Source of the DNA: Pseudovirgaria hyperparasitica
Taxonomy: Eukaryota > Ascomycota > Dothideomycetes > Acrospermales > Acrospermaceae
DNA length: 64,000 bases
Direction: 5' to 3'
NCBI RefSeq assembly: GCF_010093815.1
Contig: NW_022985580.1
Span: 58,385-122,384, forward strand
Shown: positions 1 to 64,000 of the stretch, piece after piece
Position numbering within the stretch: position 1 is the stretch's first letter
How the letters are laid out: every line of letters starts with the position of its first letter
Notes under the pieces: model-generated
The model's database searches: none
Told to the model about the DNA's origin: nothing
The model's input: the letters and a program-made list of their open reading frames with translations, nothing else
Program-made: the position numbers and the translations under genes

Positions 1-1224
1 ATGTTCTAGAATATACCTACGAATTCTAGGCAGGGCCTCCTTAGAGTTATATTTCGTCGTAGGTCCTTTAATATCTAAGTCATCTAGGAATAGTAGAGCC
101 CTCTCCGGGATGTGTTCTTATATAATAGTTAATATAATTCTAATAAACTAAGCTACTAAATTAGTAGCCCCTTAAGGTAATATTATCCCGCGTAGTAATT
201 CTAGGGGCGTTATAAACCCCGTTAAGTCTTAGTAATACTCTACTAATAGAATCTAATTATATCCTAAGAAGAAGTTGGTAAACGTTAAGACGGCTATCCC
301 CGTAAAGTGCTCCGAGAACTCTTTACACGAGGGCGGCGTGGCCGTATTACGAATAGTGACTCGGTTAATTTCTATCGCCGAATTGATTAACCTATAATCT
401 CGTTCCTTATTAGCTTCCTTCTTCTTTTCCACGAGAAAATAGGCGTTTTAATAAGGACTACTATAGGGCTCGAGCCTTCCGCTATTAAGACGCTCTTTTA
501 GGATTATGAGTACCTTCCTATAAAGGGCTCTAGGAATATTAAAGTTCTTAGCCTACTATACCTTATGTTCTACCGTTCGGATCTCCTACGGAGATGCCAC
601 CTCTTTATTAAATTTACTAAGGTATAAGAATTTCTATGCTAGTACTTCCTCGCGATATAATAAGATTATATATAGTAACTTAAGTTCCGCGGGACGTAGC
701 TCTATTCTAATCTTTAGCTAACTTATACGTAGAGGCGTTAGACGTGTTCCTAGCGGGATAGTTACCCTTCAAGGCTCTATTAGCCTACTAAACGCGTTAA
801 GGCCTAGATAGACGGCCAGAAGAAGTACCTACCGTGCGATTACTCGTTCACGCTAGTCTAGATACCCTAATAGATTCCTAGGAACCTTTCGGTAGACTTC
901 GGAGTCATCTACGGGGTATACTTTAACTCCCTTTCTTTTATACATGGTAGCCATATTAAATCCCTTTAATACCCCGGATGAATACCGTCTTTAGAGGCTA
1001 GTAGAGCCTACTATAAGCTATTCTATTATCGTGCCTTATTTATGTACGAAGGCAGCGTACCTTACTACCGTAACTAGGGCGGCTAAGTCATCTTTTCTTA
1101 ATAACCGAGTAACATTTTTAGGCCGGATTTTCTCGGAAAGTAACTCTATATAACTCATTTCTATATCCGTATAAAAATATAGCCTATCCCCTTCGTTAGT
1201 AGGTTTACCGGACCCTATTTAGTG
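1..1224 (-). pseudogene. Ty3/gypsy pol fragment: reverse transcriptase, cut by window start
   Basis: This is the N-terminal part of a Ty3/gypsy pol gene; the rest lies beyond base 1. Read on the minus strand, the segment before position 120 resembles the gypsy RT palm (an LTGFITPLELLR-like stretch at 180-235). It is followed by the catalytic box FLDD at 79-90 within FLDDLDIKGPTTKYN, the form seen in fungal gypsy elements that read IDD-x-x-x-KGP. RT would synthesise cDNA from element RNA in cytoplasmic particles. The frame carries many TAG/TAA codons at places where Gln or Trp is expected, which fits RIP, so the gene is dead although the catalytic aspartates are intact. It follows the gag-protease frame, separated from it by a palindrome. 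RNase H and integrase are not in the window. The family call is firm; the exact 5' end of the frame is not. Confidence 0.85.
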
Positions 1225-1263
1225 CGGATTATTAGTTAAGGGTAGCCCTTAACTAATAATCCG
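1225..1263. repeat. Palindrome copy 1, between gag-protease and RT of the gypsy element
   Basis: This is a perfect inverted repeat with 18-bp arms and a 3-nt centre (tag at 1243-1245). The core arm is ttattagttaaggg. It puts stop codons in several frames and lies just after the protease domain and before the RT domain (minus-strand order). The same core occurs six more times in the window. Confidence 0.9.
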
Positions 1264-3946
1264 GCTTAACTCCGGCTTCTAGCGATATACTCCGCTATAT
1301 AGTTAGTCTCTAGCCACGGAGTTACCCTCCTTCTCTAAGACTAGAATATACTTATCCGGACTAGTTTCGAAGGTTACACGTTCTTATCTATATACGGAGT
1401 AGACTATTAAGAGTACTTACCCGGAGGCTAACCTCTATACTATAAGTAAGGCCTATCTAGTATATGGCTCCCCTAGAATAAGATTATAATTAAGTTCGCT
1501 ATACACGAATATCGAAGTGGCCGTAACGATCCGACCTATATAGATAGGGTATTACTATACTATTCCTACGAATAGAGTACTATACTAAGTAGCGCTAACT
1601 AAACTCGAGTTCTTTATATATGGTAGAAGCGAAGATATCGCTAGCCTAAGACGCCTCGTAGCATCTAGTCGAATACTATTTACCTATGCGCTACTATCGA
1701 ATAGTACTATACTAGTCGCCCTTTTAGGACTAACTTCCACGGGGTACCTTAGATACTTAGCCACTAGCCTTACTATCCCTTCCTTAAGCTAATTAATATC
1801 TTATTACGTGATGGCCGTCCCTATGGCATAGAGGGGTACTAATACATTAAGTTTATTTATCTTAGAAGCCATAGTATAGTCGTTTCTTTCTTTCTTCTCG
1901 GCTCTCTCTTCTTAAGTCTTATAGACCTCTCTAGCCATGAAGTCGGGGGCGCCCTTCTTAAACACCGTACGATATAAGTTACTATTAAGGCTTAATAGTT
2001 TACTAATAGTAATGTTTATGGTTATCCCTAGAACGCGCACTAGCTATGCTTCGCTAGCTTCTATACTTAGCCGCTATCCTTCGCGTAGATAGTTATTAAG
2101 CTTAACACCTCGGATACGTGCCTTTTGACTAGGATTTAGGCTATCCCCTTCATCTATCTTGTCCTCCAGCGCCGTTGGCTCTTATTTAGACGTTCTCTAG
2201 TCGCTACTCTTCTCGCCGTCCTCCTATTCCTTAATAATCCTTATATACTACCCTTTACGCATTCCGCGGAGGCGGGCGATCTTTCTTTCCTTAGTATAAT
2301 TAGGTATACTCTTCGTGATCCCCCTTCTAGATATTACGAGTATAGCGGGCTCTTCTAGAGCTATCTCCTTATGGATATATCTATTACTAGCCACGTCGAA
2401 GCGTTCGTAGAATTCTATATATCTATCTTTCTTACTCTCGGGCGATATAACTTCTTCTTCTAAATCGCTATCCGCCGAGGCCTAGTAGGGACCCTTCATA
2501 GGTTTTATACTAATACTATATACCGGCACTCCCTATAAAGCGTTAATGTTTACTACGGACGTAGAAACCTTTACTCCTTCTCCGTACTAGCTTAGGCCGT
2601 TTTAAACCGTTACTATATAGTTTCGGATAGCTTATAGAGTAGCTTATAGCCCTACCGAGGAGGGTAGTAATAGGATTTCTTCTCCGTTCGCCCTAAAACG
2701 CCCTTAGAATACTCGTACCCCGTTAATATTTAGTAATCCGTCTCTAATATATTCTACTATCTCCGGATATCTATATATTAGGTGATCTCCTCCGTACGTA
2801 ATATATACGATCGGTCTTCGAGGCCTATCCTAGGCCATAACGCCTCCTTAGAAGTCTTAGGTAGAGACGTATTCTCTATTCTATATATAATTCTATGGAT
2901 AAACTTACGTTAGTTCTATGGATATGCCTCGTACTTAGGGATGTACTAAAAGATTTAGCCTTCGCGCCTACTAGTTAATAATAGCCGAAAGTAGCTTAGG
3001 TTCGTACTTCTTAAGGGATAGGAATAAGGGATTAGAGGTAAAGTAGGACTTTATCTTAATTAACGTGAGGTCTAGTTTACTAAATCTCTCTACTATCTCG
3101 TTAAACTTGTCCGATTCTAGCGCGACGTGTACTACGACTAGAGAGGGGTAGTTAAATTTATTAGTTCTTCTTTCTTTATATAACTACTCTTCTAAGCCGG
3201 TCTTCTTACTCTCTATCTTTAATTTATAGTATATGGCTATGGCTAGCTCTTGTGCGGCTAAGTACTTATTAATATAAGCGAGTTCCTTAAGTGCTCTAGC
3301 CTTTCGTAATACGAAGCCATAGATAATTACCTAGTCGTAACTATGTACTTCCATCGTAAGTTAACATTTCTCTATAGCCCGAGCCTTAAGACTATTAGGC
3401 AGCCCTTCTAGGAAGAGCTCTATTCGCGAATACGAGCTTAGGCTTCCTTTAGCCGTAAGTTTCTCTATAATAACACGATACCGGGAGTAGTACATAGGGA
3501 GAGAGTAGGATAGGTCTACTTTAACCATTTCCACGTATTTTCGGATAAAGTGGATGGTGCCTTCCTCGAGGGTAGAGTTAAATAGAGAGAATTCCTTTAA
3601 TAATTCTTCACGTAGCGTAGCCTACTACTATTTCTAAAACCTACTTATTCCTTTAATAGTAGGACGGAGATAGTCCTCGTAGTATGACGGTAGAGAGGTT
3701 ATCTTCTTATTAGGCGGAACTTCGTAGTTTATATACATGTCCTCGTACTTCCGAAGGAAGGCCGTAATATTTATTCCTTTAAAGCGCTCGGGGGCTAGGG
3801 TAGATAGAGGTACTATCCTTCCTTATCGCGCAAATGCTACGAAGAAGTTAAGTATCTCTCTACGAGTTACTAGGTTGTTATTTTAAGCTCCTATCGCACT
3901 ATTACTAGTAGTAGGTATACTAGTGGAGACGCTAGGGGTAAGGTTA
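1264..3946 (-). pseudogene. Ty3/gypsy gag-protease frame, RIP-degraded
   Basis: This is the minus-strand frame upstream of RT. Its first two thirds read as a long hydrophilic, charged Gag-like protein with stretches such as YKLKIESKKTGLEEQLYKE. An acidic linker follows (DSDLEEEVISPESKK). At 1691-1710 is the aspartic-protease active site, read as IVLFDSS, where the family has D-S/T/D-G. About 60 codons later comes NLILGEPY, matching the family's DLILGRPW. Gag would form the particle and the protease would cut the polyprotein. TAG/TAA codons interrupt the frame at many places; Gly of the active site appears replaced by Ser. Palindromes lie at both edges (1225-1263 and 3947-3971). Domain order Gag-PR-RT supports one element. 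I saw no clear CCHC knuckle. Confidence 0.7.
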
Positions 3947-3971
3947 TTAGTTAAGGGATTACCTTAACTAA
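3947..3971. repeat. Palindrome copy 2 (degenerate), near the gag start
   Basis: Two 10-bp arms (ttagttaagg and its complement) flank a 5-nt centre. It is a decayed version of the core palindrome and lies at the 5' edge of the gypsy gag frame. Confidence 0.75.
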
Positions 3972-4857
3972 AGGTTGGCCTAATGCGTCTACCTATAACA
4001 CCTATTATCCCTTCTCTATGTTAACTAATCCCTTTATAAGGTGAACTATTACTATCGTCTTCATTAATATAAGGTTCACGGTATTCTACTTATGTTATTA
4101 TCTTCGTGTAAGGCGTTCCTAAAGTGGTATACTCGTATAGCCGTGTTTATAAATAATAGCTATAGTAGCACTAAATAGATTATATTTGTCGTTTTTGAAC
4201 TCTTCTTTACTGCTTCATCTAGCCCTATTTTATATCCTATTCCCCTAAGACATTTTCGAGTCGCGCTATCACCCGTGTTAGTATGCGCATGCTTTTTACG
4301 GCTACTTTTAAGAGGCTAGCCCCTAGCGACTCCGGACTCCCTGTTTTCCGGACTCGTGGCTTCGATCTAGTAAGTCTAGACTACCTTATTAGGCACGCCA
4401 TATACTTCCCCTAAGCTAGTTTCGGAGTCCTAATCTCCCCCTATAAGTTCGTAGTCCGGGTACGACCTCTAAAATTATAGTAAGCTATCGCCACGTGTGT
4501 CCCTTTTATAAATAGCTATGTTCCTAGTATAGTAGTCGCGACGAACTCATAAGTATCTCTCCTAGGTATTATGAGTTCTCTTTGAACGTACGACTTCTTA
4601 TTAGTTCTCTTTTATAATAGGACGGGTCTATATAATACTCTTAATCAATTCTTTAATAGCTAAGCCTAATAATTAATACCTATAGAGGCCCATGAACGTA
4701 AGAAAAGGTCGAATAGTCGAATATTAGTGATGGGGGAAGCGCGCCGAGTAGAATGACCAAGGAAAACGCCCTCCTTAAATATATAATGAAGCCATGTAAT
4801 CGAGCTAGGGACATATACATATAGGGCTACAGGAGCGGCCTTCTATACTATATTAGA
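3972..4857. other. Upstream region of the gypsy element; LTR not resolved
   Basis: For a minus-strand gypsy element the 5' LTR and primer-binding site should lie here. I cannot delimit them because the partner LTR is outside the window. The stretch keeps slightly more CA and TG than its neighbours and has no convincing frame. Confidence 0.4.
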
Positions 4858-5229
4858 CTAAAAAGAGAAACGGCGTTTAGAGCAAGGCGGCGAAGGCGTA
4901 AACTCTCGATTATTGTCTACGACAAGATCTTCTTCATCCTCTAAAGGAGGTATAGTAGATAGGCGGCGCGAGTAGGTGTAGGTAGGCTTTATAGCTACCT
5001 CTTCCGTAACACTAGTACTAGGATTACCTAGATTAGAGCGACTAGTGGCCACGTTAGTGGTAATAGTAGTAGTAGCCTTAGCTACCTTCTTCTCTAACTT
5101 AGAGCGCGCCTTTATACTACTATAATAAGTGGATTTTTTAGCCGGTATAGCCGGGGTAGAGATAATCCCTTTAGAGCGAGTCTTACGAGAGGAGGAGGTA
5201 GACTTAGGAATAGAACTAGTATTAGACAT
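4858..5229 (-). CDS. Hypothetical 123-residue Ser/Thr/Lys-rich ORF
   Basis: This is an uninterrupted 123-codon frame with ATG start and stop. The product is low in complexity: Ser/Thr/Lys-rich N-terminus with basic clusters (SSSRKTRSKG), a Thr/Val stretch in the middle, an acidic patch (LEDEEDLVVDNN) and a basic end (SKRRFSF). I recognise no domain. It could be a basic N-terminal tail of a decayed transposon protein. Its openness may also be chance, because its own bases show the same low CA/TG as the surroundings. The downstream minus-strand sequence does not extend the frame. I treat it as a remnant. Confidence 0.25.
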   Translation of the reverse strand: MSNTSSIPKSTSSSRKTRSKGIISTPAIPAKKSTYYSSIKARSKLEKKVAKATTTITTNVATSRSNLGNPSTSVTEEVAIKPTYTYSRRLSTIPPLEDEEDLVVDNNREFTPSPPCSKRRFSF

Positions 5230-5965
5230 CTATATATATACGTTAGCTAGAGGTCTAAGAGTAGAATACTTATTTAGCCTTAAAGGCGATTAAAGAAGCT
5301 AAATTAGTAACCGTAATAACGCGAATAGATTACATAGAACCAGCTCTAATAAAAATAGACTACTCTAGACCCGAACGGATCTAAACTAAAGGAGATAGTA
5401 TACGAATTAACGACTTACCTTAAGAGTAAGGTAGATATACTAGAGAAGAAAATTCAGAATAAGAGAACTAAATATAAGCTTAGTTAATATAGCGGTTATA
5501 TAACCCGCGGAGCTATCTCTAAGGTAGTAGCTATGAAGTAAGGGATAAGCGTATATATAAATAAAAGTAAACTAGAGCTTAAGTTTACCGATATAAAGAC
5601 TATCGATAACGTTACATAGATTTAATTAGATGCGCGTATAAATATAACGCTTATAGAATTACGGATTTATATATAGCTAAGTGCTTCGGGGCGAAGCATA
5701 AAAAGAAGAAGGATATTATTAGGGCTAATACCAGGATAGACTTAACTAGAATACTATGGTCTAGTACGGTCCGTGACAGGTGGACCTAGGGTAAGTTAGC
5801 TAGAATAAGCGAGACCACTATATAAGTAGGCCGCATACACTTAATTCCTACTCTTTAGGAATTAACCTTGTTAGGAGAGTAGACTACCCTTTTAAATATA
5901 TTCCCGAATCCTCCTATAACCTGTTAGACTACTATCCTACGTCTACAATCCTTATACTTACCCCC
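5230..5965 (+). pseudogene. Decayed plus-strand coding fragment, unknown
   Basis: From about 5390 to 5690 one plus-strand frame is open apart from TAA/TAG codons at likely Gln positions. It reads as a Lys-rich, coiled-coil-like protein (for example YLKSKVDILEKKIQNKRT). No family is recognised. From about 5700 to 5965 the sequence keeps more CA/TG and holds no frame I can support. LINE copy A begins abruptly after it. Confidence 0.3.
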
Positions 5966-8900
5966 CTTAGTAGTCTATTTCCCTTAGTAGTTAATAAAGT
6001 ATATAAGCTAGTACTTTTTAGATATAAACTTTACTCTATAGCGCTTTACCTATTAGATATATCTCTTATAGTTCTATTTAAGACGCCTATATATCTAGCT
6101 AGTATTATTATTAATAGTAAGGAGATATATATTATCTATATATTACGTTCTCTAGAGAAGGTCTATAGTAAAGAAGAGAAAGAGAATTAGAGAGATAGTA
6201 CTTCCTTAAGGAATACTATATAATATTTTTTTATATTCGCTATAATATCTAGAAATATATATCTAGATAACCCTTTTAGTAAGGAAGGACTATATAAACT
6301 ATATAATCTACTCTAGTATACGTCTCCTCTATAGATTATAGATAAGTCTAGTATAGTTTATCTTATTAAATATACTAGCTATATTAAGGGAGAGTAGCGT
6401 TACTATATATCTCTATTTCTATATTTATAGTCTAGATAACTTTAAGGATATATTAGATAGCGGTAATTAGAGAGCTACTAGTCTTTATCTTCTAGTTTAC
6501 TAGAAGAAGACTATATACCTATACTATAACGCTTATCTTCTTCGCGATTATAGCTTCTAGTATCTTTCTAGGATAGAAGAGAAGGGTAATTAGTATCTAA
6601 CCTTTTAGAGAGCTAGGATTCTTTTCTAGTTTCGGGAGTATAACTATATAGATAGCTTAGAAGCTTTAGAGATAGTATCTATTCTTAGCGTATACCTAGA
6701 AGATAAGATTAATAAGCGGTATAGTTACCCGTATAGTATATTTAAGGTACCTATTTAGTATTCTATCCGGCCTAGATACCTTATTATTAGAGAGCGCTTT
6801 AATAGTATTAAGTATATTCTCTTTAGTAATCTTCTAGGGAATATCTATTAGATCTAGATACTTAGTATCTTTAATATTAGATAGGTCTACTAGTTCTAGA
6901 AGGGGGAATATAACTTCTCGTAGAATCTCTATCTTCTTCTAGCTTATAGAGTATATTCTTCCTTAGTATATTAGAGGAGGTATTAGTAGTAGTAATACTA
7001 GGGTATTAGTATCCTTAGCCTACTTAGCTATATACTATAGCTCTATAGTTTATTATATATACTTACTAGTAATTATATACTATTATTTATGTTATTTATT
7101 AAGGAGGGTTTAGTTATAATATTATACTATCTCTTTCTACTTATTCTATGCCTTAGTTATCTAGATATAGTATATATATATATATATAGTCTATAGGCCT
7201 CCCGTCTATATTCTTATATCTAAGATATACCCCTTACGTCTAGGGGTCTATATAGTTAGTATAGTACGTGTTTATCTCTTATATTCTAGTATACTTAAAG
7301 GAGGGTTTATACGGCTTTATTAATAGTAGGGCCGTTAGATATATTAACTATAGGGGTATCTAGAATCGCCGATTCTAGATTCTCTAGATAGTTATCCTAG
7401 TTAGTATCCTTCTATATCTACTTTCCTTATTAGTTATTAAGAGTAGAGACGTCTATTATAGTCTCTATATATTTATAGTTAGAGTCTATCTATAGTAGGC
7501 TTAGGTAGTAGTATTATACTCTATAGCTTATATAGTTAGTAGTAAGTATAAGGTCGATAGTAGATCTATCCTTATTCTATTTATATCTCTTCTATATAAT
7601 CTATTCTATAGATATAAGAAGGTATAGGAAGTCCTAGTATCGTATATATAGCTCCCTTACTCTAAGTTCCTCTCTAATAATAGTAGGGCCTCTCTACTAT
7701 CTATAGTAGAGATTAAAGTTACCTAGAAGGATATATTCTCCTAGTATTATAGTATCCTTAAGTATATTATCTAGTATAAGTAATTACTATTAATTATATA
7801 TATTATAGATATAAAGGGGCTCTATACTTATCTAGAGATATAATATTATCTAGAGGTTATTACGTTCGGTATAGGACTATTCTAAGAGTAGAATTAACTT
7901 ATATATATAAAATATTACTCTTCTATCTCGGCTTATAGGGTAGATAGTATAGTATTCTAGATATATTATTAGCTTATTAGTTTAGTAGTACTTATATAGC
8001 TCCTAGATAGTAAGTATTATAGCCCTAGTTTCTTTAAGGAGTATCGCCTAGTTCTCTCTTTTATACTATATATTTACCTATATAATTTAGAGTATATTAT
8101 AGTCCCTTATTAGATACTAGAGAGTATATATATCTATATACTTATTTCTTAGAGGTAGAGCTATCCCCTTATAGTAGTAGCTTTAACTATATCTTTTAGT
8201 CGCCCTATTATTCTAGAAATAGTCTACTATTCTACTAGGTTACCGTTCTAGAAGAAGGTTAAGGTTATATTTATTATAATAGAAGAGCTTATAGTAGATA
8301 TTATATTTTATAGCTATATTATATCTCTTACTTTTATTATATAAATATACTTAGTAATCTATCTATATTTATTATATATTAATAATTATAATGGGTATTT
8401 TCCTTTATAGTTTAAATACTATACTATATTCTTATTTCTTAGTCCGTCTTCTTACGGTTTATAAGAGTATTTCTAGATAGTATAGTCTCTATAATACTAG
8501 CCGTATTTAGTCTTCTATAAATACTATTATATAGTATAGCTATACCCTTAATAGTTAAAGTACTATATTATTATCTATACTCTATTCTATAGTTTAGCTA
8601 TAAAAAGTTTATCTTCTATAAGGAATCCCTTCTATATAATATATTATATAAGGGTAGAGTCCTAGAGCTATATAATTATAGTAGAGTATTTTTTAATCTT
8701 TGCCTTAATCCCTTATAGATTCTTCTATTATACCTTTATAATCTTAATCTCTAGATATTTTTACTTCTTAGCTTATTCTATATATAAAAGATTCTCTATA
8801 CTAATAGTCTATCTCTATACTAGTACTATATATATCTATATTAGATATATAGCTATCTAGATAGATACGCTAGGGAAGATATTATCTATCGCGTTTAGAT

Positions 8901-9578
8901 TACGTAAGATATTCTACTATACTATATTAGTTATAGTAGTAAGTACTACCCCTTCTAGTATAACTTTAGTAGCTATAATATTTAACTATATTCTCTTCTA
9001 TTTATTTATCTTATTTATAATTTCCTTTAGAGATACTTATTAGATCTATATAAGGGTATTCTTATTCTAGATTATAATATATACGCTATATACTCTATCT
9101 ATAATTCTAGTAGTCCTTAGGGCGGTAGCTCTAGATATAGCTATAATCTATACCTACGTATTAGGGCGCTTATCTTAGTATAGCTCTTTCTAAATCTATC
9201 GTAAGCTAGCTTCTATTCTATTAAGTCTATTATCTAGTTCTCTTTATAGTAATTTCTATAGTAACTTTCTCTCTTCCTCTATAAGTTCTCTTAGATTCTA
9301 GATAAGATCCCGGAATATATAGAGAAGGGTCTTCTTCTCTTCTACCGTATCTTTCTCTATATATATTATCTAGTATTTAATTTTATCTATAAGGGTCTCC
9401 TCTCTTAGAGTCCTCTTAGACTTAGTTATCTATAGTATTACTTACCCTTAGTTAGTTTCTATATTTTAGATAGGTATTTAACTATCTATATTAATATTAC
9501 TATATAGCTATTTCTATTATACTAGTAGGGGTATTTCTAGTATATACTAGGGTATAGCTATATCTAAGGCCGCTATAG

Positions 9579-9609
9579 TTATTAGTTAAGGGCTATCCTT
9601 AACTAATAA
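9579..9609. repeat. Palindrome copy 3, 5' side of LINE A ORF1
   Basis: 13-bp arms (ttattagttaagg and its complement) surround a 5-nt centre. One arm base has mutated relative to the other copies. It occupies the same place as in LINE B and C, directly upstream of the ORF1 start. Confidence 0.9.
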
Positions 9610-9721
9610 AAGGGGGTTAGTATATTAGTATTTATTAGATATAGTCTATACTTATATTATTAAGGGGTCTTCGAGCGTATATATATAGCTTCTTTATATA
9701 TTAGTATTATTATATACTATA

Positions 9722-9724
<3 letters not shown>

Positions 9725-9760
<36 letters not shown>
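9725..9760. repeat. (TA)n microsatellite
   Basis: This is an uninterrupted TA dinucleotide run of about 36 bp in the 5' region of LINE A. LINE B and C have ordinary sequence here with CG/CA steps, so RIP of a CA/TG-rich stretch followed by slippage is a likely origin. Confidence 0.9.
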
Positions 9761-9765
<5 letters not shown>

Positions 9766-9862
9766 GATTATTATACTTGGTATACTCTATCGTTTAATAT
9801 ACGTAAATTACTATATTACTCTAGATTAACTAGTTTTAGTCTATAGAGGTATAAGAAGTTTT

Positions 9863-10026
9863 TTTTTTAGATTATTATATATATAAAACTTATATACCCC
9901 CTTAATCTATATATATATATATATACCTTATATACTATTTTTTATTTTTATAGGTTTTTAGCTCTATTAATTAAATTAATAGAGTCTATAAAATACTTCT
10001 ATATAGAGTAGTTAACTACCTTAGTT
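9863..10026. other. AT-rich spacer with a 23-bp palindrome
   Basis: This is AT-rich sequence between LINE A and the next decayed frame. At 9962-9984 there is a perfect palindrome with 11-bp arms (ctctattaatt) and a single central base. The minus-strand frame of the next feature can be read into this spacer. Confidence 0.5.
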
Positions 10027-12640
10027 AGTATTATAGATAGTAATGTTATATCTTAGTTAAGTATTAAATTAATTACTAGCTACTTTATAAATTCTATGGC
10101 TATCTATATCGGATCTTTAGTCCGTAGTTCTTACCGTTATTCGTCTTCTTATTACTTTCTATAATAGCTACCCCTAATTAAATCGAAACGATAAATTAAC
10201 TCGAAATAATAATGTCTTCTATAACGATACTAAAGTCCGTTACTCTAGTAGGCTTACTTTAATTAGATACTCGTATAGATACTACGCGATATTACTTTCT
10301 AAGTATTAGTAGAAGTATTAATAGTATTATTATAATATAGCTCTACGTTTCTCCGGTTCTTATATAAGGATAGCTTCTATTATCTTTAGATTTATAGTAA
10401 CTATCTAAAGTCTATTATAAACCTTAAGGAAAGCTTTAAATTAGTTATTAGGGTATTCGAATATATAATTTAGTACTATTCTTATTACTCTTATTTCTTT
10501 TATATTTATTTAATCTATTTATAGTATTAGTATAGCTATAGGGATCTAAGACCATTCGTACGTATCGTCGTCTTTTCTTAGCTAATTTAAGTAAGTAGAT
10601 TTAGCGGGAGTAGAAACTATAGATATTAGAGTAATAATAGTTTCTATATTTATAGTTATAGCGGCGCTTATAACGACGGTAGCGGCCGTAGTACTTATAA
10701 TAACGTTAATCTCTACGTTAGCTATAGTACTTATAATAACGTTAATATCTACGTCGGTTACGGCATTAGTTTCTACTAGTAGTATAGTTTTAGTAGCGGC
10801 TTCTTCTATTTAGGAGTCTTCTATATTATAGAATTCGTTTACTAACTCTAAGTTATTAGTATTTATAAGCTTCGTAAATTACTACCTTTATTTCTTAAAC
10901 TTATCTAAGACTACTTCTTCGTGTATAACTTTTATTAGATTATTATTTATATTAGTATCTAATTCTCTAACTTTAAGTAGCTTAATATCTAAGCTCGATC
11001 TCTTATCGTCTAAGAGCTTCTAGACGTTTTATTCTAGAAGTTCCTTAAACTAATACTCTAGCGTAGGAATTCTAGAAACTAGTATCTCTATCTAAATATT
11101 ATTAAGTTTAGAATAGTAATTATAAGTACTAGCGGCCGCTACTTTATTAAAGAGCGTTTCGAAGGGTATTCTATTAGAAGCTTTATATAGTTTATCTTCT
11201 TTTATAGTAAGTAGATATTTAAAGCTATCTTAGATATATTACTAGTATCTTCTAATAATTTCTTCGATATCTTATATATCTACTTCTATAGTATACTCTA
11301 TGGTTTTCGTTACGCTATTAGAATATTATAGGTTTATAATTATCTCTATAAATCTTTGTATCTAGCTAGTGATTCTTAGTATTTATCTAATTAATTCTTT
11401 TCTAGATAAAGTATCTACTACGGGTGTAGTAGTTACTATAGGTGTAGCTATTACTACGGGCGTAGCTATTTCTACTATCGTAGCTATCTTCTACGTAGTA
11501 ATCTTTTATACTTCTACTATAAACCTTTTTAGAGCCTCCCTTATAATATCTTTTATCTAAGCTTCTATCTCTTTCTTATAGGCTAAGATAAGTATATTTA
11601 TTTCCGTCTCTTATTAACTAATAGCGTTTATAGTTAACGCGGTAGGAATTAAGGTAGATAAGGTTACGGGAATTAAGGTAGATTATAGCTCCGTTAGCTC
11701 TATTAGAGTAGATAGAAGTTCTAATAATATAGAAGCTACCTTAGATACTATTATTTTAGTAGTAATTAACTTTACCTTCTTTACTATTTTAGCTTTCTTT
11801 ATAGTAGTAGCTAGTATAGCTTTTATAATAGAGAGTAGAACCTTAATTACCTCTATTACCTTTGTAACTAGAGTCTATATTTCTTCTAGTATTCTTAATT
11901 TAATAACGCCTTTCGTTAGGTTTATTAGGACGTCTAAGGTAGATACTCTAGCCTTTAGTCTCTTAGGAATCTCTCTTACTAAAATAATTAGCTATATCTT
12001 ATTAGTATTTATAAATCCTTTAATTATAAAAAAGTTATCTATTTTATTAAAACTAGGTAGCGAGCTTATAATAATAGTTTATATAGAGATAGTCTACGTA
12101 GAGATTTCGGGTAGAGTTAAAGTATATCTACTAAGTAGATATTATAGTAGGAGTTTATTAATTTTTCTATTCTATGTAATTCGGTCTTCGTGGGAACCGT
12201 CTTAAATAATTATTAGTATAGTTATCTAGTTATTCGTAGTACCGTAATTTAAAGAATCCGTAAACTATAGTATTTTCTTATAGACTATAGTAAATTTCTA
12301 TATAAGGTCTTTAAGAGAGACTATAGAGATTAGCTATATACGCGCTATATCTTCTATATATAGCGCGTGGACTTTCTTAAGTAGCTTTTCTTCTACTTCT
12401 TAACGCTAGTCGGCTATTATACTCTCTATTAGGCTCTATTTTCGAACTAAGTCTTAGAGTATAATCTTATTTAACGGTATCTATAAGTGCACTTCACGGA
12501 TATTTTTTATAATTCTAGTCTTATCTTCTAGAGAACTTAGATGGTAGATTAACTAGAACTAGTATCCGGACGATTATAGTACTATTATATAGTTACTATT
12601 AAGACCTTTAAGGCGTTACGCGACGTACTAGAATCTTATA
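10027..12640 (-). pseudogene. Long decayed minus-strand frame of unknown function (about 860 codons)
   Basis: One minus-strand frame stays open over about 2.6 kb except for TAG/TAA codons at probable Gln/Trp positions. The product would be rich in Ile, Thr and Val. It has a repetitive stretch near 11430-11500 (IATPVVIATPIVTTTPVV-like) and helical, charged segments further on (FKELLEQNVQKLLDDKR-like). The C-terminal part at 10027-10165 is shared with a fragment at 51658-51795. I recognise no catalytic motif. A structural or Gag-like protein of a mobile element fits the composition and context, but that is inference. The 5' end abuts the 3' tail of LINE B, so the gene was probably truncated or interrupted by that insertion. 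Confidence 0.45.
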
Positions 12641-12886
12641 TATCTATAATAATAATAATAATAATATTATATAACTAGGTAGAGTAGTACTCTATAGGCC
12701 TATGCCTTCTCTAGTCTAAGCCACTATATAAGAAGAAACCCCATAGGGAAAAACTTCCTTATGTCTATAACTACATCTCGTTAAACCTCTATTTCGTCTT
12801 AAGTATATAGCCATAGGGTACGCCTATTAGCCTATAGCCTATATTACTATTATTTTACCCTTAGGTAGCACGTGTAGGTACGGAGG

Positions 12887-12917
12887 TTATTAGTTAAGGG
12901 CTACCCTTAACTAATAA
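12887..12917. repeat. Palindrome copy 4, 3' end of LINE B ORF2
   Basis: 14-bp perfect arms (ttattagttaaggg and its complement) flank a cta centre. On the minus strand it supplies the stop codons that end ORF2. Confidence 0.93.
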
Positions 12918-13243
12918 TTAGGGTTCTCCCGGGGTTCTTCCGGTATATATTAGGTTACTACCAGCGTATACCGGGTCTCTTCTAGTATATATTTCCGGGT
13001 CTACTAGTACTAGAGAAGTAGTAGATATATAAGTATCTATTAGAAGACGTCTTTAGGGTACTTATTAAGCTATTATACGACATCTAAAGTCTTTATAATA
13101 TAGATAAGCTATTACCGTTATATATAGAGGTTAGGGTATATAGCTAGATAGTAGCGTATTATACCTCTCTAGCCGTACACCTTATACTATAGGGAGGTGT
13201 CGGGAACGCCTCTCTTATAGATATAGTATAGGAGTCCTATAGC

Positions 13244-13383
13244 TGTTAGGCACGTGCCTACCAGTTGATTATACATGTGTGCAGTAGTCGTATATAAGTA
13301 GTGTACTCCACCCTTAAAGCAGTAGCTTCAAGATTCGGTCCTTTTAGTGTAGTTGGTTGGTGCGTAGAGCCCGCCTCCTTATA
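13244..13383 (+). repeat. Left LTR (140 bp) of the miniature element
   Basis: It runs from TGTTAGG to CTTATA. It contains an E-box-like palindrome ggcacgtgcc near the start, a TATA element at 13291-13298 and, about 30 bp downstream, agtagcttcaagat, the likely 5' end of the transcript. It matches the right LTR along its whole length. Confidence 0.95.
13291..13298 (+). promoter_or_regulatory. TATA element of the left LTR
   Basis: tatataag lies 30 bp upstream of the stretch complementary to the primer-binding site. That spacing is what a Pol II start at about 13320 would need. The element is conserved in the right LTR (around 13728-13735). Confidence 0.7.
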
Positions 13384-13385
13384 TA

Positions 13386-13399
13386 ATCTTGAAGCTACT
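13386..13399 (+). other. Self-priming primer-binding site
   Basis: atcttgaagctact, starting 2 nt after the LTR end, is the exact reverse complement of 13321-13334. In Tf1/sushi-group elements the 5' end of the mRNA folds back on the PBS and primes minus-strand cDNA instead of a tRNA. Position and pairing fit that mechanism. Confidence 0.85.
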
Positions 13400-13664
13400 A
13401 CGGGGTCACGGGTTCAACTCTCGGTCTAGTTAACCGTTATTGAATTTCGCACGATTTCGTTTAGCTTGCCACGTTACGTATACTTTGTGCACGTGACGGA
13501 TAACATGGTGGTAACGTTACTACGGTAAGTTAGCGTGTCTAGTACTAGAGGCGGCATTACGAGTATTGATTGGGTGTACACATAATTCGTTTATACTAGG
13601 CCTATTATAGCTAGTTTATCTTTCGTGAGGTAGATGCCCACGACGTGTAAGGGCACGCGCCTTT

Positions 13665-13676
13665 AAAAAGGGGAGA
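13665..13676 (+). other. Polypurine tract of the miniature element
   Basis: aaaaaggggaga lies 3 bp upstream of the right LTR, where a plus-strand primer site is expected. Confidence 0.75.
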
Positions 13677-13679
13677 TAT

Positions 13680-13819
13680 TGTTAGGCACGTGCCTGCCAG
13701 TTGATTATACATGTGTGTAGCAGTCGTATATAAGTAGTGTACTCTACCCTTGAAGCAGTAGCTTCAAGATTCTGTCCTTTTGGTGTAGTTGGTTAGTGCG
13801 TGGAGCCCGCCTCCTTACA
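13680..13819 (+). repeat. Right LTR (140 bp) of the miniature element
   Basis: Same length as the left LTR, TGTTAGG to CTTACA. It retains CA/TG at several sites where the left copy has TA, and the reverse at others, so both copies were mutated independently. Confidence 0.95.
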
Positions 13820-16800
13820 ATAGCGCCCGTTCGGGCTTGGATAAGTATAGATACTTAGGCTTTCGTTAGCCCTTTATATATCTATTTACTTAGTTCCTTC
13901 TATGGCCCTCGAATCTACTCTAGGTATCTATTCTACTAGGAGGTCTAGTAGGTATAGAGTACCTCTTTCTACTTATCTTAAGTCTATAACCGTATATTTT
14001 TCACGAGTTCTTAAAGGCTCTATTAGTCTAGGAGAGCGTCCGGGTTATCTCGGACTTCTTATACTACTTAGCTAGAGTCGGCTTCTATTAAGCACCTATA
14101 CCGTATTCGATTCCGGCCTATATATAGGAGTGCGTAGTAATATATACTAATTCATGCACGTAGCGCGGCGAAAGTATATTCTACGTTTCCTATGCGTTCC
14201 TATACTTATTATTTAGTAAAGTATACTACCCTCTATATCTAGTAGAAGTTATATATACTTATAACGTCTATCTCGCGTCGTAGTAGTACCGTGTTAGTAG
14301 CTTTATATACGCCTAATATAAGACGGAGTATACGGTTCTATATGGATTCGAGCTTTATTCGCCTAGTCTATATAAGGGCCGTGTACTAGTACTCGTGTCC
14401 GTACGTAAAGGCGGGTCGTGCTATAGATATATATAGCTAGCGTGCCTTATCCCGGGCGGTTCCCTACGTGGAGACTATAATCCGTTATATAGTAGCTTCT
14501 ACCCGGAGGGCCCTAGAGACGGCGTATACTACTTATAGTCCCTATTTAAGCTTACTATCTAGTATAACTCCGAGCGCGCGTATACTTTATACTAGTAGTT
14601 TATTAAATGCGTCGATTCGGGGGCGTTATTTGCCTTCCCTAGTTATCTATTTCCCTTAACGATTAATAAAGTGTATAAGCTAGTATTTCTCCGGGGCGAA
14701 CTTTGCTCTATAGCGTTTTATCTACTAGAGGTACCTCTTATAGTTCTATTCTAGTCGTCTATACGTTCCGTTAGTATTATTATTAATAGCTAGAAGATAT
14801 ATATTATCGGCGTATCCGACTACCTCTATATACTTTATTTCTTAAAGAAGGTCTACTATAAAGAAGAGGAATAGGATCGGAGAGATGGTACTCCCTTATA
14901 GGATGCCGTATACCGTCTCTTTATATTTACTCTAGTACCTAGGGATATATATCTAAGTTATTCTTTCTATAAGGAATAACTATATAAAGCGTATAATCTA
15001 TTCTAGTATTCGTCTTATCCGGAGGTTATAAATAAGTCTTATATGGTTTACCTTATTAAACGCTCCGGCTATATCGAGGGAGAGGAGTAATACTACCTAT
15101 CCCTATTTCTATACGGCCTAGATAACTTTAATAATATATTAGATAGCTATTATTAGGGAGCTATCTATCTTTACCTTCTAGTTTAGAGGGAGAAGATTAT
15201 ATTCCTATACCGCGGTACTTATCTTCTTCGCTATTATAGCCTCTAGTATCTTACCTAGGTAGGAGAGAAGGGCGATTAGTCTCTATCCCTTTAGGGAGTT
15301 AGGGCTCTTTTCTAGTTTCGGGAGTATAATAGTATAGGCGACTCGGAAGCTCTAGGGGTGGTACCCCTATATAACGCATGCTTAGAATATACGAGTAATA
15401 AGTGGTAGAGTCGCTTTTATAGTACTTTTTAGATATTAATTTAGAATTCCATCTAGTCCGGGTACTTTATTATTTAGGAGTATCTTAATAATATTAAGTA
15501 TATTCTCCTCCGTAACTTCTTCGGGGATATCTACCGCGTATAGATATTTAGCGCCGTAAACGTCTAATAGGTCTACTAGTTCCGGAAGAGGGAACATGGC
15601 CTCCCGTAGGGCCTTAGTTTTCTTAAGGCCCGTAGAGTATGTTCTCCCCTAATATATTAGAGGAGGTATAAGTAGCGGGGGTGTCGGAGTATCTACGCCC
15701 TTAGCCTATTTCGCCATGCGCCATAGCCCTATTATATATTATATCTATTAACTAGTAATTATACGCTACTATTTACGCCTTTTATTACGGAGGACTTTAT
15801 TACGTTATTATATCGCTTCCTTCTATTCTTTCTACGACTCGGGTATTCTTATATAGTATACGCGTCTATATAGCCTTCGGGCGTCTTATCTACTTTCCCG
15901 TACTTAAGGAATCCCCTTTACTTCCGGGGGCCGGTATATTCGGTATAGTACGTATTTATTTCTTATATTCTAGTATGTTTATAGGAGTATCTATATGGCC
16001 TGGTCTATGGCTAGGTCGTTAGATATATTAACTATAGAGGGATCTAGAATTACCGATTCTAGGTCCTTCAGGTACTTTTTCTAGTCGGTATCCTTCTATA
16101 TCTATTATCCCTATTATTTATTTGGGGTATACACGTTTATTATGGTTTCCATGTATTTATGGTCGGAATCCGTCTATACCTAGCCTAGGCGGTAGTATTA
16201 GATCCGGTAACTAATATACTCCGTAGCGAAGGTAAGGTTAAGCATAGACCCGTCTTCGTCCTATTTATATTTTTTCTATATAACTTATTCTATAGGTATA
16301 AGTAGGTATAGGAAGTCGTGGTAGCGGGTGCGTAGTTCTCTTACTCTAAGTTCTTCCCTAACTACGGCTAGGCCTCTCTACTATTAGTAGTAGAGGTTAA
16401 AGTCTCCTAGAAGGATGTATTACCCTAGTTCCGTAGTACCCTTAAGTATCTCGTCTAGTATAAGTACACGTTATTAGTTATATATGTTATATATATATAG
16501 GGGGCCTATATCTATTTATAGGTGTAGTATTATTCTAAGGTTATCGCGCTCGGTATACGACTATAATAAGAGTAGTATTAACCTATGAATATAGAAGAGG
16601 ACTCGTCTTTCTAGTCCTAGAGGGTATATAGTATAGTATCCGGGGTGTATGGTTAGTTTACTCGTCTAGTAGTGTTTATAGGGTTCCTAGATGGCGAGTA
16701 TTATAGCCCTAGTCTCTTCGAGGAGCGTCGCCTAGTTCTCTCTTTTATATTATATATTTACCTATATAATTTAGAGTATATTCTAGTCCCTTATTAGGTA

Positions 16801-18244
16801 CTAGGGAGTATATATATCTATATACTTATTCCTTAGAGGCGCGACTATCCTCGCGCGGTAGCGGCTTTAACTCTATCTTTTAGTCGTTCTATCGTCTTTA
16901 GGATAGTCTACTATCCTACCTAACTATCTTCTAGAGGGGAGGTTAGAGGTATTATAAAGGAAGGGCTCGTAGTAGATATTATATTCTATAACTATCTCGC
17001 GCCTCTCGCTTTTATCGTATAAATATATTCTATAATCTATTTACGTTTTATATACGTTAACGACTATAACGGGTATTTCCCGTTGTAGTTTAAATACTAT
17101 ACTATATCCCTATTTCTTAGTCCGTCTCCTCGCGGTTTATAAGGGTACTTCTAGGTAGTATAGTCTCTACGGTACTATCCGCACTTAGTCTTCTATAAGT
17201 ACCTTTATATAGTATGTCTATACCCTTAATAGTTAAAGTACTATATTATTATCTATACTCTATTCTATGGCTCGGCTATAAGGAGCTCTCCTTCTATTAG
17301 GAATCCCTTCTATATAATATATTATACGAGGGCGGGGTCTCGGAGCTCTATAATTATAGTAGAGTGTTTTTTCGCCGTCGTCTTAATCGCCTATAGGTTC
17401 TTCTACCACGCTTTCACGATCTTAATCCCTAGGTATTTTCGCGTATTAGATTATTCTATACGCGTAATATTCTCCGCTCCGATAGCCTATCCCCGCACGG
17501 GTACTACATATACTATAATCGGGTATATAGCTACTCTAATAGACGCGCTAGGGAAGATACTACCTATTACGTTCGGATCTCGCGAGATGTTTTACTATAT
17601 AGTATTTATTATAGTAGTAAGTACTACCCTATCTAGCGTAACTTTAGTAGCCATAACGCTTAACTATATTTCTTTCTATTCGTTAATCTTATTTATAATT
17701 TCCTTTAGAGATATCTATTAGACCTACGCTAGCGTGTCCTTATCCTAGATCACGATACGTATACTATATACTCTATCTATAGTTCTAGTAGTTCTTAGTA
17801 CGGTAGCTCCGGGTATTACTATAATCTAAGCCTATGTGTTAGGGCGCTTACCTTAGAATAGCTCTTTCTAGATTCTCCGTAGGCTAGCTTCTATTCGGTT
17901 AAGTCTACTACTAGGTTCCTCTTATAGCGACTTCCTTTCTTCCTCTATAATTCCTCTTAGATTCTGGATAAGATCCCGGAATATATAAAGGAGGGTCTTC
18001 TTTCCCTTCTCGGCGTCCCTCTCTATATATATTACCTAGTATTTAATTTTATCTAGGAGGGTCTCCCCTCTCGGGGTCCCCTCGGTCTAGGTTATCTATA
18101 GCGCTTCGCACCCTTAGTTAGTTCCTATATTTTAGATAGGTGTCTAGCTATCTATATTAATGTCGCTATATAGCCGTTTCTACCGTACTAGTAGGGGCAT
18201 ATCCGGCGTATACCGGGGTATTATAATACCTAAGGCCGCCATGG

Positions 18245-18275
18245 TTATTAGTTAAGGGTAGCCCTTAACTAATAA
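18245..18275. repeat. Palindrome copy 5, directly upstream of LINE B ORF1
   Basis: 14-bp perfect arms with a tag centre. The ORF1 ATG (18242-18240) lies 2 nt beyond it on the minus strand. Confidence 0.93.
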
Positions 18276-18510
18276 AAGGGGGTCGGCGTGTTAGTATTTA
18301 TTAGATGTGGTCTATGCTTATGTTATTAAAGAGTCTTCGAGTATATATATATAGTATCTCTACACGTTAGTATTATCGCGTATTATACGCTATACGTACG
18401 CACGTGTATCGGAGGTTATTATACTCGGTATACTCTATCGTTTAATGTATGTAAATCGCTGTTTTACCCCGAATTAACTAGTTTGGTCCGTTAGGGTATG
18501 AGAAGTTTTT

Positions 18511-18860
18511 TAGAGAAGATATATAAGAGATTAGTAGATATTTTTATTGGTAATAGGTCGGTAACCTACTAGGCGATAATATTAGGTAGCGGGATAATAA
18601 CTAGCTAGTAGACACGATAAAGGTTTAGGCGTAGACTAATATAGTATTTTTATAGACGCGTGATACTTACGCGTTATTATTAATAATTTTAAGCGAGCGT
18701 ATATAGGAATTAAGGGGCTAAGAGCCGGGTAGAAGTCGGGGGTTAGTAGGTATATATCGGGCTTTCGACGGGCTTACACCTAACTTCTTCTAGTATACGC
18801 CTAGAATATCCGCCGTATACCGTATCATTACTATCTACTAATAATTATACTATGGTATTT
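18511..18860. other. Spacer between LINE B and the transposase frame
   Basis: No supported gene. This may contain the left end of the Plavaka-type element, but I could not find a terminal inverted repeat matching sequence near 43.4-44.05 kb. Confidence 0.4.
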
Positions 18861-21800
18861 TTCCTTTATAGTAACTACACCTCGAGATACTACGGGCCGT
18901 AGTCTCCTACTAATACTATAGTAGAAAGATTAGTAGTATATACCATATAATCCGTAGGTACTATATCTCGGAACCGTGTAGATAAGCACGGCTTACCGCA
19001 TCGCTATTATTATTATAACTATTAGGCCCGTGGCTACCACTATCGACCGGGTCACAGCGCGGCTTTAGTACTCGTAGTTATATTAGTCGATGGAACTCTT
19101 TAGTTCGCTCTATTAGTGTTTAGCCGTCGAGCGTTAATTAGAAGTCCGAGCCTATAGAATTAGGTACTTCTACTACTAATATTACCCTATATAAAGATAC
19201 TACTATTTTCCCTAATCCTATTTCGGACCTAGAATCTATAGACGGCGTTACTAGTGGCCATGGTACCGATTTAGTATGTTAGTCTAATATATATAGTAGA
19301 AATGCTATGTCCATGGCGACAAGGGCGTCTAGTACTATATATTTAATAAAAACGTTCGAAGAGGAGAGTAGTATATATATTATAGTAGACTAGAGTAGAC
19401 GTGATAATCCGTCCGACGTAAGTATATATAGTCTAGATTTATAGTAGTAACTAATTTAGTAGGCCCGATTCGGTTAATTCGATAGTAAGTTTATAGAGCG
19501 CCTTATAATATAGACGAATCGGTTCGGTATTTCGAATGTAGTATATAATGAATTAACTACTATCCTTAAATAGACTTCCGCTATACCCCCCGACCTTTTT
19601 ATACTAAAATCTAATATCGTACGTAAGTAGTTATTATACTACCCTAAAGGGATACCGCACGAAAGTTAGTAGCGTAGCTACGATACATTCGGCACTACTA
19701 TAGTCGAATACTAGTATAGGGATCCGCTTACGTTAGTGGAATTCCTCCTTAGGTACCGACCGTTCACTAGTAAGCTTATGTTTAAGCCGGTACGATAATT
19801 TACTAGTTTAGGCGACCGGGTATATAGTAAAGCCTATATAGTAGATGGTTAGTAGGATATATACGCTGCTATTCCGGATGGTACCGTCGTCGTCCCTATT
19901 GTTTTATCTTTAGATAAGACGAACCTTACTAACCATGGTAGTAATAGAGTAGCATGGCTAGTCTACCTATCTATTTATAATCTACCACTAAACGTCCGCT
20001 TATCTAGGAGTCTACTATTATTTCTACTACTTACTCTATTACTAGTAGTTAAGCTAGAAACGGTAGCGAATCGCTTTATATTCCATTAGATTATAAGTAA
20101 AGTTCTAGCCCGTATGTCCGCCCATGATAGAGTCGTTAACTATACTAATTATTATATAGCGTTATAGGCTATATAGAGTACTAGAGTATTAGTATTATAT
20201 ACCGATGGTGGCTTACGTAAGTACTATCCGCGTTTAGCTTTATATATTATAGATTTTCCGGAGTAGGTGCTTGTTATAGGTGTATCCCATCGGTATATAT
20301 GTCTAATATATATAGTCCCTAGTAATAGACGATAGTATCTACGAGAAGCTATTACTAGTATATAGAAGTTCCGTATATACTCGTCGTTATAGGAATAGGT
20401 TTACCGTATACGTCGCGAGTTAATAACTAATAGCCATGGTAGCGAGTATACTAGTAGTAAGACAGATAATAGGATAAGTATACCTAGTGTCTTATCGTTT
20501 TCGTCGACGTCTTTCGCGCTAGTAGCATAGGGCTATTATATTCGCTAATCGGTTAAGAGTCGGTATTCTAGTGGGTGGATAGAGCCATTGGATAATTTCG
20601 CCTAGTTACTTACTAGAGTTAATATACACCGCGCGGTCGCTCCGGACATTCTACATTAACTATATAAGGGTATATTAGAATATATATTTAATTAGATAGT
20701 CTCGCATGTTATTAATTAAGAGCGTATAGGACATAAGTTAAAGGGTGTATTTACTAGTATACCCCCTATAGAACGAGTAAAGAAGGCGATCGATAAGCGA
20801 TTCGCGTCTATTAGGGCATTTGGTCGTCATAACCTACTTATGTATATAACTTTAGTAATATAATGGACGGGGGCGATATTTAAGCGTATACTAGTAGTGT
20901 TTATAGTCGCGTTTAAACCGCTCCTATGTTATAATCGATACTTTCTAAGCGTAGTGCAGGCGGTTATTAATATATACATGTTAGCGGCGTACTATACGTA
21001 TAATACGTAGATACTAGCATACTTAGAAGAGGCTATATTACGCTTAGACGACCTAAAATACTAGTTTATACCATATTATAGAGATAAATCGGAGGATAAT
21101 CATTTTAACTTTCCGAAGTTCCATGCATTATCGCACCTAGTTAATACTATTAAACACTATGGTTCGTTATATCTAATATCGGTAGAGCTACTAGAGCGAT
21201 CTTATATTATAGTAAAGGAATTATATCGAGGTTTAAATAAGAGGGAGACGTTTCTATAGTAGATGCTAGTAGTAGATATACGCACGACGAATACTAAAAT
21301 CTCTAGTAGTATAGAGGTGGCGGCTAGTACTAGTATATTAGTAGCCCCTAGCCTAGAGTAGCTCGATAATACACGTAAGCTAGTCGGCTAGCGGCGTATT
21401 CTAAAGGAGCCACGCCGGAGTAAATATACACTCTACGTCTTATAGAGCCATAGACTATCTACGTCCTACTAGACTACCGTTAGCGACCTCCACGATATAT
21501 ATAGTAGTAGTTTTATATTACTCGATACGGTTACACCCTTTATACACAACTATCGTAATCGGCTTATTAGGGATAATATATCGAAAGGTACAAATATTAA
21601 ACGTATTAAAAAGGACCCTTCGTAGGCACGGGTCCTTTCTATCTATATATACGAGACCATGTACATACCGATACGACTAGATAGAGATATATCTATAGAG
21701 GCCTTCGACCTGATTCGGGTAAGGTATATCTATAACTAGTAAAAGAGTAGTAAGGCTAGGGAGGATTATATAATAGTATAGAAGTTTAATGAGGGTAGTA

Positions 21801-22560
21801 ACCACCTTAACGGGAAGCGGGTTAGTAAAGTCTATATATTTCTAGAGATATACGATACGGAGAGCATTAACGTAACTAGTAGTATAGCGGCGCGATTCCT
21901 AGGTGCGTTAGTTAAACTACTTAATAACTCGGGTAGAGGTAATATCAACACTATTAGTAGCCTTATACTATTATATATAGCGGGTTAAAGGTCTAGTAAT
22001 AAGACTCGTACGATGGATAGGTTCCGTGTCTACGAGCTAGAGTATATCCTACGCCCTATATAGATTATATTACGTTAGTTAGTTACGGATGGTTTATTCT
22101 AGTTAAATACATATAGTAATTAGGGGATCTATAATAAGGTATATAACCTAGACTTCTAGGCTATAAATAGATAAAACGTGACTATAGCGTTAAAACACGG
22201 GCGCGTATCGTAAGTCTATCGCTATCTACCGCCGCCTACCGTAGTATACCGGTATATACTAGTATATAGCGGAAGTTATGGTTCATACATAGTAGCACTC
22301 GATAGTCGTATCCTACACTAGGATATCTCTAAGGAATAATCGTGGTTTATTACGATCGGTTCTATAAAAGGCTTATATTTAATAACTATCTATAATTTTA
22401 GCTAAGGAGTATCTAGGGATGCACCTCCTTATTACCTAATAATTACTAGCTAGTATAAAAACTCCACGCCTCTAAAAGGGGCATATAGAACTTAAAGGAT
22501 TCTTATTCACGGGTAGAACTAGACACGGATAGTATTAACCTAATATAGATAGATTATATA
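18861..22560 (+). pseudogene. Plavaka-type DNA transposase, RIP-degraded
   Basis: A plus-strand frame, interrupted only by TAG/TAA codons, reads as the fungal transposase family named Plavaka (related to CACTA/KDZ elements). The recognisable order is: a lead-in IPHES..RSYDTFG (about 19650-19685); VPIVLSLDKTNLTNHG (about 19892-19940), matching the family's P-x-x-x-SxDKT-x-L-T; AWLVYLSIYNL, where the family has WPVYLSIGN; YTDGGLRKYYPRLALY then DFPEQVL (20198-20275); DILHQLYKG (about 20645-20671); and FPKFHALSHLVNTIKHYG followed by ELLERSY and LNKRETFLQQM (about 21110-21260). The first two carry likely catalytic aspartates. The enzyme would cut and insert the element. The first codon is unclear. 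This is the first of three large plus-strand genes. Degradation is moderate; CpG is kept. Confidence 0.85.
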
Positions 22561-23690
22561 TATTAATACCCTAAAATCTGAACTATGTCTCTAGGCCTAC
22601 TAGACCTAGCTCGCACCCGATCCTAATGTTTTCGTTATTCGCATTTATACCTCGTTAGATACTAGGCATATAACGAGTCTATGGTTAAGTAAGTATTAGG
22701 TACGTAACGAGTCTATTAATGAATAAGTGCCGGGTATATAACGAGTCTATATAAATAAGTGTGAATAAGTATATGCCGGGTATATAACGCTCTTACTAGG
22801 GAAACGTCTTCCTTAAGTATCTCCCCCTTCTAATATTTCTCCTTCTCTTTCTTTATTCTTTCCCTAGTCTTATAAGTATAGTTAGACTTACATCGCTATA
22901 TTATTAATATATACGTTCTTATATAGACCGTTAGAAACTATAGTAACTAGATGTACGTTCTTATAATAGATAAATATACCATACTAATACGTCGCATTGT
23001 TCGTGTTTAATATAAGGGTTTACTACTACGATTATTCGTCGTTACGCTCGTCTATCTCTTCTTAATAATAGTACTAATTAATAACGACCTATTATAGAGA
23101 TAATAGTTAGCATTACGTACTTCTCTTAAATATTTATATATTAATGTCGCATGAGTACATGCTTCGCGGAGGTCCTCTATCCTTCCCTCGAGCTATCTAG
23201 ACTATCCTCTAATCGCTAAAAACTCTTATATCCAACTATTTCTACTATTTATTCCTTGGTTCTACTTATTAGGCTTCGAACAATAGCGAACCACGACGGG
23301 TTAGCGGTTATCTATATTTCGCGTACGCCGAGTTAGCATGCCTAAATATAATGGATAATAGTATATTTATAATAGTATATACTAGATCTTATAGTATTTC
23401 TCTTTGGCGGTAGATTCATGTGGTCGTAAAGACGGTCTACTATCCTATCGTGCCTATATACTACGCTACTCTTTTATCGTATGTAGATGGTATTACTAGA
23501 GTAGGGCTATCGCCCGGTAAACTTGACGTTATATGTAGAGTATTATGTATTTAACGTCGTTATTTCACGTGCTCTATGTTAGTACGGGATCGGATACCGG
23601 CCATATGTTTCCCCGCCTCTATTAAATTAACGAGTTATTACTAATAACTATATAGACTACTCGCGTTAATGTAGCCGTAACGTACATATT
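22561..23690. other. Intergenic region with a short tandem repeat
   Basis: There is no clear frame between the transposase and the helicase gene. At about 22664-22785 a motif close to ggtatataacgagtctat recurs four times at spacings of roughly 34-46 bp. Such clusters can be subterminal transposase-binding sites, but position in the middle of the gene track argues against an element end here. Confidence 0.45.
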
Positions 23691-26040
23691 ATACCTACGC
23701 CTATTATATAGTATATATGTCTCGTCTCTCTATTACCCTAGTAATATATACTATTCTCTATTCCGTCTATCTATAGCTACGTCCGGCCAGCCGCGAATAA
23801 ATAGCCGAGTAGAAGCGAGTCTCGACCTACTTTATATATTTAGAGCGTCCGATAGGTAGAAACTTCGGGTATATATAGAAGAGTTAATTTAGGAGGAATT
23901 TACTAGCCTATTACTAAACCTACGTAGTAAGGAAGTAAAGGACTACCATATAAAACGAGAGCGTTACCTATAGACAGTCGCGGATAAATATATATTAATT
24001 AACGGTAGTTATACTATTTCACGGGTAGATACTATATATTAACTTAATACTATATTCTTGGTATTTACGCGTAACTAGCGGCGGTTAGCTAAATACCATC
24101 GTATACGTTAAAACGATACCCCGGGCTAGACGAGCCGTCGTAATATTATATATACCCTACGAACCCACCTAATATATCTAGCTAACCTAGTTATTCGACC
24201 GTTAGACTACTAGTATCTATATCTCCTAAGGTAGCCGTGCCGCCGTGTTATATACGTATGCCTATAGTCCTTATCCGCGATCGTACTCGGGTTACCCTAG
24301 TACTAATAATAGCTATATAGAATGGCACGACGCCGTTAAATATTAAGGGTGTAAAAATACGCGATATAGTAGGTCTTAGTATAAATAAACTATTAGAATT
24401 TATTAGCTCGTCTATAGATATACTAGGGGACGTAGGCGGTTATAGGTATGGTCGCGTCTACCTAGAGTACCCGATTCTACCGAGTGAGTCGAGTAATATA
24501 ATCCTTCGTAAGGATAGTTTAGACTAGGTATTATAGTAGGCTATTAAATAGGCACTAGGCTTAGGACTAGATCGGGTGGTTTTCCGCGTGGATAATATAA
24601 ACGGTATATTTAGAAGCCTACTATAACGTGTTAACTATAATCCAACCATATAGAAACGTCGCGCTATAAGTATAGTAGCGGGATTTATTCGTCTAGCACG
24701 CGTAGATAAGCTCGAGATATATATACGCCGATAGATATCGGCATATATTAACATATTATGACTACTAAGCAGTATATACCGATATATACTAGTATATCCG
24801 GTATATACTAGTATAATACCGTCGCTCTTCCGTGGACATAACACTATTCATATATCTTAGGTTTTCGGTTATCGGTTACGTATAGTATTATATACATAGC
24901 GGATACCTTACTAGATTTAGGTCTTTCGTCGATAGTATATAGGTACGCCCTAGTCTACTTAATATAGGCGTAGTCGACGCTTCACCTACTTAAACGATAG
25001 ACGTTAATAATAACGCGACTAGTATATTTACCTATTATATTATTAGCCAGCTAACGTTATATTAGGAGAGTTAAGCGCCGCTATCCCGCCTACTCTACCC
25101 GTTAATATTAACATGCTAGCGATTATAATCTAATCGCCTTACGAATTAATATATAATACTAGTACACTTGAGAGTTCGAGCGAACGTATAAAAGTCTAAT
25201 ATTATATACTATTTAGGGCCGGGGAGGAAGCGCCTACTAGCGTAGTAGTTATTAAGGCGATGGTGGAAGTCTATATATAACTAGATATACTAAGTCCGCC
25301 TCCTTCTTATGTAGTCCTATCGCTAGATAATATTACCGGTTTCGACATTATAGGAGAGGAGTTTATAGATACGAACCTATGAATATTAGTATAATATCGG
25401 CTCGATAGTACGTATTATAGTATAAGGCAAGTTATATTTAAGCGGTAGTTAGATATATACGCTAGTATACTAACGGATATATAGTGTCTCTACTATAAAT
25501 AGAATAGGCAAGGCATGGCTAGTAATATCTTACTACCTAGAAGAGATAGTTACCGTAGAATTTAGAAGATAGGCTCGGCGTCTATGGCGTTAGTGTGTCG
25601 GACGGTTAAACTTTTATATAATACTATTTACTTATACCTATATTTACCTAAGCCCCGATTCGATAGCCTTCTATAACATACTATATACTCGGTCGGCGAG
25701 CTACTAGACTTATATAATAGTAGTATACTACCCCACTTTATATACTACTTAAGCTACTATTACTTTAGCCTACGTTAATCTTAGCTTCCTTTGGTCGTCC
25801 CTATATTATAAAAGAAAACTTCTATAAACCTTTCCTCTACTTATCTTGGTTTTTAAACCTAAATCTTACCTTCTATACTTTATTCCGTGTTAATTACGAC
25901 TATATACGAACGCTACGTCGAACTCGACTCTATTAACCCTTAAGGTCTATTCTATATAACAGTTAACGAGGTTATATTTATAGTTTATAATATGGATCAA
26001 GAACTCGTTACATTCGGCGATGTTTAGGACTAGTCTACGC

Positions 26041-26380
26041 TCGATGTAATTAAGCCTTACGTTCAAGCCGAGTCTCACGTTTAAGTCGAGCCTTACGTTT
26101 AAGTCGAGCCTTATACTTAAGTCGAGCCTTATGTTTAAGCCGAGCCTTACGTTTAAGTCGAGCCTTATACTTAAGCTAATCCTTACGTTTAAGCTAAGTC
26201 TCACGCTTAAGCCGATCCTTACGTTTAAGCTAAGCCTTACGTTTAAGCCGATCCTTACGTTTAAGTCAAGCCTTACGTTTAAGCCGATCCTTACGTTTAA
26301 GCCGATCCTTATATTTAAGCCGAGCCTTACGTTCAAGCCGAGCCTTATATTTAAGCCGAGTCTTACGCTTAAGTCGAAGC
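26041..26380 (+). repeat. 18-bp coding minisatellite (6-residue repeat)
   Basis: About 18 units of 18 bp (consensus near cttacgtttaagccgagc) lie in phase with the helicase gene frame, where they read as variants of YVQAEP/HVQAEL with Gln codons turned to TAA/TAG. The unit length keeps the frame. The minus and other plus frames are also open here, which is a by-product of the repeat. Confidence 0.9.
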
Positions 26381-29300
26381 TTACGATACGACTACCGTCT
26401 CGACCGATAATAAACCACTTGTCTTTAGTATACTTACCGGTAACTACTATCCTAACGACGAGTATGAACTTAAGAAGATCTAAAGTAGTAAGACTCCCGT
26501 TCCTACTTACGCCACCTATTAGATCTCTCTTATATAGGGCGATCTATAGTTAACCTTTAGGAATGTCTATGGTATTAGTAGAGAAATAGATGGACTTAAG
26601 TAGAAACAAGCGAAAACTCAAGCCGAGCTTAAGCTAGTAGTATTTAAGGCTTATAGTAAAGGTTACGGCTTCGAAGAGTCGATTAGTTATATATATAGAT
26701 TCCTTAAATTCCCTAAGTACCGCTCTTAGATTAAGTTACGTACTCGCTTCCGATAGATTAATAAAGGGAAATCGGTATCCTTAATAAGCTTACTCCGCTT
26801 TAATCGTACTAACATCCTTCTATTATCCGACTACCCTATAGTATAGATCTTCAAGGTTAAGTAAGTAGGCGACTTTATCGAGTATTTTTCTAAACTTCCT
26901 AATCTTATTATAAGCGAAGCGGATAAAGCCAATATACTATATATTAACACCGGCCTCTACGAAGACCCTCGCGACTTTTAGATTATCGAACTTATAGCTA
27001 GCGAGCTTCTTAGTATAGGTTTTATTATCCCGTTATATATTAGACCCGATATAATATATAAACGAGTAAAGTAATTCTTCGAAGATCTAGGTGCTTATAC
27101 TATAGTTCGTATCTTACTACCGCTACGTGACCCTATGGATCTTACCGGCTTTAATAATAAGCTTAAACTAGAGAGCGATCCGATTAATTTATAGTATATA
27201 GAAGTTACTACTCCCTATATATAATACGGCATAATAAGTAGGCCGGACACTTGGCCCTAGATCTCTATTCCCTACCGCGAGTCATTCGATAAGAAATTCG
27301 ACTATCTAATATATATTACTATAAGTACCTTATAAGACGAATAGACCGATCTTCTATTATCCTAATTCTAAGACGTTACGGTTAGATATATCTAGCTCTT
27401 AGGTGTTACTCGGGCGCTCTTAGCCATCGTCTATCCTATTAATATAAAAGGATTCCATCGTATGGAACTAGGTAGTTATAGGTACCTTAAAGTGGATTTA
27501 AAGGATTATAATAACGACGTGTACCGCTTTAAAGTCCTTCGATTTCGCCTAGGCGTCCTTCTATTCGAATGCCTTACTCTAAAAGTCTTTAATAAGGTTA
27601 GGCGTCCTCCTAAAGCACCTAAGGTACCGATTATATTAATAGATGCGGTTACTAATATAACTCGAGCTCGTCCTAAATATTTTATTCGGACTAGCAACAC
27701 TAGTTTAAGTATAATTAGGTTATCTCTTACCACGCTTATAGGGTTCACGGACGTTCCGGCTTTAGTTAGCGTATAAACCTATAATAAGCTTACTAAGTAA
27801 CGCATTAATACGTGCTAGAAACTAATCTACTACGCCGTATAAGCTTCTAGAGACGGCGGCGTAGACGACCACGCTACTTAGGATGCGTTTAATACGATAG
27901 TCCTTAATGTTATTATGGACTCGGTATCTATATCTCTAATATATAGGTTCTCTAACCCTAACGACGAGATTCTAGATTATAGTACGGAGCCTTAGAATAC
28001 CCTCGTTACTCTTTCTAAATTATCTATATCCCTAGATAATAATAAGGATATAAATATAGAACATAGTCACGATATTATTAGCGACGAAGGTTCTATTACT
28101 AGCCCCGTTACCGATATATACATACTCCTAATATCGTCTAAAGTCTACTCTAGTATCCTATCCCCTTTACTACCCTCCGTATAGAATCTAATACTTAGTA
28201 ATAACTACCTAAATCTTTAACCTATCGACTATAACCGCTACGTTAAAGATTATAAAAGATTCTACGATCTCTAGAATATTATACGTTTAGAACTATCTCC
28301 CTAATAATAGTATACCTATATATAGGCAACGGACGCACTTAGGGCTTAGTTTCTACTTCACGGCTATGGAGGAGCTAGGAAGAGCCATTTATAGCTTCAT
28401 CTACTACTAGCTACACTTCTAATTAACGAAATAAACGGTGCTCCTATTATCGCTTATACTACTAAGGTAGTTATTCTATCTAGCGATGTAATAGCGCACC
28501 TCCCTACGCTAGATTCCACCTAAACATATAGAATATATATATATATTATTATCGGCCTAACTAACGAAACCTACGACGACGCTATAAGAAAAGCATATGA
28601 ATATACGAGTAATATATTTACTCGCTATAAGTCTCTAAAGATACCGGTCGTTCTTCGAAGATACCCTAAAGCCGTTAATCGAGAGGTTTTCTTTACTATA
28701 GCTAGACTATCTTATTACGGCGACCCTCTTATCGGGCTAACCTAGAATAATATAATAGACGGTACTATCCTCACGTAAGTCTAGACCGACTATAGTAAAC
28801 GACCATTAGAATATAGTACGGATCCCCGTGCTCGTCTATAGGAACTATATACTAGTTATATTATACTCGAGGTTATCGGACTCGTTAAATCTCGATACTA
28901 ATACGAATAGATCCCTAAGAATTTCGAGAAAGAAACGGCTCGGCCATTACGCGCTATCTATAAACGTTACGCTTATAATAAGGACATGTCTAAGGAGAAG
29001 TATAATAGGATGAACGAGCTATACCTCGCTACCTAGGACCTAGTTACTATCCACGCCTAGATTCATGTAGGGACCCCATATATTATAAATATCGCCAAGG
29101 TAGCCCGTAATATATATCCGATTTTAGTCGTGATAGAAGAGGCTACGTGTATCCTTAAAAGTAATATACTTAGGATTATTATTAATTACACTACTATAGA
29201 ATAGTAACCGACATTTATTTACGTCGGCAACCTACGCTAGCTCGACACCTACTAGCGTAATAGTACTAATATATAGGCCGCGAACTAGAGGATCTCCTTC

Positions 29301-30284
29301 ATAAAGCGCTAGATATAATATAGTTTCCCGACCACTTGCCTTACCGAGTTAGAACGCTTAGTTCCTAGGATAATAAACGTTATATTGCTAATTACTTACT
29401 CGGGCGAGCTAACGACCTTACCCTATATAATAAATGATATCGATATACTACTCGCAGAGACCGTTCGATAAATATTTAGAATCCGTAGCCATTAATATAT
29501 CGTATATACTAACGTTAATAGGGATCACGCGTACACGGTAAATAACTTAATATATAACATAGACTTATTGCGTTTTACTTAGTAGATTATTACCGAGCTC
29601 TTCCGTTATAGCGTCGTACTCGATCACGTGCTCTATATTTCTATATACGCCGCCTAACGTGATCTGTTTAAAGGGATAGTTAGGAACTCGCTTCTAACTA
29701 TACTTACCGTAGCGGATAAAGCTCGATTTAATATTCTACCTAAGCCGGTATAGAAGCTTATCTAATGGCGTTTATAGGACGGTTCTTAGGGTTATAATAA
29801 TAATATAGTCCTTATCGACCTAGTCTAAACTAATCGCTTCGGCTTCCTCTTGGAAGTAAACCGTAACGTCGTTACTATTACGCGCGCTAAATAGATAATA
29901 GTTATTATCGCTAACTTCGTATCTCTTAAGAGGTAGAAAGTCCTAGACGGCGTACTCGGCGAGATATAGAATAAGTACTCTAAGATTTATACGATATACA
30001 CGTGCACGACCCCCGACCTAGATGGCCTCCCTCTACTCTCTAACATGTCTAATCCCTAATACGGTCGCCCTATACTTAGTATTAGAGAGAGGGGAGAACG
30101 AAGCGATTAATAAACTACCGATAGTGCTAAGCCCCGTAAGCCGCTAGTCTACCGTAAATATAATATTGAAGGATATAAGTCTATTAAGTATCTAAGAGGG
30201 TCGACGCTTATATATAATAACTATTAGGACATCGGCCATAAAGCTAATATTTACCCTAAACCTAAGACGCTTATGGGTACGTTT

Positions 30285-30326
30285 TACTATAATTATAGGA
30301 CTACCGGTTATACTTGGCGTTATTAT
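30285..30326 (+). other. CCHC zinc knuckle with all four ligands mutated to Tyr
   Basis: Codons at 30285, 30294, 30309 and 30324 are Tyr, spaced exactly as C-x2-C-x4-H-x4-C, with Gly and aromatic residues where CCHC knuckles have them. TGY to TAY and CAY to TAY are both RIP-type changes. The site can no longer bind zinc. Confidence 0.8.
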
Positions 30327-30375
30327 CCTAGCTATACTAAATTACCAGCATGTATAAATGGTAATAATCTAGTTA

Positions 30376-30465
30376 ATGCTACTAGAGCTAATGCTACTAG
30401 AGCTAATGCTACTAGAACTAATACTACTAGAACTAATACTACTAGAGCTAATACTACTAACGAAG
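30376..30465 (+). repeat. 15-bp tandem repeat encoding NATRA/NTTRA units
   Basis: About six units of 15 bp (ctaatgctactagag and variants) lie in frame after the zinc knuckle and read as Asn-Ala-Thr-Arg-Ala and Asn-Thr-Thr-Arg-Thr. Confidence 0.9.
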
Positions 30466-30600
30466 TAACTACTAGCGGCTAGGATAATAGAGACTACAAG
30501 GATACCGACTAAGACGGCGGTTTTACGATATATAAAGATATAGAAGTTAATTAGTAATAGTATACGATTAGACTCACGTGTTAGGGCTACTTAGTCACGG

Positions 30601-33547
30601 CTTCTTAGTAAGTATACCTCTATATCTATTTTAGATATAGTCATGATATCCTACTAGATAGATAGTTTAGCTCTATTAAAGACCTATTAAGGGTATTTCC
30701 ATCACGTCTACTCTAGTATAGACGCGCTATTAGATAATACGGCGCCACTAGACACGTTAACTAGTACCTACCGATTAAGAAATAAATACGATTCTATATC
30801 TACCGCGAGCCCCGGCCTAATAACGTAGGCTTCCTTTAGTTATCCCCTTTATACTTTTAAAACTACTTCTAGCCTTTATATTAGGAGATATTACTATCTA
30901 AAGAGAAAATATAAAAAAACATACGCCCTAATTAAAGCCTCCACCTTTAGACTTTAACCATAATATATACGGGATATAGTAAACCTAAATATCGCGTACT
31001 TTAAAAGCATGGAAGGATACGACACTCGAATATAACGAAATATAGGCTTATAATACTCGGAGAGTACCTAGGGATAAGTATATGAATATAAAATGGGATA
31101 AGACTAACGCGGCACCTCGTACATGCGTGGCCATATACCGTCCTAGACGTAGCCGCCTACGATATAACATTACGAGATAAGAATCATGGCTATCTAATTC
31201 TATTAAGGGTATTAGACGATATAAAGTAAATAACTATACGCCCGACCACGCTACGCTAAGTTACGTACGTGTTATAAACGCGTGTTTAAGGAATAATAAG
31301 GATATAAACGAGGTTCACCTAGTAGGTGCCTCGTTATTCTAGCTTCTACCTCTATCGTCCGATCTATACCTCCGTCTTCCTTACGTCTACGATATACTAC
31401 GCGTATACTATATAATTAGTCCGTAAATTATAAATACTATATTAACTACGCACGTTAACTATATACGATTAATATATCGAATCCGATTCTATAATAAAGT
31501 AACCGTCCAAATATAGTAATTACTATAGTACTACTTCGTATCTTAAGCCTAGATATATAAGTAAAGCGTGAAGCTATGGAGGCGCGTATAAGGTAGCTAT
31601 ATATAGAAGTATATACGGCTACTCCACTCGTAGACCATGGGCGTTAAACTAAGAACGAGCTCGGCGTAAAAAGAGTACATAAGATTATTAATAAGATAAT
31701 AGGTAAATTCCTAGTAGTATAGGAAAGAGTAGTAGAGTATATAGAGATGAAGGCGCTATACTATATCTACGACCAGGTACGCACTATAGTATAGAAAACC
31801 GTACATTATAGAAAAACTATCTCTAAGTATAAGAAGAGGCGCGTAATTATAGCCCTACATCCCACGACCTTATAATCCCCGCCTATTATAATCTTATAAC
31901 CTCCGCCTATCGCGACCTTATAACCCCCGCCTATTACGACCTTATAGCTCTTATATACCACGACCTCATAGCCTATACTCGCAGCAGTCCCATAGCCTAC
32001 TAACGTATATACTACGAGAAAAATCAAATTTATAATTAGGTTTAACGATAACATATTCCTTAAAATACTAGTACCTACGTCTAACTAGTAGAAAGACTAT
32101 AGCAATGCTTCGTGTATTAATTTAGTAGTATTTATATAGCGAATTAGGGTCTAATACGTAACGAAGACTAGGAGGGTACTTAACTAGAGCCGTGCTACCA
32201 TATATTCTATCGTGCTAGTAGTCGAGTATATAATAAGTAAAACGGAACTAGAGGTAGATATTAGATAGCTCCTATAGTTAGTAATCGAATATATCCTAGA
32301 ACATAGTAATAGTATAATACTCCTCGGCCTTAGATAGAATATAGATGGTATACCCGAAGTAAAACGAAATATAAACCAGCGACTAACATATAATAGTATA
32401 GACGGCTATATATAGGTTACGCTCGAATAAATCCGCCCCTCCGTCCCTAATACTATACTCGCTATAATTAGTATAATAATAGTAATAGAAAGCTACCGCC
32501 TATAACGGTAGAGATACCTACGGAGATAGTATTATAGGTAGTAGATAGCATCACCTAAACGACTTAACCCTTCCTCTAGCGATACTATATATACTACTAT
32601 CGGCACCCGGGAAGTCGCGAGACCGACCTATAAGCTCTAAAGATAGTAACTTCGAAAGTCTTAAAAGTACCTTAGATATAGAGGATATGGATGTCGCTTT
32701 TAAAGACTAATAGAATAATAAAAAGAGTGCTAGAGGTAGTAAGAGTAGCGTGCGTACTTGGCTAAGGCGATGCGATCCGACGTAAGACGGCTTCTATCTA
32801 CTATATATCGGTATATACCCGATTCTACTAGCTATACAACTATAGTGTACATGTTTAGTTAAGACGTTACAATACCGGTATAAGCCGGCGTCTACCTAGT
32901 TTACGTTAGGATACGCCCGGTCCTACTAGCTACATTATTACTACAACTATAATTGTATAAGATCCACTCTAATAATTAAATATTTACTTATATACTTCAC
33001 TTCCTCCGCACTTATCGAAATTATATTATAATTACTAAACGCGGTAACTTAACTCCTACCGCCTAAATCTAGTTTTTATATCTTATCGCCATTAACGCCG
33101 TCTTACTACCTATAGCCTAAGTTATATATAGGAATAGATAGGTATAACGAGAGTTACGACTATCCTAGTTTAACTACCGGCCATAGAATGGCTAACCGTA
33201 ACACGTATATACGACGTACAGAGGCCTTAAGTATTAGCGCCCTTCTACCTTATATCTAGTACCTCCGAGGCCTATATCTAATATCTAAAATAAGTTATAA
33301 TATATATAGGGCTACTATTATTAAGATAGTAAGTAAAGAAGTGGTAATAGAGCTTAAAACTAGTAGTATAGACACTACTATACTCTATAGAATAGTTAAG
33401 GAAACCGTTACTAGAGAATTTAATTGGCACATCGCGGCTATAAATAGTAAGTTAGTACCGACGGTTACGACCATAGATATAATAGAGGCTAAACTAGACA
33501 TAGATACTATAGGCATAGGTACGTAGATATAGTTACCGCTAGAATAT
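30601..33547 (+). pseudogene. Decayed plus-strand coding track between the two helicase genes
   Basis: Long plus-strand segments are open except for RIP-type stops (for example NAAPRTCVAIYRPRRSRLR near 31105-31160, and DLYLRLPYVYDILRVYY near 31360-31415). An imperfect repeat of about 27 bp at 31853-31960 reads RPYNPRLL. No domain is recognised. From about 33341 the frame runs straight into the 78-residue repeats, so at least the last part is the N-terminus of the SNF2-like gene. Confidence 0.5.
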
Positions 33548-35540
33548 AAGGAGAAAGATAATATAGAAGATACTAAAATGGAAGACGACGTAGCTAGTAT
33601 ACTTAGATACATATATATATACACGGTTCTAGATACTAACATTAGAGTAGTATCGAAGATACGTGCGGCTATAACCACCGACATAGATAATCTATCTATA
33701 AATGTTATCGTGTCTAGCGAAGCTCATCCACGCGTAAACATACTAGCTATAGAGATATAGTTATAGTTGCCGCCGGAATATACGGAGAAAGAGAACGTGG
33801 AAGATACTAAAATAGAAGATAACGCAGCTAGTATACTTAGATACATATATATATATATAGTCCTAGATGCTAATATTAGAGTAGTATCGAAGACAGGTAC
33901 GGCTATAACTACTAATATAGATAATCCACCCACGAATATCGTCGTGCCTAGCGAAGCTTATCTACGCGTAAATACACCAGCCATAGAGATATAGTTATAG
34001 TTACTACTAGAATATACGGAGAAAGAGAACGTGGAAGATACTAAAATGGAAGACGACGCAGCTAGTATACTTAGACATATATATATATATATATAGTCCT
34101 AGATACTAACATTAGAGTAGTATTAAAGATAGGTACGGCTATAANNNNNNNNNNNNNNNNNNNNNNNNNNNNNNNNNNNNNNNNNNNNNNNNNNNNNNNN
34201 NNNNNNNNNNNNNNNNNNNNNNNNNNNNNNNNNNNNNNNNNNNNNNNNNNNNNNNNNNNNNNNNNNNNNNNNNNNNNNNNNNNNNNNNNNNNNNNNNNNN
34301 NNNNNNNNNNNNNNNNNNNNNNNNNNNNNNNNNNNNNNNNNNNNNNNNNNNNNNNNNNNNNNNNNNNNNTACTTAGACATATATATATATATATATAGTC
34401 CTAGATACTAACATTAGAGTAGTATTAAAGATAGGTACGGCTATAACTACCGATATAGATAATCCATCTACGAATATCGTCGTGCCTAGCGAAGCTTATC
34501 CACGCGTAAACACACTAGCCATAGAGATATAGTTATAGTTACCGCCGGAACATACGGAGAAAGAGAACGTGGAAGATACTAAAATGGAAGACGACGTAGC
34601 TAGTATACTTAGATATATATATATATATATAGTTCTAGATGCTAATATTAGAGTAGTATCGAAGATAGGTACGGCTATAACTACTAATATAGATAATCTA
34701 TCTATGAATATCGTCGTGCCTAGCGAAGCTTATCTACGCGTAAACATACTAGCTATAGAGATATAGTTATAGTTACCACCGGAATATACGGAGAAAGAGA
34801 ATATAGAAGATACTAAAATGGAAGACGACGTAGCTAGTATACTTAGACACATATATATATATATGGTCCTAGATACTAACATTAGAGTAGTATCGAAGAC
34901 AGGTGCGGCTATAACCACCGATATAGATAATCCACCTACGAATATCGTCGTGTCTAGCGAAGCTTATCTACGCGTAAACATACTAGCTATAGAGATATAG
35001 TTATAGTTACCGCCGGAACATACGGAGAAAGAGAACGTGGAAGATACTAAAATGGAAGACGACGTAGCTAGTATACTTAGACACATATATATATACATAG
35101 TCCTAGATACTAACATTAGAGTAGTATCGAAGATAGGTGCGGCTATAACCACTAATATAGATAATCCACCTACGAATGTTATCGTGTCTAGCGAAGCTTA
35201 TCTACGCGTAAACATACTAGCTATAGAGATATAGTTATAGTTACTATTAGAATATACGGAGAAAGAGAACGTAGAAGATACTAAAATGGAAGACGACGTA
35301 GCTAGTATACTTAGATACATATATATATATATGGTCCTAGATGCTAATATTAGAGTAGTATCGAAGATAGATGCGCCTATAATTACCGATATAGATAATT
35401 CCCCTACGAATGCCGTCGTGCCTCTAGATACTAGCGAGACTTATCTACGGCTACTAGAAATAAAGAGGACACTCTCGAATAACATAGTAAACCTAGTCGA
35501 TTCTCCGAAACGCCTAAAACTAGAATATATTATACTACTA
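33548..35540 (+). repeat. 234-bp tandem repeats encoding a 78-residue unit
   Basis: Seven units are visible. Their MEDDVASIL-type segments start at 33578, 33812, 34046, 34584, 34818, 35052 and 35286. The spacing is exactly 234 bp except across the assembly gap, so the reading frame is preserved. Each unit reads as an acidic stretch (KENVEDTKMEDD), a helical VASILRHIYIYxVLD segment, NIRVVSK, and a Pro-rich linker. The first copy is the most diverged. The repeat belongs to the N-terminal half of the protein whose SNF2-like domain lies beyond LINE C. The many short ORFs on both strands here are shadows of the repeat. Confidence 0.92.
34145..34369. other. Assembly gap (225 N)
   Basis: The gap lies inside the 234-bp tandem array. 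The distance between flanking units (538 bp) is not a multiple of 234, so the gap size is nominal and the true repeat number is unknown. Confidence 0.99.
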
Positions 35541-35726
35541 GATATCGACCGGTAGACATGTAAAAACCAGGAACTATTCGGGTTAGTAGATAATTTATAT
35601 AGTAGATATATATCGGATAGTACATTAGCGAACGGCCTTAACTTTAAAATCCTTTCTATAGACGACGACTCTAACGGAGATAAAGCAAAGCTAGATATAG
35701 AGGACTTAATTCCGGTAGATAACGAT

Positions 35727-35743
35727 GTTAGTACGAAACTATA
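35727..35743. repeat. Left 17-bp target-site duplication of LINE C
   Basis: gttagtacgaaactata is identical to 41030-41046. Length and position fit target-primed reverse transcription. Confidence 0.95.
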
Positions 35744-35981
35744 ATAATAATAATAATAATATTATATAACTAGGTAGAGTAGTACTCTATAGGCCTATAC
35801 CTCCTCTAGTCTAAGCCACTATATAAGAAGAAACCCCATAGGGAAAAACTTCCTTATATCTATAACTACATCTCGTTAAACCTCTATTTTATCTTAAGTA
35901 TATAGCTATAGGGTACGCCTATTAGCCTATAGCCTATATTACTATTATTTTACCCTTAGGTAGCACGTGTAGGTGCGGAGG

Positions 35982-36012
35982 TTATTAGTTAAGGGCTGCC
36001 CTTAACTAATAA
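35982..36012. repeat. Palindrome copy 6, 3' end of LINE C ORF2
   Basis: 14-bp perfect arms with a ctg centre. On the minus strand the ORF2 frame runs into it (PRENPDY then TAG). Confidence 0.95.
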
Positions 36013-39000
36013 TCGGGGTTCTCCCGGGGTTCTTCCGGTATATATCGGGTTACTACCGGCGTATACCGGGTCTCTTCCGGCATATATTTCCGGGTCCACT
36101 AGTACTAGAGAAGTAGTAGATGTATAAGTATCTATCGGGAGACGTCCTTAGGGTACTTATTAAGCTATTATATAATATCTAAAGTCTTTATAACGTGGAT
36201 AAGCCATTACCGTTATATATAGAGGTTAGGGTATATAGCTAGATAGTGGCGTATTATACCTCTCCGGCCGCACGCCTTATACTATAGAGATATATCGGGG
36301 ACGCCTCTCTTATAGAGGTAGTATAGGAGTTCTATAGCGCCCGTTCGGGCTTAGATAAGTATAGATACTTAGGCTTTCGTTAGCCCTTTATATATCTATT
36401 TACTTAGTTCCTTCTATAGCCCTCGAATCTACTCTAGATACCTATTCTACTAGGAGGTCTAGTGGGCACGGAGTGCCTCTTTCTACTTATCTTAAGTCTA
36501 CGACCGTATATTTTTTATAAGTTCTTAAAGGCTCTACCGGTCTAGAAGAGCGTCCGGGTTATCTCGGACTTCTTATACTACTTAGCTAGAGTTAGCTTCT
36601 ATTAAGCACCTATACCGTATTCGATTCCGGCCTATATATAGGAGTACGCGGTAATATATACTAATTCGTACACGTAGCGCGGCGAAAGTATATTCTACGT
36701 TTTCTATGCGTTCCTATACTTATTATTTAGTAAAGTATACCACCCTCTATATCTAGTAGAAGTTATATATACTTATGACGTCTATCTCGCGTCGTAGTAG
36801 TACCGTATTAGTAGCTTTATATACGCCTAATATGAGACGGAGTATACGGTTCTATATAGATTCGAGCTTCATTCGCCTAGTCTATATAAGGGCCGTATAC
36901 TAGCACTCGTGTCCGTACGTAAAGGCGGGTCGTGCTATAGATATATATAGCTAGCGTGCCTTATCCTAGGCGGTTCCCTACGTGGAGACTATAATCCGTT
37001 ATATAGCGGCTTCTATCTAGAGGGCCCTAGAGACGGTATATACCACTTATAGTCCCCATTTAAGCTTGCTATCTAGTATAACTCCGAGCGCGCGTATGCT
37101 TTATACTAGTGGTTTATTAAATACGTCGATTCGGGGGCGTCGTTCGCCTTCCCTAGTTACCTATTTCCCTTAACGATTAATAAAGTATATAAGCTAGTAT
37201 TTCTCCGGGGCGAACTTTACTCCGTAGCGTTTTACCTACTAGAGGCACCTCTCGTGGTTCTATTCTAGTCTTCTATACGTTCGGTTAGTATTATTATTAA
37301 TGGCTAGGAGGTATATATTATCGGCGTATCCGACTACCTCTATATACTTTATTCCTTAAAGAAGGTCTACCGTAAAGAAGAGGAATAGAATCGGAGAGAT
37401 AGTACTCCCTTATAGGATGCCGCATACCGTCTCTTTATATTCGCTCTAGTACCTAGGGATATATATCTAAGTTATTCTTCCTATAAGAAATAACTATATA
37501 AAGCGTATAATCCATTCTAGTATTCGTCTTATCCGGAGGTTATAAATAAGTCTTATATAGTTTACCTTATTAAACGCTCCGGCCATATCGAGGGAGAGGA
37601 GCGATACTACCCGTCCCTACTTCTATACGGCCTAGACGACTTTAATAATATGTTAGATAGCTATTATTAGGGAGCTATCTACCTTTACCTTCTAGTTCGG
37701 AGGGAGGAGATTATGTTCCTATACCGCGGTACTTATCTTCTTCGCTATTATAGCCTCTAGTATCTTACCTAGGTAGGAGAGAAGGGCGATTAGTCTCTAT
37801 CCCTTTAGGGAGTTAGGGCTCTTTTCTAGTTTCGGGAGTATAATAGTATAGGCGACTCGGAAGCACTAGGGGTGGTATCCCTACGTGACGCATGCTTAGA
37901 ATATACGAGTAATAAGCGGTAGGGTCGCCTTTATAGTTCTTTTTAGGTATTAATTTAGAATTCCATCTGGTCCGGGTGCTTTATCATTTAGGAGTATCTT
38001 AATAATATTAAGTATATCCTCCTCCGTAACTTCTTCGGGGATATCTACCGTATATAGGTATTCGGCGTCGTAAACGTCTAATAGGTCTACTAGTTCCGGG
38101 AGAGGGAACATGGCCTCCCGTAGGGCCTTAGTTTTCTTAAGACTTATAGAGTATGTTCTCCCCTAATATATTAGGGGAGGCATAAGTGGTGGGGGTGTCG
38201 GAGTATCTACGCCCTTAGCCTATTTCGCCATGCGCTATAGCCCTATTACGTGTCGTGTCTATTAACTAGTAATTATACGCTACTGTTTACGCCTTTCGTT
38301 ACGGAGGACTTTATCGCGTTATCGTATCGCTTCCTTCTATTCTTCCTACGACTCGGGTATTCTTATATAGTGTACGCGTCTATATAGCCTTCGGGCGTCT
38401 TATCTACTTTCCCGTACTTAAGGAATCCCCTTTACTTCCGGGGGCTAGTATATTTAGTATAGTACGTGTTTATTTCTCGTATTCTAGTATGTTTATAGGA
38501 GTATCTATACGGCCTAGTCTATGGCTAGGTTATTAGATATATCGACTATAGAGGGATCTAAGATCGCCGATTCTAGGTCCTTCAGGTACTTTTCCTAGTT
38601 AGTATCCTTCTATATCTATCGTCCCCGTTGTTCATTCGGGGTATATACGTTTATTACGGTTTCCATGTATTCGTGGTCGGAATCCGTCTATACCTAGCCT
38701 AGGCGGTAGTATTAGATCTAGTAACTAATATACTCCGTGGCGAAGGTAAGGTTAAGCGTGGACCCGTCTTCGTCCTATTTATATTTTTTTTATATAACTT
38801 ATTCTATAGGTGTAAGTAGGTATAGAAAGTCGTGGTAGCGGGTGCGTAGTTCCCTTACTCTAAGTTCTTCCCTAACTACGGCTAGGCCTCTCTACTATTA
38901 GTAGTAGAGGTTAAAGTCTCCTAGAAGGATATATTACCCTGGTTCCGTAGTACCCTCGAGCATCTCGTCTAGTGTAAGTATACGTTATTAGTTATATATA

Positions 39001-39590
39001 TTATATATATATAGGGGGCCTATATCTATTTATAGGTGTAGTGTTATCCTAAGGTTATCGCGCTCGGTATACGACCATAATAAGAGTAGTATTAATCTAT
39101 AAATATGGAAGAGGACTCGTCTTTCTAGTCCTAGAGGGTGTATAGTATAGTATCCGGGGTGTGTGGTTAGTTTACTCGTCTAGTAGTGTTTATAGAGTTC
39201 CTAGATGGCGAGTATTATGGCCCCGGTCTCTTCGAGGAGCGTCGCCTAGTTCTCTCTTTTATATTATACGTTTACCTATATAATTCGGAGTATATTCTAG
39301 TCCCTTATTAGGTACTAGAGAGTATATATACCTACATGCTTATTCCTCGGAGGCGCGACTGTCCTCGCGCGGTAGCGGCTTTAACTATGCCTTTTAGTCG
39401 TCCCATCGTCTTTAGAATAATCTACTATCCCGCCTAACTACCTTCCGGAGGGGAGGTTAGGGGTATTATAAAGGAAGGGCCCGAGGTAGGTGTTATATTC
39501 TATAACTATCTCGCGCCTCTCGCTTTTATCGTGCGAATATATTCTATAATCTATTTGCGTTTTATGTACGTTAACGACCACGACGGGTGT
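36003..39590 (-). pseudogene. LINE C ORF2: endonuclease-reverse transcriptase
   Basis: Minus-strand frame in order: apurinic-like endonuclease with LLGDFNLYY (38909-38930), a linker, RT with LLNDKAPGPDGILN (about 37950-37990), the catalytic box read as GYADNIYLLAINN (about 37300-37340) where active enzymes have YADD, then the thumb region FAPEKY and LGVILDSKLKWG, and a C-terminal Cys/His motif (GVPDISL..KACGRRG..RHYLAIYPNL near 36215-36300). The enzyme nicks target DNA and copies the RNA at the nick. The second catalytic Asp is Asn (GAT-GAT to GAT-AAT, a TG to TA change), and many Gln/Trp codons are stops, so it is inactive. I saw no RNase H domain that I could support. The ORF2 start is approximate. 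Confidence 0.9.
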
Positions 39591-40753
39591 TTCCCGTTAT
39601 AGTTTAAACACTATACTATGTCCCTATTTCTTAGCCCTTCTCCTCGCGGTTTATAAGGGCACTCCTAGGTAGCGTGGTCCCCACGGCACTATCCGCACTT
39701 GGTCTTCTATAAGTACCTTTATATAGTATGTCCATACCCTTAGTAGTTAAAGTACTATGTTATTACCTATGCCCTATCCCATAGCTCGGCCATAAGAAGC
39801 TCTCCTTCTACTAGGAATCCCTCCTATATAATATGTTATACGAGGGCGGGGTCTCGGAGCTCTATAATTATAGTAGAGTGTTTTTTCGCCGTCGTCTTAA
39901 TCGCCTATAGGTTCTTCTACCACGCTTTCACGATCTTAATCCCTAGGTATTTTCGCGTGTTAGATTATTCTATACGCGTAATATCCTCCGCTCCGATAGC
40001 CTATCCCCGTATAGATACTAAGTATACCTATATCGGGTATGTGGCCGCCCTAATAGAGGCGCCTAGAAAGATACTACTAATCGCGTTCGGATCGCGCGAG
40101 ATAGTCTACTACGCGATGTTCGTTATCGTGGTAAGTACTACTCCTCCTAGCGTGAGTTTAGCGACAATAACATTTAACTATATTCCCTTTTATTTATTAA
40201 TCTTACTTACTATATCCTTTGGGGATGCTCGCTAGACCTATACTAGGGTGTCCTTATCCTAGATTATAACGTGTATACTATACGCCGCGTCGCTAGTCCG
40301 GGGGGCCCGTGGTATAGCTTCTAGTATTACTACTATTTATACCTATATACTAGGGCGCTTACCTTAAGTAAGTTCCTCCTAGATTCTACGTAGGCTAGCC
40401 TCCATTTAGTTAAGCCTACCCTCCGGTCCTCCTAGTTATATCTTCTTCTTCTCCTCTATAATTCCCCTTAGGTTCCGGATAAGGTTCTAGAATATATATA
40501 GAAGGGTCTTCTAGCCCTCTCCGGCTTCCTTCTCTACACGTGCTACCTAGTAGTTAATGCGATCTAGGAGGGTTTCCCCTCTCAGGGTCCCCTTTATTCC
40601 GCCTATCTATAGTAGCGTGCGCCTTTAGGTGTGTTCTACGTTTTAGATAGGTATATAGCTACCCTTAGTAATATCACTATATGGCCTTTTCTATCGTACT
40701 AGTGGGGGTATATCTAGTATATACCGGGGTATGTCGGTGCCTAAGGCCGCCAT
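39591..40753 (-). pseudogene. LINE C ORF1: Gag-like nucleic-acid-binding protein
   Basis: ATG at 40753-40751, 2 nt after the palindrome, opens a frame beginning MAALGTDIPRYILDIPPL. The middle is charged and helical (for example RNLRGIIEEKKKI). Near the end a CCHC knuckle with spacing C-x2-C-x4-H-x4-C is intact (KCG.CRGDHAT.ECPYKP, about 39655-39705), with stops only at two Gln positions. The same knuckle is damaged in LINE B and fully lost in LINE A. ORF1 proteins of this group coat the element RNA. The start is chosen because ATG is conserved in copy B at the same distance from the palindrome. Confidence 0.8.
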
Positions 40754-40755
40754 AT

Positions 40756-40786
40756 TTATTAGTTAAGGGCTACCCTTAACTAATAA
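40756..40786. repeat. Palindrome copy 7, directly upstream of LINE C ORF1
   Basis: 14-bp perfect arms with a cta centre, in the same place as in LINE A and B. Confidence 0.95.
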
Positions 40787-41029
40787 AAGGGGGTCGGCGT
40801 ATTAGCGTTCTAGTAGCGTGGTCCGTGCCTCTATCTCCGTGAGGATTTTAAGAGGGTGTGTATATATCTTTATACGGCGATAACGTCTTGGTTTCAACGC
40901 TGCACGTACGTGCGTATAGTAGTAGTTAGTGTACTCGGTATACTCTATCGATTAAGGTGTGTATCTCGCTATATTACCTCGAATGGACCAAGTTAGCCTC
41001 TTAGGGATGTAAAAGAAGTTTTACTTAAA

Positions 41030-41046
41030 GTTAGTACGAAACTATA
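41030..41046. repeat. Right 17-bp target-site duplication of LINE C
   Basis: Identical to 35727-35743. Removing the LINE and one copy rejoins the plus-strand helicase frame. Confidence 0.95.
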
Positions 41047-43420
41047 GGAAGCGTAAGTTATACTAAGAAGTAAGTAGGAATATATACTACCATACTAATA
41101 TACCTATAGAATATTCGCCGTTAATAACTCCGATAAAGTAGTCTAAGCTATCTCTTATTATATAGAAGAGATACGGTTACTTACTATAAGTATATTTAGG
41201 CTTACGCTAGACGACCTAATAAAGGAGTTCGGCTATACACCCACTCTATATCTAGCCTTTAGTATAAGTAGGTTATATAGGCTATAGGCCGGCTAGTTAC
41301 TCGCGGTAGTTACTATGTTTAAGTAGCGGGCGGGTCCGTGGAAGTGCTAGATCTTAGTAGATAGTCTAGGGCTAGGGAAGATAATCGTGCTTATAACGTT
41401 CATCCACCTTACGTTTTATTAGGACTTTCTACGCGATAATATAGAACTTAATCTAGGAAATTACCTATAACCGACTTAAGACTCGGGTATAGATAGGAAG
41501 TGCCCGATATAATCTCTATATCCGATTAAATGTCCGTGTAGCTAGACCGATAATTTCGTCCATGTGCCCCGCCTTCGAGGACCATTTATACTATACTATC
41601 TAAGGTCCCTTCTAATAGCGCATTGGCCGTAGCGCTTTAAATAGATATATAATGATACGGATAGTATGTTCACCGATTAAATCGATAAACGGAACCCGAT
41701 AAAGATAATAGTATAGCTAGCGTACTCGAAAACCCTTACCGACGCCCCTAGTATCCGATAATTCTCGCATATAGACCGATAATACTTAGCTAAGAGATGC
41801 CTATACCCCGAATAGGAACACAGCGTCGATATTAGTAATACTACTAAATTCGAGACCGACGAGGAGTATATTATTAGAGCATGGTCGATTCTAGTTAATA
41901 GGACCGCTACTACCGAATTTCCGTCGCGATACGCGAAGAACTATATAATCTATAGTACCGTCTAGAGTATAGAACCCTAATATCTTAAATCTTTTAAGAG
42001 ACGTATAGTTATAAGAGTAAAGAGGGCGAAATAATTTAGTACTAAAAACACTTAAACTCGCGAAGTGGCATTCCTCGGTATATTAATAGTAAACGAGTTC
42101 TATTCCGTAAAGAACCCTAATATAAAACAGTATAAATATACGATATATAATACCCTTATATTTAGTATATAGATTAGTATAACGCCCCTCTCGAATAGTC
42201 TAGTAGATATTCTAGCGGCTATCGAGGCAGGTACTCCGGATAAGTTACCCGACTACGTCGACGATAATACTACTAAAAGGGTATTCGAGAGCCTATAGAA
42301 TAAAACTATAAGGAAGATTATTATAACGTGGTTAAATAAACTCCTTAGTTTAATAAAAGGTAAGCCGGCGGACACGATGGCCGCGATAGTCCGTAGGGCA
42401 TTAGAAACTATAGAAGGTAAGCGCACACTACGTATGGTAGCCGATTAGTATTTACTATTTATCCTATAACGGGGACTACTAACTAAATAGTTTAACGGAG
42501 AGGCATGTCTATCCACGATATCAAAGCTAGTAGTAGAGTTTATATCCGTCCCGGCCATAGAACTAGAGAAGATAATTATACGGTTATACGAGAATAGAGG
42601 TAGATAGTTTAATAATCTATAGTCTAACGGAACGCCGCGGGACTCGTAGATATAATCTACCGCCTAGAGTAAATCGAAAGGGGGTACCGGGTCCGGGCTT
42701 AACGCATACTACTATTAGGCTAGGCTAGCTACTACGTATATACTACTTATATACCTTACTAATAAAAAGATAGAAGATAAGTAAATTAATATTACGCTTA
42801 CGCGTTGGAGGGATAGTAATAATAGTATACTAAGTAAGATAATTACTAATCCCGTACGCGAAGCGCTCCTATAGCTAGATAAGACTATATAAAAGGAGAT
42901 AGTATCGCTAGCTAATAAACACGCTTCGAAGGTAAACTAGATCCGTAACTTTATTAATAATAACGTTTATAATAAAAGTACTAGACGTGCGCAACGAACA
43001 TCCGCTAACCACCCGGAGAAAATCGTACTCGCATATACCGTACCGGTAAGCTTAATGTTCCTATACTTAGTAAGTGTTTATACTACCTACTAGTAACGTA
43101 ATTCACTAATATATATAGGTACTACGTCTATATACACAAGCGAAAATGTTAGTATATTTACCAGCCGGCCTAAGTACGTCCGAATTAAATAAGGTATATA
43201 GATTATTTAGGTCGACTAAGTCGGATTCTCCGTGTATTCTACTAGTATTAGCTTCGTAGGTCTACGAAGGATAAGACCTAATAGTCGCCGGTTTTATAGT
43301 ATTAGTAGACTAATGCTTACATAAGGAGACGTGGCCATAGACAAGCATAAGATATTATCACCATAGATAATATCAGCCTATAGTATATACGTATACTTTG
43401 ATTTTAGACTATTTAGAGGT
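41047..43420 (+). pseudogene. SNF2-like (SF2) helicase domain, continuation of the 78-residue-repeat protein
   Basis: After LINE C the plus-strand frame continues and enters an SNF2-type ATPase core: ILVDSLGLGKIIVLITFI (41351-41404) matches the family P-loop ILADxMGLGKT, and ILIVNEFYSVKNPN (about 42081-42120) matches the DExH motif II of SNF2 proteins, with Asn at the first acidic position. A long C-terminal half follows, including VLAYTVPVSLMFLYLVSVY (about 43030-43085) and a late, weak RRIRP/RRIGQ-like motif VI at about 43266-43290. SNF2 ATPases move or remodel protein-DNA complexes. The frame is broken by RIP-type stops and by LINE C. Together with the repeats the protein would exceed 1500 residues. 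Role in the parent transposon is unknown. Confidence 0.72.
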
Positions 43421-43689
43421 TAAGGCTAGACTCGCCGCGTTAGATAAGGTAATCGAAAGCACGAGGACATAAGCCTTAGACCTAGGAAAAGAAGATATAG
43501 CTACGGTAGAGATAGCCATACCTAACATACTAGTAATAGGCGTACGCTTTAATTCTATAGAGATATAGTAGTATAGAAGTAAGTAAGGTAGTTAGTTAAT
43601 TAGCTTCTAAGAGACTAGATAGCATAGTAGTATAAATACGAACCGCTGTTTACTTATAATTATATATCTATATATATCTATACGTGAAG
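43421..43689. other. Region after the SNF2-like gene
   Basis: The plus-strand frame fades here and I see no other gene. This is where the right end of the large plus-strand element could lie. Confidence 0.35.
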
Positions 43690-44040
43690 AGAAATAAGAT
43701 ATTTATTCTATACCGTTATATAGTAGGACGTTACTATATATGCTAGCATACAACGGAATATTCCGATATACGCCGGTATATTATAGAATATTCCTAGATA
43801 CTTAAAGTATAGTCGTAGTAAAAAGTAGTATTACTATTATATGCCGGTATATAGTAGAACGTTACTATATATGCCGGTATATAACGGGATCATGTTCCGA
43901 CATACTATACGCCGCTAGTATATTATAGAATATTTCTAGATACTCGAAGTATAGTCGTAATATAAAGTAGTATCGCTATACTATACCGGCATTTAGTAGG
44001 ACGTTACTATATATACCGGCATATAACGGGATTAAACGTT
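43690..44040. repeat. Tandem repeat, unit about 130-137 bp, about 2.5 copies
   Basis: The segment tagtaggacgttactatata followed by a cggtatata/cggcatata motif recurs around 43730, 43855 and 43990. The intervening tattatagaatatt-ctagatact block occurs twice. The many ccggtata/tgccggta motifs give it inverted-repeat potential. Its place directly after the helicase gene makes it a candidate subterminal repeat of the large element. Confidence 0.8.
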
Positions 44041-44069
44041 TTCTTAACGTTCGATAGAATAATTCTAAA

Positions 44070-44245
44070 AGAACCGGGACGGCTCTAGGAGAACTAGGAC
44101 GACTCCGGGAGGACTAGGACGACTCTAGGAGGATTAGGATAACTCTAGAAGTACCGGGACGACTCTAGGAGGATTGGGACAACTCTAGAAGTACCGGGAC
44201 CCATTTGGGATAACTTTAGAAGTACCGGGAGACCTAGAAGCATTG
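44070..44245. repeat. 20-bp minisatellite
   Basis: About eight imperfect 20-bp units (ctaggacgactctaggagga and ccgggacaactctagaagta types) alternate. The block keeps GG/CC-rich sequence unlike its surroundings, as expected because the unit has few CpA/TpG sites for RIP. Confidence 0.88.
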
Positions 44246-44699
44246 GGAGCGCCGTATCTTTCCTAATGTAGAATTTTAACGCTATGTAAGAAACGCCTCT
44301 TAGTACTTAAGGCTATGAATTCCTTTTATCTAGGTCCTCTTTTATAGTTTCTTATCTCTATTTTTAAGGTTAGATATATTATATTAAATTTCTCTTAAAG
44401 TTTACGGGTATTTCTAAGGTCTTCTTTATTATACTATTAGTTATAAATTAGACTATAGCCCTTTTCTTTAACTAGGTACTATTTCTTCTTTATATTCTAA
44501 TTCTAGTATTAGTTAAGAAACCTTTTAATTTTATAAGACGGATATTTATCTAGATTATCTTTAGTAAAAACGCTAGGTAGTTTATTAGTACTATAGTTAC
44601 GTCTAAATAGATCCGTACTAGGCGGGTATAGTACTAGCTAGCTAACTAATACTACTAGGTGAATTTTTATACTCTCTAGAAGGTCGAGTTTATATATAT

Positions 44700-47600
44700 T
44701 ATTTCTAATATATTATAAAATTTTAAATAGACTAGTTCTCTAAATATCGAACTTTCTATTTACGTGTCTATATATACGGTAACCGTAGTATAATTATAGA
44801 TATACTTTAGCTCCGGGTTTTAGACGAAGAGGCTTATACTTCTTATTATATTAGTACTTTATTATAACCGCTACGAAGCTAGTAGCTTTAGTAGCTATTT
44901 CTCTATTCTTTAAACGGAGTAATTTATAATCTTTAGAAGGTAATTCATATAGTATATCCGCGCTATCTTTAACTTTAAAACTATATATTTACTTATTTAG
45001 AGATATGCTAGTGGTTTTATTCATAGCGTTATTTATAAAGCCTTATAGAAATAGTAAGTAGGTATTCTAATCTTTATTAGGATTCTTAGTAACTACGAAA
45101 TAAATTCTAATCTCTATGGATTGGTTTATTCTCTCTACCTAGCCGTCTATTTATAGGCGATATACGGCGGACATTAGAAATTTAACTCCTAGTATACTAA
45201 AGACCTTTTACTAGAAGGCTAAAAGCTATCTTATATCTCTATCTAAAATAATTTTAGCCGGAATTCCCTAATTATATTTAACGAGGTTTAGTAGAATTAG
45301 ACTAGCCTATTCTTTAGCGCCCTAGTTAGTACGTCCTAGAACGAGTAGTACTTATTTAGTAGCTTTATAGATAATAGACGCTAGAGTATTATAACTAGTT
45401 ACTATTTTAGATAGAGTAGTAATAAGATCGAGGTATATAGTTCTAAATAGTATATACTAAGTTATAATAGAAGTAAAACTTCTATATAGCTATTACTAAG
45501 AGGTCCTCGCCTTATTATATTACTTATAATATTTAATATAGGCCTTAACTTCTTTCGAAAGATATTATATATAGAAAGATATAGATACTCTCTTATAGAG
45601 TCTATTCTCGCCTTAATAGAAACTATAATTATAAAGTACGTTAAAGATCTCGCTAAGAAGAGTATAGGGAATATATAGCCTCTTACGATCGTTACCACGA
45701 TTAATATTATAAATTATACTATCCTTTATAAAGAATTTGAGTCTATTTAAAGGTTATGATTTCTCTTTTAGTAGTAATTCCCCTTTAGATAAGTTAATAT
45801 ATATTAGTACGTTCTTATCTCCTTATTAGAGAGTATCTTCTTTAATTAGTACTTTATATACTTTATTCTAAGTCTTATCTTCTTTATAAGCCTTTTATAG
45901 ATAATTCTTAAATTTATCTACTATTTTAATTAGGACTACGTAATAGATATAGATATATTTAGTAATTGTTCCTTTATTACTACTAATCGTAAAAGCCTAT
46001 ATAATCTTATCTAGTATATTACCTTCTACGGCTGGCGCCGTACTTATAAGTCTACTAAGAGCGTCTAGTATAATATAGTTTCTACTAGAGCGGTATTAAA
46101 TATCGAGCTTATATTACGAGAGATATTAAGCTACTTAAATAAGATAGATATTCTTATAGTTAGCCGCTATACTAGAGAGCTTCGTCTAATAAGTAATAGC
46201 TGTTATTATAGTATAGTCCGTGAATATAATAAACTATACTAATAATTTAACGAAATATCGAAGCTTAGTTACTAACTAAACTAGACCTACTATTTTAAGT
46301 TCTATAGGCTAATAGTTTCGTTTAGTTACTATAATAGCTTTACTAAGAAATAAGATTAGCTAAATTACTTCTCTTAGAAATAACTCTACCTAGTATAGCT
46401 ATAATATTCTTAGAGGGTTAAGTAGATTAAGATTAGTCTTATTAGAATCGACTAGATCGTTAACTAGAACTAATAATATTACTAGATCTAGGTCCCTATA
46501 AACGTAGTATATAAAGACTCTAAAGCTATACTTCTTTAAAGCGTTAACGTCTAGAAATATATATCTTAATAGCTTATAGTAATAATAGAAGATTAGATTC
46601 TCCTATAATCCTTATATTACCTAAAATAATTTAATAAGCGCTTTAGTTTATAGAACTAGTCTTTTTAAGGCCTATACTTTTTACTAAGTCTTTTTATAAG
46701 GGGTATAGCGGAAGAGCTTAGTACTAGCTTTTAGTAGTAGTAAGACTAACTATATATAGTATAGTAACTATCCTCGTAGATATCCCGCCATTTCTAGGTA
46801 TTATTTAAGTACTATAGTATCTTTTAGAAACTATATTTCTTTTAGAGCTATAATTTATTCTATCTTTAAAGATAGTCTAAAGACGTTAACTCTTTTTCTA
46901 AGAATTATAGTACTTAGATACCCGATAAACATCTTAGTTACTATAAGAGATATATTAAAGTTTAATAGTATACTCTATAGCTACCGTAAATATTAAATAT
47001 ACTCTTCGAATATCTTAGAGAAAACTACTATATTATCTATATAGGCTTTTATCTATAGGAACTCTTATAGAAGATTATCGAGTTCCCGTTACATATGCTA
47101 GACTAAATTAATATAGTCTATAGTAAGAACTTTTAGGTATTCTTAACCCCTATAGATATTTACTATAAATTACTTATAATCTTCTTCTCTTACTAGCTAT
47201 TAGTAGAATATACTTATCGTATCTATTATTATAATATAGTAGTAATCTTAGCTAGCCTAGAGTATATTATCTATTCTTATTAATAGGTAGAAATCTTTAA
47301 CGGTAATTATATTAAGGCCTCTAATAATAATAACTACGCGTGGTTTCTATATTAGTCTATTTATCTTTAGATTATAGATCTCTCTCTAGATAATAAAAAT
47401 AAAGGAGCTAAATTACGTAGGTTTCCAACTCTATACTATCTAATTATTATTATAGAGTACATTAAAGGTTTTATTAATTACTTTACGGTTCTAAGGGCCG
47501 ACGTTATATACTCTAGTATATAACTTCTTAAGTTCTTACTAGTCCTCCATAAGGATAAGCTTTACTTCCCTAGAGTTTATAATGGATTTTTTATCTTACT

Positions 47601-48700
47601 ATAACTCTATAAATTCTTTAATAAGCTCTTTATACTTTACTATCTTCTCTTCTCTACTATAGAGTATTATTCTATTTAGAAGATAAGTCTTAAGCTTTAG
47701 ATTAATATTCGCGGCTTCTAAGGGAGGTAGTATTATAAGGTCTACGTTAGCTTTAGAGATTTAGTAACATTCTATAATATCTAGTTTATAGATTTTACTA
47801 AGTACTATATTTCTTAGAATTATAAGTGTCTCGTTTCTATTATTCTTAATTATAATTCCTCTGCTACTAGAGTTAATAACTACTATATAAATTACGGCTT
47901 ATCGTTTCCCGGTAGCGGAGAGATACTCTTTTATAGATTTAAAAAGTATATTATAATTATTTAGAAGATTATATATATCTATAAGAACTACGCCTCTTAA
48001 ATTAGACTTAATAGATACTAAATATTACGCTTATACTATAATATTTAACTACTTCTTATATCTTAGGCGGATACTTATAGGAGCTACTATATTTTAACCG
48101 TATAGAAATATAATTATACGGTTTTAAACCTTAATGTCTATCTCTTCTAGACTAATAGTATCTATATCTATTAGTAGTTTTAGTACTAGGTTTTTAATAA
48201 TACGTACTTCGCACTTAATAGTAACTATAATATTAGTTTCTTCTAAGGTAGTAGGTACTATAAGGGTTATTTTAATGGATTTATTACTATTATAAACTTT
48301 ATTACTAATATCTATAACTACTATTAGATGTATAAGCTTCGTGACGTACTTCTTATAATCCGCTAGTACTATAGCTAGCTAGTTTCTATTAATGAGACTT
48401 AGCTTTGCTCTAGTATCTATAATAATTTATTTAGACTCTATAGTACTATTTAGTATAATATTTATTATAATATAGTTCTAATAATAAAAGCAATAGCCTT
48501 TAGTTTCTATCCGCTTTATAGTACTTTTAATAACTCTTAGTACTAGTAGAGGCGACGGAAACTTATCTACTATATATATATAATCCACTAGTTTTTTTAG
48601 ATACCTTTCTATAATATACTAATAAAGTTTATTATTAGAGGGATACTTCTATCTATAGACGTGATAGTTTCTTACTATAGTCTTTTTACTCTTCTAGGGT
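44700..48700 (-). pseudogene. Gypsy 2 pol: protease, reverse transcriptase, integrase
   Basis: Aspartic protease: IIIDTRAKLSLINRN at 48390-48430, with D-T-R-A where the family has D-T/S-G-A. Reverse transcriptase: YIDNIVVFS at about 47020-47050, the second Asp of the catalytic pair read as Asn, then FIGYLSTIILRKRVNVFRLS, where related elements have F-x-GYPS and LG-x-RVxxFGLS. Integrase: zinc-domain remnant near 45510-45610 and the core segment LGVKFLMSAVYR..IDG.VERINQSIEI at about 45100-45190. The product would be a polyprotein that makes and inserts cDNA. G to R, D to N and Q/W to stop changes all fit CpA or TpG mutation. The short open frame at 45462-45698 is an out-of-frame shadow of integrase. 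Confidence 0.85.
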
Positions 48701-48749
48701 TTCTTAAGCGATAGTACTAGTAGAGTCTTAACTTCCTTAGTTCTTATAA

Positions 48750-51640
48750 AGAAAACTCTAGCTAACTTCTTATAAGGTTCCTTATCTAACTAGCTCTTCT
48801 TAGCTTACTCTTAAGCTTAGCCGCCTATATTATTATCTAGTAAGTCTTTCTTATTCTATAAACCTTCTTAATTAAGAAATTCCGTAGGTACTATATTATA
48901 ATAGACGCGTTATAGCTTTATATATAGTTACCTCTTAACTTATATAGAAGTTATTATTATCTTTTTAAAGCTCTTTAGCTAATACTTACTATTCCCTTTA
49001 TATAGGTAATAGTCTATATTATATAGGCGACGGTCTCTTCCTTAATATTAGTTTTAACTACGCTCTTTACTAGACCTTTACTTATTTATCTAGAAAGATA
49101 TAACTTAGATAGTTTTCTTACTTTCTTTTATTATCTAGTACTTATTAGGGCGGTCCTTTTATCTACCGTTACTAGTATATTACATTCTACGGCTATAAAA
49201 GTAGTTATTATTTCTAACTTCTTTTTCTTTCTAAGAATAGTAGTTTAACTAATACTATTCTTATAATATTCTACTAGAAGGGGAGTTAAACTTACTCTAC
49301 TTATAGAGTTCTCGCTAGGTCTATAACTTCTATTTAAGCTATTTATAAAAGGTATCTAGATCTATATTTAATTCTAGCTTCTCTATACTTACTCTAAATC
49401 TTAGGTTAAGCTTATTCTATGCTTAAGCTATTATAAGTACTTCCGACTTTAAGTTAGCTTCTTTATATACTCTAAGTACCTTTATAATATAGTCGGTTAT
49501 ACTCTAGCCTCTATATAGATTCTCTAGGCTATAAGTTATACCTTAGAGTCTTTTTAGGGCGGCACTTAGGGGCGTAGAGAATCTCTTTTTAAGTTTCTTA
49601 ATCTAGCGCTTAAGCCTATCTCCGCTAGTTAGACTTAACTTTATAGCGTCGCTTAATTAAGAGCTATACTAAATTTATACCGTGCCTCTAAGATACTTAT
49701 AGAGATTATAATAAATAATTTTCGTAGGGTATATCTACTAATAGTTTCTTATTATATTAATAAACGGCTAAATAGATCTATAATAGACTTTTCTATTCTT
49801 ATTATAAACATCTTCTATCCTTAAAGAATCTATACTTAGATTAAAGAATCTAATATCCTCTATTCTAAACTTCGTGTCTCTTAGATTTACGCTATTATTA
49901 TCTTTATAGTCTCTAGTTTCCGTAGTTCTCTAGCGATAATATAGGGGTATATATAATCTATAATAGTAACTACGAGCTCTATTATTATCTCTCTATAAAT
50001 TATTATCTAAGCCTTTACTTAGATTATTATTATTTCTTAAAACTCTTACTATAGACTAAGCTTACCTATAGAAGTCGTTTCTAGATAGATAGTCTCTAGA
50101 AATTTCTTTATCTCTCTCTAGAGGCCTTTCTTAAGAGAGCGCAACTTAGCTAGTTCTATCTTATTCTACTAGTGGATTTACTCTTTTATAATTATTAAGT
50201 ACTACTATTACTATTATTATAATTTATATAATTATTTCTACGCTTAGTATATTTAGCTAAGCTTACTAAGCTATAATAGAAACTAGAATTAGAGTCGTTA
50301 GGATTAGAGACTTAAGGCTTTAGAGCGTTCTAACCTACTCTCTACTTCTCTTAGCTTCTTAGCTTAAGCTTTCTCTTTAGTAAGGATTCTCTAGTACTAT
50401 TATTATCTTATAAGAATTAGAGGTCTCTAATCTTATAGATTTATTATAAAACTTAAAGTCTTATAATCTTATAGATCTTTTCCTTAGTATAGTAGAAACT
50501 TTAATTAATAATAAAGGGGATAAGAAAGGTAAGTTAACTTCTCTTAGCTATATAAAGTTTTAGAAGTTACTAAAATATTTAGATTAACGGAAGTTTATAG
50601 CTAGCCTTTTAACTTTTATAGCTTTAGTAGTTATAAGATATATTCTATAATCTTTATTTATAATATAGTTCTAGTTAGAAGAGTATTTATCTTTCTAAGG
50701 CTATTTACCTCTAGACTATAAATAATTTTAGTTTCTTAAGACTTCTAGGTATATATAGATAATACCTCGAAGTAAGATAAGGGTATAGAGGTTTAATTTA
50801 TATAGTATACTATCTTTAAAGTAATAAATAAGTTAATAAGCTATTTTAATAACTTACTCTAATAGCTTAGAAATTAGTTTCTTCTATAATACTAGTAAGA
50901 GAGCTAGTATATCTTATATATTTCTAAGTATACCGAGAATTTCGGCCGTAGAAGGCGCGGACGTAAGCTTCTCTAGTATACTTATATAATTAGAAATATT
51001 TAGTAGTAACCTACTCTAGTCTTAGTAGCTTATAGAAACTAAGGCTTTATATACTAATTATCTCGTCTATTTAGTACTAATCTATTTCTATAAAGTAGGG
51101 TTCGACTAGTACTAAGTATAACTAGTTATAGTATAGTATTATATTCCTTACTTAATAAGGACTAGGGAATTATAGAGAGCTCGATTCTTTTAATATATAA
51201 CTTATTTAGAAATACTAGTACTTATACTACGTTTCTATAATACTCTAGAATAAGTCTTATAGAAATTAGTATAGTTAGAATAAGATAAGTCCTTTAAAGT
51301 AGATACTTATTTCTATTTTCCTCTAGTAGTAAATCCTTTATTTACCGTTCCTATAGCTCCTTTCTTAGAACTTCTTTTATAATTTAATACTCTTATAAGT
51401 CTTAATAATAGTAATAGTAATAAATATTACCTAGTACCTAGTATTCTCTTATCCTTACTAATTATCTTACTATTTTTATAAACTTCTTTTACTAAATTTT
51501 ATAGAAGTATCTTTCGTTTACTAAGTTAGAGTATTAATATCTTTTAATTTGGTTTTAGAGAACTAGTACGTTAGAGCGTTAGTATCTTATATTTAACTAG
51601 TACTACCTTTCTTTTAAAATTGGCTAGCTAGTGATATACT
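48750..51640 (-). pseudogene. Gypsy 2 gag region
   Basis: A minus-strand frame upstream of the protease reads as a charged helical protein (for example LAEIGLSARLRNLKRDSLRP near 49570-49635). This resembles the capsid region of gypsy Gag, where a short hydrophobic-x-LR segment precedes a Pro. Stops at Gln codons are frequent. I did not locate a convincing zinc knuckle, and the 5' part (50.5-51.6 kb) is only weakly supported as coding. Confidence 0.5.
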
Positions 51641-51657
51641 TTTAGCTACTAAGATGT

Positions 51658-51795
51658 TATAGATAGTAATATTATATCTTAGTTAAGTATTAAATTAATT
51701 ACTAGCTACTTTATAGAATCTACGGCTATCTATATCGGACCTTTAGTCCGTAGTTCTTACCGTTATTTATCTTCTTATTACTTTCCGTAATAGTT
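51658..51795. repeat. 140-bp fragment shared with 10027-10165
   Basis: It is nearly identical to 10027-10165 over about 138 bp and then diverges on both sides. At 10027 the sequence is the C-terminal part of the long minus-strand frame. The copy here could be a gene fragment, or both could be parts of a repeat such as an LTR. It begins tgttatag, which also suits an LTR border. Confidence 0.8.
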
Positions 51796-51800
51796 AGACT

Positions 51801-52560
51801 ATCTACTATTTAGTTCTTAGTATTTATATATATTAGACTAAGGTAGCCTACGGCCGGTAGACTATAAGTAGCCTTAAATTCAAGGCTACTTTCCTAGAGT
51901 TCTAAAGGTATTAGTATTATAGAGTAGAGTCTTTTAGAGTATAGTATTACGGAGTAGAGTCTTAGAAAGAGACTATATCACGTGATATATATACGGTCTT
52001 AGGCTATAACTAAACTAGAGTATCGTAAGTTCTTAGTAATATATCTAAAACATTATTCCTTATATATAAGTAGATAGCTAATAGATAGTCTTTATCTATT
52101 ATAGAGAGGGAATAGTAGCTAATAAGAAAATTCTCTACCGTCGGTAGAATACTATATAATATTATTACTAGTAGAATAATAGAGTAATAATAGAAATATA
52201 TTCTATTTACTACGACTAAAGGTAGCGCTAGTATTAATCTAGGGCTTATATTATATAGTATAAAGGTATCTCTCTACAACCTTACCTTTAGCTACTACTA
52301 TTACTACTTTATACTAGGAAGGCCCTTATTATTAAAATAATAAAGTAAGTTACCTCTTCTATTATAACTTTATTTCTATACCTTCGATACCCTACTCTAC
52401 TCTCTTACTATAGCTTAGTATAGTAAAGCTATAGCTTAGTATAGTAAAAATTTTTTACCTCTAATTTTCTTAATCTTAAAGTAACTTCTCCTCTACTCTT
52501 ACACGGCTAATATTAAGTTATAGGCCCTTATACTAAGTAATCCCTACTACGATAATAGTA
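51801..52560. other. Spacer with short direct repeats
   Basis: No supported gene. Contains a direct repeat gtattatagagtagagtctt/gtattacggagtagagtctt (about 51912-51970) and a 22-bp tandem duplication around tagcttagtatagtaaa (52412-52450). It may hold the 5' LTR of gypsy 2. Confidence 0.45.
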
Positions 52561-55500
52561 ATAGTTAACTATATATCTAGTAGCTACGTAACTAGTACTT
52601 CTAGTTATAGTAGAAGTAGTAGTAGTAGTAGTAGTTATAGCCCTCTAAAGTAGCTACTAAAATTCTATAATAATAATTACTATATCTTATCTAAGATAGA
52701 GAGCTTCTATAAAGATATTAATAGTAAGTATAATAAAGAGATTCTTTATAAGTTAATCTACCGTTATAGTAAGAAGACTATCTAACTCTATATAGCTAAT
52801 AGCTATAAGAACTTTAAGGCGCGCCTTACTATTAAAAATCTAGAGTATTTCCGCGCCGGGAATAATACTAAGATTAAGAAGTTTATTCTAATAATAGTAT
52901 AGCTTAATATTATATCTACTAGGCGTTATAAGGTAGATCTTAGCCGCCCTTACTTTAGACATCTAGCTCTTATCTATATCTACTCTAAGGTTACTATAAA
53001 GGTATATATAATCTATTATAAGAATAAACGCTACTTTACGTTCTACCGTATTTCCCCCTCTAGTCTCTAGATATTATTTAGTTATAGTAGATATACTAAT
53101 TATAGTATAGATAGTAAGTAGTTACGCTATTCCTTCGTAGCTAATAAAAGTAAGTTATATCTCTTTTAATTATACTATAATAAAGATCTCTAACTAATAA
53201 TTAGAAAAGCTAGCTAAGACCTCTATCTATACTAGTAAAGCCTTATACTCTTATTAGTCTTCTACTACTTCTATATATACTAGTAGACCCTTCTACTTAC
53301 GCTAGTCGTCTACTATAAAGATAACCTCTAGACTAGTTATACCGTGCTATCTTATAAAGAAGTCTAATCTTTAGACTATTACCTAGGCGGTTAACTCTAA
53401 GAATACTAAGGCTATACGCCGTCGCGTCCGTGAACTTTACGACCTTATAAAGAAGATAGAGAAATATACTAATAATACTAAGGCTAATACTAACTTTAAG
53501 AGTTTCTCTAAGTAGATAGTACTATCGCTATATAGCTAGTTAGTTAGGGTAGTAGCGGTATAACTATACTTCTATATAGATAAATACTAAGCTCTTTCTC
53601 TAATATCTATTCTATCTAGATATTTATTATAAGTATTATAAATCTAAAATTCTTAGCTATATAGTTATAAAGTCTAGAAGATATAGCGCTAATCTAAAGG
53701 AGAATAGTTTAGGGTATTAATCTTACTACTATACGGCGATATATAACACCTAAAATTAAAAGAAACTTTCTTAATCTATAATATCCTATAATATAGGTAT
53801 AGTAATTATTTAGCCCTACTACTAGCGTAAATAATAGTAATCTTAATCTTAGTAGCTCTATATATATCGCCATATCTATAACTATTATAGAATATCTAAG
53901 CTTATTATAACCCTACTAATTAATATACGACTCGACTACTATAGTAAATATATAAATATACTAGTAAGTATATTTTATGATAGGTATAAGAGAGTATTAT
54001 ATAAATAGAAGGTATGGTACCTAGGAAAACGTCTAATTAAAATACTAGAAGCGCGATAGAATTTAAATATAAGTAGAGATTAAGATAATTTATATCGCGG
54101 ATATAGATAATAGTTTCTATAATATCTACGTAAAGAGTAATAGGATAACTAGAATAATATAGTACTAGAAGAAAAGGAAATATTTAAGACTATTATAGAG
54201 TAGTTTAAGTAAGACTAGTATCGTAGCTAGATAGAAAGGACTTTAGAGTATACGATGTTCCTTAGTATACTATCTAGTATATACTTATTATTATTAGGTA
54301 GAATAATATAGATATTCTTAGGGTTAGTAACGCGGCTAATAGTAATATATAGCTAGCTATAGATAAATACCTCTAGGTCTAGGAGGAGGCCTATATTCTA
54401 AAGACTCTAGCCCTACGACTTATTAATTATTATAGTAAATACTAGCTTAACTAGAAATTAGCGTCGCTTAAAGTCTATTCTATTCTTTAGCTTCTCTATA
54501 ATAAATAGTATCTATAGAAGTTAGACTATCTCTCTATATTATCGTATACTAAGAATCTATACTATAATAGTTCTAGTATTAATACTAGATACTCGAAGTT
54601 ATATACTATTATAGAGATAATTACTTAGATTAATATTTTATAGTAATATCATGATATATCTAATCTTAAGTTATAGCTTATATAGTAGGATTCCTAGTAT
54701 CTTAAATACGTTTATCTACTCGAGTATTATAAAGCTAGTACTATTATTATTCTTTAGTTTATTAACCGAGTATTAGGTTATAACTTCTTCTAGTATCTAT
54801 AATAGTAGATATTTATTTAGTATATCTACTTTCTAGTTATATACGGTAAGAATAGTAGATAATTAGAGGGTCTCTAAGGTAAGACCCCTAGGCTATTATA
54901 TAGTAGAAAAGATTTAGCTTACTAATATATCTAGACTATAACTAGGTATAAAGTACTAGGTACTCTAAGTAGTATATCTATTATAGCTAGAGTAATTTCT
55001 AACGTTAAGAACCTTTACTATAAATCGCTCTATCTTATTATAATAATACTCTATTATTCTAGGCGCCTAAAGACGTATATTTATAGTAAGGCGTAGTATA
55101 TAGACCTAGGGCTAGAGATATAAGTTCTTTAGGTATAATTAGATAATCTATAACTAAGTACTACGTAGAATAATTAGAAGAGTCTATTAAAAGTCGCTAT
55201 AGAAGTATATTACTATACTACTAAACGCCTCTATATTCTAATTATAGATGTTATATATTATTTAATCTACTACCTTAATAGAATATTAATACGATATTAT
55301 ATACTTATTCTAGAAATATATATCTATGGTATAGAGTATACGGCTAAGATAGGTACTAGCGCTAATATTATAGCTAGTATTACGCTCTATCTAGAGGGGA
55401 ATCTTAAAACGGGAATATACTATTATACTACTATATAAAAGAATTATAGTAATACTAGAGAAGGTAGTTACTAGTACGACTTTCCTAGAAAGTTATAGTA

Positions 55501-56972
55501 TATCTAGTACTAGATTCTATACTAGTATCTTCTCTATTCTACTAGGTCTATTAAGAAAGAAGATCCCTCTATAACTAGTCTCTATAGTATCTAATAGAGT
55601 ATTATATATATATTATAACTTCTAGTTTAGACTAGAAAGATACTATATAATAAACTACGCTAGGTTATTATAACGCTAGTTTATCTACTTATAAAGAATA
55701 TAATTTCTATCTAGTATAGTTATATAGAGCTAATTAAAGGCTAGTATAGAAAGTACGATATAGTTTATATCTATTTCTATATACTAGAGATAGTCGTGAA
55801 TATAGTAGAGTACTAGCTTATATTACTATATAACTATTAGCTTAGGGACCTAGAAGTACTTATAAAGCTAGTAGATATAGTTATTACTAAGGGTATCCTT
55901 AAACTAGTTCTAGAGATCTTAATTACTACCTTAGTTATTAGCTTATACTATAATAATAAATATCTATTATAGGTCTACTATAGACTAAGTACCTATAATC
56001 TCTATAAGCGCTAGCTAGTATTTACCGTTATTATAAAGTAGTCCTTATATAGTATATATATTATAGTATATAGAATATACTATACTATTATATATTCTTA
56101 TATTATTAAATAATATCTACCTAGAGATATAGAAAAGTAGAGTTCGTAGATAGAATACCTCTCTAGCTATCTACGGTATCTAGAGTAGATAACTAATTAA
56201 GAACTTACTATATTACTCGCGCTATATCTTATTCTAGATCTAGGTATAATACTAGGGAAACTCTATATAATAGAGTCGTAGTAGCCCTATAATAGCACGC
56301 TACTAGTTTATAATAAAGAACTTAGTTAGTATTATATTCCTAGCCTATACTAGGATAGATATATTCCCTAGTAAGTTATTATTACTATATTAGAAGATAA
56401 CTATTTACTAATTCTTCTTATATATAGTAAGTATCTATATAGAGGGGAACTAGCTATAGGATAGTAGACTTATAATACTATAGATAGCCTTATAGCTAGA
56501 GAGATAGCGTATATTAATAAAGACCTTTATCTTATTAAGAATCTAATTCTAGGGAGGATACTCTACGCTAGTACTATAATAACTCTATTACTACTAATAA
56601 CTAGCTTAAGTATAACTATTACTATAGCCGCGATACTATATACTACCTATATATATCTACTACTCTAGGTCTAGATATAATCTAGAAGGATTCTAGTTAT
56701 CGCGCTATATAAGGACATTTACTATATCTAGACTCTTATATATATACTTAAATATATACTTAAATATATCTATACTATAGTATAACTTAATATTAATATA
56801 TATATTATACCGTTTTAAAAGGTAAGAATTATATAGTATAATATTATAACTTAAGTAGATATACTAATTATTATTTCTCTAGTAGATATATACGCTAGTA
56901 TAACGCTAGTAGAATGGCTCTTTTCTAACTAGTAGTAATATCTTATTTATATATAGAAAGGGGAACTAATAG
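52561..56972 (+). pseudogene. Left part of a large unclassified element
   Basis: From about 52570 the plus strand has long stretches open except for RIP-type stops: a Ser-rich start (SRSSSSSSSYSP), then SKIESFYKDINSKYNKEIL, NFKARLTIKNLEYFRAG, and further on RRRVRELYDLIKKIEKYTNN (about 53420-53480). After 54.3 kb both strands are comparably open, so the coding strand is uncertain. The plus reading there is rich in Ile, Leu, Tyr/His runs, typical of an antisense reading. I found no RT, helicase, DDE or tyrosine-recombinase motif that I could support. The Fot1 element at 56975-58820 splits it from 58823 onward. Confidence 0.35.
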
Positions 56973-56974
56973 TA

Positions 56975-57030
56975 AGTTAATATACCTACTAATAAGCTAA
57001 CCTACTAATAAACCACGTGATTTAAGTACG
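56975..57030. repeat. Left TIR of the Fot1 element
   Basis: 56 bp, ending near tttaagtacg, complementary to 58765-58820. An internal duplication of a ctactaataa motif and a cacgtg E-box-like core are visible in both TIRs and could be transposase-binding sites. Confidence 0.92.
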
Positions 57031-57136
57031 ACTCTAAACGCCTATATTAATAACTATATACTTAAAATAGAGGGAATTTATATAAATAAGCCTTATATAC
57101 CTCCTTAGAGGCTATCTATCTAGTCTATAGTAATTA

Positions 57137-58720
57137 AGTCTCTAATTCCTTAAGCTTTTCCGCACGTTTAATAGCTCGAACTACCTCTACTACCGCCTCC
57201 TTCTTCTCCTTATCCATGGCCTTCTTTATATATATAATATTCGTAAATTACTTATTAAGGTCTATTTTAACCTTCTTCTATTTCCTCTTTTAGACTAGAC
57301 TATTATTTTAAGTCTTAAGCTTAGCTATACGCGTCTCTAATTATCTAATATTAGCTATTAGCTATTCTACGGACCATACTAATAAGAATAGTAGATCTTA
57401 AGTCTTATTTAATAGCTTACTATTAGATCGGAGTACCTCCGCCCTATAGTATATATCTTAAGGGCTATAAGATATATTAGCTAGATTCCGTTACTATATA
57501 GATAGAGGTAGAGTCCTTAGATACTTACCTAAATTAGGTAATATAAAAGGACTATTTATCCCTTTTAAGTAATTAAAAGGGTATAGCTCTATAGCCCTCT
57601 ATCCTTCTATAATCTAAGACGGTTATAGTTATTATTTTTATACCTTGTGGTAGTACTTAATAAATCGAAGCTTCTTTAGTAAAGCCTTATTATTAAGATA
57701 TATTAATTTATTAAGAAGGTTACGATATTTCCTCTTTAGACTAGAAAAATAATCTAAGTTAAGTAGCTATAGTATATAGCTAGTATAAGTAGGTAAATAG
57801 ACCACGTAGATTCTATTTATCTAGTATATATACGCGAAGTTAATCTCCGTATAGCTTCTATAGCTATTAACTAATAGAAGTCTCTACTTTCCTTCTAGAA
57901 CCTTTATCTCTAGTATAAATATACTCTATAGCTACTTTAGAGTAATCTAATTTAACGTCTAACTATATAGAGATATTATATATACCTAATTAGAAGGATC
58001 GTCCGGGAACTATATAGTCTAAATTATCTTCTTTTTAAATATAATTATAGAACGAAGCTTCCGTTCTATTACGGATATATACTCTATAATTAAGGTCTAT
58101 TCGCGATTAGTAGGACCCCGAATATATATATTTTTATACTTAGAATTAACTTCTATCTCTCCCACGCGGTACTAATTAGTTATAACCTCTTAGACTATAT
58201 CTTATTTATCTATATTCTAATAGTAATCGGGCGGAATATTAAATTCGGAGTAGATCTAATTATATAACGTGTAGAACGCGTTAATTATATTATAGATAGC
58301 GGCCCGTACCCGTTCCTTATTAAGGGCCTTACTAAGGAGTGTTTTAACACGTGTATTCTATATTAGGAACTTTATAACCTATCTCTTACCTAATTTAACT
58401 ATTTCTCTAGATATAGCCGCGATTTTAATTACTATATTACGGATAATCGCGTGGCTTAGGGCTATCTATACCCGATCTAAGTAGATTATCTAATTATATA
58501 GGTCCTTCTCTTAATTAGGAGATAGTATTTAAAGGTAATAATTAGCTACTTAGCGCGAGCCTTACTATCCGTTAAGGCGTTTTTAAAGAGTAGAGTATAG
58601 AATACTATAGGCGGTAGTAATAGCCTAGATTAATACGTAGGGATAATGACGGCGATAGCGAATAGCTATTAAGAGATTATCTTCTAAATAAGACATTATA
58701 AGAAGATAGAGAAGGCGTAG
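57137..58720 (-). pseudogene. Fot1/Pogo-like transposase, RIP-degraded
   Basis: Minus-strand frame with RIP-type stops. The best-preserved catalytic region reads VVYLPTYTSYILQLLNLDYF (about 57747-57806), matching the family's LP-x-H-(T/S)-S-x-x-LQPLD-x-x-xF with the third acidic residue; SSLKRKYRN follows. The C-terminal third is charged and coiled (KTQNNSLV-type, then AMDKEKKEAVVEVVRAIKRA) and ends LKELET at 57137, as in Fot1-family proteins. The upstream half (58.0-58.7 kb) should hold the CENP-B/HTH DNA-binding domains, but it is too decayed for me to place motifs. The enzyme would bind the TIRs and cut and paste at TA. The frame is not intact. Confidence 0.85.
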
Positions 58721-58764
58721 TTATTAAGTATTTTAAGATTAAAGATTAAGTACGCGTATAGACA

Positions 58765-58820
58765 CGTACTTAAATCACGTGGTTTATTAGTAGATTGGCT
58801 TATTAGTAGATATATTAACT
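58765..58820. repeat. Right TIR of the Fot1 element
   Basis: Mirror of 56975-57030 with two or three differences. Confidence 0.92.
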
Positions 58821-59651
58821 TAATACTTATAGTAACTAGAATATCTCTTACTTATTATTATATATAGGCTTAATAGATTTATATTACCGTAAGGCCTATA
58901 TAGTATAGTATAATAGATAATTCTAAATAGTACTAGATTAGAGCTTAGGTCTAGAAGCTCTATATATATAGCGGTATTAATCTTTTTAATAGAAGTAGCG
59001 CGATTATCTAGTATTATAATAATAAGAATATAGGTATATAGTAGTCTACGCTTCTAAAACTTAATAGAGTAGTAGTACGCGATATACTTTCTAAGGATAT
59101 AGCTCTTTATTAGGTCGTATAGAAGCTATACTAGCTTTATATAGAAAACGTAATAGTAGAGATTAATTTAGTCTATTACTAATTCTTCTAGCACTAGCTT
59201 ATCTATTACCTTATACTAGGCTAGATTATATATTATAGTAATAAAGAACTCTAGCGGCCTACTATTTACCGCTATAGCTATTATATTAAAATATAGCTCT
59301 TATATAAACCGAGGGCCGCTATAGAAAGTCTTTCTAAGTATAATAGTACTTTCTAGCTTATAACTAGTTATATTAGAGTTTCTAAGCGCCTCTAGAAGCC
59401 TAGTAAAGTATATATAATAGACCTTACTCTAGTTTTACTACTACTAGGTAAGGCGATTTCCCTAGATTAACGTCTATATATCTATTATAACCTTATAGAA
59501 TAGATATCTAGTATAGAGTACTAGGTTAAGAGAATTAGATTAGCGCTATAGAAAGTAATTCTACTATATCTACTAGCTAATACGCTCCTACTTATATCTA
59601 TAATAGCTAAGCCGAGATCTACGCCTAGTAGTAATATTCTAGACTAGAGTC

Positions 59652-59745
59652 TACTTATCTTTAATAGTATAACTACTATAACCACAACTACTACAACTAT
59701 AATTACTATAACTATAACTATAACCTTAACTATAACCATAACCTC
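59652..59745. repeat. (ACTATA)n-like hexanucleotide repeat
   Basis: Imperfect actata/acaacta units in the unclassified element, reading Thr-Ile/Thr-Thr on the plus strand. Confidence 0.8.
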
Positions 59746-60809
59746 TCTCTAGAATAGCTATAATCTACTTATAGTAGTCTACGCCTTAAGAATAATAGAG
59801 ATTCTAGTATATAGAGTAGTTCTAGTTCTACTCTAGCGATCTATACGGAAAGAGTAGTAGAAAGTATATTAGAAGATATATTATATAGAGGTTACTTATC
59901 TAGTATAGAGTACTATCTATATATTAGAGTATAATAATATTATACTACTCTATAACTAGCTTACCCTATAGTCTAACTAGGAGGAGTTCTATAATCTTAT
60001 TATAGTTTAGTATATTCTATCTCCTTAGGTTATGGTTATAGTCTTTAATAATACTAATACTAAGACTAAGGGTAGGCTAGTCGCGTAGTATTTATATATT
60101 TATACGAAATGTCTAGATAAATAGATTTATTTAGTAGAGAACCTCCTTAATATACTATAGAATATTTTATAGAGATTCTAGAACGTAGTATAACGTAACC
60201 TACCCTACTTAGTCTAGTTATTATAGATATATAGCTATATATACTTTAGGTCGTCGTGGTTTAGTTATAGATTACTTATAAAATAGAGAAGCTTACTCTT
60301 TATAACTAGAGTATATACGTCTTAATAGCTATTCCTTAGAAGAGTATTCTATAGTATACTATTCTTAATATTAATCTTTATAGAAATAAATAATACTAAC
60401 TAGTTATAGTATCGTATACTCTATTAGAACTTCTCTATTATATAGTTCTTAATAGTAGTACTATTCCGGGTCTATTATATCTATAAGAGAAGCTAGCGTA
60501 AGACTAGAGGATATTTAGATAGTACTAGAATCTATACTTTACTATTACTATAGTAAGGTATCTAAATCTCTCTATTTACTCTTATTACTAGAATCTCTTT
60601 ATACTAGAAGGAGATATTATAGAACCTATATAACGTACTTAGACGGTAGAGAATATACTAAAAGTTACTTATAATAGAGTAGATAATACGGGTATATAGA
60701 GTAGCTAGCCTAGGTTTATAGTAGTAGGTACCTATTATATAGTATAGTACTTAATTATTTACTACTTCGCGACGCTAATATATAGATATTTAGTATATCT
60801 AGAATTAAT

Positions 60810-61095
60810 ATTATAGTATCTACTAGAGGGGGTCTAAGGAAGACTTCTAATTATAATATAACTATTAGTATAGGGTACGGAGTACACGTTACTAAGATAG
60901 TAACTCTAGCCTTATAATATACTCTATCTAAGAACGACTTTATAGTATTTACTAGAGAGTATCTAAGGAAGAGTTCTAGTTATAACGTGACTACTAGTAA
61001 GAGATAGACGGTATCTATTATTAAGATAGCGATTTCTATATTATAATAATTTAACTCTCTCTACGTAAATAACTTTATAGTATCTACTATAGAGA
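60810..61095. repeat. Tandem repeat, unit about 128-135 bp
   Basis: The block tttatagta-t-tactagagagtctaaggaag-g-ttctaattataacgtgactactagta recurs at about 60815, 60945 and, partly, 61080. On the plus strand it reads FIVSTRExLRKSSSYN-like units, so it may be a repeated protein segment. Confidence 0.75.
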
Positions 61096-61750
61096 GTCTA
61101 GAGAGGAGTCTTCCTCTATAACTAAAGGTAGCTATTATAGAGTAAGTATAAGTTCTAATTATAGTATAGAAGGAGTTCTAAATATATTATCTAGTAGGTA
61201 TTTATCTATTATAATACTTACTAATCTATCTATAGAACTATCTATTATCCGGGACTATCGTAGATTAAATTAAATTAGCTTTTAAATAGATTAAGGTCTA
61301 GCTAGCTATATACTAAAGAGCGTACGCCGTAGTATATATAGAAGGCTATTAGTATAGTATAGAGTTATTTAGAGAGTATTTAGATTACTTACGACGTAGT
61401 AGAGTAATAATTAGAAGGTATTATAGAGTTAGTAATAACGTTAGCGGCTCTAGCTCTTAAGATATAACTATTATAGAGGACGGGGTATAAAGAGAATAAT
61501 AGTTTAATATTATAGAGGACTAGAGGGAAGAAGTTAGTATAAATACAACCGTAATAAAGGGACTTAGAAGGATATAAGTAGAAATTAGTATAGAGTATTC
61601 TAGTCTATTATAGAGCTAGTACTTAGTAAGAAGGCTAGTAGAGATAGTAATATATATTACTATAACTTTTAAATATTTATATTCTTTCTCTTTATTTATA
61701 GTAGTATAGTAGATATATAGAGAAAGAGAATAGAGGAAGAGAATAGAAGA

Positions 61751-62339
61751 GGAAAAAAAAAGGCCTTAGGCATGCTAGAAGATTAATACTCTATACTAAG
61801 ATATATAAATTTTTAACTCTCGAACCTACTACTAAACGCGATACTAGAGGCTTATAAACCTATCTCGTCTATAAGTATAGCCCTATAGAGGGTAAAAAGT
61901 ATATAAAAATACTTATCGTAGATAGGGCTATAAAACTAGGGACTAGATTTTTAAATTAAGGCCTAGTTAATTTAATATATAGTAAAAGGTGGATTTTTCG
62001 TCGTAATTCTAGTAAGGGCGCTAGCGGGCGCTAGATAAAATATTATATCTTTTTATAATTCCTTTAGAATATTACTATATCTCTAATATAGAGATTATTA
62101 TACTCTAGATTACCTCTATTCTAGAGTTATCTCTACTTCTACTCTAGAAGAACGTCTATACCTCTAGAGCTAGAGTAGAATAAGATATATATCTTTCTTT
62201 TAAGAAGTCTAAGGGTATATAAAGAATTATTATATTATTATAAGCTAGTAGCCTTAGCTCTAAGGGCTCTATAAGACTTATATATAATTAATATATTCTT
62301 TTATATCTTATAATATTAAAAGAAGATTATAAATATATA
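61751..62339. other. Probable 5' LTR and leader of the copia element
   Basis: A plus-strand copia gag begins at about 62340, so the 5' LTR and primer-binding site should be here. A TG start at 61774 (tgctagaag) is possible. The partner LTR is outside the window, so borders are not defined. The cluster atctctactt-tactctagaa shows local inverted-repeat potential around 62090-62180. Confidence 0.4.
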
Positions 62340-64000
62340 TTAGAGTCTATCTAAGTAGATATAGATAACTCTATTTTTAAAATCCCTAAACTAAAGGGTA
62401 GTTCTAATTATAAACTATAGGCTTTAAGAATAGAATCTATTCTAACTAGAGAGAATTATTAAGACTTTATCTATAATAATATAGAGTCTTATTCTAATAT
62501 AGAAGACTAGCCTTATATACTAGAGAATATAAGAAAAGCTACTTCTATTATTAGATTATCTCTAGAAGATAGCCCTTTATTATAGACTAGTTCTATTAGT
62601 AACCCTTATATATTATAGAATACTTTAAAGAACTTATACTAGGCTATAGGTTTTAGCTCTAAATTTATACTTTCTAAAGAGCTTATAAACCTTAGTATTA
62701 ATTTCTATAAAGGAAACTTAGAAGACTATCTAAGTAATTTTAAGAGAATAGTAAATAGTCTAGAGTCTAAAGCTATTAAACTTCCATCTAAGTTTCTTAT
62801 AGCTCTATTATTAAATAATCTAAATAAAGATTATAAATATATTATAGCTCTTATTACCCAGAATATAAGAGTTAATAATAATAGAGAAATAGACCTAGAA
62901 CAAATTATTATTTAACTATTAGACGAGTCTAGACGTCTTAAATCTATTAGAGGTAATAAGAATTATAACTCTAATAGTTCTAAGGAATTAATAGACGTCG
63001 AAATGTCTAATAATACGTCTTCTAATAATAATAATAAGAAGAAGACTAAATGTAGTTACTGTAAAAAACTAGGACACCTAGAAAATACCTATTTTAAAAA
63101 GCATTCTAAATTAAAAAAGAATAAGAAGAATAAGACTACTAAGTCTAGTAGTTCTATTAATAATAGTATAGAAGACGAATCTTTAGATAAAGAACAAGTC
63201 TTAAATACTAAAATTAATACTATTAAAAGTAATAATAGTATTAACTTTATTCTAGACTCAGGTACTACTATCCATACATGCTATATTAAAGAACTATTTA
63301 TTAAAAATAGTATTAAACCTACTAATACTAGTATTAGATAGGGAAATACTAATAGTTCTATTATAGCTAAATTTAGAGGAGATATTAAAGTCTATTTTAA
63401 TAGTACTAAAGAACACGTAACTATTAAAGATGTATTATATACTCCAGAACTAGGTGTTAACCTTCTTAGTCTAAGTCTAATTACTAAGAAAGGTTATACC
63501 CTCTCCTTTAATAAGGAAAATTACTTTATTTATACCCCTAGTAGAAAATTACTAGCTAAGGGTATATATAAGCAGGGGGTATCTACTTTTAGTACTATAA
63601 GCTCTAATAATATACCTCTAGAGTATATAGATAATAAAATATTATCTACTCTAGATATAGAAGAAGAATTAGAAGATATAGACTTTATTTCTAATAAGTC
63701 TAATTCTAAAGAATCTAATTCTATAGAGTCTAATTCTATAGAGTCTAATTCTAGAGACTCTAATATAGAATCTAGCTCTAGAGACTCTAATTCTATAGAC
63801 TCTAATTCTAGAGACTCTAATATAGAATCTAGCTCTAGAGACTCTAATTCTATAGACTCTAATTCTAGAGACTCTAATTCTATAGACTCTAATTCTATAG
63901 ACTCTAATTCTATAGACTCTAATTCTATAGAAATTACAAAAGATATAGAAGAACCTAGTTCTAATATATCTAAAAATAAAGAGCTTATAGTCTATAATAA
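62340..64000 (+). pseudogene. Ty1/copia gag-protease-pre-integrase, cut by window end
   Basis: One plus-strand frame runs from about 62340 to the window end, with only a few RIP-type stops. Order: Gag of the UBN2 type (NPYILQNTLKNLYQAIGFSSKF, then LEDYLSNFKRIVNSLESK, LIALLLNNLNKDYKYIIALI and DESRRLK); a Lys/Asn-rich linker; a zinc knuckle CSYCKKLGHLENTY (63051-63092) with its last Cys changed to Tyr; a protease active site NFILDSGTTIHTC (about 63243-63281); and the GAG-pre-integrase segment GVNLLSLSLITKKGYTL (about 63453-63503). An acidic Ser/Asn repeat follows. The apparent ATG ORF at 63003-63341 is only a stop-to-stop part of this frame. CA and TG are more frequent than elsewhere, so this is one of the younger insertions. 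Integrase and RT lie outside. Confidence 0.9.
63710..63935 (+). repeat. Ser-Asn-Ser-(I/R)-(E/D) coding repeat in copia pol
   Basis: Units of 15-18 bp (tctaattctatagactc, tctaattctagagactc, tctaatatagaatctagc) repeat about 13 times in frame. They encode an acidic, Ser/Asn-rich spacer between the protease/pre-integrase region and the integrase that must follow. Higher-order 54-60-bp duplications are visible. Confidence 0.88.

Follow-up and report, generated by a model that had tools for sequence, protein, structure and literature searches.

A 576-bp non-coding TRIM that is probably self-primed in the manner of Tf1

Self-priming of reverse transcription has been described for full-size gypsy elements. 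Both Tf1 and Tj1 are self-primed, with a primer-binding site (PBS) complementary to the start of their own transcripts (PMC4600332). A second group of related systems comprises the short Helenus elements, which carry a tRNA-like sequence in the LTR and whose PBSs correspond to the 3′ ends or anticodon loops of tRNAs; in that work the tRNA-like part of the LTR was found not to be complementary to the PBS (Kojima, 2024; PMC10886601). No description of a self-primed TRIM was seen among the open-licence PMC papers covered by the search.

The window analyzed here, i.e., the whole 64-kb stretch of DNA, contains an element of 576 bp with an interior of 296 bp between two LTRs (Table 1). The LTRs are 93% identical over 138 positions, and nine of their ten differences are transitions, the tenth being a transversion. 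The target-site duplication (TSD), the polypurine tract (PPT), and the TATA element TATATAAG of the original prediction were all recovered, whereas the predicted TG...CA ends hold for the 3′ LTR and not for the left one, which ends in TA. No ORF of 150 or more amino acids was found in the whole window, in agreement with the claimed lack of coding capacity. The flanks of the element match an uninterrupted sequence farther along the window, positions 12644-13243 corresponding to 35739-36338 (93%) and positions 13820-18509 to 36334-41022 (88%). Since these two matches overlap by exactly the five bases of the TSD, they fix the borders of the element and demonstrate insertion with a 5-bp stagger. 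That the element is a genuine transposed TRIM, non-autonomous and non-coding, is practically certain. The mutated repeat that received it (12644-18509) has further copies at 35739-41022 and 5955-9864. Other repeats of the window are an array of 234-bp tandem units with 85-91% matches (33524-34144 and 34370-35423) and an array in which an 18-bp unit recurs 18.5 times (26053-26385).

Table 1. Features of the TRIM and of its empty site, in window coordinates
Feature	Position	Strand	Basis
Left target-site duplication ATAGC	13239..13243	+	Empty site at 36334-36338
5′ LTR, 140 bp, TG...TA	13244..13383	+	LTR comparison, empty-site borders
TATA element TATATAAG	13291..13298	+	Identical in 43/43 copies
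Primer arm, predicted RNA 5′ end, complementary to PBS	13321..13335	+	Complement, shuffles, fold
TTTT, possible edge of R	13342..13345	+	First of only two T4 runs
Pol III A-box-like TAGTGTAGTTGG, in LTR	13345..13356	+	Pattern match
Putative self-complementary PBS, 1 base inside LTR end	13385..13399	+	Complement to arm
Pol III B-box-like GGTTCAACTC, internal region, directly past PBS	13411..13420	+	Pattern match
Purine tract AAAAAGGGGAGA	13665-13676	+	Sequence
Polypurine tract and GATAT junction preceding 3′ LTR	13665..13679	+	Sequence
3′ LTR, 140 bp, TG...CA	13680..13819	+	LTR comparison
Primer-arm copy in 3′ LTR	13757..13771	+	Same sequence as 5′ arm
TTTT of 3′ LTR, possible Pol III stop	13778..13781	+	Second T4 run
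Right target-site duplication ATAGC	13820..13824	+	Sequence
Empty site, 5-bp target in another copy of the invaded repeat	36334..36338	+	Flank alignment

The search for further copies, proposed with the original prediction, was performed on the assembly of the same genome (35.0 Mb, 59 contigs). The element matches at least 45 places (40 of 97 candidates scored), and the resulting set comprises 43 distinct full-length copies from 51 loci, with identities between 77 and 100%. A 5-bp TSD flanks 37 of the 43 copies, being perfect in 32, changed by one transition in 3, and by one transition plus a 1-bp shift in 2; the six copies devoid of it include members of tandem arrays and one copy with an unrecognized start. 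Among the copies with a recognized start, 25 loci have at least one empty site in the examined sequences, each with a 5-bp overlap, and all LTR-only loci examined (8/8) are 140-bp solo LTRs with perfect 5-bp TSDs. The primer-arm pattern (one mismatch allowed) has 154 matches genome-wide vs. 1 for the reversed-pattern control, the PBS pattern (two mismatches allowed) has 55 vs. 0, and a strict PPT/LTR pattern occurs in 6 places, every one of them in TRIM copies. Tandem LTR-interior-LTR-interior-LTR arrays with a common middle LTR were observed at C2:5407-6425 and C20:818757-819755, and at C7:1596946-1598152 (locus L062) a copy is split by a second TRIM copy of the opposite orientation.

The primer arm and the PBS form a perfect reverse complement, AGTAGCTTCAAGATT, that pairs positions 13321-13335 with 13385-13399, and the arm of the 3′ LTR is equal to that of the 5′ LTR. 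The originally predicted complement of 14 nt (13321-13334 with 13386-13399) is real and in fact one nucleotide longer. The arm starts 30 nt after the first base of the TATA element, the PBS begins 1 nt from the LTR end, and the LTR junction has no TGG. In 20,000 Markov shuffles of the LTR and interior, the longest complementary run was 14 nt and never 15 (131 shuffles gave at least 10), and 12 nt was the maximum when 5,000 shuffles covered only the 75 nt from the TATA box onward. Folding of the predicted RNA forms the arm-PBS helix with pair probabilities of 0.89-1.0; the fold of 82 nt has a z-score of -4.19, and none of 200 shuffles was equally stable.

The pairing is widely retained in the family. 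With the helix extended to 17 nt, the first arm can be scored in 42 of the 43 copies, the remaining copy being gapped in the arm. Watson-Crick pairing is 17/17 in 21 copies, 16/17 in 19 (6 of which have G-U as the seventeenth pair), 15/17 in one, and 14/17 in one. Copies in which the two 14-mers do not match, named in advance as evidence against self-priming, were thus not the rule: half of the scorable copies pair completely and 20 more at 15-16/17. Every departure in the first arm is either a G-U at pair 1 or a C-A at pair 2 or 11; the C-A type affects pair 2 in 12/42 first arms, including that of the window copy, and these non-pairs fall at C/T-variable, RIP-like sites. Across the family, most variable columns are either C/T followed by A (28 of 66) or G (28 of 66), or G/A preceded by T (55 of 93) or C (29 of 93), as RIP together with CpG decay would give. 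These CpA and CpG transitions, taken with gypsies that carry a Tf2-type domain, indicate a RIP-active filamentous fungus.

Variation in the PBS itself bears on co-variation. The window copy has CTTGAAG in the PBS in place of CTTAAAG, the sole case among 55, and both of its arms carry the matching C. In the retroviral scheme the primer can serve as template for the PBS of a new copy, and for this reason self-priming predicts such a matched variant. The variant of the window copy points toward co-variation as a single case, which is short of proof; moreover, the two arms share a motif open to C-to-T mutation, which can mimic or abolish pairing and give the same correlation. Differences between copies are nearly all transitions, transversions being too rare for tests of conservation or co-variation of the arms, and arm conservation is accordingly not distinctive.

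We consider Tf1-type self-priming the best reading of this TRIM and a probable one, based on its anatomy and on the exclusion of other primers. The RNA of the element would begin at approximately 13321, and its first 15 nt would fold back onto the PBS. RNase H supplied in trans would cut after approximately 13335, and the freed 3′ end would prime minus-strand DNA, as in Tf1. Second-strand DNA would begin at the purine tract, and insertion, with a 5-bp stagger, would be carried out by a foreign integrase. Such proteins would most likely come from a gypsy family of approximately 8 kb with a Tf2-type integrase domain. Pol III may contribute to making the RNA via the tRNA-like A and B boxes. The originally predicted self-primed miniature is thus supported in part, by anatomy, by the copies, and by the lack of a better match among the 49 host tRNA genes described below, whereas its expected co-variation rests on one copy.

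The role of the tRNA-like boxes, through which Pol III may make or help make the RNA, is the least certain step of this scheme. The motifs TAGTGTAGTTGG and GGTTCAACTC fit the Pol III A and B box consensus. The expression for the pair, chosen after sight of the sequence, finds no second A+B pair on either strand of the 64-kb window, and it matched in 1 of 100 shuffled windows and in 1 of 20,000 shuffled elements; in its strict form it recovers 9 of 49 host tRNA genes. Box B is kept in 43/43 copies when C or T is allowed at the mutable site (strictly in 8), and box A in 39/43 when one G/A is allowed (strictly in 10). Host tRNA-Ile(AAT) agrees with the 3′ LTR half in 18 of 20 nt, giving a score of 16.0 that is tied with tRNA-Gln(CTG), the null having its 99% point at 14.0 and its maximum of 500 at 15.0. 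The best match of the box-B half is tRNA-Phe, at 14.0 equal to the 99% null, and the whole tRNA-like stretch of the window copy reaches 14.5 (95% null 13.5, maximum 16.0). For the 43 copies the best tRNA scores range from 17.0 to 10.0, with tRNA-Ile the best for 28. The resemblance is local, as an Rfam scan of positions 13200-13900 with E up to 5 gave no match; ARAGORN predicted no tRNA over the window.

TTTT occurs just twice in the element, at positions that correspond between the two LTRs (13342 and 13778). If the transcript starts at 13321 and these runs bound R, then R is 25 nt; the first run stands in the path of the polymerase. Given that box A is in the LTR and box B outside it, solo LTRs and the 3′ LTR are left with no full promoter. 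RNase P cleavage at the 5′ end of the tRNA-like part, as a means of freeing the primer, was dropped from consideration, as no good acceptor stem was seen by eye and, further, the cut would leave two unpaired bases. A self-primed miniature made by Pol III, in which the TATA element and boxes A and B would set the start at the arm and R would be 25 nt, is a tentative proposal, somewhat less likely than not. The leader of the tRNA-like RNA would then itself be the primer of reverse transcription, and the TRIM would resemble a SINE that exploits the LTR machinery while dispensing with a cellular tRNA.

Priming by host tRNAs was evaluated with a set of 49 genes (63 of 912 candidates scored, introns unspliced). 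A canonical PBS for a tRNA 3′ end was rejected, the best of the 49 genes matching at 9/12 and the junction having no TGG, compared with 12/12 for tRNA-Met in the most intact gypsy of the genome, on contig C36, analyzed by the same script as a positive control. The control result establishes that the script can detect a normal PBS; the first 40 internal bases of this gypsy contain no self-complement of 7 nt or more. The TRIM might alternatively be primed by an internal piece of a host tRNA, from the anticodon loop, which would make the LTR match a by-product. PBSs of this kind are reported for most fungal Helenus elements (Kojima, 2024; PMC10886601). The best-scoring tRNA, Leu(CAG), does pair through its anticodon loop, and the tRNA-Leu(CAA) gene at C18:374193, sought deliberately for the likeness of its anticodon loop to the arm and already present in the set, has CTCAAGAT, of which 7 nt (TCAAGAT) recur in the primer arm as judged by eye. 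Nevertheless, none of the 49 unspliced genes beats shuffled PBSs (9.5 for the best gene vs. an average of 9.85 over 30 shuffles and 15 for the self arm), and the same is true of the commoner CTTAAAG PBS (9.0 vs. a shuffle mean of 9.6). A better host tRNA match, which the original prediction had held to speak against self-priming, was therefore not seen among these genes. We regard anticodon-loop priming as unlikely, since it would also leave unexplained a 15-nt LTR match located 30 nt past the TATA box.

About as improbable, in our view, is a hairpin formed by the two arms for another role, such as packaging or dimerisation, with priming achieved otherwise. The precedent is provided by fungal GalEa Copia elements, described in PMC5445492 as having no PBS and a conserved hairpin site past the 5′ LTR. 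The GalEa halves are 9 bp long, contain a conserved A/A mismatch, and both lie past the LTR (PMC5445492), whereas the complement of the TRIM joins LTR and PBS, its LTR half lying where the RNA is predicted to begin, and extends over 15 nt with no mismatch.

The arm copy at 13757-13771, within R, offers a further partner for the PBS, so that the RNA 3′ end might pair with it and either prime or circularise the template. The 3′ LTR arm of the window copy is indeed equally complementary (15/15). We judge this reading highly improbable, as the bases from the arm to any R end would presumably form an unpaired 3′ overhang, and as the 3′ arm pairs somewhat worse in the family, being perfect in 16/43 copies vs. 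21/42 for the 5′ arm. Inner mismatches (pair 11, 12, or 8) affect 15/43 second arms and 4/42 first arms; in the second arms they comprise 14 cases of C-A at pair 11, one of them further changed, and one C-T at pair 12. The reading of the sequence as SINE-like and not as an LTR element, with an inverted repeat that is accidental or merely structural, is suggested by the A and B boxes and the tRNA similarity; it is scarcely credible, being contradicted already by the empty sites of 25 loci as well as by two LTRs, a PPT, 5-bp TSDs, solo LTRs with TSDs, and a complement longer than any in shuffles.

A gypsy of approximately 8 kb (L135/L136), present as mutated copies with LTRs of approximately 240 bp (pair 93% identical over 241 bp), is a plausible helper of the TRIM. 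Among its stop-free pieces, RVT_1 is matched with 29.7 bits (the cut-off being 29.6) and SH3_Tf2-1 with 54.5 bits (cut-off 30). The LTR starts with TGTTAGG and ends with CTTATA in 3/6 junctions and TTTATA in 3/6, compared with CTTATA and CTTACA at the LTR ends of the TRIM. The TATA element of the six gypsy LTRs examined is TATATAAGTAG in five and TATATAAGTGG in one. GATAT precedes TATTAGG at four 3′ junctions of this gypsy, one TRIM subfamily having GATAA; the expression for the GATAT junction also matches unrelated places. The shared ends are short motifs, absent from the single control gypsy on C36 and given with no estimate of chance. The interior of the candidate helper starts with TTTTAATTYCT, with no TGG, and its LTR-PBS complement is at most 9 nt long. 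For Watson-Crick pairing, P ranges between 0.02 and 0.68 across the six junctions, one of which is significant at the 0.05 level; with G-U allowed, none is. A 9-nt complement at TATA+38 has a Watson-Crick P of 0.02 in L072 and a P of 0.18 with G-U in L135; in the remaining four junctions the longest run is a different one. For the proposed parasitism of a self-priming gypsy there is thus a candidate helper with common LTR ends, TATA core, and PPT junction, one that may or may not be self-primed. The L135 family has itself been invaded by the TRIM, 7 of the 25 empty-site loci having an empty site in it.

Other gypsies of the genome were considered as well. The gypsy on C36 was rejected as helper, being primed by tRNA-Met and having different LTR ends; SH3_Tf2-1 was not found in it. 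It spans C36:47680-56888 (L134 and L131), has open frames of 425 and 1441 aa and 134-bp LTRs that are 99% identical, and is apparently young. Two further RVT_1 regions (L132 and L133) contain no LTR pair within them. A search for elements sharing the PBS gave 297 places; among the 100 matches listed, 52 are mismatch-free and all coincide with TRIM PBSs, 7 have one mismatch (4 of these were looked into), and many others are TRIM arms. The recurrent TATTATCTTAAAGGTACT lies approximately 520 nt downstream of RVT_1 matches in the cases compared by eye, and probably belongs to gypsy coding sequence. Among the 150 RVT_1 matches listed in the genome, 145 contain stops. The window itself holds, at 4848-5956, the 3′ part and LTR of the candidate helper family, and a perfect 985-bp direct repeat at L072:2535-4514 is possibly an assembly duplication.

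Compared with known systems, the TRIM is closest in its putative priming to Tf1 and Tf2 of S. pombe and Tj1 of S. japonicus, in which the PBS is complementary to the first bases of the element RNA, as it is here to the predicted ones. The self-complement extends over 15 nt, whereas that of Tf1 is 11 nt. Like the Tf1-type elements, the TRIM has no PBS for a tRNA 3′ end (among the 49 host tRNA genes); unlike these full-size, coding elements, it is non-coding, 576 bp long, and equipped with tRNA-like boxes. A self-primed miniature would show the minimal needs of such an RNA, namely a primer arm, a PBS, a purine tract, and LTR ends, and its small size would make it a handy substrate for establishing which features are recognised in trans by the reverse transcriptase and RNase H of a self-priming system.

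In its overall design the TRIM is near Helenus/TRIMp3, being short, with A and B boxes and, as in fungal Helenus, 5-bp TSDs. Its length falls into the Helenus range of 311-1263 bp given by Kojima (2024; PMC10886601), and its tandem copies have a counterpart there in LTR-11_DR. It differs from Helenus as described in that paper in that box A is located in the LTR but box B in the internal region, and in that the PBS matches the LTR; furthermore, fungal Helenus points to Copia, whereas the candidate helper of the TRIM is a gypsy. Bivalve TRIMs likewise have no identifiable canonical PBS, and self-priming elements are mentioned in the discussion of that work (PMC6934838). The plant TRIM Cassandra, with its 5S rDNA promoter, shares with our element a Pol III promoter of a small-RNA type, which is putative here. 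Its R measures 18 bp, as cited in PMC10886601, vs. 25 nt in the present case if bounded by TTTT; Cassandra is 5S-derived, and no mention of self-priming was seen for it in the literature covered. If the tRNA-like boxes of the fungal element work, a TRIM of the Pol III type and self-priming, two designs reported only separately in the literature covered, would be combined in a single element.
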